DNA from: an uncultured Latescibacterota bacterium | GTDB taxonomy: Bacteria; Latescibacterota; UBA2968 | Direction of reading: 5' to 3' | DNA: 64,000 bases | Assembly: GCA_958295785.1 (NCBI GenBank) | Contig: OY282377.1 | Span: 4,590,896 to 4,654,895, forward strand | In this document: one piece after another, positions 1 through 64,000 of the stretch | Layout: each line of letters begins with the position of its first letter | How positions within the stretch are numbered: the first letter of the stretch is position 1 | The notes under the pieces: model-generated | What the model saw: the letters and a program-made list of their open reading frames with translations, nothing else | Told to the model about the DNA's origin: nothing | The model's database searches: none | Made by a program: the position numbers and the translations under genes

Positions 1-35
1 CGAACCACATTCGCCATCCTGCTCAATGTACCCAT
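1..35 (-). CDS. Start of a gene leaving the left edge (possibly PspA/IM30-like)
   Basis: An ATG at position 35 on the minus strand is preceded by a good ribosome binding site (AAAGGAG about 8 bases upstream) and opens a frame reading MGTLSRMANVVR to the window edge. That N-terminus resembles PspA/IM30 proteins, which often begin MGxxSRxxxxxx. Only twelve residues are visible, so the family name is a guess; that a gene starts here is better supported. Confidence 0.35.
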   Translation of the reverse strand, partial: MGTLSRMANVV

Positions 36-331
36 TGTTCCGCTCCTTTCGGTTTGGGGTTGTCCATCAACGCGCCCGACCCTCTCGCAATGTTTGTGCC
101 AAAAACCATCCGCAGCGATATAAAACTATATCTCGTTGTTTTTCATACAAATGCCAACTGCCAACGCAGAAAAAAACCGCCTGCATTGGTGCGACAAACC
201 AATACAAGCGGTTGAATACGCCGAAAGGCAGTAAGCGGGAAGATACAAGGACAGAAACGTAGGGGCGATGCCCCTGTGCCCGCCCGAAAAAGCAAGATAC
301 AAGAGGGAAGAAAGCCACCCATCCCGCCTCT
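36..331. other. Intergenic region with dispersed palindromic repeat
   Basis: No convincing gene. Around 255-290 lies a copy of the GTAGGGGCG..TGCCCCTGTGCCCGCCC palindrome that recurs between genes throughout the window. The rest is AT-rich sequence with a short inverted repeat (CGATATAAAACTATATCTCG) near 116-135. It should hold the promoter of the gene leaving the left edge. Confidence 0.5.
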
Positions 332-1387
332 TCAAAATCCAAGCCCCACGGTCAGCCAGTGGTTGTCTTGGAAGAACTCGGTCTTGCCGTAGGCGTAATC
401 CACTTGGAAAGCCAGATCGCCCATCGGCACATTGAGGCCAAAGCCGAATGTCGGGCCGAGGATGTATTCCTTCTTGAACCCATTGGGCAGGGCGTCTCCG
501 GTTGGCGAGGCCACATACCCACCGCGCAACTGAAGCATCTGTTTCAGGGAATACTCGACCCCTGCCTGATACTCATCGGTCGCCAGATTGTTGTTGCGGA
601 AAGTCGCAGAAAAAGCGGCTCTGTTCAGGGCATCTGCGTAGAAAGCGTAGGAAAACCCGATCTCGATAGACGTGGGCAACTCGGCAGATGCGAGCGACGT
701 GCGGAAATTGCGCGACGTGGCTTGGGGGTCGGCATTGGGAATCGCGTCTTGCAATCTGACCACCCGCTCCAAGTCCGGGCCATCAAAGCGCAGGTCCGGC
801 CCGAAGTTCCGCATGGCAATGCCCAGGGTCAACCCCTCCAGCGCGGTCTTGTACTGAAACCCAAAATCAAACGCCACGCCATTGGCAACCTCGCGCTTGA
901 TCCCCTCGTGAATGTATTTGATCGTGCTGCCAAACGACACGCGATCCGTCAACAGTTGCGAATACGTAAACGCCACGCACGAAAACTTGGGCGAAAGCAC
1001 CTCGCCCGTGCCCTCGGGCGATTCCTCGGTGGTGACAATAATATCGCCCACCGAAAACACGCGGGCACTGATCCCTATCGAAATATCGTCGCGCAAGTGC
1101 GTGGTAAGGGCAAAATAGTTGATATTCATATCGGCGATATAATCGAGATACGAAAATACGACCTCGCGCTTGTGCGTGCCGAAAACCAATCCCGAAGGAT
1201 TCCACTGCAATGCCTCTGCGCCGCTGACATGGGCCAAAATCGCGCCGCCCAGGGCGGTCCCGCGCGACCCAATGGGAATACGCAACTCTTGCGCCGCCGC
1301 CGTGCCGATTCGGCTCTTATCGCCTGCACGCGCATCTTGCGCCACCAGGGCCAGCGCGGCAAACAGCAAAATGATCTGCTTGAACAT
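332..1387 (-). CDS. PorV/PorQ family (UPF0164-like) outer-membrane protein
   Basis: 351 residues with a signal peptide (about residues 1-21, ending DARAG). The mature protein begins with a region typical of PorV/UPF0164 proteins, including GSRGTALGGA and the EALQWNPSGL segment, followed by alternating beta strands and a C-terminal aromatic residue (VGLGF). Such proteins are FadL-like outer-membrane barrels; in Bacteroidetes PorV shuttles type IX secretion substrates. Start chosen at an ATG with GGAGG upstream. The next gene upstream, at 1403-4516, encodes a secreted protein with a sorting-like C-terminus only 15 bases away, so both are probably co-transcribed. A role as its secretion partner is inferred from this pairing. 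Confidence 0.8.
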   Translation of the reverse strand: MFKQIILLFAALALVAQDARAGDKSRIGTAAAQELRIPIGSRGTALGGAILAHVSGAEALQWNPSGLVFGTHKREVVFSYLDYIADMNINYFALTTHLRDDISIGISARVFSVGDIIVTTEESPEGTGEVLSPKFSCVAFTYSQLLTDRVSFGSTIKYIHEGIKREVANGVAFDFGFQYKTALEGLTLGIAMRNFGPDLRFDGPDLERVVRLQDAIPNADPQATSRNFRTSLASAELPTSIEIGFSYAFYADALNRAAFSATFRNNNLATDEYQAGVEYSLKQMLQLRGGYVASPTGDALPNGFKKEYILGPTFGFGLNVPMGDLAFQVDYAYGKTEFFQDNHWLTVGLGF

Positions 1388-1402
1388 AAGTCATTCCTCC
1401 AT

Positions 1403-4400
1403 TTAGAACGAATTGAGGGCCTCGGATTCCATAAACACCGCACATTTGATAAAATGCGTGCCAATGCCCGGCGCGTCAAAATGCGCGATATAAATGCCGG
1501 TAGAGACCAGCACGCCCTGATCGGTTTTCAGATCCCAGGTGTCAAACGACAAGCCATTGTTGTGATCTATGGTCCGCACCAAATCGCCCGACAGGCTGAA
1601 AATTCGGATCGTGCAGTGCGAGGGAAGGTTGGTAAAGCGCATCTGCCGCGCCAGCGAACTCAGTTCATAAGACGACCGCCCCAAATACGGATTGGGCACG
1701 GCCAGAATTTTCGTCAAATCCTCTACAGCCAACGCCTGATCGTTTCGCAACGCGCCCTGCGTATTGAATGAAAACACATCGTTGATGCTGTTGACGTGAT
1801 TGGCGTAAATCAAAAACGAATCCCCATCTTGCGGGAACCGATCTGCCTGCCGGCGCGCCGCAAACACGATGTACATAATCGGCGGCGCGGGATCGTCGTT
1901 GATCAACCCTTGGGACAACTCCGCCACATTGGAATCATCGCCCGGCTCGGTATAATCTCGGTCGAAGATGAACAACCACTCGCGCGGGCCAGAACCGGCG
2001 AGATTGCTGATATCATTGTAATACGCCGGCCCATAAGCGCCGTTGACCAAGCCGCCGGGCTGGTTGTTTTCCATCCATCCCACCTCGAGGCGGCGGTTGT
2101 TTTCCATATCCCAAGCCGAAAGGGCGATGGGATTGCGTTCCTGATACACATAGACGCCTGGCCCTGACGTATTGACGATGTAGCTGCTCCAGTCGTAAGG
2201 GGCTTTGGTGGTCGTCTGATCCGCAGGGGCAGGGGCAGGCGCGCCCGCACCGCGCAAATACCGATACCCCCATGACACATTGGGATTGGTCAAGTCAATG
2301 GGTTTGTACTGATCTTCCCCTTCGTCTTCAATCACGCTGGTAAAGCGCAACTCCACATTGACCAAACGCGAAGACGGCACGCTTGATGGGCCAAACCACT
2401 GGTGGGCCACATCGCCCGTTATCGCGCCGCGAAAGCCCTCGGCACCCCAGTTGGCACCTGCCCAGGTGTACCACCGCTGACCCGATGGAATCTCCCAATC
2501 CTTCACGCCCAGCGGCGGGCCTGTCACGCGCACGAGCACCCCCTCGACAACCGGATTGGAAATGGCCTCGTCTAAGGTCGCGTGTTGTTCCATATCGGAA
2601 AGCACGGCTTGACCGCTCGACAAATTGACCAGATCCCAAACCGTGCCCGCATCGGTCTCGCGGAAGCGCACCTCGTAGGACGCGCCCGTAACCCGCGTGT
2701 CGTCAACCACCTGCACGGCCACGATGCCATCGCTAGAACCCGACGTGTGCTCGACCATGCTGTCGACCGCCACGGTGTTGAATCGCGTGCCCGCAGTGGG
2801 CGAACGCGGCACAATGCCATGGGCTGGAATCAATTCATCCGAAAGGGGTTTGAAGGTCATGCGCCCGTCGGCCAACGGCGCGATAGCCGTTTCTAGGGTT
2901 TTGGGCGACCGGCTCTCGTTTAGAGAATAGGCCGTCACCGCAAAGAAATAGGTTTTGCCCGTTATCAGACGACCGCCCAAAATTTTGTCATCGCTCAGTT
3001 CGATATAGTGCCGAATGCCCGAGTCGCCGCCAAATTGCGCGGGCGAATTGACCACCACGCCCGCGCCTTCGTCGAACTGATTGTCGAAAATAATGGCCGA
3101 GCCATTGATCGCGTCATAAGTCGCAATGCGCCGCCAAGGGCCGGCGACCGACTCGCCCTGGTACACATTATACCCCTCAAACGCATAGTCGCCCTCGGCG
3201 TCGACTTCCGAATCCTTGCCCCAGGACAACTGAATTTTGCCATTGCCCATGTGGTCGCCCGTGGCGGCGACCTGCACTTTGGGCGCGGGCGGCGGCGAGG
3301 GCAATGCAAAATTGGCGTCAAAGGCCGACTGGGCAAACGTATCGTTATACCGCGCCGCCGTAATCGACGTGAGGCGGTCTTGTCCCTGCCCCATAATGAT
3401 CGCGCCCACCACTTCCTGCGTATCGCCGGGCGCGAACGTAAATGGCCCCGCGGTGAGCATCAAGCGGCGGTCGGCCGGGTTTTCATCGTTCCAACCCGTG
3501 CCCGCAACGGGATCGCCATCGACCATAAATGCCTTGACCTGCCCCGTTATCGGGTCCGTGTGCAGCACCACAGTGCCGTCTGCGTCGAGGCCCTTCATGT
3601 AGTTATACGTCTCTTCTGCCGTATGCGGGTCCGTGCCGTTGATGTATTTGCTAAACGACGTCATGGGCAATTCTTCGCCATCGTCGCCGATCGGGCCTTT
3701 GAAAAAGTCGTAGCCCACAGTAGGGGGTGAGGCGCCGTACTGCGAGTCTGTGTTTGACCCATTGTAGCAAAATCCCAGGCTCGTTTCCACGTCGCACCCC
3801 ACCAAATCGTTGTCGGCCTGCCCCAAGTCGGGATCGGACCACAGCGACACATACGTGCTGTCGATAGTATTGCCGCCCTTGTTGATGAGCAAAAATTTGA
3901 TGAACACCACATTGCCGAGCGGCCCGGTGCGGTTAAACGCAAAGGTCGTCTGTTGGATTTCAACGCCCAAGGGCGCGGTCTGCATGTTGGTGTGAGCGCC
4001 CGGATCCGCGTCGTTGTACACGGTCCACAACATCTGATCGCCCAGCACCATCGGCGTGCCATCCGGATTGACCGGCGCGCCGTCTTCGACCGGCCACTGC
4101 GCGTAATCCGGGTTTTCCGGGCCATCGCCTCGGTTGATCTTGTACACGCGATAGCGGTCGCTTTGCGGGTCCGCAGGCATGCCGTTGGGCAAAATGGGGC
4201 CGGGCGCGAACTCGAATGAATACTCGGCGATAGCCACGCGGATCTCGCCATCGACTTGCCCGGCGATCCACGGGCCGGCCGCAAAGACCGCGGTTTTGCC
4301 CGTGCCCTTGGGAAATTCGAGGCCCGAAGACCCCGTGCCCAAATCCCAGGCAAAAGACCCCTGGTTGGTCACAAACATGGCGATGTTGTTCACATCGATC

Positions 4401-4516
4401 TGCTTGCCATTGTCAATTTTGCCCAAACGCGGCCTTTGATTGGGCTGTTCGGCCCCTGCGATGCCGGCCATGCCCACGGCCATCAAAGTCAGCGTCAAAC
4501 TTCTCAAAAATTTCAT
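1403..4516 (-). CDS. Large secreted protein with C-terminal T9SS/FlgD-like sorting domain
   Basis: 1037 residues with a clear signal peptide (about 1-22, MKFLRSLTLTLMAVGMAGIAGA). The middle is a beta-rich extracellular region with a fibronectin-III-like stretch around residues 410-560 (DYAFEGYNVYQ, KTYFFAVTAYS). The last roughly 95 residues, from VPNPY through RFTNLP, IRIFSLSGDLVRTI and the VSTGIYIAHF segment, match the type A sorting / FlgD-Ig-like domain at the end of secreted FCB-group proteins. The enzymatic or adhesive function is not recognisable. Start has GGAGG upstream. It lies between the PorV-like gene and the TonB receptor, all on the minus strand with small gaps, suggesting one outer-surface operon. 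Confidence 0.72.
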   Translation of the reverse strand: MKFLRSLTLTLMAVGMAGIAGAEQPNQRPRLGKIDNGKQIDVNNIAMFVTNQGSFAWDLGTGSSGLEFPKGTGKTAVFAAGPWIAGQVDGEIRVAIAEYSFEFAPGPILPNGMPADPQSDRYRVYKINRGDGPENPDYAQWPVEDGAPVNPDGTPMVLGDQMLWTVYNDADPGAHTNMQTAPLGVEIQQTTFAFNRTGPLGNVVFIKFLLINKGGNTIDSTYVSLWSDPDLGQADNDLVGCDVETSLGFCYNGSNTDSQYGASPPTVGYDFFKGPIGDDGEELPMTSFSKYINGTDPHTAEETYNYMKGLDADGTVVLHTDPITGQVKAFMVDGDPVAGTGWNDENPADRRLMLTAGPFTFAPGDTQEVVGAIIMGQGQDRLTSITAARYNDTFAQSAFDANFALPSPPPAPKVQVAATGDHMGNGKIQLSWGKDSEVDAEGDYAFEGYNVYQGESVAGPWRRIATYDAINGSAIIFDNQFDEGAGVVVNSPAQFGGDSGIRHYIELSDDKILGGRLITGKTYFFAVTAYSLNESRSPKTLETAIAPLADGRMTFKPLSDELIPAHGIVPRSPTAGTRFNTVAVDSMVEHTSGSSDGIVAVQVVDDTRVTGASYEVRFRETDAGTVWDLVNLSSGQAVLSDMEQHATLDEAISNPVVEGVLVRVTGPPLGVKDWEIPSGQRWYTWAGANWGAEGFRGAITGDVAHQWFGPSSVPSSRLVNVELRFTSVIEDEGEDQYKPIDLTNPNVSWGYRYLRGAGAPAPAPADQTTTKAPYDWSSYIVNTSGPGVYVYQERNPIALSAWDMENNRRLEVGWMENNQPGGLVNGAYGPAYYNDISNLAGSGPREWLFIFDRDYTEPGDDSNVAELSQGLINDDPAPPIMYIVFAARRQADRFPQDGDSFLIYANHVNSINDVFSFNTQGALRNDQALAVEDLTKILAVPNPYLGRSSYELSSLARQMRFTNLPSHCTIRIFSLSGDLVRTIDHNNGLSFDTWDLKTDQGVLVSTGIYIAHFDAPGIGTHFIKCAVFMESEALNSF

Positions 4517-4528
4517 ATCCCACCTCCA

Positions 4529-7447
4529 TTAAAAGCTGAGCGCAAGCCCAAAGCGCACCTGCCGCGGCGAGTCAAAGTTGCGCGGGTCTCTCTCTTTGAG
4601 CTCGTATTTGTCTTCGCCCAGTTGACCAAATCGCCGCACAAATTCGCGGCCCTCATTCGTGTTCAACCAACCCGTGGTCGTCGCGTTGCCAGTGGCCGAA
4701 TACACCGCCGACTCGGTGCCGCGGCCGTCTGTGTTGCGGGCCGTCACATTGGCGCGATTCAACACATTGAGCACCCACACATAGAAGTCGCCCTGAATTG
4801 AGGCGATTTTGAAACGCTTGTTGGCCTTTAGATCGATGCGAAATGTCCAAGGGCCATAGCTGGAATTGACCGAACCCGACGGTCGGGAAAACGTCGCCAA
4901 GGTGGTCACTTCATTAAACGTGAAGGTGGGCGTATAAGGAAAGCCACTCCCAGCGGTGATCAGCACATTGACCCCCGCATTGGACAGCGGGCGACCGCCC
5001 ATCAACATCGGCCCGTCGCCATCGACAAAGCGATAATCCACCGACGCCGAAATTTTGTGGCGTTGATCAAAATCGAGCGGCGAGGTTGACTTGGGCGGTT
5101 CGTTCACGCCGGGCTGGAACGTCCACGCGATCTGCCGCTGGGTTTGCGGCGTGGAACCCGTGCCCGTGGCATAGGCCAGCGAATAGGACACGCGAGCCGT
5201 GGTGCGCCCTTTGCGCCGCATCAAAAAGCCAATGTCCAAGCCCTTGATCGTGCCGTAGTCGCGGTTGCGGAACGAGGAAAAGGCCGTGGGATTGGACGGA
5301 ATCGTCGCCACCTGAACGAGGTTTCCCACGGCTTTGTAATACGCCGTCACATCCACGCTGGCGTGCCCGGCCACCTGCTGCACCAAGCCCACTTCATAAG
5401 CCGTGGTCTTTTCCGGCTTGAGGTTCGGGTTGCCAAAAGCGTAGTAATACCCGCCCAGCGGCGCTTTGTATTCGAGATAATCCAGGCCCACGTACAGGTC
5501 TTCCAACTTGGGCTGCTGATAAAAAATGCCGTAGTTCATGTGAAATACGGTCTTGTCCGTCACCGGAAAGCCAACGCCCAAGCGCGGGCTGATTTTGTGG
5601 TACACGCTGTTGCCGGCCAAGTCCTGCGGATCCAGCGTGGAGTCGCCCCCCAAGGGCACGGCTTCGTTGGACAACACATCGGTGCGCGCATTCAAATAAT
5701 CGTAGCGCACGCCGGCATTGATGATCAACCCGTCGTATTCCATCTTGTCCTGCACGTAAAAAGACGCCAAAATGGGTTGCTTTTTCGCGTCTCGGGTCGA
5801 GTCTAAGGGCTCGAGGACTTCGTTGTTCCAATCGTACTGATACCCATAGCGATCCGTATCTTGAAAGCCGCCCCGGTCATCCGAATCGACATACGGGCCG
5901 CGATAGGTCAATATCGGGGTCAGATGCCGAAAATAGCGCAAGCGGTGCATCTGGAGGTCAAAGCCGAGCTTAAACTGGTGGTTGCGGCTGATCTGGCTGG
6001 TCAAATCAAAATCTATCGGCGTGACGTAAAACGAACTGCTCTGCTCAAAATCGTCATACACGCGCCCCTCATCGCCCTCGAAATACGTCACGGAGCGGTC
6101 GTTGATCATTTCGGTCTTGGGCGTGATTTCCGTGGAATCCACATCGGCGCGGGCGAACAAATTCTCCGCATCAAAGCGCGGATTGCCCTGCGGCCGCGAA
6201 TAGGCGTTCAAATTGTCGAAATGAATCCCGTCGCCCGCCTTGAAGTTCTGGTCGAAAATACTCGCTTGATAGGTGAAGAAGGTCTTTGCACCGAGCGTAT
6301 AAGTGATGCGCGCAAACGCCGAGTTGTTATCTCTCGTCACGCGCGGAGAGTGCCGCAAATTGTAGCGGTACGTGTGAATGTAGCTCAAGCGGTCGGTCAT
6401 CGACCCCACGATGCCGGCCTTAAAACCCACGGCATCCGACAGCCGATACGACAGCTTGGCCTGCCAACCCCACCGGTCGAGCGTATAGTGCGGCAAAATG
6501 CCGTCGTCGAGCAAATCGTACTCTTCTTTGGACAACAAATCGCGTTCCCACTCGTGGGCTTCCACACCCCAGCGCGGGCTGCGGTCGAGACGGTCGAGAC
6601 GCTCGGCAGAGACAAAAAACGAAAGCCGATCCGACCCGGGAGCCAGGGGCCCACCAAATGTCGCATCGGCATTGTTATACCCAAAAGAAGGCGCGCCGGC
6701 CCAACTGCGGTCGGTAATTTCGTCGGTGATGTATTCCACAGACCCCGAATACTTTTGCCCGCCTTCGCGCGTCACCACCTTGACAACGCCCGACATCACG
6801 CGGCCATACTCGGCTTCAAACCCCCCTACGATCACAGACACCTGATCGATGGCGCCATTGCTCAGGGTCGTGGTCGAGGTGCCAAATTGCAAATCTTTCT
6901 GCGACACGCCATCGACGATATAATCGACTTCGGAAGACCGCCCGCCGCGGATGTGGAGTTCGCCGCCCAAGTTCGTCACACCCGCCTGCAAAGACGTGGC
7001 CGCCGCATACCCGCGAATGGGCATGTATTCGAGTTCTTCACTGGTGACCAGACGCAGCGAACTGGTATTGTCTTTTTGCACCAGTGGACGCACGGCCACC
7101 ACCTCGAGCACATCGGCTTCCAGTGCCTGCGCCGCCAGCGCGAAATCAATTTCCGTGGTCAAATCGGGCAACACTTTGATGCCCTTGATCACCACGTCTC
7201 GATACCCAATAAAACTGCATTTGACGTCATAAGTACCCGCCGGCACATTCAAAATGGCAAAACGGCCTTCGGCATCGGATATCGATCCAAAGACGCTGGG
7301 CATCCCCAGAATCACCACATTGGCACCGGGCACCGCACCGCTGCCGTCATTGTCGGTAATCTGACCCGCAATTTTACCCGTCACCCCGGCCATTGCCGAT
7401 GCGGACAAATACAACATCGCAACAAATGCGATCATCCATCTCATCAT
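4529..7447 (-). CDS. TonB-dependent receptor with carboxypeptidase-regulatory-like domain
   Basis: 972 residues from the ATG at 7447, which has AGGGAG just upstream; an open frame extends further upstream but lacks signal-peptide character. Order: signal peptide (about 1-19), CarboxypepD_reg-like beta-sandwich (about 20-105, TGKIAGQITDNDGSGAVPGA), plug domain with LHIRGGRSSEVDYIVDGV (about 160-180), then a long 22-strand-type barrel ending RFGLALSF with the expected terminal Phe. Such receptors import bulky ligands using TonB energy. The substrate is unknown. It is first in a probable operon with the secreted and PorV-like proteins. Confidence 0.88.
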   Translation of the reverse strand: MMRWMIAFVAMLYLSASAMAGVTGKIAGQITDNDGSGAVPGANVVILGMPSVFGSISDAEGRFAILNVPAGTYDVKCSFIGYRDVVIKGIKVLPDLTTEIDFALAAQALEADVLEVVAVRPLVQKDNTSSLRLVTSEELEYMPIRGYAAATSLQAGVTNLGGELHIRGGRSSEVDYIVDGVSQKDLQFGTSTTTLSNGAIDQVSVIVGGFEAEYGRVMSGVVKVVTREGGQKYSGSVEYITDEITDRSWAGAPSFGYNNADATFGGPLAPGSDRLSFFVSAERLDRLDRSPRWGVEAHEWERDLLSKEEYDLLDDGILPHYTLDRWGWQAKLSYRLSDAVGFKAGIVGSMTDRLSYIHTYRYNLRHSPRVTRDNNSAFARITYTLGAKTFFTYQASIFDQNFKAGDGIHFDNLNAYSRPQGNPRFDAENLFARADVDSTEITPKTEMINDRSVTYFEGDEGRVYDDFEQSSSFYVTPIDFDLTSQISRNHQFKLGFDLQMHRLRYFRHLTPILTYRGPYVDSDDRGGFQDTDRYGYQYDWNNEVLEPLDSTRDAKKQPILASFYVQDKMEYDGLIINAGVRYDYLNARTDVLSNEAVPLGGDSTLDPQDLAGNSVYHKISPRLGVGFPVTDKTVFHMNYGIFYQQPKLEDLYVGLDYLEYKAPLGGYYYAFGNPNLKPEKTTAYEVGLVQQVAGHASVDVTAYYKAVGNLVQVATIPSNPTAFSSFRNRDYGTIKGLDIGFLMRRKGRTTARVSYSLAYATGTGSTPQTQRQIAWTFQPGVNEPPKSTSPLDFDQRHKISASVDYRFVDGDGPMLMGGRPLSNAGVNVLITAGSGFPYTPTFTFNEVTTLATFSRPSGSVNSSYGPWTFRIDLKANKRFKIASIQGDFYVWVLNVLNRANVTARNTDGRGTESAVYSATGNATTTGWLNTNEGREFVRRFGQLGEDKYELKERDPRNFDSPRQVRFGLALSF

Positions 7448-7832
7448 GACTTTCTCCCTTTCTAAAAAGAGCGACCTGAAACTCATTCGAGAATCAGACT
7501 GAAAGACGCGCGTGCGCCTTTGATTCTTTTTCCCGGCCCAATTACCCATTCTCTCTTGATGCACGGCATCACCTCCTTTATTGGTTCCCCGTATTTTCGG
7601 ACGGGCATAGGGACTTGCCCCAAATTCCCATGCCTCGTCTTGTATCTTTGGGCGAGCACGGGGGCATCGCCCCTACACACCGCTCGCCTTTTGTGCCTTT
7701 GAACGGGCGGTCACTCGTTGTACCCCGCTCGTGTTTTTTGTGGCGAAACTGATATCTTTACTCATGCTAAAAATTCGCATGTCAAAACGGCAAAAGCCCA
7801 AGTTCAGGACACTTGTGGTCTGACATCCCGAC
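7448..7832. other. Intergenic region with dispersed repeats
   Basis: Between the receptor start and the xdhC-like terminator. A copy of the GGGCGAGCACGGGGGCATCG / CCCCTACACACCGCTCGCC palindrome family lies at about 7647-7692, next to a TTGTACCCCG motif related to the repeats at 23005-23154. I see no supported gene. Receptor promoter elements are expected near 7450-7600. Confidence 0.45.
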
Positions 7833-7873
7833 AAAAAAATCCTGTGCCCGCAAGTAGCAGGTGCAGGATTTTG
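7833..7873 (-). terminator. Rho-independent terminator after the xdhC-like gene
   Basis: Inverted repeat with AAATCCTG and CAGGATTT arms. Read on the minus strand, the second arm runs into a T run (GGATTTTTTTG). It lies about 90 bases downstream of the xdhC-like stop. Confidence 0.6.
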
Positions 7874-7962
7874 CGCGAAATGGCGACGCCGTGGATTGCG
7901 GCCTGTTTGGGTAGGTTCATTTGTGACGCCTCACAAAAGCCATAAATAGGCCGTTATACGCA

Positions 7963-9054
7963 TCACATCGCGGACAGCGAGAGGCCGCGATGGGTGGGTT
8001 TACCTCTTGAGCGACGCGCCTGAATGAGTTCAGACACAATGCTCACCGCAATTTCTTCGGGCGTATCCGCGCCGATATCCAACCCGATGGGCGCGTGAAT
8101 TGCGTCCAATTTTTCTCGCGGAATGCCCTTGGCTTCCAATTCCTTCCACATCAGCGCGATCTTCCGCCTGCTGCCGATCATGCCAATATACGCCGCGTTG
8201 GTCTCTACGGCTTGCTCGATGACCGGCTTGTCGTGCTGGTGCCCGCGCGTTACCGCCACCACATAAGACAAATCGTCAATCGCCAAATGGTCAAACGCCG
8301 TCTCCATCGCCAGCGTCAGGGTCTCACTCGCCATGGGAAACCGCTCTTTGTTGGCAAACATGGGCCGGTCGTCGATCACCACAATCCGAAACCCGACCGA
8401 CTGCGCGATCTGCGCGATGGCAAACGAGACGTGCCCCCCGCCGAACAAAAACAGCGTGGGTTCCGGGCAGATCGATTCCAAAAACACCACAACGGGCTCG
8501 GTGCCTATCGCCACGACCTTGAGCAAATCTTCGGGAATCGTCCCTAAAGCCGCCACTTCCTCGCGCACGCATGCCTCGGCTTCTGCATGCCCCAAACCGC
8601 CCGCGGTTCTGCCATCGGGATGGAGCAATAATTTCGCGCCTATCTGACCGCCGCCCGAAACCAGCGTTGCCAACACGGCCGAACCGCGCGCTTTGCGAAC
8701 CCGCGCAATGGCGTCGAGCATGCCATCGGCGCGACCAGGCAACAGGGGTTCGGTAAAAATTTCGACATTGCCCCCGCAATTGAGGCCATTTTCGCCCGCG
8801 TGTTTTTCCGTCAAAATAAATTCCTGCAAGGTCGGCACTTTTGTTTCCATCACCTGACGGGCTTCGGCCCACACATCGGCCTCCAAACAACCGCCGCCCA
8901 CTGTGCCCACCATTTTGCCATCGGGACGCACGAGCATCTTGGCCTTTTTGCTCATTGGCAACGACCCCTTGCTCGACACAATGGTCGATAACGCGGCCTT
9001 TTCGCCACTTGAAACCAGGGCCAATGCCTCTTGAAAAACATCCTGACCAGCCAT
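7963..9054 (-). CDS. XdhC/CoxI family protein (molybdenum-enzyme maturation)
   Basis: 363 residues. The N-terminal half has the XdhC-CoxI signature, with KAKMLVRPDGKMVGTVGGGC (about 37-56) and NCGGNVEIF further on; the C-terminal half is a Rossmann-type XdhC_C domain starting LFLFGGGHVSFAIAQ, followed by VIDDRP. XdhC proteins bind molybdenum cofactor and assist sulfuration and insertion into xanthine-dehydrogenase/CO-dehydrogenase-type enzymes. I prefer the ATG at 9054 because the one at 9066 has its AAAGG directly adjacent, leaving no spacer. It follows the VWA gene closely. No molybdenum hydroxylase is encoded in this window. Confidence 0.85.
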   Translation of the reverse strand: MAGQDVFQEALALVSSGEKAALSTIVSSKGSLPMSKKAKMLVRPDGKMVGTVGGGCLEADVWAEARQVMETKVPTLQEFILTEKHAGENGLNCGGNVEIFTEPLLPGRADGMLDAIARVRKARGSAVLATLVSGGGQIGAKLLLHPDGRTAGGLGHAEAEACVREEVAALGTIPEDLLKVVAIGTEPVVVFLESICPEPTLFLFGGGHVSFAIAQIAQSVGFRIVVIDDRPMFANKERFPMASETLTLAMETAFDHLAIDDLSYVVAVTRGHQHDKPVIEQAVETNAAYIGMIGSRRKIALMWKELEAKGIPREKLDAIHAPIGLDIGADTPEEIAVSIVSELIQARRSRGKPTHRGLSLSAM

Positions 9055-9070
9055 CGCATTACCCATCCTT

Positions 9071-10207
9071 TTACTTCCAAACAGACCGCAGAGTGCGGGC
9101 GAGTTGGATCAAACTTTCCAAGTTGTGTGCCGGCAAAAAATAGTCCAGATAGGGCAGCGCGGTTTTCATGCCCAAACACAGGGGTTGATAGCCCGGCGTG
9201 CCCAAAAGCGGATTGAGCCACAGCAATTTGTGTACGCGCTTCCGCAGTCGCGCCATCTCTTGCCGCATCAGATCCGGGTCGCCCCTGTCCCAGCCATCGC
9301 TCACAATGATCATCACGGTGCGCGAGTGCAACATATCGCGTGCAAACTGGTCGTTGAACTCGCGCAAACACCCGCCAATATCCGTGCCGCCCGCCCAGTC
9401 GTGTACGGTCTCGGCCACTTCCACGAGCGATTCTTCAATGCCCTTTGTTTTGAGCAAACGCGAAATGGCGGTCATCCGCGTGGAAAACACCCCCACCTCC
9501 ACATCGCGGATTTCGCGCTTGAGCGCGTAGATAAACCGGATCAAAAAGCGGCTATAACAATCCATCGACCCGCTCACGTCGCACAGCAACATCAACTTGG
9601 TCTTCTTGATGCGCCGCCGCTTCATCATCAGTTCCACGCCATCCGAACCGTACAGCGCGTTGCGCCGCCATGTGCGCCTGAAATCCAGTTCAGCCCCCCG
9701 GTTTTCGGGCACGCGCCTGCGGCTGCGCCGGTTGGCGATGATGTTCACAATTTCGTGGATCACCTTGCGGGCCTGTTCGATCTCGCGATCCGACATCGCC
9801 GCCAGATCTTTTGCCATCAGGGCCTCGTCTGCGCTATACCCCACCTCTTCGGACTCGCCTTCCCCCTCGGCTTCTTCCTGCAAATCCGCGGTATCCACCA
9901 CTTCGTTGACATCGGCTTGGATATCGAGATCCGGATCGCCCCCGGCCTCGGTATCGGTCAAGGTCAGGTCGTCGGGCAAAATTGGACGCGCCCAAAACGC
10001 CTTGAAAACCGCGTCAAACGTCTCCAAGTCGTCGTAGCGCGACACCAGGGTTGCGCGTGCGGCGGCGTAAAAATCGCGCCGATTGTGCATTTCGATATAG
10101 CGAAAACTATCGCACAAATCGATCAAATTGCCCGCGTTGACCTCAACGCCTGCGCGGTGCAAAGCCCGCGAAAAACCGACCACCCGCCCCAGCATGGTTT
10201 TTGGCAT
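9071..10207 (-). CDS. VWA domain protein, CoxE-like
   Basis: 378 residues. An acidic linker (about 85-120) is followed by a von Willebrand A domain whose MIDAS motif is visible as LMLLCDVSGSMD (DxSxS), with a later GGTDIGG and SDGWDRGDP. This is the CoxE/YehP-type arrangement: VWA proteins work with MoxR AAA+ ATPases to remodel or load metal into partner enzymes. The ATG has TTTAGGAG upstream and the MoxR gene ends 8 bases before it, so the pair is surely one operon. The target enzyme is unknown here; CoxDE is known from CO-dehydrogenase maturation. Confidence 0.86.
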   Translation of the reverse strand: MPKTMLGRVVGFSRALHRAGVEVNAGNLIDLCDSFRYIEMHNRRDFYAAARATLVSRYDDLETFDAVFKAFWARPILPDDLTLTDTEAGGDPDLDIQADVNEVVDTADLQEEAEGEGESEEVGYSADEALMAKDLAAMSDREIEQARKVIHEIVNIIANRRSRRRVPENRGAELDFRRTWRRNALYGSDGVELMMKRRRIKKTKLMLLCDVSGSMDCYSRFLIRFIYALKREIRDVEVGVFSTRMTAISRLLKTKGIEESLVEVAETVHDWAGGTDIGGCLREFNDQFARDMLHSRTVMIIVSDGWDRGDPDLMRQEMARLRKRVHKLLWLNPLLGTPGYQPLCLGMKTALPYLDYFLPAHNLESLIQLARTLRSVWK

Positions 10208-10215
10208 GGCATCTC

Positions 10216-11127
10216 CTAAACGGCCACTTGCGTTTGTTCCTTCAGCAATCGGGCCTTGTCAATGAGTTGCGGCAGGCCATCTTCCTGAATTTTTTCAATA
10301 TCTTCTTTGTACTTCAAAACACATCCCAAAGTCGCATCGACGGTCTGCGGATCGAGGTCCTCAATTTTCATCGCCATCAACGCCAGTGCCCAATCAATTG
10401 TTTCGGCGACCCCGGGCTTCTTGTAAAAATCCCGGTTCCGCAGCAACTGCATAAACCCGCACACCTGTTCTGCCAACTCGTCTTGCACGCCCGCCACGCG
10501 CGACCGCACGATATCCATTTCCTTGTCAAACGAGGGATAGTCGATCCACAAATACAAACACCGCCGCTTGAGTGCGTCGTGCAACTCGCGCGTGCGATTG
10601 GACGTCAGCACCACAAACGGCACATTCATCGCCCGTATCGCGCCGATCTCGGGAATCGTAATCTGAAAATCGGACAGCACTTCCAGCAAAAACGCCTCGA
10701 ACTCCTCGTCCGACCGATCCACCTCGTCGATCAACAACACCCGCTGCTGATCCGTGCTGCCCTCGAGCGCGGACAACAAGGGCCGCTTGAGCAAAAAGTC
10801 CTCGCGGAAAATATTCTGACCGATCTCGGCCTTGTCAATGCCGCGCGCTTCCTCGAGGCGCAACTCCAGCATCTGGCGCGGGTAATTCCACTCGTACAAC
10901 GCGGTGTTGGCATCGATGCCCTCATAACACTGCAACCGAATCAACTCCGTGTTGAAAATACTCGCCATGACTTTCGCCACCTCGGTCTTTCCAACGCCGG
11001 GTTCTCCCTCCAAAAAAATCGGTTTGCCAAGCGACTGCGCCAAAAAAATCGTCGTTGCCAATGTGCGGTCCGTAATGTACCCCTGCTTGGCAAACCGCTT
11101 CTCAACCTCTTCGATGGAATTGAGCAT
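10216..11127 (-). CDS. MoxR-family AAA+ ATPase, CoxD-like
   Basis: 303 residues, a typical MoxR/CoxD length. Walker A is GEPGVGKTEVAK (about 41-52), Walker B is LLIDEVDRSD, and VLTSNRTRELHDALKRRCL contains sensor 1 and the arginine finger region. It is an ATP-driven remodelling chaperone paired with the downstream VWA protein, with XdhC behind. ATG with AAGGGG upstream. The NUDIX gene ends 21 bases before it, so all four minus-strand genes may be one transcript. Confidence 0.9.
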   Translation of the reverse strand: MLNSIEEVEKRFAKQGYITDRTLATTIFLAQSLGKPIFLEGEPGVGKTEVAKVMASIFNTELIRLQCYEGIDANTALYEWNYPRQMLELRLEEARGIDKAEIGQNIFREDFLLKRPLLSALEGSTDQQRVLLIDEVDRSDEEFEAFLLEVLSDFQITIPEIGAIRAMNVPFVVLTSNRTRELHDALKRRCLYLWIDYPSFDKEMDIVRSRVAGVQDELAEQVCGFMQLLRNRDFYKKPGVAETIDWALALMAMKIEDLDPQTVDATLGCVLKYKEDIEKIQEDGLPQLIDKARLLKEQTQVAV

Positions 11128-11148
11128 AATCCCCTTTCGCTGTGCAAG

Positions 11149-11667
11149 TCAGGGCATTGCGCCATGCCTGCACGCCCAAATTTTTAACGCCGCTTTGGTG
11201 GTGTGAAAAGCCAAGTCGTCCCACGGAATATCCTCCGGGGCAAATGTCGCCACGGCTTGCGATTCAAAATTGCCCGCCAACGTTCCGCCTATGACCCGCC
11301 CGGCGTACGCGATCAGCACCACGCGCTCCGCTTCAATAGACAACACCCCGAGCAAGTCCTCCACCTCGACCTCTAAGCCCACCTCCTCACGGGCCTCGCG
11401 CACAGCCGCCACCTCGGTTGGCTCGCCCGCATCCACATATCCGCCCGGAAACACCCACTTGCCAAAACCGGGTTCGATATTGCGCTTGAGCAACACCACG
11501 CCGCCATCTAAGGTGACGATCACCCCGGCCGCCACCTTGGGATCGAGATAGGCCACAAACCCACACGCGGGGCAACACGGCCTGTCCTTGCCTTCAACGG
11601 CTCGGGCGACGAGCGCGACGCCGCAACGCTCGCAAAATCGGGCTTCGGATTTTAGACGATTGGACAA
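11149..11667 (-). CDS. NUDIX hydrolase with N-terminal zinc ribbon
   Basis: About 172 residues. An N-terminal zinc ribbon (FCERCG with CCPACGF) precedes a NUDIX domain whose box is complete: GYVDAGEPTEVAAVREAREE followed by VGL. Such enzymes hydrolyse nucleoside diphosphates linked to another moiety; the zinc-ribbon form recalls the NudC/YfcD-like class but the substrate cannot be read. The open frame runs further upstream across the phoU terminator, so the true start must be internal. I place it at a TTG (11667) with GAGTGG nine bases upstream; a TTG at 11676 is the alternative, and both are unusual starts. Confidence 0.8.
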   Translation of the reverse strand: MSNRLKSEARFCERCGVALVARAVEGKDRPCCPACGFVAYLDPKVAAGVIVTLDGGVVLLKRNIEPGFGKWVFPGGYVDAGEPTEVAAVREAREEVGLEVEVEDLLGVLSIEAERVVLIAYAGRVIGGTLAGNFESQAVATFAPEDIPWDDLAFHTTKAALKIWACRHGAMP

Positions 11668-11744
11668 GGAAATCAACCACTCTATTTTAACGACATAACT
11701 CCCAAACCATAAAATACATCGGGACGCATTGCGGGTCAACGAAA

Positions 11745-11767
11745 AAGCCCGAACCAAATTCGGGCAA
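11745..11767 (-). terminator. Terminator after phoU
   Basis: GCCCGAA and TTCGGGC arms. Read on the minus strand, the stem is followed by TTTTTCG. It lies about 90 bases beyond the phoU stop and separates the pst-phoU transcript from the NUDIX/MoxR operon. A second palindrome (GGGAACC / GGTTCCC) lies beside it at 11774-11798. Confidence 0.75.
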
Positions 11768-11857
11768 AAAAATGGGAACCGAGCGCGGGCCGGTTCCCAA
11801 GAAGGGAGAAAACATAACTCGCCAATCACAGACATAGCCTATAATACTAAGGGGACG

Positions 11858-12541
11858 TTACTTCTCGCTTTCCGCACGCAATGCCTCTTGTTGATGCCGA
11901 ACAATGCGTCCCTGAACGAGATAGACCACATTTTCGGCGATATTGGACGAATGATCGCCGATGCGCTCCAAATGCCGCGACACGAGAATGAGCAAAATCG
12001 CCTGCTCCACCGTCGAAGGCACGCCCGTGTTGAGATAGGTCAGCAACTCGCGGAAAATCTGATCGCGCAGCGCATCCACGGTATCGTCAATGCGGCGCAC
12101 CTCATTGGCCAAGGCCACATCGCGATTGACAAACGCATCGAGGGCATTTTTCACCATGCGCCGCGCCAACTCGGCCATGCGCGGAATATCGATCAGGGGT
12201 TTCAACTGCGGCATCTGATTGAGCAAGCGCGCGCGCTGCGCGATATTCACCGCCTGATCATTGATGCGCTCGAGATCGTAATTGATCTTCATAATACCCG
12301 CCACCAACCGCAAATCGCTGGCCACGGGTTGTTGCACGGCCAGCAGTTTCAAACACTCCTCTTCAATCCGCACTTCCCATTCGTCGATGTGATGCCCGCC
12401 TTCTTCAACCACATCCGCGAGGCGATTGTCGCGGTCAACAAGCGATTGCACCGCCTGTTCAATGGACTCTTCCACCGCGCTACCCATCTTCAACAACTCG
12501 CTTTTGAGGTGGTCGAGATGCTGGTCGAGTGTGCGTTCCAT
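11858..12541 (-). CDS. phoU: Phosphate transport system regulator PhoU
   Basis: 227 residues, the normal PhoU length, with two repeated three-helix-bundle halves. The metal-binding signatures show as KINYDLERINDQAVNIA in the first half and HLERIGDHSSNIAENVVYL in the second. PhoU links the Pst transporter to the PhoR/PhoB two-component system and restrains phosphate uptake. ATG with GGAG upstream. It should directly follow pstB, but two Rpn units now lie between (12651-15802), so its expression depends on read-through or on a new promoter in the inserted DNA. Confidence 0.95.
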   Translation of the reverse strand: MERTLDQHLDHLKSELLKMGSAVEESIEQAVQSLVDRDNRLADVVEEGGHHIDEWEVRIEEECLKLLAVQQPVASDLRLVAGIMKINYDLERINDQAVNIAQRARLLNQMPQLKPLIDIPRMAELARRMVKNALDAFVNRDVALANEVRRIDDTVDALRDQIFRELLTYLNTGVPSTVEQAILLILVSRHLERIGDHSSNIAENVVYLVQGRIVRHQQEALRAESEK

Positions 12542-12650
12542 ACATGACTCCGGTTTTTAGAGGCTGTCTTAAAATGGGTGATGACTCCTCCCCGCACGGG
12601 CGTTGCCTACAATGAGCAGAGGGATTGAGGGCCAAAAAATAAAAACTGCT

Positions 12651-12764
12651 TAGAAGCCCTAACATAAAGAAATCAAGCGTCTGAAACAGAGGAGTGAACA
12701 CCCGCAGGAACGCCTCAAAGGCGGCCTCTCACAAATCCAGGTCAACGCTTTTTGTTCGGGACTC
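12651..12764 (-). mobile_element. IS5-end repeat (MITE-like), copy A
   Basis: About 114 bp with ends like those of the full IS5-family copies (TAGAAGCCCTAACATAAAG at one side, CTTTTTGTTCGGGACTC at the other). The middle holds the CGCCTCAAAGGCGGCC hairpin. It touches the stop codon of Rpn gene 1. It has no coding capacity of its own and is best explained as a non-autonomous derivative of an IS5-type element. Confidence 0.75.
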
Positions 12765-13812
12765 AAGCCTCTGCGTCCAACGCATGCTGAAAAGCATCGA
12801 GATTGTCCACTTGCACCGCCGCACGAAGCAACTGCTTGAGTTGTTGCAAATCGTCAATGGCCCGAATGCGACCGGCGAACTGACCGGGCGCGTCCGCATC
12901 AAAGCGAACCTCCAACACATCGAGAATATCTTCAATGGTGCTTTCTCTACTCCCGCGCTCCAGACCCTGTTCAATCCCTTGCTCCCTGCCGCGACGCATC
13001 CCCTGTTCAATGCCCTGTTCAATCCCCTGTTCAATCCCCTGTTCAATCCCCTGTTCAATCCCCTGTTCAATCCCCTGTTCAATCCCCTGTTCAATCCCCT
13101 GTTCAATCCCGCGGTCAATACCTTGTTGGGTAAGATATTGGGCAAACGATGATTCACGCATAATCGCATCCATAAAACCCTCCTGAGAAATAATACGCCT
13201 AACGGTGGACAATTCGTACGATATCCCACCTAAAATAGCCATACCCGCCATCATGTCAACCTTGGTTGAGGCATCCAAGGGCAAGGCTTCCGTCGCCTGA
13301 AGACATTGACGCAACCACGCATCCGCAGACATCCCAGACGGAGGTTTCATCAATGGCGCAAACGGAAGCAAGCCAGGATGACCACCCTCGATAATCGCTT
13401 GACCGTCGATCTCACTCAGACGAATCACCTGATATTCCACGACAACGCGGTGGCCGGGCAATTCTTGGATATAGTATCCCTTATCGCGTCGTCCAGCACC
13501 GGGACGCAGGTAGATCACAAAGGAAAAGATCGGCAGGCCATAGCGTTCTATGGCGCGACCGATATAGCCGGCCATGCGATGCGACATCGGAGTGTCCGTG
13601 CTGTCCGCGGTTTGAAATTCGCAATGAATCAACGCATCCTCACCCTCAATACGCACGAGAATCAGGCTATCGGCGCGCCGGGATTCCACAGTGGGTTGCT
13701 CGGTTTCGAGCACCTCGAGCACCTCAATGTCAGCGCGTCCGAGTGTGAAGCGGATGAAATCGTCCGGGTAGGTTTGAATCAGGTGTTTGGATATCGTATC
13801 GTATTCGGCCAT
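12763..13812 (-). CDS. Rpn-family PD-(D/E)XK nuclease/transposase-like protein, copy 1
   Basis: 349 residues from the ATG at 13812 (AAGGTGG upstream). The N-terminal PD-(D/E)XK nuclease domain shows the catalytic pattern in RRADSLILV (D) and ALIHCEFQ (ExQ). A central helical region leads to a tract of nine GIEQ tetrapeptides, then [17 protein letters not shown] and a C-terminal domain ending ALDAEA. Rpn proteins are recombination-promoting nucleases related to transposase_31, increasingly linked to phage defence. The stop codon overlaps the IS5-end repeat. Copies 2 (14245) and 3 (26225) are nearly identical outside the repeat tract, so duplication is recent. Confidence 0.85.
   Translation of the reverse strand: MAEYDTISKHLIQTYPDDFIRFTLGRADIEVLEVLETEQPTVESRRADSLILVRIEGEDALIHCEFQTADSTDTPMSHRMAGYIGRAIERYGLPIFSFVIYLRPGAGRRDKGYYIQELPGHRVVVEYQVIRLSEIDGQAIIEGGHPGLLPFAPLMKPPSGMSADAWLRQCLQATEALPLDASTKVDMMAGMAILGGISYELSTVRRIISQEGFMDAIMRESSFAQYLTQQGIDRGIEQGIEQGIEQGIEQGIEQGIEQGIEQGIEQGIEQGMRRGREQGIEQGLERGSRESTIEDILDVLEVRFDADAPGQFAGRIRAIDDLQQLKQLLRAAVQVDNLDAFQHALDAEA
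13002..13109. repeat. 12-bp tandem repeat, 9 units (Rpn copy 1)
   Basis: Nine uninterrupted units of CCTGTTCAATCC (or ..ATGC), each encoding GIEQ on the minus strand. Because 12 is divisible by 3, gain or loss of units keeps the frame and only changes the length of a coiled-coil-like arm. Copies 2 and 3 hold 15 units each. Confidence 0.95.
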
Positions 13813-14131
13813 AAACGCCACCTTGAAAAAATTGAGGAACAAAAATGGGGAACAAAAAAATGATACAATCACGCCATTTTTGACAAGACTTTGTTGGACA
13901 AAGATGCGAACATAAAAACGTAGGGACGGTGCCCCGTGCCCGCCCGAAAAGGCAACCACAGAGGGACAAACATTGGGGCGTGCAGATAGAGGACGGAGAA
14001 TGGAGCAGACAGAGAGGACAGAGCGGAGGCAGGAGGGTGGAGGGTAATCCGCGCAATCCCCTAATCCGCGACAATCCGCGATCCAGACAGTGGCGTTGCA
14101 GAGCCTGTGCCAAAACGCCGTAAGCCAGTGC
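13813..14131. repeat. Conserved Rpn unit leader (copy 1)
   Basis: About 320 bp upstream of Rpn gene 1, nearly identical to 15367-15684 and 25906-26224. It contains a copy of the dispersed GTAGGGACGGTGCCC / GCCCGCCC palindrome (about 13919-13948) and an imperfect GCGGATTA/GCGACAATCC repeat zone (14048-14090). I see no gene in it; it should carry the Rpn promoter. Confidence 0.7.
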
Positions 14132-14246
14132 TAAGAAGCCCTACCATAAAGAAATCAAGCGTCTGAAACAGAGGAGTGAACACCCGCAGGAACGCCTCAA
14201 AGGCGGCCTCTCACAAATCCAGGTCAACGCTTTTTGTTCGGGACTC
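14132..14246 (-). mobile_element. IS5-end repeat (MITE-like), copy B
   Basis: Runs from TAAGAAGCCCTACCATAAAG to GTTCGGGACTC, 115 bp, very close to copy A. It separates the two tandem Rpn units and abuts the stop codon of Rpn gene 2. A crossover between copies of this repeat would explain the tandem duplication. Confidence 0.75.
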
Positions 14247-15366
14247 AAGCCTCTGCGTCCAACGCATGCTGAAAAGCATCGAGATTGTCCACTTGCACCG
14301 CCTCACGAAGCAACTGCTTGAGTTGTTGCAAATCGTCAATGGCCCGAATGCGACCGGCGAACTGACCGGGCGCGTCCGCATCAAAGCGAACCTCCAACAC
14401 ATCGAGAATATCTTCAATGGTGCTTTCTCTAATCCCGCGCTCCAGACCCTGTTCAATCCCTTGCTCCCTGCCGCGACGCATCCCCTGTTCAATGCCCTGT
14501 TCAATGCCCTGTTCAATCCCCTGTTCAATCCCCTGTTCAATCCCCTGTTCAATCCCCTGTTCAATGCCCTGCTCAATGCCCTGCTCAATGCCCTGTTCAA
14601 TCCCCTGTTCAATCCCCTGTTCAATCCCCTGTTCAATCCCCTGTTCAATCCCCTGTTCAATGCCGCGGTCAATACCTTGTTGGGTAAGGTATTGGGCAAA
14701 CGATGATTCACGCATAATCGCATCCATAAAACCCTCCTGAGAAATAATACGCCTAACGGTGGACAACTCATACGATATCCCACCTAAAATAGCCATACCC
14801 GCCATCATGTCAACCTTGGTTGAAGCGTCCAAGGGCAAGGCTTCCGTCGCCTGAAGACATTGACGCAACCACGCATCCGCAGACACCCCAGACGGAGGTT
14901 TCATCAAGGGCGCAAACGGAAGCAAGCCCGGATGACCACCCTCGATAATCGCTTGACCATCGATCTCACTCAGACGAATCACCTTGTATTTCACCAGCAC
15001 CTCATGGCCGGGCAGTTCTTGGATGTAGTATCCCTTATCGCGTCGTCCAGCACCGGGACGCAGGTAGATCACAAAGGAAAAGATCGGCAGACCATAGCGT
15101 TCTATGGCGCGACCAATATAGCCGGCCATGCGATGCGACATCGGAGTGTCCGTGCTGTCCGCGGTTTGAAATTCGCAATGAATCAACGCATCCTCGCCTT
15201 CAATACGCACGAGAATCAGGCTATCGGCGCGCCGGGCTTCCACAGTGGGTTGCTCGGTCTCGAGCACCTCGAGCACCTCGATGTCAGCGCGTCCGAGTGT
15301 GAAGCGGATGAAATCGTCCGGGTAGGTTTGAATCAGGTGTTTGGATATCGTATCGTATTCGGCCAT
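14245..15366 (-). CDS. Rpn-family PD-(D/E)XK nuclease/transposase-like protein, copy 2
   Basis: 373 residues from the ATG at 15366 with AAGGTGG upstream. It matches copy 1 apart from a few substitutions (for example KYKVIRLS for EYQVIRLS) and six more GIEQ units (15 in total), which accounts for the 24-residue difference. The nuclease residues in RRADSLILV and ALIHCEFQ are intact. Same strand as the pst genes and located between pstB and phoU, so it may be read from the pst promoter as well as its own leader. Confidence 0.85.
   Translation of the reverse strand: MAEYDTISKHLIQTYPDDFIRFTLGRADIEVLEVLETEQPTVEARRADSLILVRIEGEDALIHCEFQTADSTDTPMSHRMAGYIGRAIERYGLPIFSFVIYLRPGAGRRDKGYYIQELPGHEVLVKYKVIRLSEIDGQAIIEGGHPGLLPFAPLMKPPSGVSADAWLRQCLQATEALPLDASTKVDMMAGMAILGGISYELSTVRRIISQEGFMDAIMRESSFAQYLTQQGIDRGIEQGIEQGIEQGIEQGIEQGIEQGIEQGIEQGIEQGIEQGIEQGIEQGIEQGIEQGIEQGMRRGREQGIEQGLERGIRESTIEDILDVLEVRFDADAPGQFAGRIRAIDDLQQLKQLLREAVQVDNLDAFQHALDAEA
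14484..14663. repeat. 12-bp tandem repeat, 15 units (Rpn copy 2)
   Basis: Fifteen units of CCTGTTCAATCC with some ..ATGC and CTGCTCAATGC variants. It encodes fifteen GIEQ tetrapeptides on the minus strand. The order of variants differs from copy 3, so the tracts have changed independently. Confidence 0.95.
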
Positions 15367-15684
15367 AAACGCCACCTTGAAAAAATTGAGGAACAAAAAT
15401 GGGGAACAAAATTTACACAATCACGCCATTTTTGACAAGACTTTGTTGGACAAAGATGCGAAAATAAAAACGTAGGGGCGGTGCCCCCATGCCCGCCCGA
15501 AAAGGCAACCACAGAGGGACAAACATTGGGGCGTGCAGATAGAGGACGGAGAATGGAGCAGACAGAGAGGACAGAGCGGAGGCAGGGTGGGGGGGGGTAA
15601 TCCGCGCAATCCCCTAATCCGCGACAATCCGCGATCCAGACAGTGGCGTTGCAGAGCCTGTGCCAAAACGCCGTAAGCCAGTGC
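15367..15684. repeat. Conserved Rpn unit leader (copy 2)
   Basis: Near-identical to the leaders of copies 1 and 3, with the GTAGGGGCGGTGCCCCC / GCCCGCCC palindrome at about 15473-15498. No gene seen. Confidence 0.7.
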
Positions 15685-15802
15685 TAAGAAGCCCTACCAT
15701 AAAGAAATCAAGCATCTGAAACAGAGGAGTGAACACCCGCAGGAACGCCTCAAAGGCGGCCTCTCACAAATCCATGGCAACCCTTTTTGTTAGGGACGCT
15801 TA
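15685..15802 (-). mobile_element. IS5-end repeat (MITE-like), copy C
   Basis: Runs from TAAGAAGCCCTACCATAAAG to TTTTTGTTAGGGACGCTTA and stops exactly before the pstB stop codon. It marks the pstB-side boundary of the inserted block; the phoU-side boundary is copy A. The TAA/TTA at its ends are consistent with a TA target site. Confidence 0.75.
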
Positions 15803-16615
15803 TTATCCAAACCGCCCCGTCACATAATCCTCGGTCTGTTTGAGTTGCGGATTGGTGAACATATCGCTCGTTTCGGCCATTTCGATCAAACGCCCCAAAT
15901 AGAAAAACGCCGTATAATCCGAAATGCGAGACGCCTGTTGCATATTGTGCGTCACAATCACAATCGTATAGTCCTTTTTGAGTTCTTCTATGGTTTCCTC
16001 AATGCGCCCTGTGGCAATCGGATCCAGCGCGGAACAGGGTTCATCCATCAAAATCACCGAAGGCTCAACCGCAATCGCACGCGCAATGCACAACCGCTGC
16101 TGCTGCCCGCCCGAAAGCCCCAGCGCGCTGTTGTCGAGCCGATCTTTGACCTCGTCCCAAAGCGCGGCAGCGCGCAAACTCTGCTCCACCACTTCATCGA
16201 GCATGGGTCGCCGGTTTTCGCCTGCAATCCGCAACCCGTAAACCAGGTTCTCGTAAATTGACTTGGGAAAGGGATTGGACTTTTGGAACACCATCCCCAC
16301 GCGCCGGCGCAGCGAAATCACATCGTAGCCCGAACTGTAAATATCGTCATTGTCAATTTCAACGATGCCCTCAATCCGCACCGAATCGATCAAATCGTTC
16401 AGTCGATTCATGCATCGCAAAAGCGTTGACTTTCCGCATCCAGAAGGCCCGATAAACGCGGTCACGCGATGTTCGGGAATCCGAAGGTCGATATCAAAAA
16501 GAGCCTGCGTCTCGCCGTAATACAAATTCAGATTCGACACCTCGACAATCGGATTCCGAATATCTGGCATAATGGTCAGTGTGTTTTCATCATCCTGAAC
16601 GGATTCTGCGGCCAT
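15803..16615 (-). CDS. pstB: Phosphate ABC transporter ATP-binding protein PstB
   Basis: 270 residues. Walker [11 protein letters not shown]-loop VFQKSNPFP (the PstB-typical form), signature [14 protein letters not shown], Walker [14 protein letters not shown] and the H-loop in [10 protein letters not shown] are all intact. It powers phosphate import through PstC and PstA. ATG with AAGGAA upstream. The 3' end touches IS5-end repeat C, so the element block entered right at the end of pstB without damaging it. Confidence 0.97.
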
Positions 16616-16634
16616 CGCGATTCCTTCTTAAAAG

Positions 16635-16765
16635 CAGTTGTCAGTGGGCGGTGGGCAGTCCGCCATCGGTTTTCACATTCGCCCTTCTTCGCGCCCGTGG
16701 CCCCTCACTCCTCGCCTCTTGTATCTTTGGGCGAGCACCTACACACTCGCCTTTTGTGGCTAAAC
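16635..16765. repeat. GTCAGTGG repeat and palindrome upstream of pstB
   Basis: A GTCAGTGGGCGGTGGGCAGTC motif at 16635-16660, then a shortened copy of the dispersed palindrome (TTGTATCTTTGGGCGAGCAC) at about 16718-16760. It fills most of the 192-base pstA-pstB gap. Confidence 0.5.
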
Positions 16766-16807
16766 TTCCACCTCGCCTTGCATCTGTGTTCATCCGGGGT
16801 CACTTTT

Positions 16808-18427
16808 TCAAAATGTCGGGCCACCTGCGCGTTTGCGAAGCCGATTGCGAACCAGAATCGCCACCAGATTCAGCGCGAGCACAATGCCCATCAGCAACAG
16901 GGTCGTCGTGTACACCATCGGGCGGGCCGCCTCGACATTGGGCGACTGAAACCCCACGTCGTAAATGTGAAAGCCCAAGTGCATAAACTTGCGCTCGAGG
17001 TGAAAAAAGGGCCAGATGCCATCCACCGGCAACGCGGGGGCCAATTTCACAACGCCGGTAATCATCAGCGGCGCCACCTCGCCTGCGCCGCGCGCAATCA
17101 CGAGAATAATGCCCGTGAGAATGCCCGGCAACGCGCCGGGCAACACCACGCGCAAAATGGTCTGCAACTGGGTCGCCCCCAGCGCCAAGGATCCGGCACG
17201 CACATCGCTCGGCACGGCAGAGAGGGCTTCTTCGGCTGAAACGATCATCACCGGCACCGTCAGCAACGCGAGGGTCAGCGATGCCCACAAAATGCCGCCC
17301 GTGCCATAAGTGGGCGTGGGCAATGCCTCGGCAAAAAAGAGTTGATCGATGCTGCCGCCAATGCCGTACACAAAAAACCCCAGCCCGAACATTCCAAAAA
17401 CAATCGAAGGCACGCCGGCCAGATTGTTCACCGCAATGCGAATCAACCGAACCAGCGTGCCCTGCCGGGCGTATTCGCGCAAATAGAGCGCGGCCAAAAT
17501 GCCGAATGGCACAGCCGCCAAACTCATCAAAAACACCATCATCACCGTGCCGAAAATCGCGGGAAATATCCCCCCCTCGGTATTGGACTCGCGGGGTTCA
17601 TCGAACAAAAACTCGCCCACGCGATCCAAATAAACGCCCACCTTGCCGACGAGCCCCAGTTGATTGGGGCGATGGGCGCGCACGATATCGGCGGTGGCAA
17701 TCTGCTGCACCTCCCCGCCGATGAGCCGCACCTCCACGCGGTACATCTCGTTGACCGCGCGCAACTGCGCCAGTTGATCGGCCAGTTGTTCGTAACTCGC
17801 CCAATGGGTCTCGCTCTCGCGATCTATCGCGGTCATGTCATCGGCATTGCCATCGCCCAACTCGATCTCGCGTTTTTTTAGGCGCAGGGCTTCAATCTGC
17901 CGGTTCAAGTCGCCGATGGCATCTTCTTCAATTTGCCGAATCTGTTCGTGCAGTGCCCGGGTTTTGTCCAATTGATCTTGCAGAACATCCCAGGTATTCG
18001 ACACGCGGGTTTCCCTTTCGTAGAGCGCGTCGATAAACCCGTAAAAATTGCCCCACTCGCGCCGCTCGAAAACCACCGCATCTTTGGGATACTGCGTGGC
18101 TTGAATATCCGATTCGTCGATCCACCGAAAATCGCTGCGGTACACGTCGCGGTTGCCCACCTTGAGCTGAATGCGAAATTGCCCGGACCCGGTTCGGCTC
18201 GACGCGGGGATCTCCTGCCTGTCCCACCGTTGCCCCATGGCCTTTTGCCCATCTTTGAGCGTCACGGCCTCGATATTCGACGGCCAGAAAAACCCGGTGC
18301 CGTTGTACAACACCAGCGCGACCAGCCCCGCGATCATCAGCAGACAAATTGCCAGCGCGCCCCCGGTCAACCAGATAAACGGCACGCCCGTTTTCAAAAA
18401 ATCCCTCACATCCATCTCCACCGTCAA
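16808..18427 (-). CDS. pstA: Phosphate ABC transporter permease PstA (long form)
   Basis: 539 residues, far longer than the roughly 300 of enteric PstA. A first membrane helix (about 15-42) is followed by an extracytoplasmic insert of some 240 residues that includes a coiled coil (about 145-215, rich in Q, E, L and R), then five further helices with the permease EAA-type loop SDVRAGSLALGATQLQT. This long architecture is known from Pseudomonas-type Pst systems. The start overlaps the pstC stop by ATGA, so the two are translationally coupled. Confidence 0.93.
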   Translation of the reverse strand: MTVEMDVRDFLKTGVPFIWLTGGALAICLLMIAGLVALVLYNGTGFFWPSNIEAVTLKDGQKAMGQRWDRQEIPASSRTGSGQFRIQLKVGNRDVYRSDFRWIDESDIQATQYPKDAVVFERREWGNFYGFIDALYERETRVSNTWDVLQDQLDKTRALHEQIRQIEEDAIGDLNRQIEALRLKKREIELGDGNADDMTAIDRESETHWASYEQLADQLAQLRAVNEMYRVEVRLIGGEVQQIATADIVRAHRPNQLGLVGKVGVYLDRVGEFLFDEPRESNTEGGIFPAIFGTVMMVFLMSLAAVPFGILAALYLREYARQGTLVRLIRIAVNNLAGVPSIVFGMFGLGFFVYGIGGSIDQLFFAEALPTPTYGTGGILWASLTLALLTVPVMIVSAEEALSAVPSDVRAGSLALGATQLQTILRVVLPGALPGILTGIILVIARGAGEVAPLMITGVVKLAPALPVDGIWPFFHLERKFMHLGFHIYDVGFQSPNVEAARPMVYTTTLLLMGIVLALNLVAILVRNRLRKRAGGPTF

Positions 18428-20658
18428 ATTCGGCTGTACTTCTCGCGCAACCGCTGCCGCACCACTTCGGCCAGGGTGTTGACCAAAAACGTAATGCCCG
18501 CCAGCAAGACCCCGGTCAAAAACAACACGCGATACAGCGTGCCTTCATGCGGCGCCTCGGGAATCTCCACCGCGATATTGGCCGACATCGTCCGCATGCC
18601 ATTAAAAATCGTCCAATCCAAAATGGGCGTATTGCCCGTTGCCATCAACACGATCATCGTCTCGCCCACAGCGCGACCAAACCCGATCATCGTCGCGGAA
18701 AAAATGCCCGGGCTCGCGGTGGGCAACACCACGCGAATCGCCGTTTGCCACGGCGTCGCGCCAAGCGCGAGGGACCCGGCGCGCAAATGCTGCGGCACGC
18801 TCGACAGCGCGTCTTCGCAAATCGTGTAAATAATGGGCACCACCGCAAAGCCCATGGCAAAGCCGACCACCAGGCAATTGCGCTGATCGTAGCGCGTGTC
18901 CGTTGTGCCCAACAACCAGCTTTGAAAATTGCCGCCAAACAAAAGCGATTCCGCAACCGGGCCGAGCGCGAAGGACAGATAGAGCGCGAACAACGCAATG
19001 CCCGCCAGCAATGCGAGAATCCAGTGATCGGGCACGCGGCGTGCAAATTCTTCTGACACCTGCCCCCACGCCCACGCGCCGAGCACAATGACCATGGGCA
19101 CAAATGGCAACAACAACAACGCGCCGACCACCCGCGTTTCCAGCACGGGGGCCAACCACAAACCGGCCAAAAAGCCCAAAATCACACTCGGCAACGACGC
19201 CATCAACTCCACCACCGGCTTGACCAAATTTCGCACGCGAGGAGACGCAAATTCCGACGTGTAAATCGCCGCGAGAATCGCCAGCGGCAACGCGAACAAC
19301 ATCGCGTACAGCGTGCCCTTAAACGTGCCAAACATCAAGGGAACAATACTCAACTTGGGTTCAAAATCGTCTGACCCGCCCGTGGATTGCCAGACGTGTT
19401 GCGGCTCGGTATAGCCCTCGTACCACACCTTGCCAAAAAGCGTTTGCAACGTGACTTCGGGATGCGGATTGTGCAGGTCAAAATTCGCCACCTGCCCGGA
19501 TTTTTCCACCGTCAAAAAGCCATTTGCCTTTGGCGCGAAAGCCAAAGCCTGCACCGGCACGCCATTGCCGCGCAAATAGACAAAGGTCTGTTCCGACGTC
19601 ATGTGGTGCAGCGCGACCCCGCCCAATGCGTCGCCGGACAAAAACTGCTTGTCGCGCGCAGACGACGAAAACGCAATCACCGCTGTTGGATGCGACTCTA
19701 AGGTGTGAATCTTCTTAAATGTCCGCTTGTTGTCGCCCTCGTGTATCCTAACCGGCATCCACGTCGAGACGCGCCCGCCCGCATCGCCCACAATGACCGA
19801 CACGTCGCCCAACAAAAAATCCAGCGCGGTCACCGCTTGATCGGAAACCCGAAAGTGATCCAGCAATTTGGGATCAGAACCCGCCCGCTTCATTTCCCAC
19901 CGAAACACATCGCCGCGGTCCGTGCCCACCAGCACATAGCGTCCCGATTTTGTCACGGCCCCGGCAGTGGCACGCCCCTTGATGTCAGGGGTCAAATCGC
20001 GCGTACGCACCGTTGTTCTGCCCCCGCCCAAAAGGCCGCGCCGCGTTTCGGAAACGCCCAAAACGAGTTGCCCAGACGCCGCAATGCCCAGCGCTGTTCC
20101 TCGAGCTTCCCCATCGTGCCGAAAAACGAGATGTACCAGTGCGTCATCGGTCAACTTCATCGCGGATTCCACAGCAAAAGACGGCGTCACAATCTGCTTG
20201 CCATCCGCGTCGTAAGTCACGTCAAACGCCACGCGGCACCCGAGCATCGAACCATCGTCCAACCCCAGTCCGAGATGCGTATTGTCCAAAGCGCGATACG
20301 CCGAGCGAATGCGCCGACCCTGCAATTCAGGAGGCGATACGGACTCGATCACGGACTGCGTATTCACATCGAAAAAATCAACCCCGGTCTCATGCACCAC
20401 AAACATCACGGCCCGATAGGGATCAACCCCGGTACACAGAACGGGTTGACGTTGCGAAAAATCAAAAATCCGCGCCTGCGACACGCTCGGCTTCAAAAAC
20501 AGGGGATAGGACTCTATCAGTACAAACAAAAAAATGCCGAGCACCGACAGGATCACCCCAATGCCGCCCGCGGTGATCACCCACCGCCCCGCGCGATCCA
20601 TCAGGCGTGCGCCCGGCGTAATGCCCGGCAATTGTCGCTTTGCGTTTGATTCTGTCAT
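18424..20658 (-). CDS. pstC: Phosphate ABC transporter permease PstC (long form)
   Basis: 744 residues against about 320 in E. coli. One N-terminal helix (about 28-52) is followed by a 370-residue extracytoplasmic domain with WD40/propeller-like repeats (GDVFRWEMKRA, GGRVSTWMPVR, GGVALHHMTS), then the permease bundle with LRAGSLALGATPWQTAIRVV as coupling loop. The propeller may bind PstS or a surface partner; that is inference. No strong ribosome binding site is visible. The start is near a GTCAGTGG repeat that also precedes pstB. Confidence 0.93.
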   Translation of the reverse strand: MTESNAKRQLPGITPGARLMDRAGRWVITAGGIGVILSVLGIFLFVLIESYPLFLKPSVSQARIFDFSQRQPVLCTGVDPYRAVMFVVHETGVDFFDVNTQSVIESVSPPELQGRRIRSAYRALDNTHLGLGLDDGSMLGCRVAFDVTYDADGKQIVTPSFAVESAMKLTDDALVHLVFRHDGEARGTALGIAASGQLVLGVSETRRGLLGGGRTTVRTRDLTPDIKGRATAGAVTKSGRYVLVGTDRGDVFRWEMKRAGSDPKLLDHFRVSDQAVTALDFLLGDVSVIVGDAGGRVSTWMPVRIHEGDNKRTFKKIHTLESHPTAVIAFSSSARDKQFLSGDALGGVALHHMTSEQTFVYLRGNGVPVQALAFAPKANGFLTVEKSGQVANFDLHNPHPEVTLQTLFGKVWYEGYTEPQHVWQSTGGSDDFEPKLSIVPLMFGTFKGTLYAMLFALPLAILAAIYTSEFASPRVRNLVKPVVELMASLPSVILGFLAGLWLAPVLETRVVGALLLLPFVPMVIVLGAWAWGQVSEEFARRVPDHWILALLAGIALFALYLSFALGPVAESLLFGGNFQSWLLGTTDTRYDQRNCLVVGFAMGFAVVPIIYTICEDALSSVPQHLRAGSLALGATPWQTAIRVVLPTASPGIFSATMIGFGRAVGETMIVLMATGNTPILDWTIFNGMRTMSANIAVEIPEAPHEGTLYRVLFLTGVLLAGITFLVNTLAEVVRQRLREKYSRI

Positions 20659-20660
20659 AT

Positions 20661-20775
20661 CAGTGGTCGGTGGTCAGCAGTCAGCAAAACCAGCGGTAAG
20701 CCCATAAATCGCTTGGGGCGGAGCGGCGGGGGCAACGCCCCGCCCCTACATTTTGCCTTTTGTGGCAAAACTCGC
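20661..20775. repeat. GTCAGTGG repeat and palindrome between pstS and pstC
   Basis: CAGTGGTCGGTGGTCAGCAG at 20661-20685 followed by a palindrome-family copy (GGGGGCAACGCCCCGCCCCTACA) at about 20725-20755. The gap between pstS and pstC is 148 bases, so the repeats occupy most of it. Confidence 0.5.
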
Positions 20776-20806
20776 CTCTTGCGTCTCCCGTCTCGCGCCT
20801 TTCTCA

Positions 20807-21775
20807 CTACTCCAACTTCTCCCGCGCTTCTTTCACCACTAGGGCTGGCACGGGCATATAGCCATCTTTATTCACAATTTTTTGGCCTTCTTGGGAAAAA
20901 ATGAACTTGCAAAATTCCCGCACCAGCGGATCGAGCGGCTTGTTCGGGGCCTTGTTGATGTACAAATACAAAAAACGCCCGAGCGGGTACGACCCGTCGA
21001 TCACGTTTTCGATAGTCCCCTCCTTAAATTCTCCACCCGTCTCCAATGATAGTGGCACGATGCGAACCCCTGAAGTCCTGTACCCGATGCCGCTGTACCC
21101 AATGCCATACCGGTCTTCGGCAACGCCTTGAACCACCGAAGCGGACCCCGGTTGCTCCTTCACCTCGTCTTTGTAATCGCCCTTAAACAAGGCGTGATCC
21201 TTGAAAAACCCATACGTGCCAGACGCGGAATTGCGCCCGTAAAGACTCAGCGCGGCATTTTCCCAATCGCCTTTCAAACCCACCTGCCCCCATCGCGCGA
21301 TATTTTCTTTGTATTCCCCGCGCCGCGTCTTGGAAAAAATCGCATCCACCTGTGGCAAACTCAACCCCCTGATCGGATTGTCCTTGTTGACAAAAATCGC
21401 CAGCGCGTCCAGCGAGGTCCGCAACACGGTTGGGGGATAGCCAAAATGATTCTCAAATTTGTCGATCTCCGTATTCTTCATCGGGCGCGACATAGGTCCA
21501 AATTGCGCCGTGCCCTCGATCAGCGCGGGCGGTGCCGTGCTCGACCCCTTGCCCTCAACTTGAATTTTGACATTGGGATAGTACTTGCGGAATCCCTCGA
21601 GCCATAGGGTCATCAAATTGTTCATCGTATCGGACCCAATGCTACTGGCACTGCCCGAAATCCCACTCACCTTCTGATACGCGGGAATCCCCGCATCCCC
21701 TTCGGATTGTTGCGCCTGCGCCCCGGCATGGGCGAAAACAGCCACGCTCGCAATCAGAAAAATAAACCGCGTCAT
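20807..21775 (-). CDS. pstS: Phosphate-binding periplasmic protein PstS
   Basis: 322 residues with a signal peptide (about 1-21, ending AGAQA). The mature part has the PstS signature SGSASSIGSDTMNNLMTLWL, VEGKGSSTAPPALIEG and FGPMSRPMK, and a Ser/Thr-rich binding site near GRNSASGTYGFFKDHAL. It captures phosphate and delivers it to PstC/PstA. ATG with GAGAGGAAG upstream. It is first in the pstSCAB order, about 50 bases downstream of a Pho-box-like site. Confidence 0.94.
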   Translation of the reverse strand: MTRFIFLIASVAVFAHAGAQAQQSEGDAGIPAYQKVSGISGSASSIGSDTMNNLMTLWLEGFRKYYPNVKIQVEGKGSSTAPPALIEGTAQFGPMSRPMKNTEIDKFENHFGYPPTVLRTSLDALAIFVNKDNPIRGLSLPQVDAIFSKTRRGEYKENIARWGQVGLKGDWENAALSLYGRNSASGTYGFFKDHALFKGDYKDEVKEQPGSASVVQGVAEDRYGIGYSGIGYRTSGVRIVPLSLETGGEFKEGTIENVIDGSYPLGRFLYLYINKAPNKPLDPLVREFCKFIFSQEGQKIVNKDGYMPVPALVVKEAREKLE

Positions 21776-21825
21776 ACGATCTTCCTCTCCATAGTGGGTT
21801 GGACAAAAAAATAAACTTCTACCGT

Positions 21826-21843
21826 GTTACAACGATATGACAA
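21826..21843 (-). promoter_or_regulatory. Pho-box-like site upstream of pstS
   Basis: On the minus strand the sequence reads TTGTCAT ATCG TTGTAAC, two seven-base direct repeats with a four-base spacer. This fits the PhoB box (CTGTCAT N4 CTGTCAY) at 11 of 14 repeat positions. It lies 50 bases before the pstS start, with a TTTATT candidate -10 downstream, which is the expected geometry. Confidence 0.6.
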
Positions 21844-21974
21844 AAGCGCGTCATTCAGGTGATACCCGCGTGACCCATCCCAACCGCTTGTTCCCCCATT
21901 CCTTGCAGGCACAGGCGTATCCCACAACGAAGCGGAGCGAGTAACGCGGGCCCCGATAATTTTCAAACAACCTC

Positions 21975-22919
21975 TCAAAACTTCACAAAAAGCGTCAGCC
22001 TGGGAACCACTTCGGACTCGTCATCTACCGCCTGCGTGACCAGCACATTGGGCATGACGTGAATACCCTTTACGGGTTCAAAATCCAGGCCCCCAAGAAA
22101 GAAATACTCGTGGTCCTTGTCCGACTTGTCGTTTGGATCGAACAAATCGCCGCGTGCAAACACTTTGGTCTTCGCGCCAATCCGTCCCGTGCCAAACAGC
22201 GAAATCCCTCGCGCCTGTATATCGGCGGCGTTTCGCCATTGCACAAAGCCCTCCACCCCTCCGTGAAATTTTTCGTTCATCAGCCCCACAAACGCCGCAA
22301 CCGTCGCGCGGTCTTCACCACCCGTGCGCCTTTCCCAATCGGCATAAGCGGTCGCATTCAAAGCACCCGGTTTGAAGTGCAACAACCCGTAAATCCGCTT
22401 CCCGTTATTCTTCTCCGAGCGCACCCCGCTGCCATTGCCCAACATCAACCGCGCATTCACCTTTCCATCTTCATCCAACCGCCCGCGATACGCAATGCCT
22501 ATATCCGCTGATGAAGCGATTTTGTTGCGATCCATAATCGTCTTCGAGATGGAGCGATACCCCCACACACCCTCCGACACATTCCACGTCGGCGTGCCGG
22601 ACATGCCCGCATAAACCGCGTGCCGATCATTTTTCAAATGCAAATAGGCATTCTTAACATAAACCTCCAATTTCTTTTCACTGTTAAACCCCCCATCATT
22701 CGCCTCCAGACGAACCCGTCCCGAAAGCGCGTCATTCCACCTCAAGTCGTGCGTGAGATAAATGCGCCGAATCTGAAACCCGTTCTCCTTCTCCTGTGGC
22801 CCGCTGGCGACAAAATAATAATCCCCAAACACCATGCCCTTGAACTGGGCATCAGCGGCCTCGCTTGGCCCTGCCAGAATCAAACAGAGCATTCCCAAAA
22901 TTGCTCTCCAAACGCGCAT
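21975..22919 (-). CDS. Porin-like outer-membrane protein, possibly phosphate-related
   Basis: 314 residues with a signal peptide (about 1-21, ending GPSEA). The mature protein opens QFKGMVFGDYYFVASG and continues as alternating amphipathic strands with FQIRRIYLTHDLRW and GMSGTPTWNVSEGVWGYRS, ending in the aromatic residue of LTLFVKF. This looks like a porin of the OprO/OprP or generic beta-barrel type. Position directly before pstS suggests an outer-membrane route for phosphate, which is inference. ATG with AAGGAG upstream. Between it and pstS are 199 bases holding the Pho-box-like site. Confidence 0.7.
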   Translation of the reverse strand: MRVWRAILGMLCLILAGPSEAADAQFKGMVFGDYYFVASGPQEKENGFQIRRIYLTHDLRWNDALSGRVRLEANDGGFNSEKKLEVYVKNAYLHLKNDRHAVYAGMSGTPTWNVSEGVWGYRSISKTIMDRNKIASSADIGIAYRGRLDEDGKVNARLMLGNGSGVRSEKNNGKRIYGLLHFKPGALNATAYADWERRTGGEDRATVAAFVGLMNEKFHGGVEGFVQWRNAADIQARGISLFGTGRIGAKTKVFARGDLFDPNDKSDKDHEYFFLGGLDFEPVKGIHVMPNVLVTQAVDDESEVVPRLTLFVKF

Positions 22920-23285
22920 GTGCTTCTCCTTAAAATCAGGGGTCAGTGGTCAGTCCGGCCCGCCACCCAAAAGGCGAGCAACGAATCGTAGGGGCGGGGC
23001 ATCTGTGCCCGCACAAATGAATGTACGGAACGGGGTACAACATGTCACTCATTCGACCACCTCCTTTCTCGTGTGACGTGCCCGCACAAATGAATGTACG
23101 GAACGGGGTACAACTGCGTTGGCAGTTCATCAACAGATCGGGTTGTACCCCGTTCTGCTTGTTGTAGGCTGTGTCTATGCGTGTCGCGTGCGTGAAATAC
23201 AGAACAAAAAACCGCGTTCTCCGCAATGGATAAATTGCTACCGAAAGGAAATATCTCATGAAAAAAATGTTGATGAGTTTGTGAT
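22920..23285. repeat. Repeat-rich intergenic region
   Basis: A GTCAGTGGTCAGTC motif (22937-22955) and a GTAGGGGCGGGGC palindrome remnant. There are two perfect 37-bp direct copies of the GTGCCCGCACAAATGAATG.. repeat at 23005-23041 and 23078-23114, and an inverted GTTGTACCCCGTT at 23142-23154 that can pair with AACGGGGTACAAC at 23102-23114. I see no gene in this stretch. Confidence 0.8.
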
Positions 23286-23456
23286 TTAACTACGCGATAC
23301 ACCATGACCCATGCACAAAATTCGTGGCGTCCACACAGGCCACATATTGAACTTCAACTCCCGCACTTTCAGTTCCCTGCTTGCTCCTTTCTCGTCAAAA
23401 CCCACGATCACCTTGCCCTTTTCAATGCGTCCAAATATATGATGAGGTTGTTTCAT
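23286..23456 (-). CDS. Hypothetical short protein (doubtful)
   Basis: 56 residues starting MKQPHHIFGRIEKGKVIVGF. Composition is protein-like and mixed charged, but I recognise no family and see no ribosome binding site. It lies in an AT-rich zone next to decayed genes and may itself be a remnant. Confidence 0.25.
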   Translation of the reverse strand: MKQPHHIFGRIEKGKVIVGFDEKGASRELKVRELKFNMWPVWTPRILCMGHGVSRS

Positions 23457-23583
23457 TTGGATTTCAAAAAAATAAAAAACGAGTGACGCGAACATAAAGA
23501 ATGCGCACAATATTGCAAGCGTATAAATTTTTCGTTTTTATTGCGGAGTACAAAAATAAAATAAAAGACCAGTCGCGTCTTAA

Positions 23584-24011
23584 TTTTTTTTACCTCACCT
23601 TCCATCGCTTCTGTTCGTCCTTGCCGCTTTTAGTCCAACCCAAGCGCAGGACATGGGCAAAATGCAGGGCATCGTCGGGGATGCGGAAACCGACGAACCG
23701 TTCAGCGGCGCCAATGTCGTCATCAATGGCGAAACCGGCGCGACGGCCTATGGCACAGCAACCGACCTCGACGGCCGCTTTGCCCTCGGCGCGCCCGTGG
23801 GCACGCACGACATAGAAGTCAGCTATATCTCTTACGCGACAAACCCATGCTGAGGGCGCCCTACAATCAGACATCGCCCGATTTCACGCCCGAAGCCAAC
23901 TCGCCTCCGGTTGATGGCTTTTTCACCCCAGTCAACTTTATCGGCGGCGTCGATCCTGCCAACAATTGGTTGAAAGGCTGGACAACCAACGAAAAACCCG
24001 CAGGTCAGTAA
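23584..24011 (+). pseudogene. TonB-receptor N-terminus joined to another surface protein C-terminus (remnant)
   Basis: The first part reads LPSLLFVLAAFSPTQAQD, a signal peptide without a start codon, followed by MGKMQGIVGDAETDEPFSGA and DLDGRFALGAPVGTHDIEVS, the carboxypeptidase-regulatory-like domain that begins TonB receptors. It stops at 23853. In another frame, 23850-24011 encodes APYNQTSPDFTPEANSPPVD and GGVDPANNWLKGWTTNEKP, typical of the C-terminus of FCB-group outer-surface proteins, ending just before a strong terminator. The two ends were probably fused by a large deletion. Without a start and with a frame change it is dead. Confidence 0.65.
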
Positions 24012-24037
24012 CCTCGACACAACGGGTTTTGTCAACA

Positions 24038-24075
24038 GGTCGGATGGGCAATCAGTCCATCCGACCTTTTCTTTT
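24038..24075 (+). terminator. Strong terminator after the surface-protein remnant
   Basis: Perfect ten-base arms GGTCGGATGG and CCATCCGACC with a nine-base loop, followed by TTTTCTTTT. It marks the 3' end of the decayed gene. Confidence 0.9.
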
Positions 24076-24201
24076 GGTGGAAGAATGGACATTGCAAATC
24101 AAAATCGTTATATTGTTTCTTACAAGTAGCCAACGGACAACGACCATTGCAAAACACTACCAAGAAAAGGTTGTCAAAGTTGCTATTGAGGAATCAAAAA
24201 A

Positions 24202-24431
24202 ATGAAAACAAGTGCCCGTTACGTCAAAATAGTGGAATGGTCTGTTGAAGATCAGTGCTATGTCGGCAGTTGTCCCGGTCTCTTTTATGGGGTTGTCACG
24301 GCGATGATGAACAAGCGGTGTTTTCAGAATTGTGTCACATCGTTGAAGAGACCATTGAACTCTACGAGCGAGAGGGCAAGCCCCTGTCTTCACCACAGGT
24401 AGATAAATACCAAGCGTTGAAGGCGGATTGA
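24202..24431 (+). pseudogene. HicB-like antitoxin gene with a one-base frameshift
   Basis: The frame starts MKTSARYVKIVEWSVEDQCY followed by VGSCPGLFYG, as in HicB/DUF1902-type proteins. At a run of four Gs near 24289-24293 the reading moves to another frame, which continues CHGDDEQAVFSELCHIVEET and IELYEREGKPLSS to a stop at 24429. Adding one G restores a protein of about 77 residues. The start overlaps the stop of an upstream frame ending AKHYQEKVVKVAIEESKK, which may be a partner fragment. It is either truly broken or a homopolymer sequencing error. Confidence 0.6.
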
Positions 24432-24728
24432 TGATGCAATATCCAAAAGGAATCATTGCACGAGCTTGTGATGAACGCCATTGATGAACTACATTCTTTT
24501 AGAAATATGGCGACAATATTTGACAATCCGCTTTGCACCGCATTATACTAAGAGTCCCTAACAAAAAGGGTTGCCATGGATTTGTGAGAGGCCGACTTTG
24601 AGGCGTTCCTGCGGGTGTTCACGCCTCTGTTTCAGATGCTTGATTTCTTTTTTTTAGGGAATTATATATTTGCCAACCCTAACCTTTCTTGTTATATTTA
24701 TAGAAGTTACGAATTAACAAGGGGGTGT

Positions 24729-25670
24729 ATGATGGCAAAGCAGCTTAGTTTCGTCGCGTTCACACAGAAGTTTGCCACGCCTGAAGCGTGTATTTTGTAC
24801 CTTGAAAAGATACGCTTTAAGGATGGCGAGTCTTGTCCGCATTGTGGTAGTATGGGAAAAATCTATCGTCGTTCTGATTTGGCGTATAGGTGCTCGGATT
24901 GTGGGCGTAATTTTCATATTATTTATGGAACGATGTTTGGCAAGTCTAAAATCAAGATGTTGCCTAAATGGTTCGCGGCAATATGGATTGAAACGAACCC
25001 CTCAAAAGGTATTTCAAGCGTTCAGTTGGCTAAAATGATCGGTACAACGCAAAAGACCGCTTGGTTTATGCTTCAAAGAATACGAAACGCTTTTGGCAAC
25101 AAAGATGATGATGATGATTTTCTGTCTGGTATCGTTGAAATTGATGAAACCTACATCGGTGGCAAAGAAAAGAACAAACATAAATCCAAAAAGTTGAATG
25201 CTGGTCGCGGAACAGTAGGTAAATCGGTTGCTTTCGGAATGCGGGAAAAAGGGGAAGATGGTGAGGCAATGGCGGTTCATGTACAGGACGCAAAAGGGGC
25301 AACATTACGCGATCAGATGTTGAACCAGGTCTTGACGGGCGCAACTATTCATGCAGACGAGAACCGCGCATACGGCGCATTGAGGGATGATTACGAAGTG
25401 GAACAAATCAATCATTCTGCCGACGAATATGAACGCGATGGTGTCCATACAAACTCCATTGAAAGTTTGTGGGCATTGGTTAAGCGTGTCTATATGGGTA
25501 TTCATCACCATTGGTCAGACAAACACATGCAAAAGTACCTGAATGCTTGCGTGTTTCGCATCAATCGAAAAAAGGTTGATACCTTAAGTCGTGTTGATGA
25601 GATGTTGAATAGGGCGATGGGCGCACGGTTGACTTACAAGCAACTTATAGCCAGTGAGGGGGTTGCATGA
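24729..25670 (+). CDS. IS1595-family transposase
   Basis: 313 residues. An N-terminal zinc ribbon (CPHCGSMG and YRCSDCG, about 34-60) leads into an ISXO2-type DDE domain with EIDETYIGGKEKNKHKSKK, TIHADENRAYG and HTNSIESLWALVKR carrying the catalytic D, D and N/E-containing positions. The frame is intact and full length, so the element may be active. ATG at 24729 follows AAGGGGGTGT. The stop overlaps a short downstream ATG. Confidence 0.92.
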   Translation: MMAKQLSFVAFTQKFATPEACILYLEKIRFKDGESCPHCGSMGKIYRRSDLAYRCSDCGRNFHIIYGTMFGKSKIKMLPKWFAAIWIETNPSKGISSVQLAKMIGTTQKTAWFMLQRIRNAFGNKDDDDDFLSGIVEIDETYIGGKEKNKHKSKKLNAGRGTVGKSVAFGMREKGEDGEAMAVHVQDAKGATLRDQMLNQVLTGATIHADENRAYGALRDDYEVEQINHSADEYERDGVHTNSIESLWALVKRVYMGIHHHWSDKHMQKYLNACVFRINRKKVDTLSRVDEMLNRAMGARLTYKQLIASEGVA

Positions 25671-25679
25671 ACAACCTTT

Positions 25680-25844
25680 ATGGCACAGGCGGGCGATATG
25701 GAAGTCAACGGGACATCTTATCCACGCATGCAAATGTTATCCGTTCCTGAAAGACGCGAAGGAAAACGTTTTGAAACGTTAGATGTTAGGGGCAGGCGTG
25801 CCGAAAATCAGAGGGCACTTGCATTCAACACCAAAAACCCGTGA
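25680..25844 (+). CDS. Small passenger ORF in the IS1595 element
   Basis: 54 residues starting MAQAGDMEVNGTSYPRMQML, then EGKRFETLDVRGRRAENQRA. It begins ten bases after the transposase stop and ends within the element. Charge-rich and of unknown family. No clear ribosome binding site, but translational coupling to the transposase is possible. It could be an accessory gene or chance. Confidence 0.35.
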   Translation: MAQAGDMEVNGTSYPRMQMLSVPERREGKRFETLDVRGRRAENQRALAFNTKNP

Positions 25845-25905
25845 TTACTTTAACAAGAAGATTTAGGTTGTCAAGTATATAATTCCCTTTTTTTAGGGCT
25901 TCTTA

Positions 25906-26224
25906 GCACTGGATTACGGCGTTTTGGCACAGGCTCTGCAACGCCACTGTCTGGATCGCGGATTGTCGCGGATTAGGGGATTGCGCGGATTACCCTCCAC
26001 CCTCCTGCCTCCGCTCTGTCCTCTCTGTATGCTCCATTCTCCGTCCTCTATCTGCACGCCCCAATGTTTGTCCCTCTGTGGTTGCCTTTTCGGGCGGGCA
26101 CGGGGGCACCGCCCCTACGTTTTTATGTTCGCATCTTTGTCCAACAAAGTCTTGTTAAAAATGGCGTGATTGTGTAATTTTTATTCCCCATTTTTTGTTC
26201 CTCAATTTTTTCAAGGTGGCGTTT
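25906..26224. repeat. Conserved Rpn unit leader (copy 3)
   Basis: Same leader as 13813-14131 and 15367-15684 in reverse orientation, including the GCGGATTG/GCGGATTA zone (25957-25990) and the GGGCGGGCACGGGGGCACCG palindrome (about 26092-26118). No gene seen. Confidence 0.7.
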
Positions 26225-27346
26225 ATGGCCGAATACGATACAATATCCAAACACCTGATTCAAACCTACCCGGACGATTTCATCCGCTTCACACTCGGAC
26301 GCGCTGACATCGAGGTGCTCGAGGTGCTCGAGACCGAGCAACCCACTGTGGAATCCCGCCGCGCCGATAGCCTGATTCTCGTGCGTATTGAGGGTGAGGA
26401 TGCGTTGATTCATTGCGAATTTCAAACCGCGGACAGCACGGACACTCCGATGTCGCATCGCATGGCCGGCTATATCGGTCGCGCCATAGAACGCTATGGC
26501 CTGCCGATCTTTTCCTTTGTGATCTACCTGCGTCCCGGGGCTGGACGACGCGATAAGGGATACTACATCCAAGAACTGCCCGGCCATGAGGTGCTGGTGA
26601 AATACAAGGTGATTCGTCTGAGTGAGATCGATGGTCAAGCGATTATCGAGGGTGGTCATCCGGGCTTGCTTCCGTTTGCGCCATTGATGAAACCTCCGTC
26701 TGGGGTGTCTGCGGATGCGTGGTTGCGTCAATGTCTTCAGGCGACGGAAGCCTTGCCCTTGGACGCTTCAACCAAGGTTGACATGATGGCGGGTATGGCT
26801 ATTTTAGGTGGGATATCGTATGAGTTGTCCACCGTTAGGCGTATTATTTCTCAGGAGGGTTTTATGGATGCGATTATGCGTGAATCATCATTTGCCCAAT
26901 ACCTTACCCAACAAGGTATTGACCGCGGCATTGAACAGGGCATTGAACAGGGCATTGAGCAGGGCATTGAGCAGGGCATTGAACAGGGCATTGAACAGGG
27001 CATTGAACAGGGCATTGAACAGGGCATTGAGCAGGGCATTGAGCAGGGCATTGAACAGGGCATTGAGCAGGGCATTGAACAGGGGATTGAACAGGGGATT
27101 GAACAGGGGATGCGTCGCGGCAGGGAGCAAGGGATTGAACAGGGTCTGGAGCGCGGGATTAGAGAAAGCACCATTGAAGATATTCTCGATGTGTTGGAGG
27201 TTCGCTTTGATGCAGACGCGCCCGGTCAGTTCGCCGGTCGCATTCGGGCCATTGACGATTTGCAACAACTCAAGCAGTTGCTTCGTGCGGCGGTGCAAGT
27301 GGACAATCTCGATGCTTTTCAGCATGCGTTGGACGCAGAGGCTTGA
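26225..27346 (+). CDS. Rpn-family PD-(D/E)XK nuclease/transposase-like protein, copy 3
   Basis: 373 residues from the ATG at 26225 with AAGGTGG upstream. Nuclease motifs RRADSLILV and ALIHCEFQ are intact, with 15 GIEQ units and the same C-terminus as copies 1 and 2. It is bounded by IS5-end repeats D and E and is in the opposite orientation, some 10 kb from the tandem pair, so the unit has moved as a block. It lies directly before ppk1. Confidence 0.85.
26928..27107. repeat. 12-bp tandem repeat, 15 units (Rpn copy 3)
   Basis: Fifteen units of GCATTGAACAGG, with GAGCAGG and GGATTGAACAGG variants, encoding GIEQ. The variant order is unlike copy 2 although the count is the same. Confidence 0.95.
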
Positions 27347-27458
27347 GTCCCTAACAAAAAGCGTTGACCTGGATTTGTGAGAGGCCGCCTTTGAGGCGTT
27401 CCTGCGGGTGTTCACTCCTCTGTTTCAGATGCTTGATTTCTTTTTTTTAGGGCTTCTA
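27345..27458 (+). mobile_element. IS5-end repeat (MITE-like), copy E
   Basis: Runs from GAGTCCCTAACAAAAAGCG to TTTTAGGGCTTCTA and overlaps the Rpn 3 stop codon. It ends about 47 bases before ppk1, so it could supply or disturb the ppk1 promoter. Confidence 0.75.
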
Positions 27459-27504
27459 AGCGACATTTCGCGCAAATCCATCGCTTCTTCCCCCGGAGTG
27501 TGTG

Positions 27505-29646
27505 ATGAACCTCGGCGATGCCAAACTCTATTTTAATCGCGAGCTTTCCTGGCTGTGTTTTAATCAGCGTGTCTTGCAAGAGGCCCGCACGCCCCAAAAC
27601 CCTCTGCTGGAACGGGTCAAATTTCTCGGCATTGTCGCCAACAACCTCGACGAGTTCTTCGAAGTGCGCGTCGCCGGGTTGCTCCAGCAAGTCGAAGCCG
27701 GCATTTCCGAATACGGCCCCGATGGCCTTTTGCCGGAAGAACAAATCGCGGCCATTGCACGAGAAGCCCACCGCATGGTCGATGAGCAATACGCTTGTTG
27801 GAACCGCGAACTCCTTCCCGCCCTGCGCGACGCCGATGTCCACATCCGCACCACAGACACGCTTTCCAAGCGCGAAAAAGCCTTTCTCGACGACTATTGC
27901 CACGCCGAACTCTATCCCGTATTAACCCCGCTCACCATCAACCCCGCCCACCCCTTGCCGCGCCTGATCAACAAAGCCCTGTGCATTGCCCTGTTGCTCA
28001 AAAACCGCGAAGGCGAAACCCTGCTCGGCGTCGTGCAAGTGCCCCGCCTGTTGCCCCGCCTGATTCGTTTGCCCCGCGAAGAAGACAGCCCGCGCATCGA
28101 CTTTGTCTTTCTCGCCGACATTGTCCAAGCGCACATTCCCGAACTGTTCCGAGGCTATCAAATTCTCGACTCGGCTGCGTTTCGCATCACCCGAAACAGC
28201 GACCTGTACTTGGACGAAGAAGCCGCAGACGACTTGTTGCTCGCCATTCAAGACGAACTTCAAAACCGGCGCAAAGGCGACACGGTCCGCCTCGAGATCG
28301 AAGCCAATGCCAACCCCGCGCTCGTCAAACGCCTGCAATCGACATACAATCTCAAAAACAACCAGATTTATCAGGTCAACGGGCCCGTGAATCTCAACCG
28401 CTTGATGGGACTCTACAACGCGACCCCCAGGCCCGATTTGAAATACCCACCCTATCACCCGCCAGATCATACTTATGACGAAATCGAGACGCTCTTTAAT
28501 CAGATGAAACAAAAAGACATCTTGCTCCACCATCCCTACGATGCGTTCACACCCGTTGTCCAGTTTGTCAATTCAGCGGCAACCGACCCCGATGTGTTGG
28601 CGATCAAACAAACGCTCTATCGCACCAGCGAAGACTCGCCCGTGATCGATGCGTTGATTTGCGCCGCCGAGGCGGGCAAAGAAGTCACCGTGGTCGTTGA
28701 ACTCAAAGCGCGTTTTGACGAGGAATCCAATATCCGATGGGCGCGCCGCCTTCAGGACGCGGGAGTATGCGTCGTCTATGGGGTCGTGGGCCTCAAAACC
28801 CACTGCAAACTCTCGCTGCTGGTCAGGCGCGAAACCAACAATGGCCTGCGCCGCTACGCCCACATTGGCACGGGCAATTACAATCCCGCAACGGCCCGCC
28901 TCTACACGGACCTAGGGCTGTTCACCGCGCGCGAAGACATCACAAAAGACGTGGCCGAGGTCTTCAACCTGCTCACCACACAATCTGCACATCCCCAAGT
29001 CGGCAAATTTCTCATCGCGCCCTACACCATGCACGACGCCATCCTCAAAAAAATCAACCGCGAAATCGCCCATGCCTGCAAAGGACGGCCCGCCCGCATC
29101 GTCGCCAAAATGAACGCGCTGCAAGACCCCAAAGTGATCCGCGCGCTGTATCGCGCATCCCAAAACAACGTGCAAATCGACCTCATTGTGCGCGGGATAT
29201 GCTGCCTGCGGCCGGGTGTTCCCGGCATCAGCGACAACATCAGGGTGCGAAGCATCATCGGGCGTTTTCTAGAACACAGCCGCGTTTATTACTTTGAAAA
29301 TAATGGGCATCCCGCCGTGTACATCGGCAGCGCGGATTGGATGCCTCGGAATTTGCGCCGCCGCGTGGAAACGCTTTGCCCCATCGAAGACCCCGACCTG
29401 ATCGCACGGGTCAAATCCGAACTCCTCAGCCCCTGCTTCGCCGACAACGTCAAATCGCACGACCTGTTGCCCGACAGCACATACCGCCGCATCGCGCCCT
29501 GTGCCGACGAACCCGCATTCTGCATGCATGACGCGCTCATGCGTCTGTCCCTCGGAGAACCCGTTGCCATCCCCGACTTTTTTGCCAAACCCTCAAACGC
29601 CCCAACAACCGCATCATTGCCAGACACTGAGCGAAGCACCGAGTGA
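27505..29646 (+). CDS. ppk1: Polyphosphate kinase 1
   Basis: 713 residues, the usual Ppk1 length. The N-terminal part opens YFNRELSWLCFNQRVLQEA and has VANNLDEFFEVRVAGL; the catalytic region contains KTHCKLSLLVRRE with the autophosphorylated His, HIGTGNYNPATARLYTDLG and IVRGICCLRPGV. It makes polyphosphate from ATP reversibly. ATG chosen with GGAG six bases upstream; a GTG at 27502 is the alternative. Its closeness to the pst-phoU block fits a phosphate-storage role. A terminator follows. Confidence 0.96.
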   Translation: MNLGDAKLYFNRELSWLCFNQRVLQEARTPQNPLLERVKFLGIVANNLDEFFEVRVAGLLQQVEAGISEYGPDGLLPEEQIAAIAREAHRMVDEQYACWNRELLPALRDADVHIRTTDTLSKREKAFLDDYCHAELYPVLTPLTINPAHPLPRLINKALCIALLLKNREGETLLGVVQVPRLLPRLIRLPREEDSPRIDFVFLADIVQAHIPELFRGYQILDSAAFRITRNSDLYLDEEAADDLLLAIQDELQNRRKGDTVRLEIEANANPALVKRLQSTYNLKNNQIYQVNGPVNLNRLMGLYNATPRPDLKYPPYHPPDHTYDEIETLFNQMKQKDILLHHPYDAFTPVVQFVNSAATDPDVLAIKQTLYRTSEDSPVIDALICAAEAGKEVTVVVELKARFDEESNIRWARRLQDAGVCVVYGVVGLKTHCKLSLLVRRETNNGLRRYAHIGTGNYNPATARLYTDLGLFTAREDITKDVAEVFNLLTTQSAHPQVGKFLIAPYTMHDAILKKINREIAHACKGRPARIVAKMNALQDPKVIRALYRASQNNVQIDLIVRGICCLRPGVPGISDNIRVRSIIGRFLEHSRVYYFENNGHPAVYIGSADWMPRNLRRRVETLCPIEDPDLIARVKSELLSPCFADNVKSHDLLPDSTYRRIAPCADEPAFCMHDALMRLSLGEPVAIPDFFAKPSNAPTTASLPDTERSTE

Positions 29647-29663
29647 TAACGCAAATTGAGGAA

Positions 29664-29706
29664 AAAAAACGCCCAGTCGCACAATGACCGGGCGTTTTTA
29701 TTTTTT
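29664..29706 (+). terminator. Terminator after ppk1 (also serves the minus strand)
   Basis: Arms AAAAACGCCC and GGGCGTTTTT with a T run on the plus strand and an A run on the other side, so it can end transcription from both directions. Confidence 0.85.
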
Positions 29707-29746
29707 GGGTAAAATTCAATGAATTGCAAATGCGGGAATTAGGTCA

Positions 29747-30454
29747 GCGTCTCAAAAAAAAGAGCGCGTACATCACGGGGACGACCAACAAAGTTAAAAC
29801 CGTGGCAAAGAGCAAGCCAAATATAATCGCAATCGCCATCGGTGCCCATATAACGCCACCACCAATCCACAGCGGAACGAGCCCCAAAGTCGTGGTTGCT
29901 GTCGTGAGCATAATGGGGCGGAACCGCTGTTGGGCAGCAGCCACTATCGCCTCTTGGAGTGCGCGATGAAACTCGCTCATTTCAATTTGAATGCGGTCGA
30001 TCAAAACAATGGCATTGTTGATCACAATGCCGGCCAGGGCAATAACCCCCAAAAATGGCATAAAGCCAAAAGAGGAGCCGGTGAACAACAACCCAAAGAT
30101 CACGCCGATTGAGCCCAATGGGATCGTCAACAAAATGATCAGGGGGTTGCGGAGGGAATTAAATTGACCGATGAGCAAGAGCACAATGAGAAAAAATGAC
30201 AGGGGCAGATAGGCCATTATCGCTCCGATATTTTTTGCGCTCTCTTCTGCTTCCCCCCCCAACTTATACGCATAGCCGGAAGGCCACGTTTTCTGTTGCT
30301 CTTCCAACCACGGCGCCAGGTGCGTCATAATCTCCGCCGCATTATATCCGGATTTTAATTCACTCGTAACCGAAATCGTCCGGGTCAGATCGCGCCGCAA
30401 TATTTTTGTAGCCTGCCATTCGATCTTCAGATCCGCAACTTGCTTGAGGGGCAC
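29747..30454 (-). pseudogene. C-terminal fragment of an RND efflux transporter
   Basis: Only about 236 of some 1030 residues remain. The fragment covers the last periplasmic part (GEAEESAKNIGAIMAYLPLS) and the final membrane helices with GVIALAGIVINNAIVLIDRI and PIMLTTATTTLGLVPLWIGG, typical of AcrB/MdtB-like pumps. The frame reaches back through GKNVPLKQVADLKIEW to a TAG close to the IS5 copy at 30494, where homology stops. The 5' three quarters are lost, so it cannot function. Confidence 0.85.
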
Positions 30455-30493
30455 GTTCTTGCCGCTTTGCTACGCGTACACAGACATGCTTTC

Positions 30494-31426
30494 TAAGAAG
30501 CCCCAACAAAAAGCGTTGCCATGGATTTGTGAGAGGCCGCTTTTCTTCTCAGCCCAACCCTTACAACGTCCATGCCCGGCATCTGCAACCGGGCGAGGAG
30601 GGACAAATGTCCAAACCATGGGTGAGCGATGAACTCTGGGAAAAGGGCCACCCCCTTTTGCCGGTTCCCAAGCCTGGACGATTCCGCTTTCCCGGACGTA
30701 AGCGCATTGACGACCGCAAGGCGTTGACCGGCCTTCTATTCGTCCTGAAGAGCGGCATCCCGTGGGAGAGATTGCCCCAAGAGATGGGGTGGGGTTCCGG
30801 GATGACCTGCTGGCGTCGTCTGAAGGCATGGCATGACGCCGGCGTGTGGGAGCGGCTTCATCATCTGCTGTTGTCCAAACTGCGAGCGGCCGACGGCCTG
30901 GACGGGTCTCGTGCCTGCGTGGACAGCGCCTCCCTGCGTGCGGTAGGCACTGGGGGGAAAAACCGGCCCCAATCCCACAGACCGCCGCAAGCCCGGGCGT
31001 AAGCATCATGGGATCACCGATGCCAACGGGCTACCTCTGGCCGCGATTGTGACCGAGGCGAACCGGCCAGATGTGACGCAATGGGTGCCATGGGTGGACG
31101 CCGTGCCTGCGGTCAGAGGCAAACGCGGTCGTCCGCGCCGCAGACCCCAACGGCTGTATGCAGACCGTGCCTATGACTCGAAGGCACACCGGAAGGCCCT
31201 GCGTGCGCGCCACATCTGGCCGGTGATCGCCCGGCGGGGTACAGCGCATGGCAGCGGGTTGGGCGTGTACCGGTGGGTCGTTGAGCGGACGCTGGCCTGG
31301 CTCCGTCAGTTCCGCAGCCTGCGGGTGCGCGACGAACGCAGAGCGGACCTCCATGCGGCGTTCCTCTCCATCGGCTGTTCACTCCTCTGTTTCAGACGCT
31401 TGATTTCTTTATGTTAGGGCTTCTTA
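30494..31426 (+). mobile_element. IS5-family insertion sequence, copy F
   Basis: 933 bp from TAAGAAGCCCCAACAAAAAG to TTATGTTAGGGCTTCTTA, with terminal inverted repeats of about 18 bp and a TA on each side, as in IS427-like IS5 members. Both flanking genes (RND pump, cysteine hydrolase) are truncated at its ends, indicating insertion plus deletion. Same ends as the roughly 115-bp repeats A-E. Confidence 0.88.
30607..31417 (+). CDS. IS5-family transposase in two frames (probable frameshift product)
   Basis: The first frame starts at ATG 30607 (GAGGAGGGACAA upstream), reading MSKPWVSDELWEKGHPLLPV with the DUF4096-type N-terminus and the first catalytic Asp in SRACVDSASLRAVG. At a GGGGGGAAAAA run near 30951-30961 the sequence must shift by +1 to continue KHHGITDANGLPLAAIVTEA, QRLYADRAYDS (second Asp) and VYRWVVERTLAWLRQ (Glu). 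The same shift is present in copy G, so it is likely a programmed frameshift, as known in IS427-type elements, and not random damage. Confidence 0.82.
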
Positions 31427-31447
31427 AATGCCCGGTACTATCGCGCA

Positions 31448-32164
31448 TTGCCCATTGACGCGCCCGGGTACGAGTCGGTGCGTCTCGCCTTGTCCGTTGA
31501 ACACACCGCCCTGATCGGCATGCACTGCTGGAACATCGGCTGCCCAGACGGCCCGGCAATCGACACCAACTACTGCGTGGGCATGGGCTGGCCCCAGGCA
31601 ACCGCCGAGGCATCGCGCATCATGGCCGAGGTCATTCGCCCGGCCATGGACGCGGCGCGCAAAATCGGGATGCCCGTCTGCCATGTCGAATCCGATTGGA
31701 TGGCGCGGCAGTATCCCCATATCCCTGCCCGCCGCCATACAACGGCCAAACGCGCAGACCGCGCACGGGCCATGCAAGACCGCGCACATGGCCCGGATTA
31801 CCTCACACAATCGCCCCTCGCACGCATGAAACGGGCAAAAATCGTCTCGCCCATTCAAGGCGAACCCCTGGTCTTTTACACCGATGCCCTGGACGCCTAT
31901 CTCAAATCCCGCGGCATTACCACCCTCATCTACACGGGATTTGCAACCGACATGTGCATCCTCGGTGCCGAAGGGGGCGCGAGGGCCATGCTCGCGTGCG
32001 GGTATCGATGCGTCCTCATGCGCGATGCGACTATCGGCGTGGAAACCCCCGAGTCCTTTCCCGAAAAATTGGCGACCCGGTACGGCACGCACATCTTCGA
32101 ATGGCAAATGGGGTACAGCACCGCGTTCCGGGATTTTATCCACGCGATTTCCAATATCGCTTGA
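31448..32164 (+). CDS. Isochorismatase-like cysteine hydrolase, 5'-truncated by IS
   Basis: 238 residues from a TTG. The family core shows in CVGMGWPQATAEASRIMAEV, RKIGMPVCHVESDW and TLIYTGFATDMCIL with the catalytic Cys at about 170. The usual N-terminal Asp segment appears as ALIGMHCWN, with His where Asp is common. Upstream in frame ARYYRAL, probably native, runs back to the IS5 end, where a stop lies. The first few codons and the promoter are thus lost, so expression is doubtful. It is followed 13 bases later by a polysaccharide-deacetylase-like gene, its likely operon partner. Confidence 0.75.
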   Translation: MPIDAPGYESVRLALSVEHTALIGMHCWNIGCPDGPAIDTNYCVGMGWPQATAEASRIMAEVIRPAMDAARKIGMPVCHVESDWMARQYPHIPARRHTTAKRADRARAMQDRAHGPDYLTQSPLARMKRAKIVSPIQGEPLVFYTDALDAYLKSRGITTLIYTGFATDMCILGAEGGARAMLACGYRCVLMRDATIGVETPESFPEKLATRYGTHIFEWQMGYSTAFRDFIHAISNIA

Positions 32165-32177
32165 AAGGAAGAAAAAC

Positions 32178-33176
32178 ATGGCACTCACAATTTGCCCGTG
32201 GAAATACGACAAAACCTGGGTCTATTCCATCACATACGACGAAGCCCTCGCGGACTTGCACCGCTTTGCCATTCCCATCCACGAGGAATGCGGCATCCCC
32301 GGCCATGTCGAGGTGGTGGTCGGGCAGTTGGGCGAGATGCGCGACTTGGGCAATTCCAGCTACAACGGCTATCGCCACATGAACGCCGACGAACTCAAAG
32401 CCCTGCTCGCCCGGGGCTGGGGCGTCGGCAACCACTCATGGAGCCACGAACTCATTCAACCCGATATGGTGCATCGAGAACTCGGCATTGCAAAAGACGC
32501 GCTCGAAGCCGCCCTTGACGCGCCGGTCGATCTCTACTGCGCGCCCGGCAACAACGCGAACATGTCGAGCCACGTCCTCGAGGCGTGTCGCAAATACGGG
32601 TACCTCGGCGCGATGAGCCTCACCGATGCCCTCAACCGCCCGAGTGAACCGCTCTTTTGGCTCAATCGCACGGCCTTGCACGACCACTATTACGCGCCCT
32701 TTTTCAGCGAATACGACCCGTTTCGCAACATCCGCCACGCACGAGCGGAACAGGGCTGGATCATCGACTACTGCCACTGCCCGTTGGAAACGCCCATCCA
32801 TCCCAACAAAGACTGTTCACACCTACAACTGCGAAAAAGATTTGAAACCATACGCACAGAAGGCGGGGACAAAGTTTGGTGCGCCGTGCCCGAAGAAGTG
32901 ATTTTCTATCACCTGACCCGACGCCACACGCAAATCGAAACCCTCGCCGATTCGGAAACCCAAAAGCACTACCGCCTCCACCTCAACGACCTGAGCGACC
33001 GCGTCACTTGCCGCACCCTCACCCTGCAAGCCGACGTGCCCGCCGCATGGTGCCGCACGCCCAAGGTGTGGATTGATGACCACCCCCATCCCGCGCTCCT
33101 GACGGAACCGAGAAAATTGCAAATCACAGTCGAGGTCACCCATGGCATGGAACTGATCTTTGGGCAGTCATATTAA
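32178..33176 (+). CDS. Polysaccharide deacetylase-like (NodB fold) protein
   Basis: 332 residues. SITYDEAL (about 18-25) corresponds to the TFDD-like metal motif and GNHSWSH (about 84-90) to the HxxxH motif of carbohydrate esterase 4. Later VDLYCAPGNN fits the RxPG region but with Ala for Arg. It likely removes an N- or O-acetyl group from a sugar or related substrate, but the variant motifs make this uncertain. ATG with AAAGGAAG upstream. Terminator at 33238. Confidence 0.72.
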   Translation: MALTICPWKYDKTWVYSITYDEALADLHRFAIPIHEECGIPGHVEVVVGQLGEMRDLGNSSYNGYRHMNADELKALLARGWGVGNHSWSHELIQPDMVHRELGIAKDALEAALDAPVDLYCAPGNNANMSSHVLEACRKYGYLGAMSLTDALNRPSEPLFWLNRTALHDHYYAPFFSEYDPFRNIRHARAEQGWIIDYCHCPLETPIHPNKDCSHLQLRKRFETIRTEGGDKVWCAVPEEVIFYHLTRRHTQIETLADSETQKHYRLHLNDLSDRVTCRTLTLQADVPAAWCRTPKVWIDDHPHPALLTEPRKLQITVEVTHGMELIFGQSY

Positions 33177-33237
33177 GGGCGTCATTTAAGGGCGTCATCC
33201 GCCATTCTGATGCTCACACAAGCACATAGCAAAATGG

Positions 33238-33273
33238 AAAAAGGGTCACGGTATTTGCACCGTGACCCTTTTT
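33238..33273 (+). terminator. Bidirectional terminator
   Basis: Perfect arms AAAAAGGGTCACGGT and ACCGTGACCCTTTTT with a six-base loop. Ends the hydrolase/deacetylase transcript. Confidence 0.9.
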
Positions 33274-33472
33274 GGTTTTAGATAGTCGGCGGCATCTGTG
33301 TTAGAGACGCACTTCCTGAAGATATAAGTTCCGCACACCATCTCTGAAAGCGACACCGCATCGAGACCGCTGAAACGAAGCATAAATTTCGTCCGTTCAT
33401 CGCCTGCTCAAATAAAATTCGGGATGGCTTTTGACGGTTTTGCGGATCGTTTCAGGAGAGACTTTGCGATCT

Positions 33473-33676
33473 CTATTTTGCTATGGGCGCCATTTGGAAA
33501 GGAACGGATTTTTCAGGTCTCATCTGTGAGGGTAGCAACGGCATATTCACAGAAGATGTTTGCGTAAAGCTGAACATTTCGTTGGCTGTCGTGTTAAAGA
33601 CCTGATTCGCCGACGCCAACCCACTCGTGCCAAATAGAGGTGCTACAAATTGTTCTCCATTATTTGGAGTTGCCAT
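33473..33676 (-). CDS. Small hypothetical protein
   Basis: 67 residues starting MATPNNGEQFVAPLFGTSGL, rich in Asn, Thr, Ser and Met, with no Cys, no helix-forming hydrophobic segment and no family I know. GGAGGAGAG stands six bases before the ATG, one of the best ribosome binding sites in the window, so translation is likely. It is isolated between a terminator and the DUF2283 gene. It may be a secreted or precursor peptide, but nothing shows that. Confidence 0.5.
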   Translation of the reverse strand: MATPNNGEQFVAPLFGTSGLASANQVFNTTANEMFSFTQTSSVNMPLLPSQMRPEKSVPFQMAPIAK

Positions 33677-33885
33677 GGCTCTCTCCTCCAATTAGATGTC
33701 GGTCACTTCAACCCATCCTTCTTTCAAATTTCGCTCTCCATACCCCAGTTGAGGTGGCAAACCCGATTGAGTAGGCACCTGCACCCTTGGCTTGTGAAAA
33801 ATAGCCCATTGACCTCGCATGTCAAGAACTACCACGGCTATTATCTTTCTGTCCCCACACCTTCCTCACATCCGCCTGAAAACGC

Positions 33886-33921
33886 GAATGCGAACCCTCT
33901 AGACATCCGCACATGAGCACC
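33886..33921. repeat. 36-bp direct repeat, left copy
   Basis: GAATGCGAACCCTCTAGACA continuing to ATGAGCACC. It recurs at 34238-34273 with two mismatches. The two copies bracket the DUF2283 gene. Confidence 0.85.
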
Positions 33922-33953
33922 ACACAACCACCGCAAAGCGGTGCGAAGAACAG

Positions 33954-34223
33954 TTAGGCCGCCCTGAGTGGCTCTAACTCTGCTGATGCCGGTTTATCGA
34001 GACCCAGCCGCTCAAAAACGCGCTGGATTTCATCGATACGCACATCTCCAAGGGAGAGGATCTCAATCCCGATAGGTGTGCCATTCTCGGCGTAGTCAAT
34101 GAGGAGGTCTTGTGTCACCTGCGCCGTGTGTACACTTTTCTCTCCATGCTTGGACGCGAGATAAATATAAGCCGCGAAGGGCTTGCCCTTTCGATAGGTG
34201 ATCTGCAAGGACATGGATTTCAT
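33954..34223 (-). CDS. DUF2283 family small protein
   Basis: 89 residues. LQITYRKGKPFAAYIYLAS, then LLIDYAENGTPIGIEILS, is the DUF2283 signature; no activity is established, though members often sit beside toxin-like genes. Start chosen at 34223 because AGAGGTG precedes it; the longer upstream frame crosses a repeat. It is flanked by a 36-bp direct repeat. Confidence 0.78.
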   Translation of the reverse strand: MKSMSLQITYRKGKPFAAYIYLASKHGEKSVHTAQVTQDLLIDYAENGTPIGIEILSLGDVRIDEIQRVFERLGLDKPASAELEPLRAA

Positions 34224-34237
34224 GGGGACACCTCTTT

Positions 34238-34273
34238 GAATGCGAACCCTCCAGACATCCGCGCATGAGCACC
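34238..34273. repeat. 36-bp direct repeat, right copy
   Basis: Partner of 33886-33921. It lies just upstream of the DUF2283 start, so its 5' region has been duplicated or the gene was acquired between the copies. Confidence 0.85.
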
Positions 34274-34489
34274 GCAAACCAAACGACATTGCTATGGGCG
34301 AAGCTACCACCGACTGACCGTTCAACAAATCGGTTTTCCTTTTGCATATATATCGTATAATTAGGCGGTACCGGTCAACTGACACGGCTTTTTGAACAAG
34401 GCCGTAATGGAAACTGGCAACACATGCGGACTTTGCTGAATAAGGGCATCAGCACAGGCTATGGACCTCATAACTATTGGGAGGCAGGT

Positions 34490-35607
34490 ATGAACCGCCC
34501 TAAAACAAAATTTCAGGGCATCCAGGATTCGACCGAGTTTCAGATTGGTAAGGACAATTGCTCGGCAACAAAGAATGAGGCAATGCTGAATAAAGGCAAC
34601 CTGAATAACAGCATGTCAGCCCAGGCCCTGAATACAGGCACCCTTGCTAGAAACATTCAAGGGCGTGCGTTGAAAACGGTTTCTCTTTTTGCCGGATGCG
34701 GGGGTCCGATAAAGGGCTGATCGATACAGGTTGCGAGATTTTGATGGCAAACGATATTCTGGCCTATGCCAAAGAGGTCTATGAAGCAAATCTCCCCGAG
34801 ACCGATTTCAAGACCGATAGTATTGACCAAATCAAAGCCTTTCCATCAGCGGATGTTTTGGCGGGATGCTATCCTTGCCAAGGCTATTGTCAAGGCGGAG
34901 CACGCGACGCCGGGCGCAAAATCAATAGACTTTACCGCGAATTTGATCGCGCTCTGCGGAAGATCCGTCCCAAAGTCTTTATTGTAGAAAACGTACCTGG
35001 GATGGCGAGAAGTAATAATCGACATTTTTTGAAAGCACAACTCGTCCGTTTCCGTTTGGCTGGATACCGCGTCAACTGGGACTTCATCAATGCCGCACAG
35101 TACGGTCTGGCACAAGAAAGGCAACGGATTTTTATCGTCGGCATTCGCTCAGATTTCGGGGTAAAATACGAGTTTCCAAAACCCACACACGGCCCGGGAT
35201 TGCAACCGGTAAAAACACAGCGAGATTTCTTAGGAGACTTGAAGGAAGAATGGCCCGAAGGCGAATTTTGCGATCAGGATTTTCATTGGTATTATCTCTC
35301 CCGTGACCGCTACCGAGGATGGGATGAACCAAGCAAAACAATACTCGCAAACGCACGCCACATGCCGTTGCACCCAATGAGTCCGCCGCTAAAAAAGATA
35401 GGAAAAGATAAATGGGTTTTCCAAGGAGACCCCAAAAAAGCCCGCCGGCTTTCGTACAAAGAAGCAACAACCCTTCAAGACCTCGGTAGTTGGGGGTTTC
35501 CAGACACGACGGGATTGATGAATAAATACAAGGTCATTGGCAATGCCGTGCCGCCGATGATCTTCCGACAAATTTTTGAAGCCCTACCGGGAGAGGTGTT
35601 CTCATGA
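34490..35607 (+). CDS. DNA (cytosine-5) methyltransferase, frameshifted at a G run
   Basis: C5 methylase that transfers methyl from AdoMet to cytosine. Two frames together cover it: MNRPKTKFQG.. to motif I TVSLFAGCGG in the first, then DKGLIDTGCEILMANDILAY in the second. Further motifs: PCQGYCQGG (catalytic Cys), VFIVENVPGM, QERQRIFIVGIR, and the C-terminal VIGNAVPPMI. The break is at a GGGGG run (about 34698-34702); one more G would restore GCGGSDKG. The first 60 residues before motif I are an unusual extension. ATG with GGGAGG upstream. The stop overlaps the next start (ATGA), so the operon is coupled. Real frameshift, phase switch and assembly error are all possible. Confidence 0.82.
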
Positions 35608-36671
35608 ATTTTAAGACACTCAATATTAACCAGCTCGAGTTTGACAAAAAAAATCCGCATCTGCCGACTACGGTAGGGCCAAAAGAACCCGAAATTATCA
35701 AGTATCTGGCAAAAACCGGCATTGAGGACTTGATGATCTCTATCGGGGAGAACGGATTTTTCCCGGGCGAAGCCATTGTTGCAACTCCTGCAAAAAACAA
35801 CAAATACACAGTCTTGGAGGGCAATCGCAGACTGGCAGCGTTGCGACTGTTGCAAAACCCGGATTCAGCGGGCAACCGCCGTAGCATTACAAAAGCTTCA
35901 GAAGGAGCGAAAAACAAGCCAACCGAAATTCCAGCGTATATAGTCAATTCAAGAGATGATGCCTTGCAATATCTGGGCTTTCGCCACATTTCTGGGGTCC
36001 AACGATGGGATCCTTTGGCAAAGGCGCGATACTTAAAATTGTTGTTCGAGCAAACATCGGGTGAACCGGAAAAACGCTGTATTGAGGTTGCCCGTGAAAT
36101 CGGTAGCAGGCGCGATGCAGTCCGACGAAATCTGGATGCTTTGGCGGCGTACGAAGCCATTGAGGAACGCGACTTTTTCGACATTAAAGACCTGGACGAA
36201 GAAAATTTTCAGTTTGGCACATTCTATACGGCTATCGCAAACGCGGAAATCGCGTCATTTGTTGGCGTCAGGGAAAAAGACGGTAGAGCAACATACCCCA
36301 TTGCCAATCCAAAATCCTTAAAGAAAGAACATCTTGCAGAACTCACGGAGTGGATGTTCAAAAAAGAGAGTCAGGGTTCCACACGCCTCGTCGAGTCTCG
36401 AAATATTCCCAAATTAAATGAGGTCATAGAAAATTCTAACGCACTGGAAAAGCTCCGGCAAGGTGTGTCATTAGATAGTGCTTATAGTGCTACAATAGAT
36501 AACAAAAAGGTGTTTTTACAAGATATAGTCAACGCTACTGAACATCTTAAGCAAGCAAACTCTAATCTGCACTCCGTATCGTCTGATGATCGTGATGTGG
36601 TGGAGCGCGTCCGAGAAGCAATGAAAGCACTTAATATAGCAACCAACCACTTAAAGGTGGATTCACAATGA
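35604..36671 (+). CDS. ParB/Srx-fold domain protein
   Basis: 355 residues. The N-terminal ParB/sulfiredoxin-like domain shows LEGNRRLAALRLL (about 71-83), the GNRR/GERR box where ParB-type CTPases and nucleases bind nucleotide. A following helical part (WDPLAKARYLKLLF, IGSRRDAVRRNLDAL, about 140-180) looks like the ParB helix-turn-helix. The C-terminal half is unrecognised. Its place between a methylase and a nuclease-like gene, with ATGA overlaps at both ends, argues for a role in a DNA-modification/defence system and not in chromosome partition. Confidence 0.75.
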   Translation: MNFKTLNINQLEFDKKNPHLPTTVGPKEPEIIKYLAKTGIEDLMISIGENGFFPGEAIVATPAKNNKYTVLEGNRRLAALRLLQNPDSAGNRRSITKASEGAKNKPTEIPAYIVNSRDDALQYLGFRHISGVQRWDPLAKARYLKLLFEQTSGEPEKRCIEVAREIGSRRDAVRRNLDALAAYEAIEERDFFDIKDLDEENFQFGTFYTAIANAEIASFVGVREKDGRATYPIANPKSLKKEHLAELTEWMFKKESQGSTRLVESRNIPKLNEVIENSNALEKLRQGVSLDSAYSATIDNKKVFLQDIVNATEHLKQANSNLHSVSSDDRDVVERVREAMKALNIATNHLKVDSQ

Positions 36672-37618
36672 TTGATTTTCCTTGGAGTCAAGAGATAGTT
36701 AAAGATGTCGTTGATTTGACCGACTGCATTGAGTTGACCGTCGCATTCTCAGACGCCGACTACGGTGGTCGTTTCACACGCGCAGATTTTAACTCAGTTC
36801 AAAATGAGATTTTGGATGATGACGGTTTTTTTCAAGGCGAGCAAGTTGATAATCTTAATGCACACTTTGAAGAGGCGATGGCTCTTATCAAAAACCGCGC
36901 ATTATGGTTGGGGGAAACCTACCCTTTCAGGCAAGACGATGGTGAAGTGCTGTTTGCGCCTCAAACATCCAAGAAACACTATTTGTCGTATCTGTTCTTG
37001 CTGGCCTGTTCGTGCCATAATTGGATTCCCTCTTTTCGGCATGCTCTGAGTGTAGAGTTTGAAAATCTATGCAAAGAGGCGATGCGGGCGTTGTTTCCCG
37101 ATTGGGCAGAGGTTTTTCTGTTCAGTCAAAACAGCAAAGATAGAAAAAAACTTGGGTGGTCCGCACGCGAGGCCATTCCAGCCTTGGCAAAAAAGTTAAA
37201 TGCCCAAGTGCCACCAAATGCCAGACTTTCCAATACGCAACGCGAATACGGCATTGATTTGATTGCCATTTGTTCTTTTGGAGATGTATTGGAGTACCCA
37301 TTTTTCGCCTTCGCTCAATGCACAGTGGCAAAAGAGTGGTGGACGAAAAAACACGAAGCCCAAAGTCGTCATGCCTTATCGGGAGTCATGCAGTTAGATA
37401 CAGATCATACAAATTTTTTGTTGATACCCCATTTCCCGCGCATCAACCTCAAAGAATGGCGGGAAGATCGGTCACATACCATCAACTGCATTCTATGCGA
37501 CCGATACAGAATATGTCGGTTGCTGGAGAAATCTAAGCCGTTGACATGCCAAGCTCTGCCATGTGGTATGCGTAAGATTTTTCAAGAGATTCAGAAACAC
37601 CTGCCAGAGCACCATTGA
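36668..37618 (+). CDS. Probable PD-(D/E)XK-type nuclease of a restriction module
   Basis: 316 residues with no family I can name. EYGIDLIAI (Asp about 197) followed by PFFAFAQCTVAKEWWTKK (Gln 217, Lys 222) fits the D-x(n)-(E/Q)xK nuclease core seen in restriction endonucleases with Gln for Glu. A Cys-containing C-terminus (CILCDRYRICRLL, about 271-283) may bind metal. It overlaps the ParB-like gene by four bases and is last of the three-gene operon, so restriction endonuclease is the simplest reading. This is inference. Confidence 0.6.
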   Translation: MIDFPWSQEIVKDVVDLTDCIELTVAFSDADYGGRFTRADFNSVQNEILDDDGFFQGEQVDNLNAHFEEAMALIKNRALWLGETYPFRQDDGEVLFAPQTSKKHYLSYLFLLACSCHNWIPSFRHALSVEFENLCKEAMRALFPDWAEVFLFSQNSKDRKKLGWSAREAIPALAKKLNAQVPPNARLSNTQREYGIDLIAICSFGDVLEYPFFAFAQCTVAKEWWTKKHEAQSRHALSGVMQLDTDHTNFLLIPHFPRINLKEWREDRSHTINCILCDRYRICRLLEKSKPLTCQALPCGMRKIFQEIQKHLPEHH

Positions 37619-37643
37619 CTGATCAATCCTTACACATACCTTT

Positions 37644-40082
37644 CTACTCCCCCCACACCCTTCCCACCGCATCGCGTATCTTCTCCTCGAATCGCTCGAT
37701 CAATTCCCGGTTGCCATCCACCAATGCCTGCTCCGCCTCAATCTCGGCGACGATGGCTCGTTGGGTTTCAAGGGGTGGTATCGGAAATTTAACCCGCTTC
37801 AAGGCGTTGCCATTGAATTGGGGTTGGCCGCCACCAGTTGCGAGGACTTGGGCTTGGTTCCTGTAGGCGTCACTTTGAGCAAATGCCCAGTAATAGCTTG
37901 GATGAACGCGGTCAGGGAAACGAAGGCGAATCAAGTAAGAAGCAAAAACCGCTGGGTGTTCTTCATCAAACAGCATTGTTTTGCCGTAAGTCGCCCCAGT
38001 TCTGGCAACCAGTATATCGCCTTTTGTGAGTAATAATCTCCGTGAGTCATCTGTCAGCGTAACAAATTTGGCTCCATCTGATCGGAGCGTTCCATCCTCG
38101 GCAATGTCGGTGATGCGAATGAACCTAGCCTCCCCTTCATCCTGCGCGCTTGCTGTAAAGCCGTATTGCGGTTTTGTAAGTTCACCAATCGCCACCATCG
38201 GCCACTTGGGATCAATCGCAATATGTGGGCGATAGTTCTCCACCACAGTCCGTGCGCCATCAATGACGCGCTGATAGCCCTCAATTTCCGCGACGATCTC
38301 CTGTTGCACCTCCAGCGGTGGCAAGGGGATTTCGTAATCTTTCAATTTAGAAAAATGTCGCCGGTAGCCATCTTTCACCAGCGGTCTAGCACGCAGGATA
38401 TGATACAAAAATCGCGGGTCAACAGCCTCAACTGTGCGGAGTATTTTTATTCCATCCGCTCCCTGAGCAAAGGGCGTTTCAATCAATTTCACCGCACATG
38501 TATGATCCCCGAATATCACAAGTGGCTTACTTGGGTGAATCAAGACCTTTTCGTCGTCGATCCATCCGGCAATTTCCTGTTGCGACTGATCTATGATAGG
38601 ATATCGCCCTGTTTCAAGGAAAGCAGTTCTCGGTATCTTAGATGGCGGCGTAATCGTTTCAATAAAGGCACCGATTTTCCGCAAAGGGTAGGCCACAGAT
38701 TGAAGTGCGCGTTCCTTGTATTTTTCCCCGCTCAAATTGTACTCTCCGCCCTCCGCGACCCGATCTTTCCCAACGATCAACCCGCGCTCTGTTTTGTACT
38801 GTATGCCTTGTTCTGCGACTTGGGAAGCGTCCGCCGATTCGCCTGTTCGCAGATGGCGCAAGTATTCGGCGAGTTCGGCTTGCACTTGTGGCAGGTCGTT
38901 CTCGGCGATGGGGCGGCGTTGCGCGCCCAAGTCGAAGCCGTCGTTTGCCACCTTGAAAAACGCGATGTGGTCGGTCTTCTTTGCGAGGGATTTGTCCAAA
39001 ATCAGGATGGAAGTCTTGACGCCCGAATAGGGTTGGAACACCCCTGCCGGCAGCGAGACGACGGCGATGAGATGGGCTTCAATTAGCATCTTTCGCAACT
39101 GCTTGTGGGCGTTCTGGCTCTGGAAAATGATCCCCTCGGGAATGATGATCCCCGCACGTCCGGCGGGCGTGATATGCTCGGCGATGTAATCGACAAACAG
39201 AACCTCGCTGCGCTTTGATTGCACGGAAAATCGGCGGTGCGGACGAATGCCTCCCTTCGGCGACATAAACGGCGGATTGGCGAGGATGACGTCGGCGAAC
39301 TCGTTCCACTTATCCTCGCTGGTGAGCGTGTCGTACTCATAGATTTGCGGCTCGGCGAACTCGTGCAGGTACATATTCACCAGCGACAGACGCACCATAT
39401 CCGGCGAAATGTCGTAGCCCTTGAAGTTGGCAGCGAGTCGGCCCTTGTCGTCTATCGTCAGCGTGCTGTGGCCGTCGCTGTCCATGTTCGCCTCGAGAAT
39501 GTGCTTGTAGGACGAGATCAGAAATCCCGCCGTGCCACAGGCCGGGTCGAGCACGGTTTCGTCCTTTTTCGGATCGAGAATGGCGACGATGAAGTCGATG
39601 ATGTGGCGCGGCGTGCGAAACTGCCCGGCGTCGCCCTGCGAACCGAGCACGGAGAGCAGATATTCGTAGGCATCGCCGAGGCGCTCGGGATGGTCGTAGG
39701 TGAACTCGTCGATCACCTTGAGAAACGCGCGCAGCGTCTCCGGGTCTCGATACGGCAAAAAGGCATTGTTGAAGATGTTGCGAAACAGCGGCGGAATGCC
39801 GGGATTCTCGGGCATTTTCGCAATGGCCTCCGCGTATAGGGCGAGCATCTCGTAACCGCCAAGCCCGCCACGCATCAACTTTGCCCAGCCATAGCGCGCG
39901 AACGCATCGGCGAAAAACCCGCGCTTCCCGCCCAATTCCTCGCTCTGCGCGTCCATGTCGTCCATGAACTTGTAGATCAGCGCAATGGTAATTTGCTCCA
40001 CCTGACTCTTGGGATCGGGCACCTTGCCGACCAAAATATCGCGTGCCGTATCGATCCGGCGTTTCGTCTCAGCGTCTAGCAT
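37644..40082 (-). CDS. hsdM: Type I restriction-modification M-S fusion (HsdM + HsdS)
   Basis: 812 residues. The first about 480 are an N6-adenine methylase with the N12 helical domain, motif I VLDPACGTAGFLIS and catalytic NPPF in DVILANPPFMSP. The rest is a specificity subunit with two target-recognition domains (ITPPSKIPRTAFLETGRYPI; MVAIGELTKPQYGFTASAQD) and conserved helical spacers PLEVQQEIVAEIEGYQ and PLETQRAIVAEIEAEQ. Fusion of M and S is known in some type I systems but unusual. ATG at 40082 with AAGGAA upstream. It points towards the truncated hsdR, whose loss would leave modification without restriction. Confidence 0.9.
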   Translation of the reverse strand: MLDAETKRRIDTARDILVGKVPDPKSQVEQITIALIYKFMDDMDAQSEELGGKRGFFADAFARYGWAKLMRGGLGGYEMLALYAEAIAKMPENPGIPPLFRNIFNNAFLPYRDPETLRAFLKVIDEFTYDHPERLGDAYEYLLSVLGSQGDAGQFRTPRHIIDFIVAILDPKKDETVLDPACGTAGFLISSYKHILEANMDSDGHSTLTIDDKGRLAANFKGYDISPDMVRLSLVNMYLHEFAEPQIYEYDTLTSEDKWNEFADVILANPPFMSPKGGIRPHRRFSVQSKRSEVLFVDYIAEHITPAGRAGIIIPEGIIFQSQNAHKQLRKMLIEAHLIAVVSLPAGVFQPYSGVKTSILILDKSLAKKTDHIAFFKVANDGFDLGAQRRPIAENDLPQVQAELAEYLRHLRTGESADASQVAEQGIQYKTERGLIVGKDRVAEGGEYNLSGEKYKERALQSVAYPLRKIGAFIETITPPSKIPRTAFLETGRYPIIDQSQQEIAGWIDDEKVLIHPSKPLVIFGDHTCAVKLIETPFAQGADGIKILRTVEAVDPRFLYHILRARPLVKDGYRRHFSKLKDYEIPLPPLEVQQEIVAEIEGYQRVIDGARTVVENYRPHIAIDPKWPMVAIGELTKPQYGFTASAQDEGEARFIRITDIAEDGTLRSDGAKFVTLTDDSRRLLLTKGDILVARTGATYGKTMLFDEEHPAVFASYLIRLRFPDRVHPSYYWAFAQSDAYRNQAQVLATGGGQPQFNGNALKRVKFPIPPLETQRAIVAEIEAEQALVDGNRELIERFEEKIRDAVGRVWGE

Positions 40083-40175
40083 GGGATTTCCTTTTTGCGC
40101 CACAAAAAGCACAAAGGGCACACAAGGGGTTTTGAACCTTTTGTCATTTGAATTGGCTATCGCGCCTCTTGTGGC

Positions 40176-41055
40176 TCAAACAAACTGATTCAACGACACA
40201 TAGTCCTTGACGTATTCGGGAATGAGTGTGCGGTACTCCGCCGGCACAGCGCGAAAGTCGTTCAGGGAAAAGACCGCGTTGGTCGCCAGAACCGGGAAGT
40301 GCCGCCTGTCGATGATGTCCCGCGTCCCGCCGCTGGTGACGTATGCCTTGAAGAATGTCTTGATCGCCGGGATGGACTCGGCCAAAGCCGGCTTGTGGTC
40401 GGCGACGAACTTGGCGACCTCCTCTTCGAGCAACTCGTCTTTGGACTTGAAGCGCGGGATGAGGTCAAAGACCTTTTCCAGAATCTCGCGCAGGGTCAGG
40501 CGGCGGTCCACCGCAGCGGCGCGGCGCAGCTTGTCGAGGGTGTAGTACTCCTCGGGCTTATCGAAAACTTCTCGATTCACATAGTCGATGACCCGGTCCC
40601 ACTGCCCGGCCTCAACGGCCTCTGCGATGATCTCGTCTCGGCGCACTGCGTCCGCAAACCGGTCAAAAAACATGCGGTCGATCCGCATCCCCTCCAGCCC
40701 AATGCGTTCCTCTCGAATCTCCACGAGCGCGTCCTGCCCCAAGTGCTGATATGCACCGAGATAGGGCGCCCGCTCATCAACGCCTTTCCGGACTTGACCA
40801 CGCTGGGGCCGGGGCAATGCCAACACCTCGTCGTCGTTGAACGCGGTCTCGAAGTATTCGCAGTTGCCAAAAAAGTCGAAGAGCTTGAACGCGGTCTTCT
40901 CCGGCTCCGCGACCCCGTCCTTCAGGCTGTCGTCGAAAAGCAGGCCGAGAAAATTGTGTCGCCGAGTGCCGCGGCCCTTGATCTGAATAAAGTCCGTAGG
41001 CGAAAAGATGGGCCGGAACAGGCCGAGGTTGAGAATGTCCGGGCAATCGTAAAAC
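40176..41055 (-). pseudogene. hsdR: Type I restriction subunit R, C-terminal remnant
   Basis: The frame contains DCPDILNLGLFRPIFSPTDF and QIKGRGTRR (helicase motif VI), then the C-terminal domain AVDRRLTLREILEKVFDLIP up to YVKDYVSLNQFV. The endonuclease domain and helicase motifs I-V, over half the protein, are missing: homology starts abruptly near 41055 beside a repeat-rich segment. It cannot restrict DNA. It stands where hsdR is expected, upstream of hsdM-S. Confidence 0.8.
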
Positions 41056-41238
41056 GTGGAGGCAGAATACGGACAACATCAATTCAAATTGGTATAATAC
41101 CAAGTGGCAGAACATCTCCCCTCCCCGTTGCAGGGAGGAACCGGAGGAGGGGTCCATTAGCCACAAAAGGCACAGAGTGGATTTTGACCTTTTTGTATTT
41201 TTGTGCTTCTTGTGGCTATCCCCTCGTGGCAATTGCCT
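41056..41238. other. Junction zone upstream of the hsdR remnant
   Basis: No gene. Contains CATCTCCCCTCCCC / GGAGGAACCGGAGGAGGGG and a palindrome made of TAGCCACAAAAGGCACAGAG (41158-41177) and TTGTGCTTCTTGTGGCTA (41202-41219). A related pair lies at 40098-40179. These dispersed repeats may have mediated the hsdR deletion. Confidence 0.45.
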
Positions 41239-41616
41239 TTATCTTTCGAGCAACTCGATTTCGTACCCATCCGGGTCATCGACAAACGCCATTTTGCGGC
41301 CCGTGGGGAAGGTCAAGCGCCAATCGCCGGGCCAAATGTCAAGCCCTTTCTTTTCCAATTCATCGCAAAAGGCGATCAAATCGGGCACGCCGATAGCAAA
41401 GTGCATCAAATCTTCGGGCACGTTCAATTCGTAATCATCCGAATAGGTCAGTTCCAGCGTGTGGGCATTGCCCGGCAATTCCAAGTGGCAGATCTGATTG
41501 CCCGCCGGCGATTTGTCTGACCGGCTTTTCAACACAAAACCAAAGTGGTCGCAGTAATACTGGATCGACCTGTCCAAATCGCTGACGCGAATGCGCGTAT
41601 GGAGAAACACAGCCAT
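41239..41616 (-). CDS. gloA: Glyoxalase I-like VOC protein (GloA type)
   Basis: 125 residues. Candidate metal ligands appear at all four expected places: His in FLHTRIRV, Glu in CHLELPG, His in LMHFAIGV and Glu in YEIELLE, as in Ni/Zn-dependent lactoylglutathione lyase. The sequence DPDGYEIELLER is the usual end. It probably converts the methylglyoxal-thiol adduct. ATG at 41616 with AAGGAG upstream. A terminator and the IS5 copy lie upstream. Confidence 0.82.
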   Translation of the reverse strand: MAVFLHTRIRVSDLDRSIQYYCDHFGFVLKSRSDKSPAGNQICHLELPGNAHTLELTYSDDYELNVPEDLMHFAIGVPDLIAFCDELEKKGLDIWPGDWRLTFPTGRKMAFVDDPDGYEIELLER

Positions 41617-41648
41617 TGAAAACTCCTTTCGGGAGATGGAAAAAAAAA

Positions 41649-41671
41649 CAGGTCGCGCAAAGCGGAACCTG
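41649..41671 (-). terminator. Terminator-like hairpin upstream of gloA
   Basis: CAGGT..ACCTG arms with inner CGC/GCG pairing, A run on one side and T run on the other. It may end transcripts arriving from the IS5 copy. Confidence 0.6.
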
Positions 41672-41697
41672 AAAAAAAAAAGAAATGGAATGAACAC

Positions 41698-42627
41698 TAA
41701 GAAGCCCTAACATAAAGAAATCAAGCGTCTGAAACAGATGAGTGAACAGCCGATGGAGAGGAACGCCTCATGGATGTCCGCTCTGCGTTCGTCGCGCACC
41801 CGCAGTCTGCCGAACTGCCGGAGCCAGGCCAGCGTCCGCTCAACGACCCACCGGTACACGCCCAACCCGCTGCCATGCGCTGTACCCCGCCGGGCGAACC
41901 GGCCAGATGTGGCATGCACGCAGGGCCTTCCGGTGTGCCCTCGAGTCATAGGCACGGTCTGCATACAGCCGTTGGGGTCTGCGGCGCGGACGACCGCGTT
42001 TGCCCCTGACCGCAGGCACGGCGTCCACCCATGGCAACCATTGCGTCACATCTGGCCGGTTCGCCTCGGTCACAATCGCGGCCAGAGGCAGCCCGTTGGC
42101 ATCGGTGATCCCATGATGCTTACGCCCGGGCTTGCGGCGGTCTGTGGGATTGAGGCCGGGTTTTCCCCCCAGCGCCTACCGCACGCAGGGAGGCGCTGTC
42201 CACGCAGGCACGAGACCCGGCCAGGCCATCGGCCGCTCGCAGTTTGGACAACAGCAGATGATGAAGCCGCTCCCACACGCCTGCTTCATGCCATGCCTTC
42301 AGACGACGCCAGCAGGTCATCCCGGAACCACACCCCATCTCTTGGGGCAACTGCTCCCATGGGATGCCGCTCTTCAGGACGAATAGAAGGCCGGTCAACG
42401 CCTTGCGGTCATCAATGCGCTTACGTCCGGGAAAGCGGAACCGTCCAGGCTTGGGAACCGGCAAAAGGGGTTGGACCTTTTCCCAGAGTGCATCGCTCAC
42501 CCATGGTTTGGACATTTGTCCCTCCTCGCCCGGTAAAGATGCCGGGCATGGACGTTGTAAGGGTTGGGCTGAGAAGAAAAGCGGCCTCTCACAAATCCAT
42601 GGCAACGCTTTTTGTTAGGGACTCTTA
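41698..42627 (-). mobile_element. IS5-family insertion sequence, copy G
   Basis: 930 bp with ends TAAGAAGCCCTAACATAAAG and TTTTTGTTAGGGACTCTTA, very close to copy F. It truncates the gene starting at 42998. The transposase carries an extra deletion, so this copy cannot move by itself. Confidence 0.88.
41707..42515 (-). pseudogene. IS5-family transposase, copy G, inactivated
   Basis: Starts MSKPWVSDALWEKVQPLLPV at 42515 and has the same +1 shift site (GGGGGGAAAA) as copy F. Near 41897-41902 two bases (GA of GGTGATCGCC in copy F) are missing, giving a premature change of frame (HIWPVRPAGYSAWQ) before the segment GLGVYRWVVERTLAW with the catalytic Glu. Confidence 0.82.
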
Positions 42628-43010
42628 GGATCAAAAATGCCCAGCGCAATAACGGGTTTTTGATAGGGGCTCTCCTGCGCGATTACCGAACTCGTCAAAA
42701 GTCCAATGCCAATGATAATATCCACGTCCTGATCTTGCATCAGACGGTCATAGTTTTTGGCAACGACACGGGCAGACCAATCTGCGCCCAGAATTTTGTC
42801 TTCCAAAATTCGGATATGATATTTTGACCCCAAAAGCGCGTTCAGTTCGCGTTTTAATGGCTCAAGCCAAATACCTGTTGCCCTCTGTTGACCATCATCC
42901 GCGATGATGCCGATAGCGACGTGCTCTTTTTGACTTTGAGCACAAACGTCAGGCTCAATAAGAGCACCCAAAAGAAAACGCCAAACACAACAGGCCATCT
43001 GTCATTCATA
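42628..43010 (-). pseudogene. N-terminal fragment of a periplasmic substrate-binding-like protein (TolC-associated type)
   Basis: The signal peptide MNDRWPVVFGVFFWVLLLSL has a proper start (GGAAGG upstream, ATG about 43008) but continues in a frame that soon ends; the mature sequence (AQSQKEHVAIGIIADDGQQR, then KYHIRILEDKILGADW and VDIIIGIGLLTSS) is in another frame. It resembles the ABC-substrate-binding-like N-terminal domain found in some TolC-family outer-membrane proteins. IS5 copy G cuts it at GIFDP, so it is damaged at both ends. Confidence 0.55.
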
Positions 43011-43017
43011 ACCCTTC

Positions 43018-43728
43018 CTATTTGTGATCCGATTGACCGGCCCCACTCAAATGCAAGCCCACCAGGCGAGCAACCAGCACCACCAGATACGTCTGACCCC
43101 AAACGGCTTCCAACAGGGTCAGGTTTTGCGCCATCCAACTCACCGGCGTTATCTCTCCGTACCCCAAAGTGGTCAGCGTGACAAAGGAAAAATAAATCAG
43201 TTCTGAAAACTCGCCCGATGTGTGAACGGGCAATGAAATCGCAGTGGGGTCGAGCAAGAGCAAGATGTGATAGAAAAACGCCCACAACAACCCGCTGAGA
43301 AAATAGACGGCAATTCCCCCCTGAATGGTATCTGCCGTGATCATCTTCTCAGAGAAAATCCGGTGCAAAAAAACCACGAGACATATCCCGTAAAACGAGG
43401 TATAAACACCGAGCAAGGCCAACTCACCCACTTGAGATACGGCCTCTGAAACGGCCCTCATCTCCATCCACAACGAAAATCCAAACCCCAACAATCCGAG
43501 AACCACACACAACCCAAAGAACGCCTTGGGAAGGCTGAGCGTCCAGAGCACCACGGCCATAACCAACAAAAAAAGAAAGGGCACAAAGGGCTGCTCTTCG
43601 CGCTCCAACAACGGCATCACCACGAAAAGAAAAACCACTGACAGGCCGAGAAAGGTGTACCTGTAATCCGAAAAGCGAAATCTCGCCTCTCGTCCTTTGT
43701 CATCTGATCGGTTCACACTCGTTCCCAA
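43018..43728 (-). CDS. Two-pore-helix potassium channel (ion channel 2 family)
   Basis: 236 residues with four or five membrane helices in the first 160 and a pore module at the end: SFVTLTTLGYGEITPVSW carries the selectivity filter TLGYG, then a last helix VWGQTYLVVLVARLVGLHL. No RCK/TrkA_N domain follows. It allows K+ flux, regulator unknown. The damaged TolC-associated-type gene starts 10 bases after its stop. Confidence 0.86.
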   Translation of the reverse strand: MGTSVNRSDDKGREARFRFSDYRYTFLGLSVVFLFVVMPLLEREEQPFVPFLFLLVMAVVLWTLSLPKAFFGLCVVLGLLGFGFSLWMEMRAVSEAVSQVGELALLGVYTSFYGICLVVFLHRIFSEKMITADTIQGGIAVYFLSGLLWAFFYHILLLLDPTAISLPVHTSGEFSELIYFSFVTLTTLGYGEITPVSWMAQNLTLLEAVWGQTYLVVLVARLVGLHLSGAGQSDHK

Positions 43729-43848
43729 AGCTGGATCAAAAAATGAACACGCAATATATTCCGCGTTTTTGTGCGGTCAAGCAATAACTTTAACAGATCG
43801 TTTCACAATGAGTGCGACAATTGTTTTTTGAGTGTGTCAAAACCGCAA

Positions 43849-43904
43849 AAAATAGGGCGTTAGCACATCTCCCGATCTCTGTAACGGATTGTGCCAACGC
43901 CCTT
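43849..43904 (-). terminator. Terminator after the sulfatase/Ldh_2 block
   Basis: Arms AGGGCGTTAGCACA and TGTGCCAACGCCCT with a loop near 22 bases. On the minus strand it is followed by ATTTTTTG. Confidence 0.75.
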
Positions 43905-43939
43905 TAATCGTTCCAACCGGATGCCAAAGCATTCGGCCC

Positions 43940-45271
43940 TCAACGCTTCTCGACTGCTTTCTCCATTTCCGCATTCCCATTTCCCGTCACATACCCGTAC
44001 CAATTCTCTAGCACCTCGTACAAACGCGCTCGTTCCGCGGCGTGATCGGGATTGTCGAGCAAATTGTCCATCTCGTAGGGATCCTTTTCCAAATCGAACA
44101 GATGGGTCGGCTCAAAGCCTTCTTTTTTCGCCACCAACTTAAACGCGCCCGCGCGCACCATACACCATGGTTGCATTTCTGAAAACACGGGGCGGTCTAA
44201 GGTTTGCGAAGGGTCGCGCACCAGCGGCGCGAAACTGTCGCCCTCCACCGAAGGCTCGGGCGGTTGCGCGGCATAATCCACACACGTCGCAAAAAAATCC
44301 ACGCCCGACACCAAATCATCCACAACAGCCTCAGCCGCGCCATCCGGTGCGCGAACAATCAGGGGAATCCGACTCGACTCTTCCCAGGCCTTGCCCTTGT
44401 TCGTCTCGCCGTGACTGCCCTGCAAATCCCCGTGATCAGACGTGAACATCACCACCGTATTATCTCGCAAGCCCATCCGATCCAGCGCGCCCATCATCCG
44501 CCCCACATTCGCATCCAGTTGCGTCACCATCGCGTAATACGCCCGCAAATATTCATCCAAATCGTTGCCATAGCGTTGGTAAATGGGATCGTTCTCTTGC
44601 GGTTTGGGACTTGGCGGACTGTGCGTTTTTGTGTACGGATCGACCTCCTCGCAATTTGGCCGCCGCGCAAGGGTCGCGCCCCGATACATCTCGTCGTATT
44701 CATACCCCGGCTGCTCGGGATAGTGCGGGTTTTGGTAGGATACAAACAGCGCGAAGGGGGCATCTGCCGCCATCTTTTCCATGCGCGCAATCGCGATATC
44801 GCTCGTCACATCCGTGCGGTGGTGAGCGTACCAATGCTCATCGCCCGCCTCATCGTAAAACTTCACGCTGTGCAAAAAATCATTGTAACACTGATACCCG
44901 ATAAACTCCGTAAAATCCGCTCGCAACTCAGGCGGCACCCACACATTGCCCGTCGCGCCCAAATGCCACTTGCCCACCCAACCCGTCCGATACCCCGCCC
45001 CATTGAGTGCGCCGGCCAGGGTACGCGTCCCCTCGGGAATATACCGCCCATTGCGAAGCGTATCCGTCTGCGACCCGTATTGCCCAGACACCAGCGTCGC
45101 GCGAAACGGCGTGCAAACCGGCGCATTGGAATAACAGTTGCGAAACAAAACCCCCTCCCGCGCCAACTTGTCCAAATTCGGCGTATGGATATCCTCCGTC
45201 CCCATACACCCCATCGCAAACGCATGCATCTGATCCGCAAAGAGAAACAAGATATTCGGCCTCTCGCTCAT
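43940..45271 (-). CDS. Sulfatase (arylsulfatase family, S1)
   Basis: 443 residues. It opens RPNILFLFADQMHAFAMGCM with the metal-binding Asp; APVCTPFRATLVSG holds the C-T-P-F-R motif whose Cys is converted to formylglycine; GKWHLG and VVMFTSDHGDLQGSHG complete the site. Cytoplasmic or exported status is unclear as no signal peptide is seen. It hydrolyses a sulfate ester, likely on an algal or sponge polysaccharide. The start is three bases after the Ldh_2 stop with GGGAGGAG inside it, so co-translated. Confidence 0.9.
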   Translation of the reverse strand: MSERPNILFLFADQMHAFAMGCMGTEDIHTPNLDKLAREGVLFRNCYSNAPVCTPFRATLVSGQYGSQTDTLRNGRYIPEGTRTLAGALNGAGYRTGWVGKWHLGATGNVWVPPELRADFTEFIGYQCYNDFLHSVKFYDEAGDEHWYAHHRTDVTSDIAIARMEKMAADAPFALFVSYQNPHYPEQPGYEYDEMYRGATLARRPNCEEVDPYTKTHSPPSPKPQENDPIYQRYGNDLDEYLRAYYAMVTQLDANVGRMMGALDRMGLRDNTVVMFTSDHGDLQGSHGETNKGKAWEESSRIPLIVRAPDGAAEAVVDDLVSGVDFFATCVDYAAQPPEPSVEGDSFAPLVRDPSQTLDRPVFSEMQPWCMVRAGAFKLVAKKEGFEPTHLFDLEKDPYEMDNLLDNPDHAAERARLYEVLENWYGYVTGNGNAEMEKAVEKR

Positions 45272-45274
45272 CCG

Positions 45275-46300
45275 TCACTCCTCCCTGTTGTCAAATCGCG
45301 CATCTTCAAATTGTCCAAACGGAGACGGGACATCCACGCTATCGCCCACCTGTTCCAGCAGATCGCAGTGCTCATCGGTCATGGGAATGCCGATCTCGCG
45401 GTGCTCTTTTTCCCATTCCCATTCCATGCCCCCGGCCAACTCGGCGCGGTCGTGGCCCGGCAAGGGCTTTGTGGCACGCGCTTCGCCGATATAGCGATCC
45501 ATCTCCTGCTTAAACGCCTCGACATCGGCAAACCGCTTCACGTCAAACGCGGCAATAAACGCCCCTTGATGCGGCGCAGCCCCTTTGCCTTCCCCGGTAA
45601 ATCCATACCCCTCGCGCCAGATACCGGGCAAAATGCCGCCCATCGCCTGCAACACAGCCGCCAGCCCCAAGCCCTTGAAAACCGCAGCGGGAAAGTTTGC
45701 GAACGCTTCCTCGCTGTACGAAATAAAATGCGCGGACATATCCATCACAATAGGGGGTTGCACCGCAGATGGCACGGCGATGCTAATGGGCGATCCGCCC
45801 GACGCGCTCAACACCGTCGCGTCTCGGCGGGGGCGATAGCGGTGCGATGACAGTGCCATTCCAATGCAGTCGTGCGCCAGGGCCATGCGGGAATAATTGC
45901 CCGCCGCGCCAAAGTGGAAGTGATTGCGCGTTGTCACCGCGCCCACGCCCACGTTCAACGCCTTTTCAATCGCCATCTCCGTCCCCATATACGACGGGAA
46001 ATACCCCAACCCGCCATCGCCATCGATCACAGCCGTCGCCTCCGCCTCAGAGACCACCGTCACATGGGAGCGCGGATTGGTATGCCCATTTTGCATTTCA
46101 GAAATATAGTCGCGCACTTGCCGCGTGCCGTGGCTAAACACGCAACGCAAATCATTTGCTGTCAATGTGATGGCCATGTGTTGCGCGTGTTCTTCAGACA
46201 TTCCCACAGCCTGAAACAGCGCGCGAACATAATCCTCCATCACCCGATAGGGCACGCGAATGCCGCGGTCCGGATGCGAATTAAACAATCGCGAGGGCAT
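45275..46300 (-). CDS. Malate/L-lactate dehydrogenase-type oxidoreductase (Ldh_2)
   Basis: 341 residues. The Ldh_2 fold is visible in HGTRQVRDYISEMQNG, AVIDGDGGLGYFPSYMGTEM, VGAVTTRNHFHFGAAGNYSR (active-site His) and PIVMDMSAHFISYS. Family members are NAD(P)-dependent dehydrogenases of malate, lactate, ureidoglycolate or sugar-derived hydroxy acids; the substrate cannot be told here. ATG at 46300 with TGGAGG upstream. Lies between two sulfatases on the same strand, so probably in one catabolic operon. Confidence 0.88.
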   Translation of the reverse strand: MPSRLFNSHPDRGIRVPYRVMEDYVRALFQAVGMSEEHAQHMAITLTANDLRCVFSHGTRQVRDYISEMQNGHTNPRSHVTVVSEAEATAVIDGDGGLGYFPSYMGTEMAIEKALNVGVGAVTTRNHFHFGAAGNYSRMALAHDCIGMALSSHRYRPRRDATVLSASGGSPISIAVPSAVQPPIVMDMSAHFISYSEEAFANFPAAVFKGLGLAAVLQAMGGILPGIWREGYGFTGEGKGAAPHQGAFIAAFDVKRFADVEAFKQEMDRYIGEARATKPLPGHDRAELAGGMEWEWEKEHREIGIPMTDEHCDLLEQVGDSVDVPSPFGQFEDARFDNREE

Positions 46301-46385
46301 AATGCCTCCAAAAAAAATAGACTTGGGGCGCAATTCCCCATTCTTCCAAAATGGTCACGACGTTGTCTCCACCTTCAGCTTTTTT

Positions 46386-47861
46386 TTACGCATGCCATCG
46401 GATCTGCGGCATATCGGATTTTGGCGGTGGGGGCCAGTGTTGGCCGCGCTGGCTGGTCAGCCCTCGGTTGGGGCCGGGGCGATATTGCCGATCTGGAAAG
46501 CCGATCAATTGCCCATCCTCAACCCATGCTTCATCCCCACCGTAAAGTTCGCCGATCAAAAGCTCGGTCAACCGCGCCAGGGGTTCGGCGTATCGCGGAT
46601 CAGCCGACAAATCCACACATTCCCGGGGATCGCTTTCCAAATCAAATAGTTGCCGATAATTTCCCACAGCAAAATAAATCAACTTGTAGCGACCATCGCA
46701 AATCATCCGCGTGGCATGGGCATCTTCGCCGATCTCGCCATAGAACCAATCCCGTTTTTGCGCGCCAACCATCGACATCCCCTCCACAGTATCGGGAATA
46801 TCCACCCCCGCCAAATCCAGCAATGTGGGCATCACATCGCGCCACCCCACCAAGCGATCATCCACGCGGTTGAACCCGACCCGCTCATCGCCTTCAGCAC
46901 CGAGCAAAATCATCGGAATATTGGCGGACCCCGCGTAGAAAAGCCGCTTCGCCCACATATTGTGATCGCCCAACATATCGCCGTGATCCGACGTAAAACA
47001 TATCATCGTCTTGTCGAGCAATCCCTCTTCTCTCAGCGTGCCAATCAACACGCGCAAGCTGTGGTCAATATGGGTACACAGGGCATAAAACGCCCGCCGC
47101 GCCATCTCGACTTGAACCGCGCTGTGCTTATCGCCGCGTGCCGTCGTGGATTGGAGTCCATAAGGGAGGTCATCCGACAAAACCCAATCGCCCACAACCG
47201 GCGCGTCAATCGCCATATCCCGATAAAAATTCAAATACGTCTGCAAAGGCACGAGCGGCGGATGCGGATGCCGATAGGACAAAAACCAGAACGAGGGGCG
47301 TTTGGGGTCTCGGCGTTTTACAACGCGCGCCATGTTCTGCGTCGCCCAATTCGTCGCGTGCGTCGCATCGGGCAAATGCCATGCCACCGCGCTGTACTCG
47401 TTGTTGCTCATGCCGTGATTGAAGTGTTGCCCCACATAGCCCTGATCGCCCAAAAAAAGCTCGTAATCGTCCACCACCCCATACTGCACGCGGCCCTCTT
47501 CATCCAAGATCACATCGTCAAACCCAATGCGATCCCGCTGCGGATACACATGCAACTTGCCCACCGCATAAGCCTGATAGCCCGCATCCCGAAACGTCTG
47601 CGCCAAAGTTGGAATGTCGGGCATCTCGAGTTGCTCCTTAAACACGCGATCCCCATGCGTGCGCGGCGGCGTACCCGTCATCAGCGTGCGCCGCGCCGGA
47701 ATGCACACCGGGCACTCGGCATAACAGTTGGTAAAACGCACGCCGCTTCGGGCCAATTCATCCAGCGTCGGCGTCTGAATCACCGGATGCCCCGCACATC
47801 CCAAGAGATGCGCCGGCCAGTGGTCCGTTGAAATCAACAACACATTGGGTCGTGCAGACAT
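46386..47861 (-). CDS. Sulfatase (arylsulfatase family, S1)
   Basis: 491 residues. RPNVLLISTDHWPAHLLGCA gives the metal-binding Asp; ECPVCIPARRTLMTG holds the C-x-P-x-R formylglycine motif (Cys-Ile-Pro-Ala-Arg); AVGKLHVYP and MICFTSDHGDMLGDH follow. It differs from the 43940 sulfatase enough to suggest another substrate. ATG with GAGAGGA upstream. First gene of the sulfatase/Ldh_2/sulfatase run. Confidence 0.9.
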   Translation of the reverse strand: MSARPNVLLISTDHWPAHLLGCAGHPVIQTPTLDELARSGVRFTNCYAECPVCIPARRTLMTGTPPRTHGDRVFKEQLEMPDIPTLAQTFRDAGYQAYAVGKLHVYPQRDRIGFDDVILDEEGRVQYGVVDDYELFLGDQGYVGQHFNHGMSNNEYSAVAWHLPDATHATNWATQNMARVVKRRDPKRPSFWFLSYRHPHPPLVPLQTYLNFYRDMAIDAPVVGDWVLSDDLPYGLQSTTARGDKHSAVQVEMARRAFYALCTHIDHSLRVLIGTLREEGLLDKTMICFTSDHGDMLGDHNMWAKRLFYAGSANIPMILLGAEGDERVGFNRVDDRLVGWRDVMPTLLDLAGVDIPDTVEGMSMVGAQKRDWFYGEIGEDAHATRMICDGRYKLIYFAVGNYRQLFDLESDPRECVDLSADPRYAEPLARLTELLIGELYGGDEAWVEDGQLIGFPDRQYRPGPNRGLTSQRGQHWPPPPKSDMPQIRWHA

Positions 47862-47979
47862 GAGAATCCTCTCTCTTTCGCAGGGCAGTTAGCCAGAAAC
47901 TTGACACCGCGCAAAAGGTTCACTAAGTTCGGAAAGTAGCCCTTGTTTGAAAAAAAACGGCATTTGGCAGGAGATTGCC

Positions 47980-49119
47980 ATGGCGACGATTGTAGATGGC
48001 AAAAAGCGCATCCCCTTTCTGCGGGGCATGCTCGCGCACTATTTAATTGAACATGGATTCGCATTTCAAGAAGCGTACAAATTTGCAGACGGCATCCGTC
48101 GGTCCCTGCAAAAAGCAAAAGACATCAAAGCCGAAGACATGACCGACCTCGTGAGAAATCAGGTCGCACGCGAATTTGGCAACCTCAACATCGGCGATGC
48201 CATCTTTTGGCAACCCACATCCCGGCAAATTTTCATCGAAGAAGGCGAAGACCGCGCCCTGTTCTCGCTAGACAGACTCGCGGATTCCCTCGAAGCCATT
48301 GGCCTGGACCGCGATCTCGCGTATCGCATTGCCACACAGGTCGAGCAAGAACTCTCGCGCTCACAGGGCCAAGTGATCAAGCGACCACAAATTTTTGAGA
48401 CAACGCTGAACACCTTAACAGATGGATACAGCGTTCACTACGCCGAGCGCTATCGGGCGTGGTATCGCTTTCGCAAGGACCGGCAGCACAAGCCCCTCGT
48501 CATTCTCATCAGCGGCGCGAGTGGGGTGGGCAAAACATCCGTGGGATTGGCACTCGCCAATCTGCTGAAAATTTCGCGCGTCGTATCCACCGATGCCATT
48601 CGGCAAATTATGCGCCTGATGATCTCGCCCGAACTCATGCCCGCATTGCACGCCTCGTCTTTTTCCGCATGGGAACACACAGGCGCGGAATTGAGCGGCG
48701 AGCATCCGCCAGTCGTACAGGCATTTCGAGAACAGGCGGTTCGCGTCGGCGTTGGCGTGCGCGCCATGATTGAACGCGCCATTGAAGAACACGTCAGCCT
48801 CGTCATCGACGGCGTGCATCTCTTGCCCGATTTGATCGACTTGAGCACGCACGAAGATCGCGCGACATTTATCTGGATGATTTTGTACTTGGACGACAAA
48901 AAACGCTATGCCGAGCGGTTTGAATTTCGCAGCGAAGAGGCCGCGCAACGGCCATCGCACCGCTATGTCGAAAACCTCGACGCCATTTTGCAAATTCAGC
49001 AACACATCCTAAAAGTGGGCGAAGCCCATCACCTAATAGCAGTTGAAAACGCCAATTTTGACGAAGCCGTGCAATCCTTGTCCATGCACATCATGGACAT
49101 CCTGCGAGAACGCTACTGA
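47980..49119 (+). CDS. 2-phosphoglycerate kinase-like protein with ATP-cone
   Basis: 379 residues. An ATP-cone-like N-terminal domain (about 1-100, RIPFLRGMLAHYLIEHGFAF) is followed by a P-loop kinase with GASGVGKTSVG (about 180-190), VVSTDAIRQIMRLM and VIDGVHLLP. This order is that of archaeal 2-phosphoglycerate kinases, which make 2,3-bisphosphoglycerate for the cyclic compatible solute; bacterial homologues are of unsure role. ATG at 47980 with AGGAG upstream. Divergent from the sulfatases. Confidence 0.75.
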   Translation: MATIVDGKKRIPFLRGMLAHYLIEHGFAFQEAYKFADGIRRSLQKAKDIKAEDMTDLVRNQVAREFGNLNIGDAIFWQPTSRQIFIEEGEDRALFSLDRLADSLEAIGLDRDLAYRIATQVEQELSRSQGQVIKRPQIFETTLNTLTDGYSVHYAERYRAWYRFRKDRQHKPLVILISGASGVGKTSVGLALANLLKISRVVSTDAIRQIMRLMISPELMPALHASSFSAWEHTGAELSGEHPPVVQAFREQAVRVGVGVRAMIERAIEEHVSLVIDGVHLLPDLIDLSTHEDRATFIWMILYLDDKKRYAERFEFRSEEAAQRPSHRYVENLDAILQIQQHILKVGEAHHLIAVENANFDEAVQSLSMHIMDILRERY

Positions 49120-49139
49120 CGCGCCCGGCCCGCGGCGTC

Positions 49140-49445
49140 TCATTTCCGAATGATCACGGCGTAGTGCATCAGCGCGTCCCCGACATTCTCAATCCCGTGC
49201 AAAATGCTGCATTCCAAGTGCATGGCCTCGCCGGTGTTGACGGGATGCGTTTCGTCGCCGTACAAAACTTCGCCCTTTCCCTCAATCACGTAGAAAATTT
49301 CCCAACCCTCGTGCCGGTGCGGCGGATGGGCGCGCTGGCCCGGGCCAACCTCAGAGATATGCAGATGCAGGCGGTCCGCATCCGTGCCTTCGGTGAACAA
49401 AAACCGGGGAATACCCTTGATATCCGTGCGGGTTTCAACAGCCAT
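49140..49445 (-). CDS. Cupin domain protein
   Basis: 101 residues. A single cupin with both metal motifs: HPPHRHEGWEIFYVIEGKGE and, later, EAMHLECSILHGIENVG. Small cupins like this are metal-dependent isomerases, dioxygenases or binding proteins; the function is not fixed by sequence. ATG with TTAGGAG upstream. Confidence 0.85.
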   Translation of the reverse strand: MAVETRTDIKGIPRFLFTEGTDADRLHLHISEVGPGQRAHPPHRHEGWEIFYVIEGKGEVLYGDETHPVNTGEAMHLECSILHGIENVGDALMHYAVIIRK

Positions 49446-49523
49446 AACGCAACTCCTAACAGTAATGGGGTGGTCGTCACAGTCAGATCATACGCCTCAT
49501 GCAACGTCATTGGCGCGTCATGC

Positions 49524-49784
49524 TCAACGCGATGCGTATGGATGGTCGTCACAGTCGGGCCGATTGGGGTCGTCAATCACCATGCCCGTCTCGAGATATT
49601 CGAGTGCTTTGACATAGCTGCGGCGCTCGAGAAAATGCCTGAGTTGTGCGGGCGCGCTGCGGTCGAGGCCGCGCTGAATATCGTCGAGTTTGATCAGATG
49701 CTCGGCGATATTTTCGTTTTTGTCAATGGCCTCAAACATCGCAACAAGTGTGGATCGAATGTCCATCGCTTGATCGGAAGTCAT
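49524..49784 (-). CDS. Hypothetical protein
   Basis: 86 residues starting MTSDQAMDIRSTLVAMFEAI, mostly helical, with a C-terminal DDPNRPDCDDHPY tail. No family recognised. AGGAG stands seven bases before the ATG at 49784. Lies beside the cupin. Confidence 0.55.
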   Translation of the reverse strand: MTSDQAMDIRSTLVAMFEAIDKNENIAEHLIKLDDIQRGLDRSAPAQLRHFLERRSYVKALEYLETGMVIDDPNRPDCDDHPYASR

Positions 49785-49924
49785 ATCTACTCCTGTGAAT
49801 TTGGAATGGTCGCCGACATCGCCCGTGCGTACACGCCCAAACGAGAACGCCCGCCGAAATGAACTGCTACCGCAGTTATGCACCACTTGACGGGCGTTTT
49901 GTGTTATTGGGTCTTGCCAGTGCT

Positions 49925-50293
49925 TTAGGTCGCTTTTGATAGATGATCCCGCAACTGTCGCCGCCTATCTCCTTCTTTGCGGCGTTTCGCCTCCAACCGA
50001 TCCAGCAACGGCTGTAACGACGCCTCAGCGGGATCGTTCACGAACTCCCAAAAATCGCCGGGCAACCATCCGTCAACCAACTCGCTGTCGAGTTGCGCGA
50101 CCATAAACCAGACCTCATCATCCAAACGATTGCGGAGCATCGCGCCGAGTTCCTGCGTGGTGAGATTGGAGACCAAAATCGCGGCGTAGGGAAAGGGCGA
50201 GACCCAATTGCGGATCGCCCGAGAGGTGTTGAGAACCGCATGCACCCGCGCTCGCGGGCATACCGGGCTATATGTCAAGAGGTAGGCTTTCAT
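49925..50293 (-). CDS. Hypothetical protein
   Basis: 122 residues beginning MKAYLLTYSPVCPRARVHAV. The alpha/beta pattern with PYAAILVSNLTTQELGAML and EVWFMVAQLDSELVDGWLPG recalls small ferredoxin-like-fold proteins, but no function is known to me. A charged helix closes it. It starts inside the end of the preceding membrane-protein gene (ATGA overlap). Confidence 0.6.
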   Translation of the reverse strand: MKAYLLTYSPVCPRARVHAVLNTSRAIRNWVSPFPYAAILVSNLTTQELGAMLRNRLDDEVWFMVAQLDSELVDGWLPGDFWEFVNDPAEASLQPLLDRLEAKRRKEGDRRRQLRDHLSKAT

Positions 50294-50619
50294 GAGTCTC
50301 GTTCCTCGTCAATGTCGGGGGGAGCAAGTGAATCCTCTTCTTGGGTTGACACTTCAGGATTAGACAACTGGGGCGCAGGGTCTGCGAGTGGAAGTTCGTC
50401 CGCAGGCATTGGATCCGGCAATTCTTTGCCCTCGATCAACGCCAATAGTCGGTATTCCTCGGATTGTAGCCGGTCTGGATCATGCTTGGCAAACCGCGCA
50501 TAGTGGCGATTGTAGTTAAATATAAGCCACAATGCGACGAGCACACATGCGACGGTAATGAGAGGGATGCCGCCGATCACAAGTGTTGATTCAAAGAGCC
50601 AAGCAAAAAATAGCAACAA
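50290..50619 (-). CDS. Small membrane protein
   Basis: 109 residues from a TTG start. One or two hydrophobic helices (about 2-37) are followed by an acidic, Pro-rich cytoplasmic or periplasmic tail (PADELPLADPAPQLSNPEVS). No family recognised. Coupled to the downstream gene by ATGA. Confidence 0.5.
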   Translation of the reverse strand: MLLFFAWLFESTLVIGGIPLITVACVLVALWLIFNYNRHYARFAKHDPDRLQSEEYRLLALIEGKELPDPMPADELPLADPAPQLSNPEVSTQEEDSLAPPDIDEERDS

Positions 50620-50747
50620 AGGACTGATCCAAAGTCATGGGACCAACGGCCCCATGACCGTGCCCCGCTTGACGAGCAAACTACCGATTTCCCATAGGCC
50701 TAGGCTGTTCAAAATTTTGTGAACAGACATTTGTCACTTCTCCGAGG

Positions 50748-50939
50748 CTAAGGCATTGTGATCAAAATGGTAATGGACGCGCTCATAATGGCGATCAAAA
50801 TGGTGAACAGGAGGCCAATGATCCAGCACTGGCCTTGCTCCAGATTGTCGAGGCACTTATCCAGTTGGGCGACGAGGGCCTCGAGTTTTGCCAGTCTTTC
50901 GTTTGTCGTAACTTGTGCATTAATAACGGGAATAGGCAT
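50748..50939 (-). CDS. Small membrane protein with coiled coil
   Basis: 63 residues: an N-terminal coiled coil (TNERLAKLEALVAQLDKCLD, about 12-31) and one C-terminal transmembrane helix (about 40-62). The layout is like XhlA/holin-associated or other membrane-anchored small proteins. AAGGAA precedes the ATG. Confidence 0.55.
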   Translation of the reverse strand: MPIPVINAQVTTNERLAKLEALVAQLDKCLDNLEQGQCWIIGLLFTILIAIMSASITILITMP

Positions 50940-50965
50940 GGGGTTTTCCTTCTATTGTCGGGCTT

Positions 50966-51334
50966 TCATTTTTTCGGCGATGAATCCCCTTGCCCTCGCA
51001 CGAGTTGTCGCACGTCGCTGCGCGTGGATTGGAGGGCGCGTTTTAAGTAGGTCAACGCGCGTCCCGGTTGGGTCTGTCTGCCACATGTGAACAAGTCAAT
51101 CGCGACAAAACCTTGCTCCGGCCAAGTGTGGATGGTCAGATGGCTTTCCTGAATCACGACAACACCCGACACGCCGCAGGGCGAAAAACGATGAAATGTG
51201 GTGTTGAGAACCGTGGTGCCTGCGCGGTGGGCCGCTTCGACCATAACCGTTTCAAGCGCGGCGACATCATTGAGCAAACCGGTCGGGCAACCGTACAAAT
51301 CGACGAGCAAATGTTTGCCCAGTGCGTGGGGCAT
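50966..51334 (-). CDS. speD: S-adenosylmethionine decarboxylase proenzyme
   Basis: 122 residues, the SpeH/prokaryotic class 1B length. The self-cleavage region is VVVIQESHLTIHTWPE, where the Ser becomes the pyruvoyl group, followed by FVAIDLFTCG. It makes decarboxylated AdoMet, the aminopropyl donor in spermidine synthesis. The spermidine synthase is not in this window. Start ATG at 51334. Confidence 0.93.
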   Translation of the reverse strand: MPHALGKHLLVDLYGCPTGLLNDVAALETVMVEAAHRAGTTVLNTTFHRFSPCGVSGVVVIQESHLTIHTWPEQGFVAIDLFTCGRQTQPGRALTYLKRALQSTRSDVRQLVRGQGDSSPKK

Positions 51335-51358
51335 AGGCTCTCATGCAAGCGGTGGACA

Positions 51359-52126
51359 TTAGGATAGAATTTTTTCCACGTATTCACGCGCAACAGCGCA
51401 GGCTTCAGCGGGTTCGGCCCAAGTGACGTGTTCGAGTTCGATAACGAGATCGCCATCATATCCCGCATCCCTGAGAATGCCGATCACCTCTTCAAAAGGC
51501 AAATCCCCTTCGCCAAAGGGCACGGGCGTCTCCCCTTGTTGATCGCGCAAGTGAACCGCGCCGATGCGATCCGCAAAAGCCGTTGCAAAATCGCGCACAT
51601 CAACGCCTGCGGACAGGAGGTGACCGGTATCCATCAGCACTTTGGCGCGGTCCGGAAGCTCGGGCAAAACGCGCTCGTAATCCGCGATATTTTCCAACAA
51701 ATTGCCCTTGTGATTGCCCATGTTGAGCGTGAAATCCGAAATGCGGTCGAGTGCGTAATTGATCCCCGTAACAAAATCTTCCCGCGCTTCGTCCGTGCGC
51801 TGCCCGCCCTTGAGATTGGCACACCGAAGGCGCAGGGCACGCGCGAGGTGGATATCCCATTCGACCTGCCGCAAATTGTATCTCAAGTCGCGCTCGCCAT
51901 TGGCATTGCACCCCGTGAGGTTGCGAATGTTGAGGCCCGTCAGCGCGACCCCCGCATCGTCCAGCCGCTCGCGCACCATGCGAACCGATGTATCCCGATG
52001 AACGGGCGAACTCTCGGTCCATGCTCGAAAAAGTTCAATGCGACAAAAGCCCGCTGCGCTCGCAACATTCAGCGCATCGGGCAAAAGCAAATCGGGACAA
52101 ACAGTGGTACTAAAAGTCAGTTGCAT
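51359..52126 (-). CDS. Sugar-phosphate isomerase/epimerase (xylose isomerase-like TIM barrel)
   Basis: 255 residues. TIM-barrel of the AP endonuclease 2 superfamily: NLKGGQRTDEAREDFVTGIN, VLMDTGHLLSAGVDV, GAVHLRDQQGETPVPFGEGD and DGDLVIELEH carry the metal-binding acid and His residues. Likely isomerises a sugar or polyol. ATG at 52126 has a weak ribosome binding site. Adjacent upstream sequence holds the GTCAGTGG repeat. Confidence 0.82.
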   Translation of the reverse strand: MQLTFSTTVCPDLLLPDALNVASAAGFCRIELFRAWTESSPVHRDTSVRMVRERLDDAGVALTGLNIRNLTGCNANGERDLRYNLRQVEWDIHLARALRLRCANLKGGQRTDEAREDFVTGINYALDRISDFTLNMGNHKGNLLENIADYERVLPELPDRAKVLMDTGHLLSAGVDVRDFATAFADRIGAVHLRDQQGETPVPFGEGDLPFEEVIGILRDAGYDGDLVIELEHVTWAEPAEACAVAREYVEKILS

Positions 52127-52166
52127 AAGATCGCTCTTTGGAGAAGGAGTCCGTCCGCCCAAAAAT

Positions 52167-52262
52167 CAGGGGTCAGTGGTCAGTGTCCGGTGGTCAGTCC
52201 ATCCCAGCCCTCCACCAACCGTAGGGACAGGTCCCTGTGCCTGTCCTTATATGTAAAACAAG
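52167..52262. repeat. GTCAGTGG repeat and GTAGGGACAGGTCCC palindrome
   Basis: The same CAGGGGTCAGTGGTCAGT motif as at 22937, twice in a row, followed by the palindrome GGGACAGGTCCC / GTGCCTGTCC at about 52223-52248. It lies 40 bases upstream of the isomerase start. Confidence 0.6.
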
Positions 52263-52379
52263 CTCTCAGCAGTCCGTCTCCGCTTCGCCCTGTACTCCAA
52301 AGCGAATCGAAGCATATATGAGTCGGAAAAATCCGTCAAATCCCGTGCATCCAGAACTGAGCGCGTTTGCGGATGCCTT

Positions 52380-52739
52380 TCACCGACCATTCAGATAAAG
52401 CACGACATCCTCGCCCTCGGTCTCCACGCGATAGGTGCGGACGCGCAGCGAATCATCGGTAATGGACTTGCCGGTCTTCAGGTCAAACTCCCAGTTGTGC
52501 CACGGGCACTTGATGATCTCGTTCTCGCGCTCATGCCCGATATTGGTCTCGCCTTCCCACACGACGAGCGGGCGGACGCGGCCCTTGCAGAGCGGCCCCA
52601 AGCGATGCGGGCAGACATTGCGGAGGGCGTAAAGCGTACCATCCACATTGAGAATACCGATTTCGCGCTTGTTGACCGTCACAATTTCGCGCTCCCCCGG
52701 CGGCAAGTCCGCTGTTTTCGCTACCCTGTGTTTTTGCAT
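52380..52739 (-). CDS. Rieske [2Fe-2S] ferredoxin-like protein
   Basis: 119 residues. The cluster ligands are in NVCPHRLGPLC and, later, KCPWHNWEFDLKTG (CxH and CxxH). It carries electrons to an unseen oxygenase or acts as a stand-alone ferredoxin. Its start overlaps the amidohydrolase stop (TGATG), so both are one operon and possibly one ring- or amide-degrading pathway. Confidence 0.88.
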   Translation of the reverse strand: MQKHRVAKTADLPPGEREIVTVNKREIGILNVDGTLYALRNVCPHRLGPLCKGRVRPLVVWEGETNIGHERENEIIKCPWHNWEFDLKTGKSITDDSLRVRTYRVETEGEDVVLYLNGR

Positions 52740-53851
52740 CAGAAAAGTCCGAGGATTTCGGCGGCATTTTCGCCCATGACGCGCTTTTTCAAATCAAAGT
52801 CAATATTGCGGAGAACGTGGCCGGGTTCATCCCAATCCCAGTGCGGATAATCGCTGGCAAAAATGAGGGTGTCTTCGGCGTGCATCCAGCGCAAGTACGT
52901 CTCCAAGTCCGCCTTCCCTCCGGGTATATCGGGCATGGGTTGCGTGCCCAAGCGGATGTGTTCGCGGATGTATTCGCTCGGCAGGCGTTTGACCCAAGGC
53001 GTGTAGTCGCGCAACGCACGCCAGTCGAGGTCCAGATGCCACATGAGACCCGGCAACCAGAAGGTGTCCATTTCGATGAATATGAAGTGGAAATTCGGAA
53101 ATTTCTCAAACACGCCTTCCACCACCAAACTGGTGACATGGGCCTGTGCAATTTGTGGGCGCGCCATCCGCATTTCGAGGTAATAAGTGGGATACCCCGC
53201 TGCGGTGGGCGGCGCCGCAAGCCCCGCGCCTTCGCCCCCAAAGTGAACCGAGACGGGCAAGCCGTGTCTTTCGCAGGCTTCGTAAATGGGATGGTAATGC
53301 CGGTTGCCAAACGGCATGCGCGCCCCCGCGGGCATCATAACCTGCACAAAAGCGGGATCCGGTCCCAAGCGGTCAATTTCCTTCACCGCGAGTTGTGGAT
53401 CCACCGGGCAAATGTGAATCGAAGCCCGAAACCGGGGATCCGCGCTGATCCAATGGTCTTTTGTCCAGTCGTTAAACGCACTGCAATAAGCCGATGCGTA
53501 GTCCGGGTTCGTGTGAACAGCCGCCGTATAAGGCCCGCCCGTGAGAATCGCATAGTCTATATCATAGGCATCGAGATGCTTCTCAATGCAAACCCGTGGC
53601 TGGTGCGCGGGGTTTTCATTTGGATCGTCCCACAGATCAATTCGCGCACCGCCGCCGGGCATGTTGGTATATCCGAGTCTGGGCATCATCGCGCCAAAGT
53701 CCTTGATGTACTCGACAAAATGACGCGGCAAATAGGGATACAGCGCGTCGCCTTTGCCATGAGAATGGTGGACATCGCAATCCACAATTTTGATCTTTGT
53801 CAGGGACTTGGCCCTGCCATTTGTGCGTGACATTGTTGCTGTTGCAGGCAT
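52739..53851 (-). CDS. Amidohydrolase (ACMSD-like)
   Basis: 370 residues. KIVDCDVHHS (metal-binding HxH-like start), LPVSVHFGGEGAG, HFIFIEMDTFWLPG and FASDYPHWDWDEP mark the amidohydrolase_2 fold of decarboxylases/hydrolases such as ACMSD or 4-oxalomesaconate-type enzymes. The actual reaction is not determined by the sequence. ATG with AGGAGGG upstream; coupled to the Rieske gene. Confidence 0.88.
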   Translation of the reverse strand: MPATATMSRTNGRAKSLTKIKIVDCDVHHSHGKGDALYPYLPRHFVEYIKDFGAMMPRLGYTNMPGGGARIDLWDDPNENPAHQPRVCIEKHLDAYDIDYAILTGGPYTAAVHTNPDYASAYCSAFNDWTKDHWISADPRFRASIHICPVDPQLAVKEIDRLGPDPAFVQVMMPAGARMPFGNRHYHPIYEACERHGLPVSVHFGGEGAGLAAPPTAAGYPTYYLEMRMARPQIAQAHVTSLVVEGVFEKFPNFHFIFIEMDTFWLPGLMWHLDLDWRALRDYTPWVKRLPSEYIREHIRLGTQPMPDIPGGKADLETYLRWMHAEDTLIFASDYPHWDWDEPGHVLRNIDFDLKKRVMGENAAEILGLF

Positions 53852-53883
53852 GGTGCCCTCCTATATCGGCGACTAACCGCAGA

Positions 53884-54192
53884 TCAGATACGCCGCGTCT
53901 TTTCCAAATCGGCTTTCAAAACAGCCACAATCTCGTCTGGCGAACGGCCCTCGGCGGAAAAAGAAATGAACTGCACGACAAAGTCATGGGAAATAATCCC
54001 CATTTCCTCAAGCGTATTGAGCGCGTTCATCGCCACTTCAGCCCGAAAAATTCTCTTTTGAGATTGATTCTGGTACTCAATTTTCAACCTCTCGTAATTA
54101 TCGACCAACGCCGTTTTTTCAGCGCGCAAGTCCTCTACCGCCTGTCTCAATTCCCCGTTCTCCCGAACCAAATCTGCGCGTTCCTTTTGCAT
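53884..54192 (-). CDS. Coiled-coil small protein
   Basis: 102 residues. The first half is a strong coiled coil (KERADLVRENGELRQAVEDL, about 3-22, continuing to residue 45). The second half, NALNTLEEMGIISHDFVVQF, resembles the small helical tail of Rpn/transposase-associated proteins, but I cannot assign it. AGGAAAGGGG stands before the ATG. Confidence 0.55.
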   Translation of the reverse strand: MQKERADLVRENGELRQAVEDLRAEKTALVDNYERLKIEYQNQSQKRIFRAEVAMNALNTLEEMGIISHDFVVQFISFSAEGRSPDEIVAVLKADLEKTRRI

Positions 54193-54323
54193 CGTTTACC
54201 CCTTTCCTCGCGGTGTGTGGATGGGCTACATCAGGACAATGACAAGATAGCCACAAATAGACCGCTGGTCAAGTGATACGAATATACGAAACAGAGTACA
54301 ACATAGACGCCTCTCAGGCCAGT

Positions 54324-55166
54324 TCATCTATTCGCAACGAGCTTAATCTCAAACACCTTGGGCCACCACTTGCCAGTGACAAAAATGCGATCCATCTCGG
54401 CGTCGTAGGCAATGCCGTTCAGCACATCGACGCGATGCTGCAAGCGATCCGTTTGAGGCAGAAGACCCGTGAGATCAATCCATCCCGTGACCGCGCCCGT
54501 TTTGGGATCGATGCGGACAATGCGGTCCGTTCGCCACACATTGGCGAATAGCTGCCCTTTGATATATTCGAGTTCATTGAGATAAGGCACCGGCCCCGCG
54601 CTGTCGGTCACTTCGATGCGACCCAGTTCTTCAAACGTATCCGGATGCCGAAAGTAAATGACATTCGTGCCATCGCTCATCATGAGCTTTTCGCCGTCGT
54701 GCGCGATTCCCCATCCCTCGGTGGGATAGGTAAATTGGGTCTGCAAGGCAAAGGTGTTTTTGTCGTACACAAAGCATATCCCCGCCTTCCATGTGAGTTG
54801 ATACAAGCGGTTGCCAAAAACCGCGATGCCTTCGCCAAAGAGATGGGATGCAATGCTTTTTTTTTTCAAAACCGCGCCGGTTGCCAGCGCGACCTTGCGA
54901 ATATGAGACGCGCCGTATTGTCCCGTGCCTTCGTAAAAAATCCCATCTTCAAAAACCAGCCCTTGAGTAAACGCATTGGGATCGTGCAAATAGGTATTGA
55001 CAATGAGGTATGTATAGACGGACGGGAGCGCGGATTCAGAAGCCGAAGAATCAGCACCCGGAAGAGGCGGCGCGACCGTTTGGTTGCACGCAAAAAAAAA
55101 GAACGCGCAAAAAAAAATAGAGAAAACGCGAACGCATCTTTTGATATTGGCGATATATCGTCCCAT
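54324..55166 (-). CDS. Glutaminyl-peptide cyclotransferase (lipoprotein)
   Basis: 280 residues. A lipoprotein signal peptide (about 1-27) ends FFFFAC|N. The rest is a five-bladed beta-propeller with FTQGLVFEDGIFYEGTGQYG, WGIAHDGEKLMMSDGTNVIY and YLNELEYIKGQLFANVWRTD, typical of plant/bacterial Glu_cyclase_2. It converts N-terminal glutamine to pyroglutamate. Cell envelope location follows from the lipobox. Confidence 0.85.
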   Translation of the reverse strand: MGRYIANIKRCVRVFSIFFCAFFFFACNQTVAPPLPGADSSASESALPSVYTYLIVNTYLHDPNAFTQGLVFEDGIFYEGTGQYGASHIRKVALATGAVLKKKSIASHLFGEGIAVFGNRLYQLTWKAGICFVYDKNTFALQTQFTYPTEGWGIAHDGEKLMMSDGTNVIYFRHPDTFEELGRIEVTDSAGPVPYLNELEYIKGQLFANVWRTDRIVRIDPKTGAVTGWIDLTGLLPQTDRLQHRVDVLNGIAYDAEMDRIFVTGKWWPKVFEIKLVANR

Positions 55167-55224
55167 GTATGTTCAATATACGATTATGGGGCATGATACT
55201 CAAACTGTATTTTTAAAAACAAGA

Positions 55225-55258
55225 ATGGGGCGAATTAGCTGCATAATTCACCCCATTC
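55225..55258 (-). terminator. Terminator after the giant autotransporter
   Basis: Arms AATGGGGCGAATTA and TAATTCACCCCATT with a six-base loop, followed by a T-containing stretch on the minus strand. Confidence 0.75.
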
Positions 55259-55289
55259 ACTTACAGAACAACGCGCAGTGCTCACCCAT

Positions 55290-58200
55290 TCAGAAATTCA
55301 ACTGACCGCGCAACATCACGCCGTGATTCGCCGCGGCACTGGCCTCATCGCGCATCCCTTCAAGGCTCACATTCCCCAACCCGCCGATCTCCACCCGACC
55401 GCCAAAGCGATAGCCCTGCGTGCCATCCTCCGAGAACCGAAACCCACTATAAGGCGTGAGCAACCCGGCGAACATCGGCACCGTGTACCCGACCTCTGTA
55501 TCCATCTGCATCGTCGGCGCAAAGCTGTTCAGTCCCGCGCCCACCGCGCCTTGCTCCCACAACTGCGCCACGCCACTGCCCGTCTCGCCATAAGACGGTT
55601 GCACTTGGAACGACAGACCGCGAGCATCGTCACGGGGACTAAACCGCACGGAAAGCCCCGCGCTCCACTCCTTTGTATCGCCTGTGTGTGCGAGCAAAAT
55701 TCGGCTCGTCGCCTCCACTGTCAGTCGCACTGCCGCATAGCGCACCCCTCCGCCGAGTTCAACCCCGGTGCCGGTCTGCCCATCGCCGGCATCCATCCGC
55801 ATGCCGAGCTCCATCGACGGCGTCAGCGATGCGCCCGAGGCGAATCCAAAAGTATGCGCGGCTTCTCCGGCCAAGCGCAAGCGTTGGGTATTTGCGGTTA
55901 CACCCTCAATCCCATCGCCATTGTCATCAACCGCCAAGCGCGTCATCCACGCCTCGCCCTTCAAATCGAATGACGACAAGCCCCCAGACAGGCGCACGCG
56001 CCCACCCGCTGCCGCAGTCCTCAGATCGCTGTCGCTCGTCTGATGCCCGACCTTTTCATCATCCATCGCAACCTCGCCTCGGCCATAGCCGGCTGTTGCC
56101 CACAGGTTTGACCCCATCGGCGAAGACCAACTCAAATAGGGATGGGCACTCACCATGCGGCTTTCGTGTGTGCCATCAACCGCCTCGCCATAACCCTGAT
56201 CCGTGTAAGTGACCGACCCCTCAAACCAAGAGCCTACAAGCCCTGCGATGAAGCCGTTGCCAAAGCGCATGTCTGCGCCCAGATGTGCGGCAAAGAGATC
56301 GCCATCCCATGAAATCGGCGCGTCACCACTGAGACTCAGGCGTCGAAAATCGCTCGCGCCCCACAGCGCGCCAACACCTCTGCCACGCCCGGCGTTGAGG
56401 GTGTCTGCATGGTCATGGGAGAGCGGGAGGGCAAAGGACGACCCCCCGATCACTTCTTGCCATGACCTTGTGCCCTCTTTGATCGCGTATTCGCTCGCCA
56501 TCACCTTGCTAGCGACAAACGAAAGGGCCGCTTCCGAGTTCATGATCCCCGGCGCACGCGAAGTGCCTTCCTGATCGATACGCCCCGTCAGCGCGTCCAG
56601 GGTGCTCGTTCGCATCGCACGCGAAAGTTCGGGCAGAATCAACTCGTTTATCGCCTTGAGCCGCGTGCGGTCCGAAACCTCAATGGCAATCGTAAAAATC
56701 AGTTCCGCCACATCGCCATCCTCATCTGTCACCATCCACTTGTATGCCGTCTCATTCATCGGCGTGGTCGGCGTTCCAGAGATAATGCGCGTCGCCGCAT
56801 CGAGCACCAAACCAGCAGGCAGGGTCGGCGTCAGGCTGTAGGTCAGCGGTGCATCGCCACCCGTCGCCAATGGCAACGTGAGCGGCGCTATCGCCCTGCC
56901 TGCCCGATAGCGTTGCGGCCCGACCGTCTCGGTGAACCTCGGAATCAGATCCGCATCCACCTCAACAGTGAAGACCAGCATAGCCGTATCGCCATCTTCA
57001 TCCGTCGCAGTCCAGATACATTCCGTCGCAACCATCGCCTCGGTCGGCATCCCAGAAAGCATCCGCGTTGCCAAGTCAAACGTCAACCCAGCAGACGGGC
57101 CAGGCGTCAGCGCGTAAGTCAGCGTCCCATCGCCACCCGTCGCCAATGGCAACGTGAGCGGATCAATTGGCTGGTACTGAATATAGTTCTGCGCGCCCAC
57201 TGTATCTGTGAACGCCGGCACCAAATCCGCCGCCACCTCAATGGTGAACGTCAGGGTCGCTGTATCGCCATCTTCATCTGTCGCAGTCCAACTGTACTTG
57301 GTATCGTCTATATCTTCCAGCGGCGTGCCGGAAATGACCCGCGTCGTTTTATCAAACGATAGCCCATTAGGCAACGGCGGCTCCAGATCGTAATTCAACA
57401 CACCATCGCCACCCGTCGCCAATGGCAACGTGAGCGGATCAATTGGCTGGTACTGAATATAGTTCTGCGCGCCCACTGTATCTGTGAACGCCGGCACCAA
57501 ATCCGCCGCCACCTCAATGGTGAACGTCAGGGTCGCTGTATCGCCATCTTCATCTGTCGCAGTCCAACTGTACTTGGTATCGTCTATATCTTCCAGCGGC
57601 GTGCCGGAAATGACCCGCGTCGTTTTATCAAACGATAGCCCATTAGGCAACGGCGGCTCCAGATCGTAATTCAACACACCATCGCCACCCGTCGCCAATG
57701 GCAACGTGAGCGGATCAATTGGCTGGTACTGAATATAGTTCTGCGCGCCCACTGTATCTGTGAACGCCGGCACCAAATCCGCCGCCACCTCAATGGTGAA
57801 CGTCAGGGTCGCTGTATCGCCATCTTCATCTGTCGCAGTCCAACTGTACTTGGTATCGTCCATATCTTCCAGTGGCGTGCCGGAAATGACCCGCGTCGTT
57901 TTATCAAACGATAGCCCATTAGGCAACGGCGGCTCCAGATCGTAATTCAACACACCATCGCCACCCGTCGCCAATGGCAACGTGAGCGGATCAATTGGCT
58001 GGTACTGAATATAGTTCTGCGCGCCCACTGTATCTGTGAACGCCGGCACCAAATCCGCCGCCACCTCAATGGTGAACGTCAGGGTCGCTGTATCGCCATC
58101 TTCATCTGTCGCAGTCCAACTGTACTTGGTATCGTCCATATCTTCCAGTGGCGTGCCGGAAATGACCCGCGTCGTTTTATCAAACGATAGCCCATTAGGC

Positions 58201-61200
58201 AACGGCGGCTCCAGATCGTAATTCAACACACCATCGCCACCCGTCGCCAATGGCAACGTGAGCGGATCAATTGGCTGGTACTGAATATAGTTCTGCGCGC
58301 CCACTGTATCTGTGAACGCCGGCACCAAATCCGCCGCCTCAATGGTGAACGTCAGGATCGTCTCATCCCCATTTTCATCCGTCGCAGTCCAAGTGTACTC
58401 GGTATCGTCTATATCTTCCAGCGGCGTGCCGGAAATGACCCGCGTCGTTTTATCAAACGATAGCCCATTAGGCAACGGCGGCTCCAGATCGTAATTCAAC
58501 ACACCATCGCCACTCGTCGCCTCCGGCAAAACGAACGGCGGGACCAATGGTTGATCCCCCATAGACGCCCCGTCTATCGCATCCGTGAATACCGGTACCG
58601 AATTTGGGGGTGTTACCTCAATGGTGAATGTCAGGGTCGCTGTATCGCCATCTTCATCTGTCGCAGTCCAACTGTACGCGGTCACGCTCATCGTCGCGCT
58701 CGGCGTACCAGAGATCATCCGCGTCGTCTGATTGAAACTCAGACCCTCCGGCAACCCCGGACTCAGCGCGTAGGTCAGCACACCATCGCCACCCGTCGCC
58801 AATGGCAATGTAAGCGGATCAATCGTCTGATTCTGAACATAGCTTTGCGCGGCTACCGTATCCACAAACGACGGCGTGAGGTCAACGTTTCTGGGCAGGG
58901 CCTGTTGCACGTCAACCGTGATCGTGAACGTCAGTTCCGCTTTGTCGCCATCTTCATCTGTCGCAGTCCAACTGTACGCGGTCGCGTTCATCGTCGCGCT
59001 CGGCGTACCAGAGATCATCCGCGTCGTCTGATTGAAACCCAAACCATCCGGCAAACCCGAACTCAGCGCGTAGGTCAGCACACCATCGCCACCCGTCGCC
59101 AATGGCAACGTGAGCGGATCAATCGCACGGTTCTGAACATAGCGTTGTGCAACTACTGTATCTAAAAATGACGGCGTGAGGTCAACGTTTCTGGGCAGGG
59201 CCTGTTGCACGTCAACCGTGATCGTGAACGTCAGTTCCGCTTTGTCGCCATCTTCATCTGTCGCAGTCCAACTGTACGCGGTCGCGTTCATCGTCGCGCT
59301 CGGCGTACCAGAGATCATCCGCGTCGTCTGATTGAAACCCAAACCATCCGGCAAACCCGAACTCAGCGCGTAGGTCAGCACACCATCGCCACCCGTCGCC
59401 AATGGCAACGTGAGCGGATCAATCGCACGGTTCTGAACATAGCGTTGTGCAACTACTGTATCTAAAAATGACGGCGTGAGGTCAACGTTTTTGGGCAGGA
59501 CCTGTTGCACGTCAACCGTGATCGTGAACGTCAGTTCCGCTTTGTCGCCATCTTCATCCGTCGCAGTCCAAGTATACGTCGTCTCACTCAGTGCCATAGT
59601 CGGCGTGCCGGTCACCTGCCGCGTAGTCGCATCTCGCGTGATACCATCCGGCAGAGAAGGACTCAGGTCATAGGACAAAGTGCCATCACCACCACTCGCA
59701 GCCGGAAGCGTGAACGCCGCGATCTGTTCATCCTTTATCCATGTTTTGTCGTCCACCTCATCGGCAAACGACGGCTTCAAATCCGCCTTCACCTCTATCG
59801 TGAACGTCAGGGTCGCTGTATCGCCATCTTCATCTGTCGCAGTCCAAGTATAGGGGGTTTCTCCTGACGACACGCTCGGCGTACCGCTGACGCGGTGGTT
59901 GGCATCCTTCGTTACACCCTCCGGCAACCCCGGACTCAGCGCGTAAGTCAGCACACCATCGCCACCCGTCGCCAATGGCAACGTGAGCGGATCAATCGTC
60001 TGATTCTGAACATAGCTTTGCGCGGCTACCGCATCGACAAACGCCGGCAACAGATTCTCTGTCACCACAACGAAGAAACTCAGGGTCGCCTCATCCCCAT
60101 CCTCATCGGTCACCGTCAGATCGTAGCGCGTCTTGCCCTTTGGCTCGGTTGGTATGCCAGCCATAACACCGCCATTGCTTTCCCCATTGGCCGGTGAGGT
60201 GTACGCCAGCCCAGCAGGTGGCGTCATCGCGTAGGTCAACGTCCCATCGCCCCCCGTCGCCTCGGGAAAGACCAATGGTGTGATGGCCTTGCCTTGCCGA
60301 TAGCGTTGAAAATCCACTGCATCCGTAAATGTAGGCACCGAATTTGAGGACGCGGGCACCACCTCTATCGTGAACGTCAGTTCCGCTGTATCGCCATCTT
60401 CATCTGTCGCAGTCCAAGTGTACTCGGTCGCGTTCATCGTCGCGCTCGGCGTACCAGAGATCATCCGCGTCGTCTGATTGAAACGCAAACCCTCCGGCAA
60501 ACCCGGACTCAGCGCGTAGGTCAACGTCCCATCGCCACCGGCCGCCAATGGCAACGTGAGCGGATCAATCGTCTGGTCCTGAACATAGCTTTGTGCCCCC
60601 ACCGTATCTGTGAACGACGGCAACAGATCTGAAAGCACCCGACTCGCCGTTACCTCTATCGTGAACGTCAGGGTCGCTGTATCGCCATCTTCATCCGTCG
60701 CAGTCCAAGTATACGTCGTCTCACTCAGTGCCATAGTCGGCGTGCCGGTCACCTGCCGCGTAGTCGCATCTCGCGTGATACCATCCGGCAAACCCGGACT
60801 CAGGTCATAGGACAAAGTGCCATCACCACCACTCGCAGCAGGAAGCGTGAACGCCGCGATCTGTTCATCCTTTATCCATATTTTGTCGTCCACCGCATCG
60901 CCAAACGTCGGCTTCAAATCCGCCTTCACCTCTATCGTGAACGTCAGTTCCGCTTTGTCGCCATCTTCATCTGTCGCAGTCCAAGTATAGGGGGTTTCTC
61001 CTGACGACACGCTCGGCGTACCGCTGACGCGGTGGTTGGCATCCTTCGTTACTCCATCCGGCAAACCCGGACTCAGCGCGTAGGTCAGCGTCCCATCGCC
61101 ACCGGTCGCCAATGGCAATGTAAGCGGATCAATCGTCTGGTCCTGAACATAGCTTTGTGCCCCCACCGTATCTGTGAACGACGGCACCTGATCAAGCACC

Positions 61201-64000
61201 CGCCTCGCCTTCACCTCTATCGTGAACGTCAGGATTGCCATGTCGCCATCTTCATCTGTCGCAGTCCAACTGTACGCGGTCGCACCTATCGTCACGCTCG
61301 GCGTACCAGAGATAATCCGCGTCGTCTGATTGAAACTCAGACCATCCGGCAACCCCGGACTCAGCGCGTAAGTCAGCACACCATCGCCACCGGTCGCCAA
61401 TGGCAATGTAAGCGGATCAATCGTCTGGTCCTGAACATAGCTTTGTGCCCCCACCGTATCCGCAAATGACGGCAACAGATCTGAAAGCACCCGACTCGCC
61501 GTTACCTCTATCGTGAACGTCAGGGTCGCTGTATCGCCATCTTCATCCGTCGCAGTCCAAGTATACGTCGTCTCACTCAGTGCCATAGTCGGCGTGCCGG
61601 TCACCTGCCGCGTAGTCGCATCTCGCGTGATACCATCCGGCAGAGAAGGACTCAGGTCATAGGACAAAGTGCCATCGCCACCACTCGCAGCCGGAAGCGT
61701 GAACGCCGCGATCTGTTCATTCTTTATCCATATTTTGTCGTCCACCGCATCGGCAAACGCCGGCAACAGATTCTCTGTCACCACAACGAAGAAACTCGCG
61801 GTCGCCTCATCCCCATCCTCATCAGTCACCGACAGATCGTAGCGCGTCTTGCCCTTTGGCTCGGTTGGCGTGCCATCCATAACACCGCCATTGCTTTCCC
61901 CATTGGCCGGTGAGGTGTACGCCAGCCCAGCAGGTGGCGTCAGCGCGTAAGTCAGCGAACCATCGCCACCGGTTGCTTCGGGAAAGACCAACGGCGTGAT
62001 GGCCGTGCCTTGCCGATAGCGTTGAAAATCCACTGCATCCGTGAATGTAGGCGAGCGATTGGTGTCACCCATGCCCTCATCCGACCAGTCGCCCGTGCCC
62101 TCGGCGTTGCTCGCCTGCACCACCACCTCATAAGTCGTCTCAGACGACAAGGTGCTGATCGTCGTTTGCGTGCCAGTGCCAGTAAAGGAATGCGAGGTCC
62201 ACGCCGACGCACTCTGCTTGCGGTACTGCACATCGTAATCGCTGATCGCCGGACCACCGCCATTGGCCGGCGCTGTCCAACTGATATCCAAAGCGGTATT
62301 GGGACTGGTGCTTGACCGCGTCACTGTCGGCGCGTCCGGCTTGCCGGGCGGCTCATCTACATCGGTCACGTCAATGTTAACTGCAATGTTGTCCGTATCG
62401 TCTTTGCCGTCACTGACCGTCACCGTCACGCTGTAGGACGAAGTGGTTTCGTAGTCCAGCGTCGCGCCAGAGGCCACCGTGATCTGACCGCTGCCCGAGT
62501 CGATGGTGAACGCGCTGGATCCCGACAGCGAGTAGGTCAGCGCGTCGCCATCCGCGTCCGTGGCCGCCACAGGCGTGCCGACAAGGGTACCCGCCGGACT
62601 ATTCTCTGCCACCTCGCGGCTGGTCTCGCGGCCACCGGGCGCATTCGGGTTGCCCTCCGTAAAGACAGGCGAGCGATTGGTGGTGCCCGTGCCCGAATCC
62701 GACCAGTTGCCCGTGCCCTCGGCGTTGCTCGCCCTCACCTGCACGTCATAGGTCGTCGCCGATTCCAAACCGCTGATGCTGGTTGATGTACCGGTGCCGG
62801 TAAAAGCGTGATCGGTCCACACCTCCGCACCCTGCTTTCGGTACTCAACATCGTAGTCGCTGACCGCTGGTCTTGTGTTGGTCGGTGCCGTCCAACTGAC
62901 GTCCAAGGCCGTTTTGGGGCTGGTGGACGAGCGTGTCACTGTCGGCGCGTCCGGCTTGCCGGGCGGCGGTTGGTCAGTCAAGTTGATGGTGACCGCATGT
63001 CCGACATTCCTATCCGGATTCGTCAACTTGAAACTCGCCGTGACCGAGTAGGATGACTTGGTCTCATAATCCAGATCCGCGCCCGTAGCCACACTGATCT
63101 GACCTGAGTCTTCGTCTATCTCAAAAACGCTGTCGTCCGAAAGGGAGTAGGTCCGTCCCGTTCCCCACTTATTTGATAGCGGCGCACCCACGTTGGTCCC
63201 AGCCGAAGCGTTCTCGGCTACAGACCGGGTCGCGGTATAGGTACCGGTGAGTGTCATCTGCCTTGAGATCGTGCCGCCGCGACCGTCGGATCCCGAGTAT
63301 GTGATCGTCGACGAGCCTAAGCTCTCGGGTCGTATGACGAGGTTAAGACTATGCTCGATCCAAGCCGACCCGATTGAGCTATGTTGCGTGGATGCGGTAT
63401 ATTTCAGTACGTCGTCATCCGGGTCACTATATAAACGACTCAGGTCTGTCGCGCCACTTACTCCTATAGAAAGAGTTTGGTCGGCAATGATGTATTGGCG
63501 TAACGTCGGCGCACGGTTGGGCTGTTGGGTGCCCGTATTTGACCAATCCGATTCGCCATCGGCGTTTTCGGCGCGTACCTGCGCCTCATACGGTCCGGCG
63601 TCTGTCAGATTGCTGACGGTGCTGCTGGTTCCCGTGCCGGTGAAAGAGAGATCAGTCCATGCGTCCGCGTCTTGCTTTCGGTACCGCACGTCGTAGTCGG
63701 TGATGGCCGAGCCGTTGTCGTTCGGGGCCGTCCAACTCAACTTCAACTCGAACACGGCGCCGGTCGAAGTATGGGACGTCGTGCGCAGGACCACTGTAGG
63801 TGGGGCGGGTGTGGCAGGCGGGCTGGCGGTGGTGCCCGTGCCCGAAGCCGACCACGCGCCCACACCTTCGACATTGTTCGCCCGCACCTGTACCTCATAG
63901 GTCGTCGCCGCTGCCAAACCGCTGATGCTGGTTGATGTACCGGTGCCGGTAAAAGCGAGCTCGGTCCACTCCTCCTCACCCTGCTTGCGGAACCGCACAT
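55290..64000 (-). CDS. Giant repeat-rich autotransporter (FnIII, cadherin, He_PIG repeats), 5' end outside the window
   Basis: At least 2902 residues; the start is beyond 64000. N to C: FnIII and cadherin-like modules alternate (YDVRYRKQ, YSVTVTVSDGKDD) up to about residue 660. About 19 He_PIG/putative-Ig units of 84-100 residues follow, each ending near WTATDEDGDTATLTFTIEV, an acidic DxDxD-like turn. A C-terminal autotransporter barrel of about 350 residues starts GRGVGALWGASDF and ends MLRGQLNF. It is probably a surface adhesin displayed by type V secretion. DNA repeats of 276 and 300 bp show recent unit amplification. The start and signal peptide cannot be seen. Confidence 0.88.
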   Translation of the reverse strand, partial: VRFRKQGEEEWTELAFTGTGTSTSISGLAAATTYEVQVRANNVEGVGAWSASGTGTTASPPATPAPPTVVLRTTSHTSTGAVFELKLSWTAPNDNGSAITDYDVRYRKQDADAWTDLSFTGTGTSSTVSNLTDAGPYEAQVRAENADGESDWSNTGTQQPNRAPTLRQYIIADQTLSIGVSGATDLSRLYSDPDDDVLKYTASTQHSSIGSAWIEHSLNLVIRPESLGSSTITYSGSDGRGGTISRQMTLTGTYTATRSVAENASAGTNVGAPLSNKWGTGRTYSLSDDSVFEIDEDSGQISVATGADLDYETKSSYSVTASFKLTNPDRNVGHAVTINLTDQPPPGKPDAPTVTRSSTSPKTALDVSWTAPTNTRPAVSDYDVEYRKQGAEVWTDHAFTGTGTSTSISGLESATTYDVQVRASNAEGTGNWSDSGTGTTNRSPVFTEGNPNAPGGRETSREVAENSPAGTLVGTPVAATDADGDALTYSLSGSSAFTIDSGSGQITVASGATLDYETTSSYSVTVTVSDGKDDTDNIAVNIDVTDVDEPPGKPDAPTVTRSSTSPNTALDISWTAPANGGGPAISDYDVQYRKQSASAWTSHSFTGTGTQTTISTLSSETTYEVVVQASNAEGTGDWSDEGMGDTNRSPTFTDAVDFQRYRQGTAITPLVFPEATGGDGSLTYALTPPAGLAYTSPANGESNGGVMDGTPTEPKGKTRYDLSVTDEDGDEATASFFVVVTENLLPAFADAVDDKIWIKNEQIAAFTLPAASGGDGTLSYDLSPSLPDGITRDATTRQVTGTPTMALSETTYTWTATDEDGDTATLTFTIEVTASRVLSDLLPSFADTVGAQSYVQDQTIDPLTLPLATGGDGVLTYALSPGLPDGLSFNQTTRIISGTPSVTIGATAYSWTATDEDGDMAILTFTIEVKARRVLDQVPSFTDTVGAQSYVQDQTIDPLTLPLATGGDGTLTYALSPGLPDGVTKDANHRVSGTPSVSSGETPYTWTATDEDGDKAELTFTIEVKADLKPTFGDAVDDKIWIKDEQIAAFTLPAASGGDGTLSYDLSPGLPDGITRDATTRQVTGTPTMALSETTYTWTATDEDGDTATLTFTIEVTASRVLSDLLPSFTDTVGAQSYVQDQTIDPLTLPLAAGGDGTLTYALSPGLPEGLRFNQTTRMISGTPSATMNATEYTWTATDEDGDTAELTFTIEVVPASSNSVPTFTDAVDFQRYRQGKAITPLVFPEATGGDGTLTYAMTPPAGLAYTSPANGESNGGVMAGIPTEPKGKTRYDLTVTDEDGDEATLSFFVVVTENLLPAFVDAVAAQSYVQNQTIDPLTLPLATGGDGVLTYALSPGLPEGVTKDANHRVSGTPSVSSGETPYTWTATDEDGDTATLTFTIEVKADLKPSFADEVDDKTWIKDEQIAAFTLPAASGGDGTLSYDLSPSLPDGITRDATTRQVTGTPTMALSETTYTWTATDEDGDKAELTFTITVDVQQVLPKNVDLTPSFLDTVVAQRYVQNRAIDPLTLPLATGGDGVLTYALSSGLPDGLGFNQTTRMISGTPSATMNATAYSWTATDEDGDKAELTFTITVDVQQALPRNVDLTPSFLDTVVAQRYVQNRAIDPLTLPLATGGDGVLTYALSSGLPDGLGFNQTTRMISGTPSATMNATAYSWTATDEDGDKAELTFTITVDVQQALPRNVDLTPSFVDTVAAQSYVQNQTIDPLTLPLATGGDGVLTYALSPGLPEGLSFNQTTRMISGTPSATMSVTAYSWTATDEDGDTATLTFTIEVTPPNSVPVFTDAIDGASMGDQPLVPPFVLPEATSGDGVLNYDLEPPLPNGLSFDKTTRVISGTPLEDIDDTEYTWTATDENGDETILTFTIEAADLVPAFTDTVGAQNYIQYQPIDPLTLPLATGGDGVLNYDLEPPLPNGLSFDKTTRVISGTPLEDMDDTKYSWTATDEDGDTATLTFTIEVAADLVPAFTDTVGAQNYIQYQPIDPLTLPLATGGDGVLNYDLEPPLPNGLSFDKTTRVISGTPLEDMDDTKYSWTATDEDGDTATLTFTIEVAADLVPAFTDTVGAQNYIQYQPIDPLTLPLATGGDGVLNYDLEPPLPNGLSFDKTTRVISGTPLEDIDDTKYSWTATDEDGDTATLTFTIEVAADLVPAFTDTVGAQNYIQYQPIDPLTLPLATGGDGVLNYDLEPPLPNGLSFDKTTRVISGTPLEDIDDTKYSWTATDEDGDTATLTFTIEVAADLVPAFTDTVGAQNYIQYQPIDPLTLPLATGGDGTLTYALTPGPSAGLTFDLATRMLSGMPTEAMVATECIWTATDEDGDTAMLVFTVEVDADLIPRFTETVGPQRYRAGRAIAPLTLPLATGGDAPLTYSLTPTLPAGLVLDAATRIISGTPTTPMNETAYKWMVTDEDGDVAELIFTIAIEVSDRTRLKAINELILPELSRAMRTSTLDALTGRIDQEGTSRAPGIMNSEAALSFVASKVMASEYAIKEGTRSWQEVIGGSSFALPLSHDHADTLNAGRGRGVGALWGASDFRRLSLSGDAPISWDGDLFAAHLGADMRFGNGFIAGLVGSWFEGSVTYTDQGYGEAVDGTHESRMVSAHPYLSWSSPMGSNLWATAGYGRGEVAMDDEKVGHQTSDSDLRTAAAGGRVRLSGGLSSFDLKGEAWMTRLAVDDNGDGIEGVTANTQRLRLAGEAAHTFGFASGASLTPSMELGMRMDAGDGQTGTGVELGGGVRYAAVRLTVEATSRILLAHTGDTKEWSAGLSVRFSPRDDARGLSFQVQPSYGETGSGVAQLWEQGAVGAGLNSFAPTMQMDTEVGYTVPMFAGLLTPYSGFRFSEDGTQGYRFGGRVEIGGLGNVSLEGMRDEASAAANHGVMLRGQLNF
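57138..58520. repeat. Five 276-bp tandem repeats in the autotransporter gene
   Basis: Units of 92 codons start at about 276-base steps (landmarks 57208, 57484, 57760, 58036, 58312) and are almost identical; the fifth has a 3-base loss and more changes. The encoded unit is VPAFTDTVGAQNYIQYQPID.. with variants EDIDDT and EDMDDT. Near-identity at the DNA level points to recent slippage or unequal crossover. Confidence 0.92.
58862..59475. repeat. 300-bp tandem repeats in the autotransporter gene
   Basis: Two almost identical units with landmarks at 58871, 59171 and a diverged third at 59471 (GACGGCGTGAGGTCAACGTT). They encode the PSFLDTVVAQRYVQNRAID type of He_PIG unit. Confidence 0.85.

Follow-up and report, generated by a model that had tools for sequence, protein, structure and literature searches.

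The window, a 64,000-nucleotide stretch of DNA, lies within a single-contig genome of 5.66 Mb, the closest matches of which among prokaryote species genomes are Candidatus Latescibacterota MAGs. Three genes follow one another on its plus strand: a disrupted C5 cytosine DNA methyltransferase gene (34490..35607), a gene for a 355 aa ParB-type NTPase-fold protein with an HTH-like helical region (35604..36671), and a gene for a 316 aa protein with a predicted PD-(D/E)XK-type fold (36668..37618), referred to below as gene 3. The ATGA overlaps that the initial annotation placed at both junctions are present, at 35604-35607 and 36668-36671, and genes 2 and 3 are intact open reading frames (ORFs).

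Facing the operon on the minus strand is an ORF for an HsdM-HsdS fusion (N6_Mtase + Methylase_S, 37644-40121), behind which lies a 216-aa ORF (40176-40826, minus strand) that resembles the C-terminus of HsdR and has no Pfam match. The type I locus described earlier is therefore there in its HsdM-HsdS part, but no full-length HsdR ORF adjoins it, and the system looks truncated. The neighbours of the operon in the window are a DUF2283 protein and HsdM-HsdS, with no parA, and a ParABS partition system was rejected on the absence of this partner. Two copies of an IS4/5-type (DUF4096) transposase, 96% identical and inverted (30493-31426 and 41698-42628), flank a segment (31.4-41.7 kb) within which both the operon and the remnant of the type I system lie. 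Elsewhere in the window, an ORF at 26195-27346 encodes a long series of GIEQ four-residue repeats, the segment 25894-27461 has an inverted copy at 14130-15696 (97% identical), and a tandem-repeat array with a period of ~276 bp and long repeats that are 73-90% similar occupies 56712-61764. The genome also carries gene 3 a second time, in degenerate form (L007 7563-8273; G000:C1 ~3679562-3680272), with 85-87% DNA identity, internal stops, and neither ParB nor methylase.

Frameshift in the C5 methylase gene

The C5-methylase motifs reported previously are present (PF00145, 7.2e-49 for 34696-35607). The view of 34490-35607 as one gene is not upheld, as this span measures 1118 nt, which is not a multiple of 3, and is divided between two frames. 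The N-terminus and motif I (SLFAGCGG) are encoded in the ORF 34424-34720, which ends in SLFAGCGGPIKG and a stop and of which 34490-34720 is the part belonging to the gene; the PCQ, ENV, QERQR and IGNAVPP motifs are in the other frame, in the ORF 34696-35607. The methylase is intact in three close relatives (L051-L053, 353 aa) and in a fourth (L054). In a nucleotide alignment with these four homologues, one base is missing from motif I of the window methylase at GCGG-GGGTCC (34698..34704, plus strand), where the window has GCGGGGGTCC and three of the four homologues have GCGGAGGCTCC. Downstream of the lesion, dN/dS against the relatives is 0.06-0.08. With so low a value and an intact pair of genes 2 and 3, the lesion is either very recent or an assembly error.

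The frameshift rate of the assembly was judged from other gene families of the genome only; its other strong C5-methylase and helicase matches are mostly full-length open frames, with several C5 methylases truncated. With 15 C5-methylase matches, at least nine of them covering nearly the full profile, the genome is unusually methylase-rich. The nearest PADLOC model to gene 1 is DruM2; Druantia was considered and rejected, since DruM2 matches the methylase only and the locus has no DruE helicase or companion ORFs. With its methylase frame broken, the system here may no longer work or may be out of balance, provided that the break is not a sequencing error; the operon in this genome is probably disabled or mis-sequenced.

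Predicted folds of the ParB-type protein and gene 3

The ParB box LEGNRR of the initial annotation is confirmed in gene 2: EGNRR resembles ParB box II and is nearly invariant in 95 relatives, with G73, N74, R75 and R76 invariant. A second signature, RHxxGxxxWxxxxKARY, stands where canonical ParB has an ENxQR motif. Family matches to gene 2 are a weak one to Pfam ParB_N (0.067) and one to TIGR00180 (1.5e-4); the PADLOC matches to PD-Lambda-5_A and PDC-M38A are strong but partial, covering the ParB half only. The AlphaFold2 model (pLDDT 95.0, from an 86-sequence alignment) has as its top PDB matches ParB-CDP (7bm8, E 1.8e-5), KorB and Noc, and gene 2 is thus predicted to have a ParB-CTPase fold, including the arginine of box II (P motif). 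According to a 2025 survey of the ParB fold (PMC12704722), nucleotide specificity is not predictable from the sequence of such proteins.

Pfam, NCBIfam and PADLOC assign gene 3 to no family, and matches among its relatives are sporadic: PADLOC mREase_II is matched by three family members (best 6e-5, weak) and Pfam Mrr_cat by two (best 0.016, weak). It corresponds to phrog_3984, of unknown function. Its nuclease-like character, claimed earlier from sequence motifs, is supported by structure prediction, which yields a restriction-endonuclease-like fold and no settled non-nuclease fold. The AlphaFold2 model (pLDDT 92.5, pTM 0.92, from an 89-sequence alignment) finds MspJI as its best Foldseek match (probability 1.00, E 3.7e-3, TM ~0.3), followed by BsaWI, BsoBI and EcoO109I and, lower down, Can2, EcoT38I and NucC. 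As none of the matches is at E<=0.001, the fold call draws on the agreement of many weak ones. A profile search independently retrieves the MspJI sequence, though weakly (E 0.13), and GDGGVD...LGQAKC of MspJI aligns with GDxGLD...LxQCAC of gene 3, the stretch from D197 to Q217. The model, with restriction enzymes as its top matches, points to a PD-(D/E)XK-type nuclease fold.

The nuclease core proposed for gene 3 (D197, Q217, K222) stands in its first two residues, which are invariant in 89 of 89 sequences, but not in its third: K222 is found in 34/89, and the conserved lysine is K227 (87/89). The position two residues after Q217 is never lysine in these 89 sequences, being A, G or T instead. 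W224 (83/89) and E132 (69/89) are present in most of the sequences, and the candidate active site is formed by E132, D197, Q217 and K227, with the lysine apparently shifted to the next helix. The Cys-rich end pointed out earlier is not part of what is conserved in the family. Purifying selection acts on both genes 2 and 3, with dN/dS against relatives of 0.22-0.24 for gene 2, where one ParB comparison is saturated, and 0.10-0.25 for gene 3.

A conserved pair with an exchangeable modification partner

ParB-based searches were made in viral contigs and in 84,980 prokaryote species genomes, the best 80 of 194 relatives being taken from the latter. These searches, supplemented by a small number of phage, plasmid, E. 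coli and genome loci and cleared of duplicates and of the window's own locus, gave a set of 128 loci. Gene 3 follows ParB in 118 of these 128 ParB-anchored loci, mostly overlapping it or at a distance of 25 nt or less. The bacterial genomes among the best 80 of 194 relatives belong to Latescibacterota, Chloroflexota, Bacteroidota and further groups. In an independent search, gene 3 was the starting point and viral contigs were scanned with two sub-alignments; 62 distinct loci were found. ParB is directly upstream in 61/61 testable loci of this search, and a C5 methylase is within 3.5 kb in the same proportion (61/61 testable), which refutes chance linkage. Gene order in other genomes, named earlier as a check on the operon, is thus strongly conserved for the ParB-gene 3 pair in both directions of search.

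Three kinds of modification partner accompany the 118 pair loci: a C5 methylase in 65, a D12 m6A methylase in 13 and DndCDE in 20. No locus of the 128 (best 80 of 194 prokaryote relatives included) has two kinds together. The C5 partner is found downstream and convergent, upstream and co-directional, as in the window, or downstream and co-directional. The D12 partner belongs to the PD-Lambda-5_B family (4.6e-94 for locus L029), and the Dnd partner is DndC-DndD-DndE(HerA), mainly in loci of Bacteroidota. In the remaining 20 pair loci a partner was not found; some of these cases, not all, are contig-edge effects, and a sample of ten neighbour proteins from partnerless pair loci includes no other modification enzyme. 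In a quick IQ-TREE analysis of ParB + gene 3 (111 rows), the D12 loci form one clade (98*), and the tree requires at least two changes of chemistry and at least five of C5 gene order. Since both chemistry and order have switched on the tree, the link to a DNA mark does not go back to a single chance arrangement. What is constant is the ParB-gene 3 pair together with some DNA mark, and the methylase is exchangeable.

Some loci carry additional genes. A HARE-HTH + Mrr_cat endonuclease (neighbour cluster c24) lies downstream of gene 3 in L082, L084 and L086, giving two candidate restriction effectors per locus in some Dnd-type cassettes. On a contig labelled phage (L006 3605-8444), two diverged ParB-gene 3 pairs face each other and adjoin a Z1-domain-like gene, and in a plasmid locus (L050) the pair is found beside DUF262, Z1 and DUF4420 genes.

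In P2-like prophages of E. coli the cassette is gp98-gp96-mth of Wphi, and it is also found in the phages vB_EcoM-12474 and P. aeruginosa D14A. The P2-like copies are situated between the portal and replication-endonuclease genes, a site that is a published defence hotspot of P2 (PMC9519451). The Wphi-type ParB-gene 3 pair is present in 103 of 5426 complete E. coli genomes, and the methylase has >99% identity in 103/103. A further 36 genomes have a methylase at 93%, the same number as match the 12474-type cassette at >=99%. Full C5 cassettes are found in well over 100 of the 5426 genomes. Asymmetric decay was also considered for E. coli, as IS insertions affect ParB or gene 3 and never the methylase among the matches listed; it was set aside because the events are too few.

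Relation to known systems and proposed working

Among experimentally tested systems, PD-lambda-5 (Vassallo et al. 2022, PMC9519451) comes nearest; it defends E. coli from the majority of the phages used in the tests. The cassette is therefore not wholly unknown. The two have in common the ParB-type N-terminal half (hhalign 99.9%, residues 3-225) and an adjacent DNA methylase, which in the D12 clade of the cassette is from the PD-Lambda-5_B family itself and in the window is a C5 methylase instead. However, proteins of the PD-lambda-5_A type are 440-520 aa long, with an unrelated C-terminal domain of their own and no separate gene 3, and gene 2 matches PD-Lambda-5_A over its N-terminal 140-240 residues only, not over its full length. 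PD-lambda-5_A was considered as a fusion of ParB and gene 3, and this was rejected as its C-terminal half has no match to gene 3 (hhalign 0.2%); for the same reason the cassette is seen as a sister architecture and not as a member of PD-lambda-5. PDC-M38A (715 aa) was also rejected, since its ParB part alone matches and it has no gene 3.

Resemblances to other known systems are likewise partial. The cassette is like a Type II restriction-modification system in combining a DNA methylase, adjacent and frameshifted in the window, with a protein of predicted restriction-endonuclease fold, but differs in its obligate ParB-type third gene (61/61 testable gene-3-first loci), in its exchangeable methylase chemistry and gene order, and in that phosphorothioation can replace the methylase. 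The 20 Dnd loci, mostly of Bacteroidota, link the pair to DndC-DndD-DndE(HerA), although it is not DndFGH, DndI or DndB as these are named in the available part of a 2024 reappraisal (PMC10853773), and no ParB-REase pair is among the nucleases beside Dnd in that part. MspJI/Mrr-like endonucleases give gene 3 its best structural match, and the D and Q of the core align, but the similarity is weak and a Q-x-K is missing, the lysine being apparently on the next helix. Gene 2 resembles the canonical ParB/Noc/KorB CTPases in its predicted NTPase fold with HTH and its box II arginines, and is unlike them in having RHxxGxxxW for the ENxQR-type C motif, in lacking a parA neighbour in the window, and in the fixed association of its family with DNA modification genes.

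Genes for HEPN proteins adjacent to those for ParB and DNA methylases, as well as fusions of HEPN with ParB, are described in a 2013 survey (PMC3710099). The available part of the 2025 ParB-fold survey (PMC12704722) covers fusions and nucleotide binding, including DndB, and does not feature a ParB-gene 3 cassette. No published description of the three-part cassette was found in the open-access literature, as distinct from subscription papers and preprints. The initial annotation had proposed an undescribed system of methylase, ParB-fold protein and nuclease-like protein, the core of which holds in gene order and fold; it has to be qualified in that PD-lambda-5 shares the ParB half and one methylase family.

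The operon probably represents a modular restriction-modification-like system, with an invariant core of the ParB-type NTPase and gene 3 and a partner that marks the DNA of the host. This partner is most often a C5 methylase, whereas one clade has the D12 methylase and another the DndCDE enzymes of phosphorothioation. The partner enzyme would mark target sites in the host DNA, and the ParB protein would use its HTH and NTP-dependent domain to bind sites that lack the mark, where it might close into a sliding clamp in the manner of canonical ParB. It would then deliver or activate gene 3, which would cut the unmarked DNA. Support comes from gene content, gene order, tight linkage, partner switching, predicted folds and purifying selection, and from these we infer cutting by gene 3, nucleotide binding and loading by ParB, protection by the mark, and phage as the target. 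A broader proposal, which we consider rather doubtful, is that the core is agnostic to the mark: an NTP-switched ParB clamp would scan DNA and license the nuclease wherever the host mark is absent, and would have evolved to combine with any modification (5mC, m6A, phosphorothioate). Such a core would make a nucleotide-gated class of restriction distinct from types I-IV.

Restriction of unmarked DNA best explains the combination of a nuclease-fold protein, a ParB-type switch and an exchangeable marking enzyme. Against it are the weak similarity to MspJI, the 20 pair loci with no recognised modification gene, and the absence from gene 3 of the usual Q+2 lysine, so that the part of this lysine would fall to K227 on the next helix. 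This last point could also mean that gene 3 is a catalytically dead, DNA-reading nuclease fold and that the ParB protein or another factor does the damage, nicking by ParB/Srx proteins being cited in PMC12839542; as D197, Q217 and K227 hardly vary even between distant lineages, unlike in typical dead folds, we regard this as quite improbable. The main rival follows from the description of PD-lambda-5, the closest tested relative, as a compacted RM+Abi by its authors (PMC9519451). According to it, ParB-gene 3 is a self-killing effector that is restrained by an intact mark and unleashed by a phage that inhibits or dilutes this mark. Sensing of mark failure would explain swaps between very different chemistries, and there are known cases of HEPN effectors encoded next to ParB and a DNA methylase (PMC3710099). 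However, PD-lambda-5-type proteins have no gene 3 and a C-terminal half unlike it, and gene 3 resembles restriction enzymes, though the suicide DNase NucC is also among its weak structural matches; self-killing is accordingly judged unlikely. The many copies in P2-like prophages could suggest that the cassette serves temperate phages in regulation or in maintaining lysogeny, as a module of a ParB-like DNA binder and a methylase with no role in restriction. The P2-like copies occupy a defence hotspot, however (PMC9519451), the bacterial relatives span several phyla, among them Latescibacterota, Chloroflexota and Bacteroidota, and the partners include Dnd, which makes such a module very improbable.

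A frameshifted methylase beside an intact pair also speaks against the restriction reading, as a toxic module should not tolerate such a loss, unless the frameshift is a sequencing error or another C5 methylase of the genome protects. It raises a question that is separate from the function of the family, namely whether the operon in this genome is a decaying remnant, with its methylase dead and the pair near loss. The degenerate second gene 3 and the several truncated C5 methylases of the genome are in keeping with decay; the intact state and low dN/dS of ParB and gene 3 (0.10-0.25), and of the methylase past the lesion (0.06-0.08), argue against it, and its chances are put a little short of even.

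The cassette is real, conserved and wider than first thought, and as far as searched it is uncharacterised. If restriction of unmarked DNA is indeed its function, this would explain two phage gene families of unknown function, phrog_3984 and phrog_3694, along with the classic Wphi genes gp98-gp96-mth, and the P2 versions in E. coli make the cassette directly testable in K-12. It would also mean that restriction effectors need not be tied to one chemistry of DNA marking, and that ParB-type NTP switching, familiar chiefly from chromosome segregation, has a part in self/non-self discrimination.
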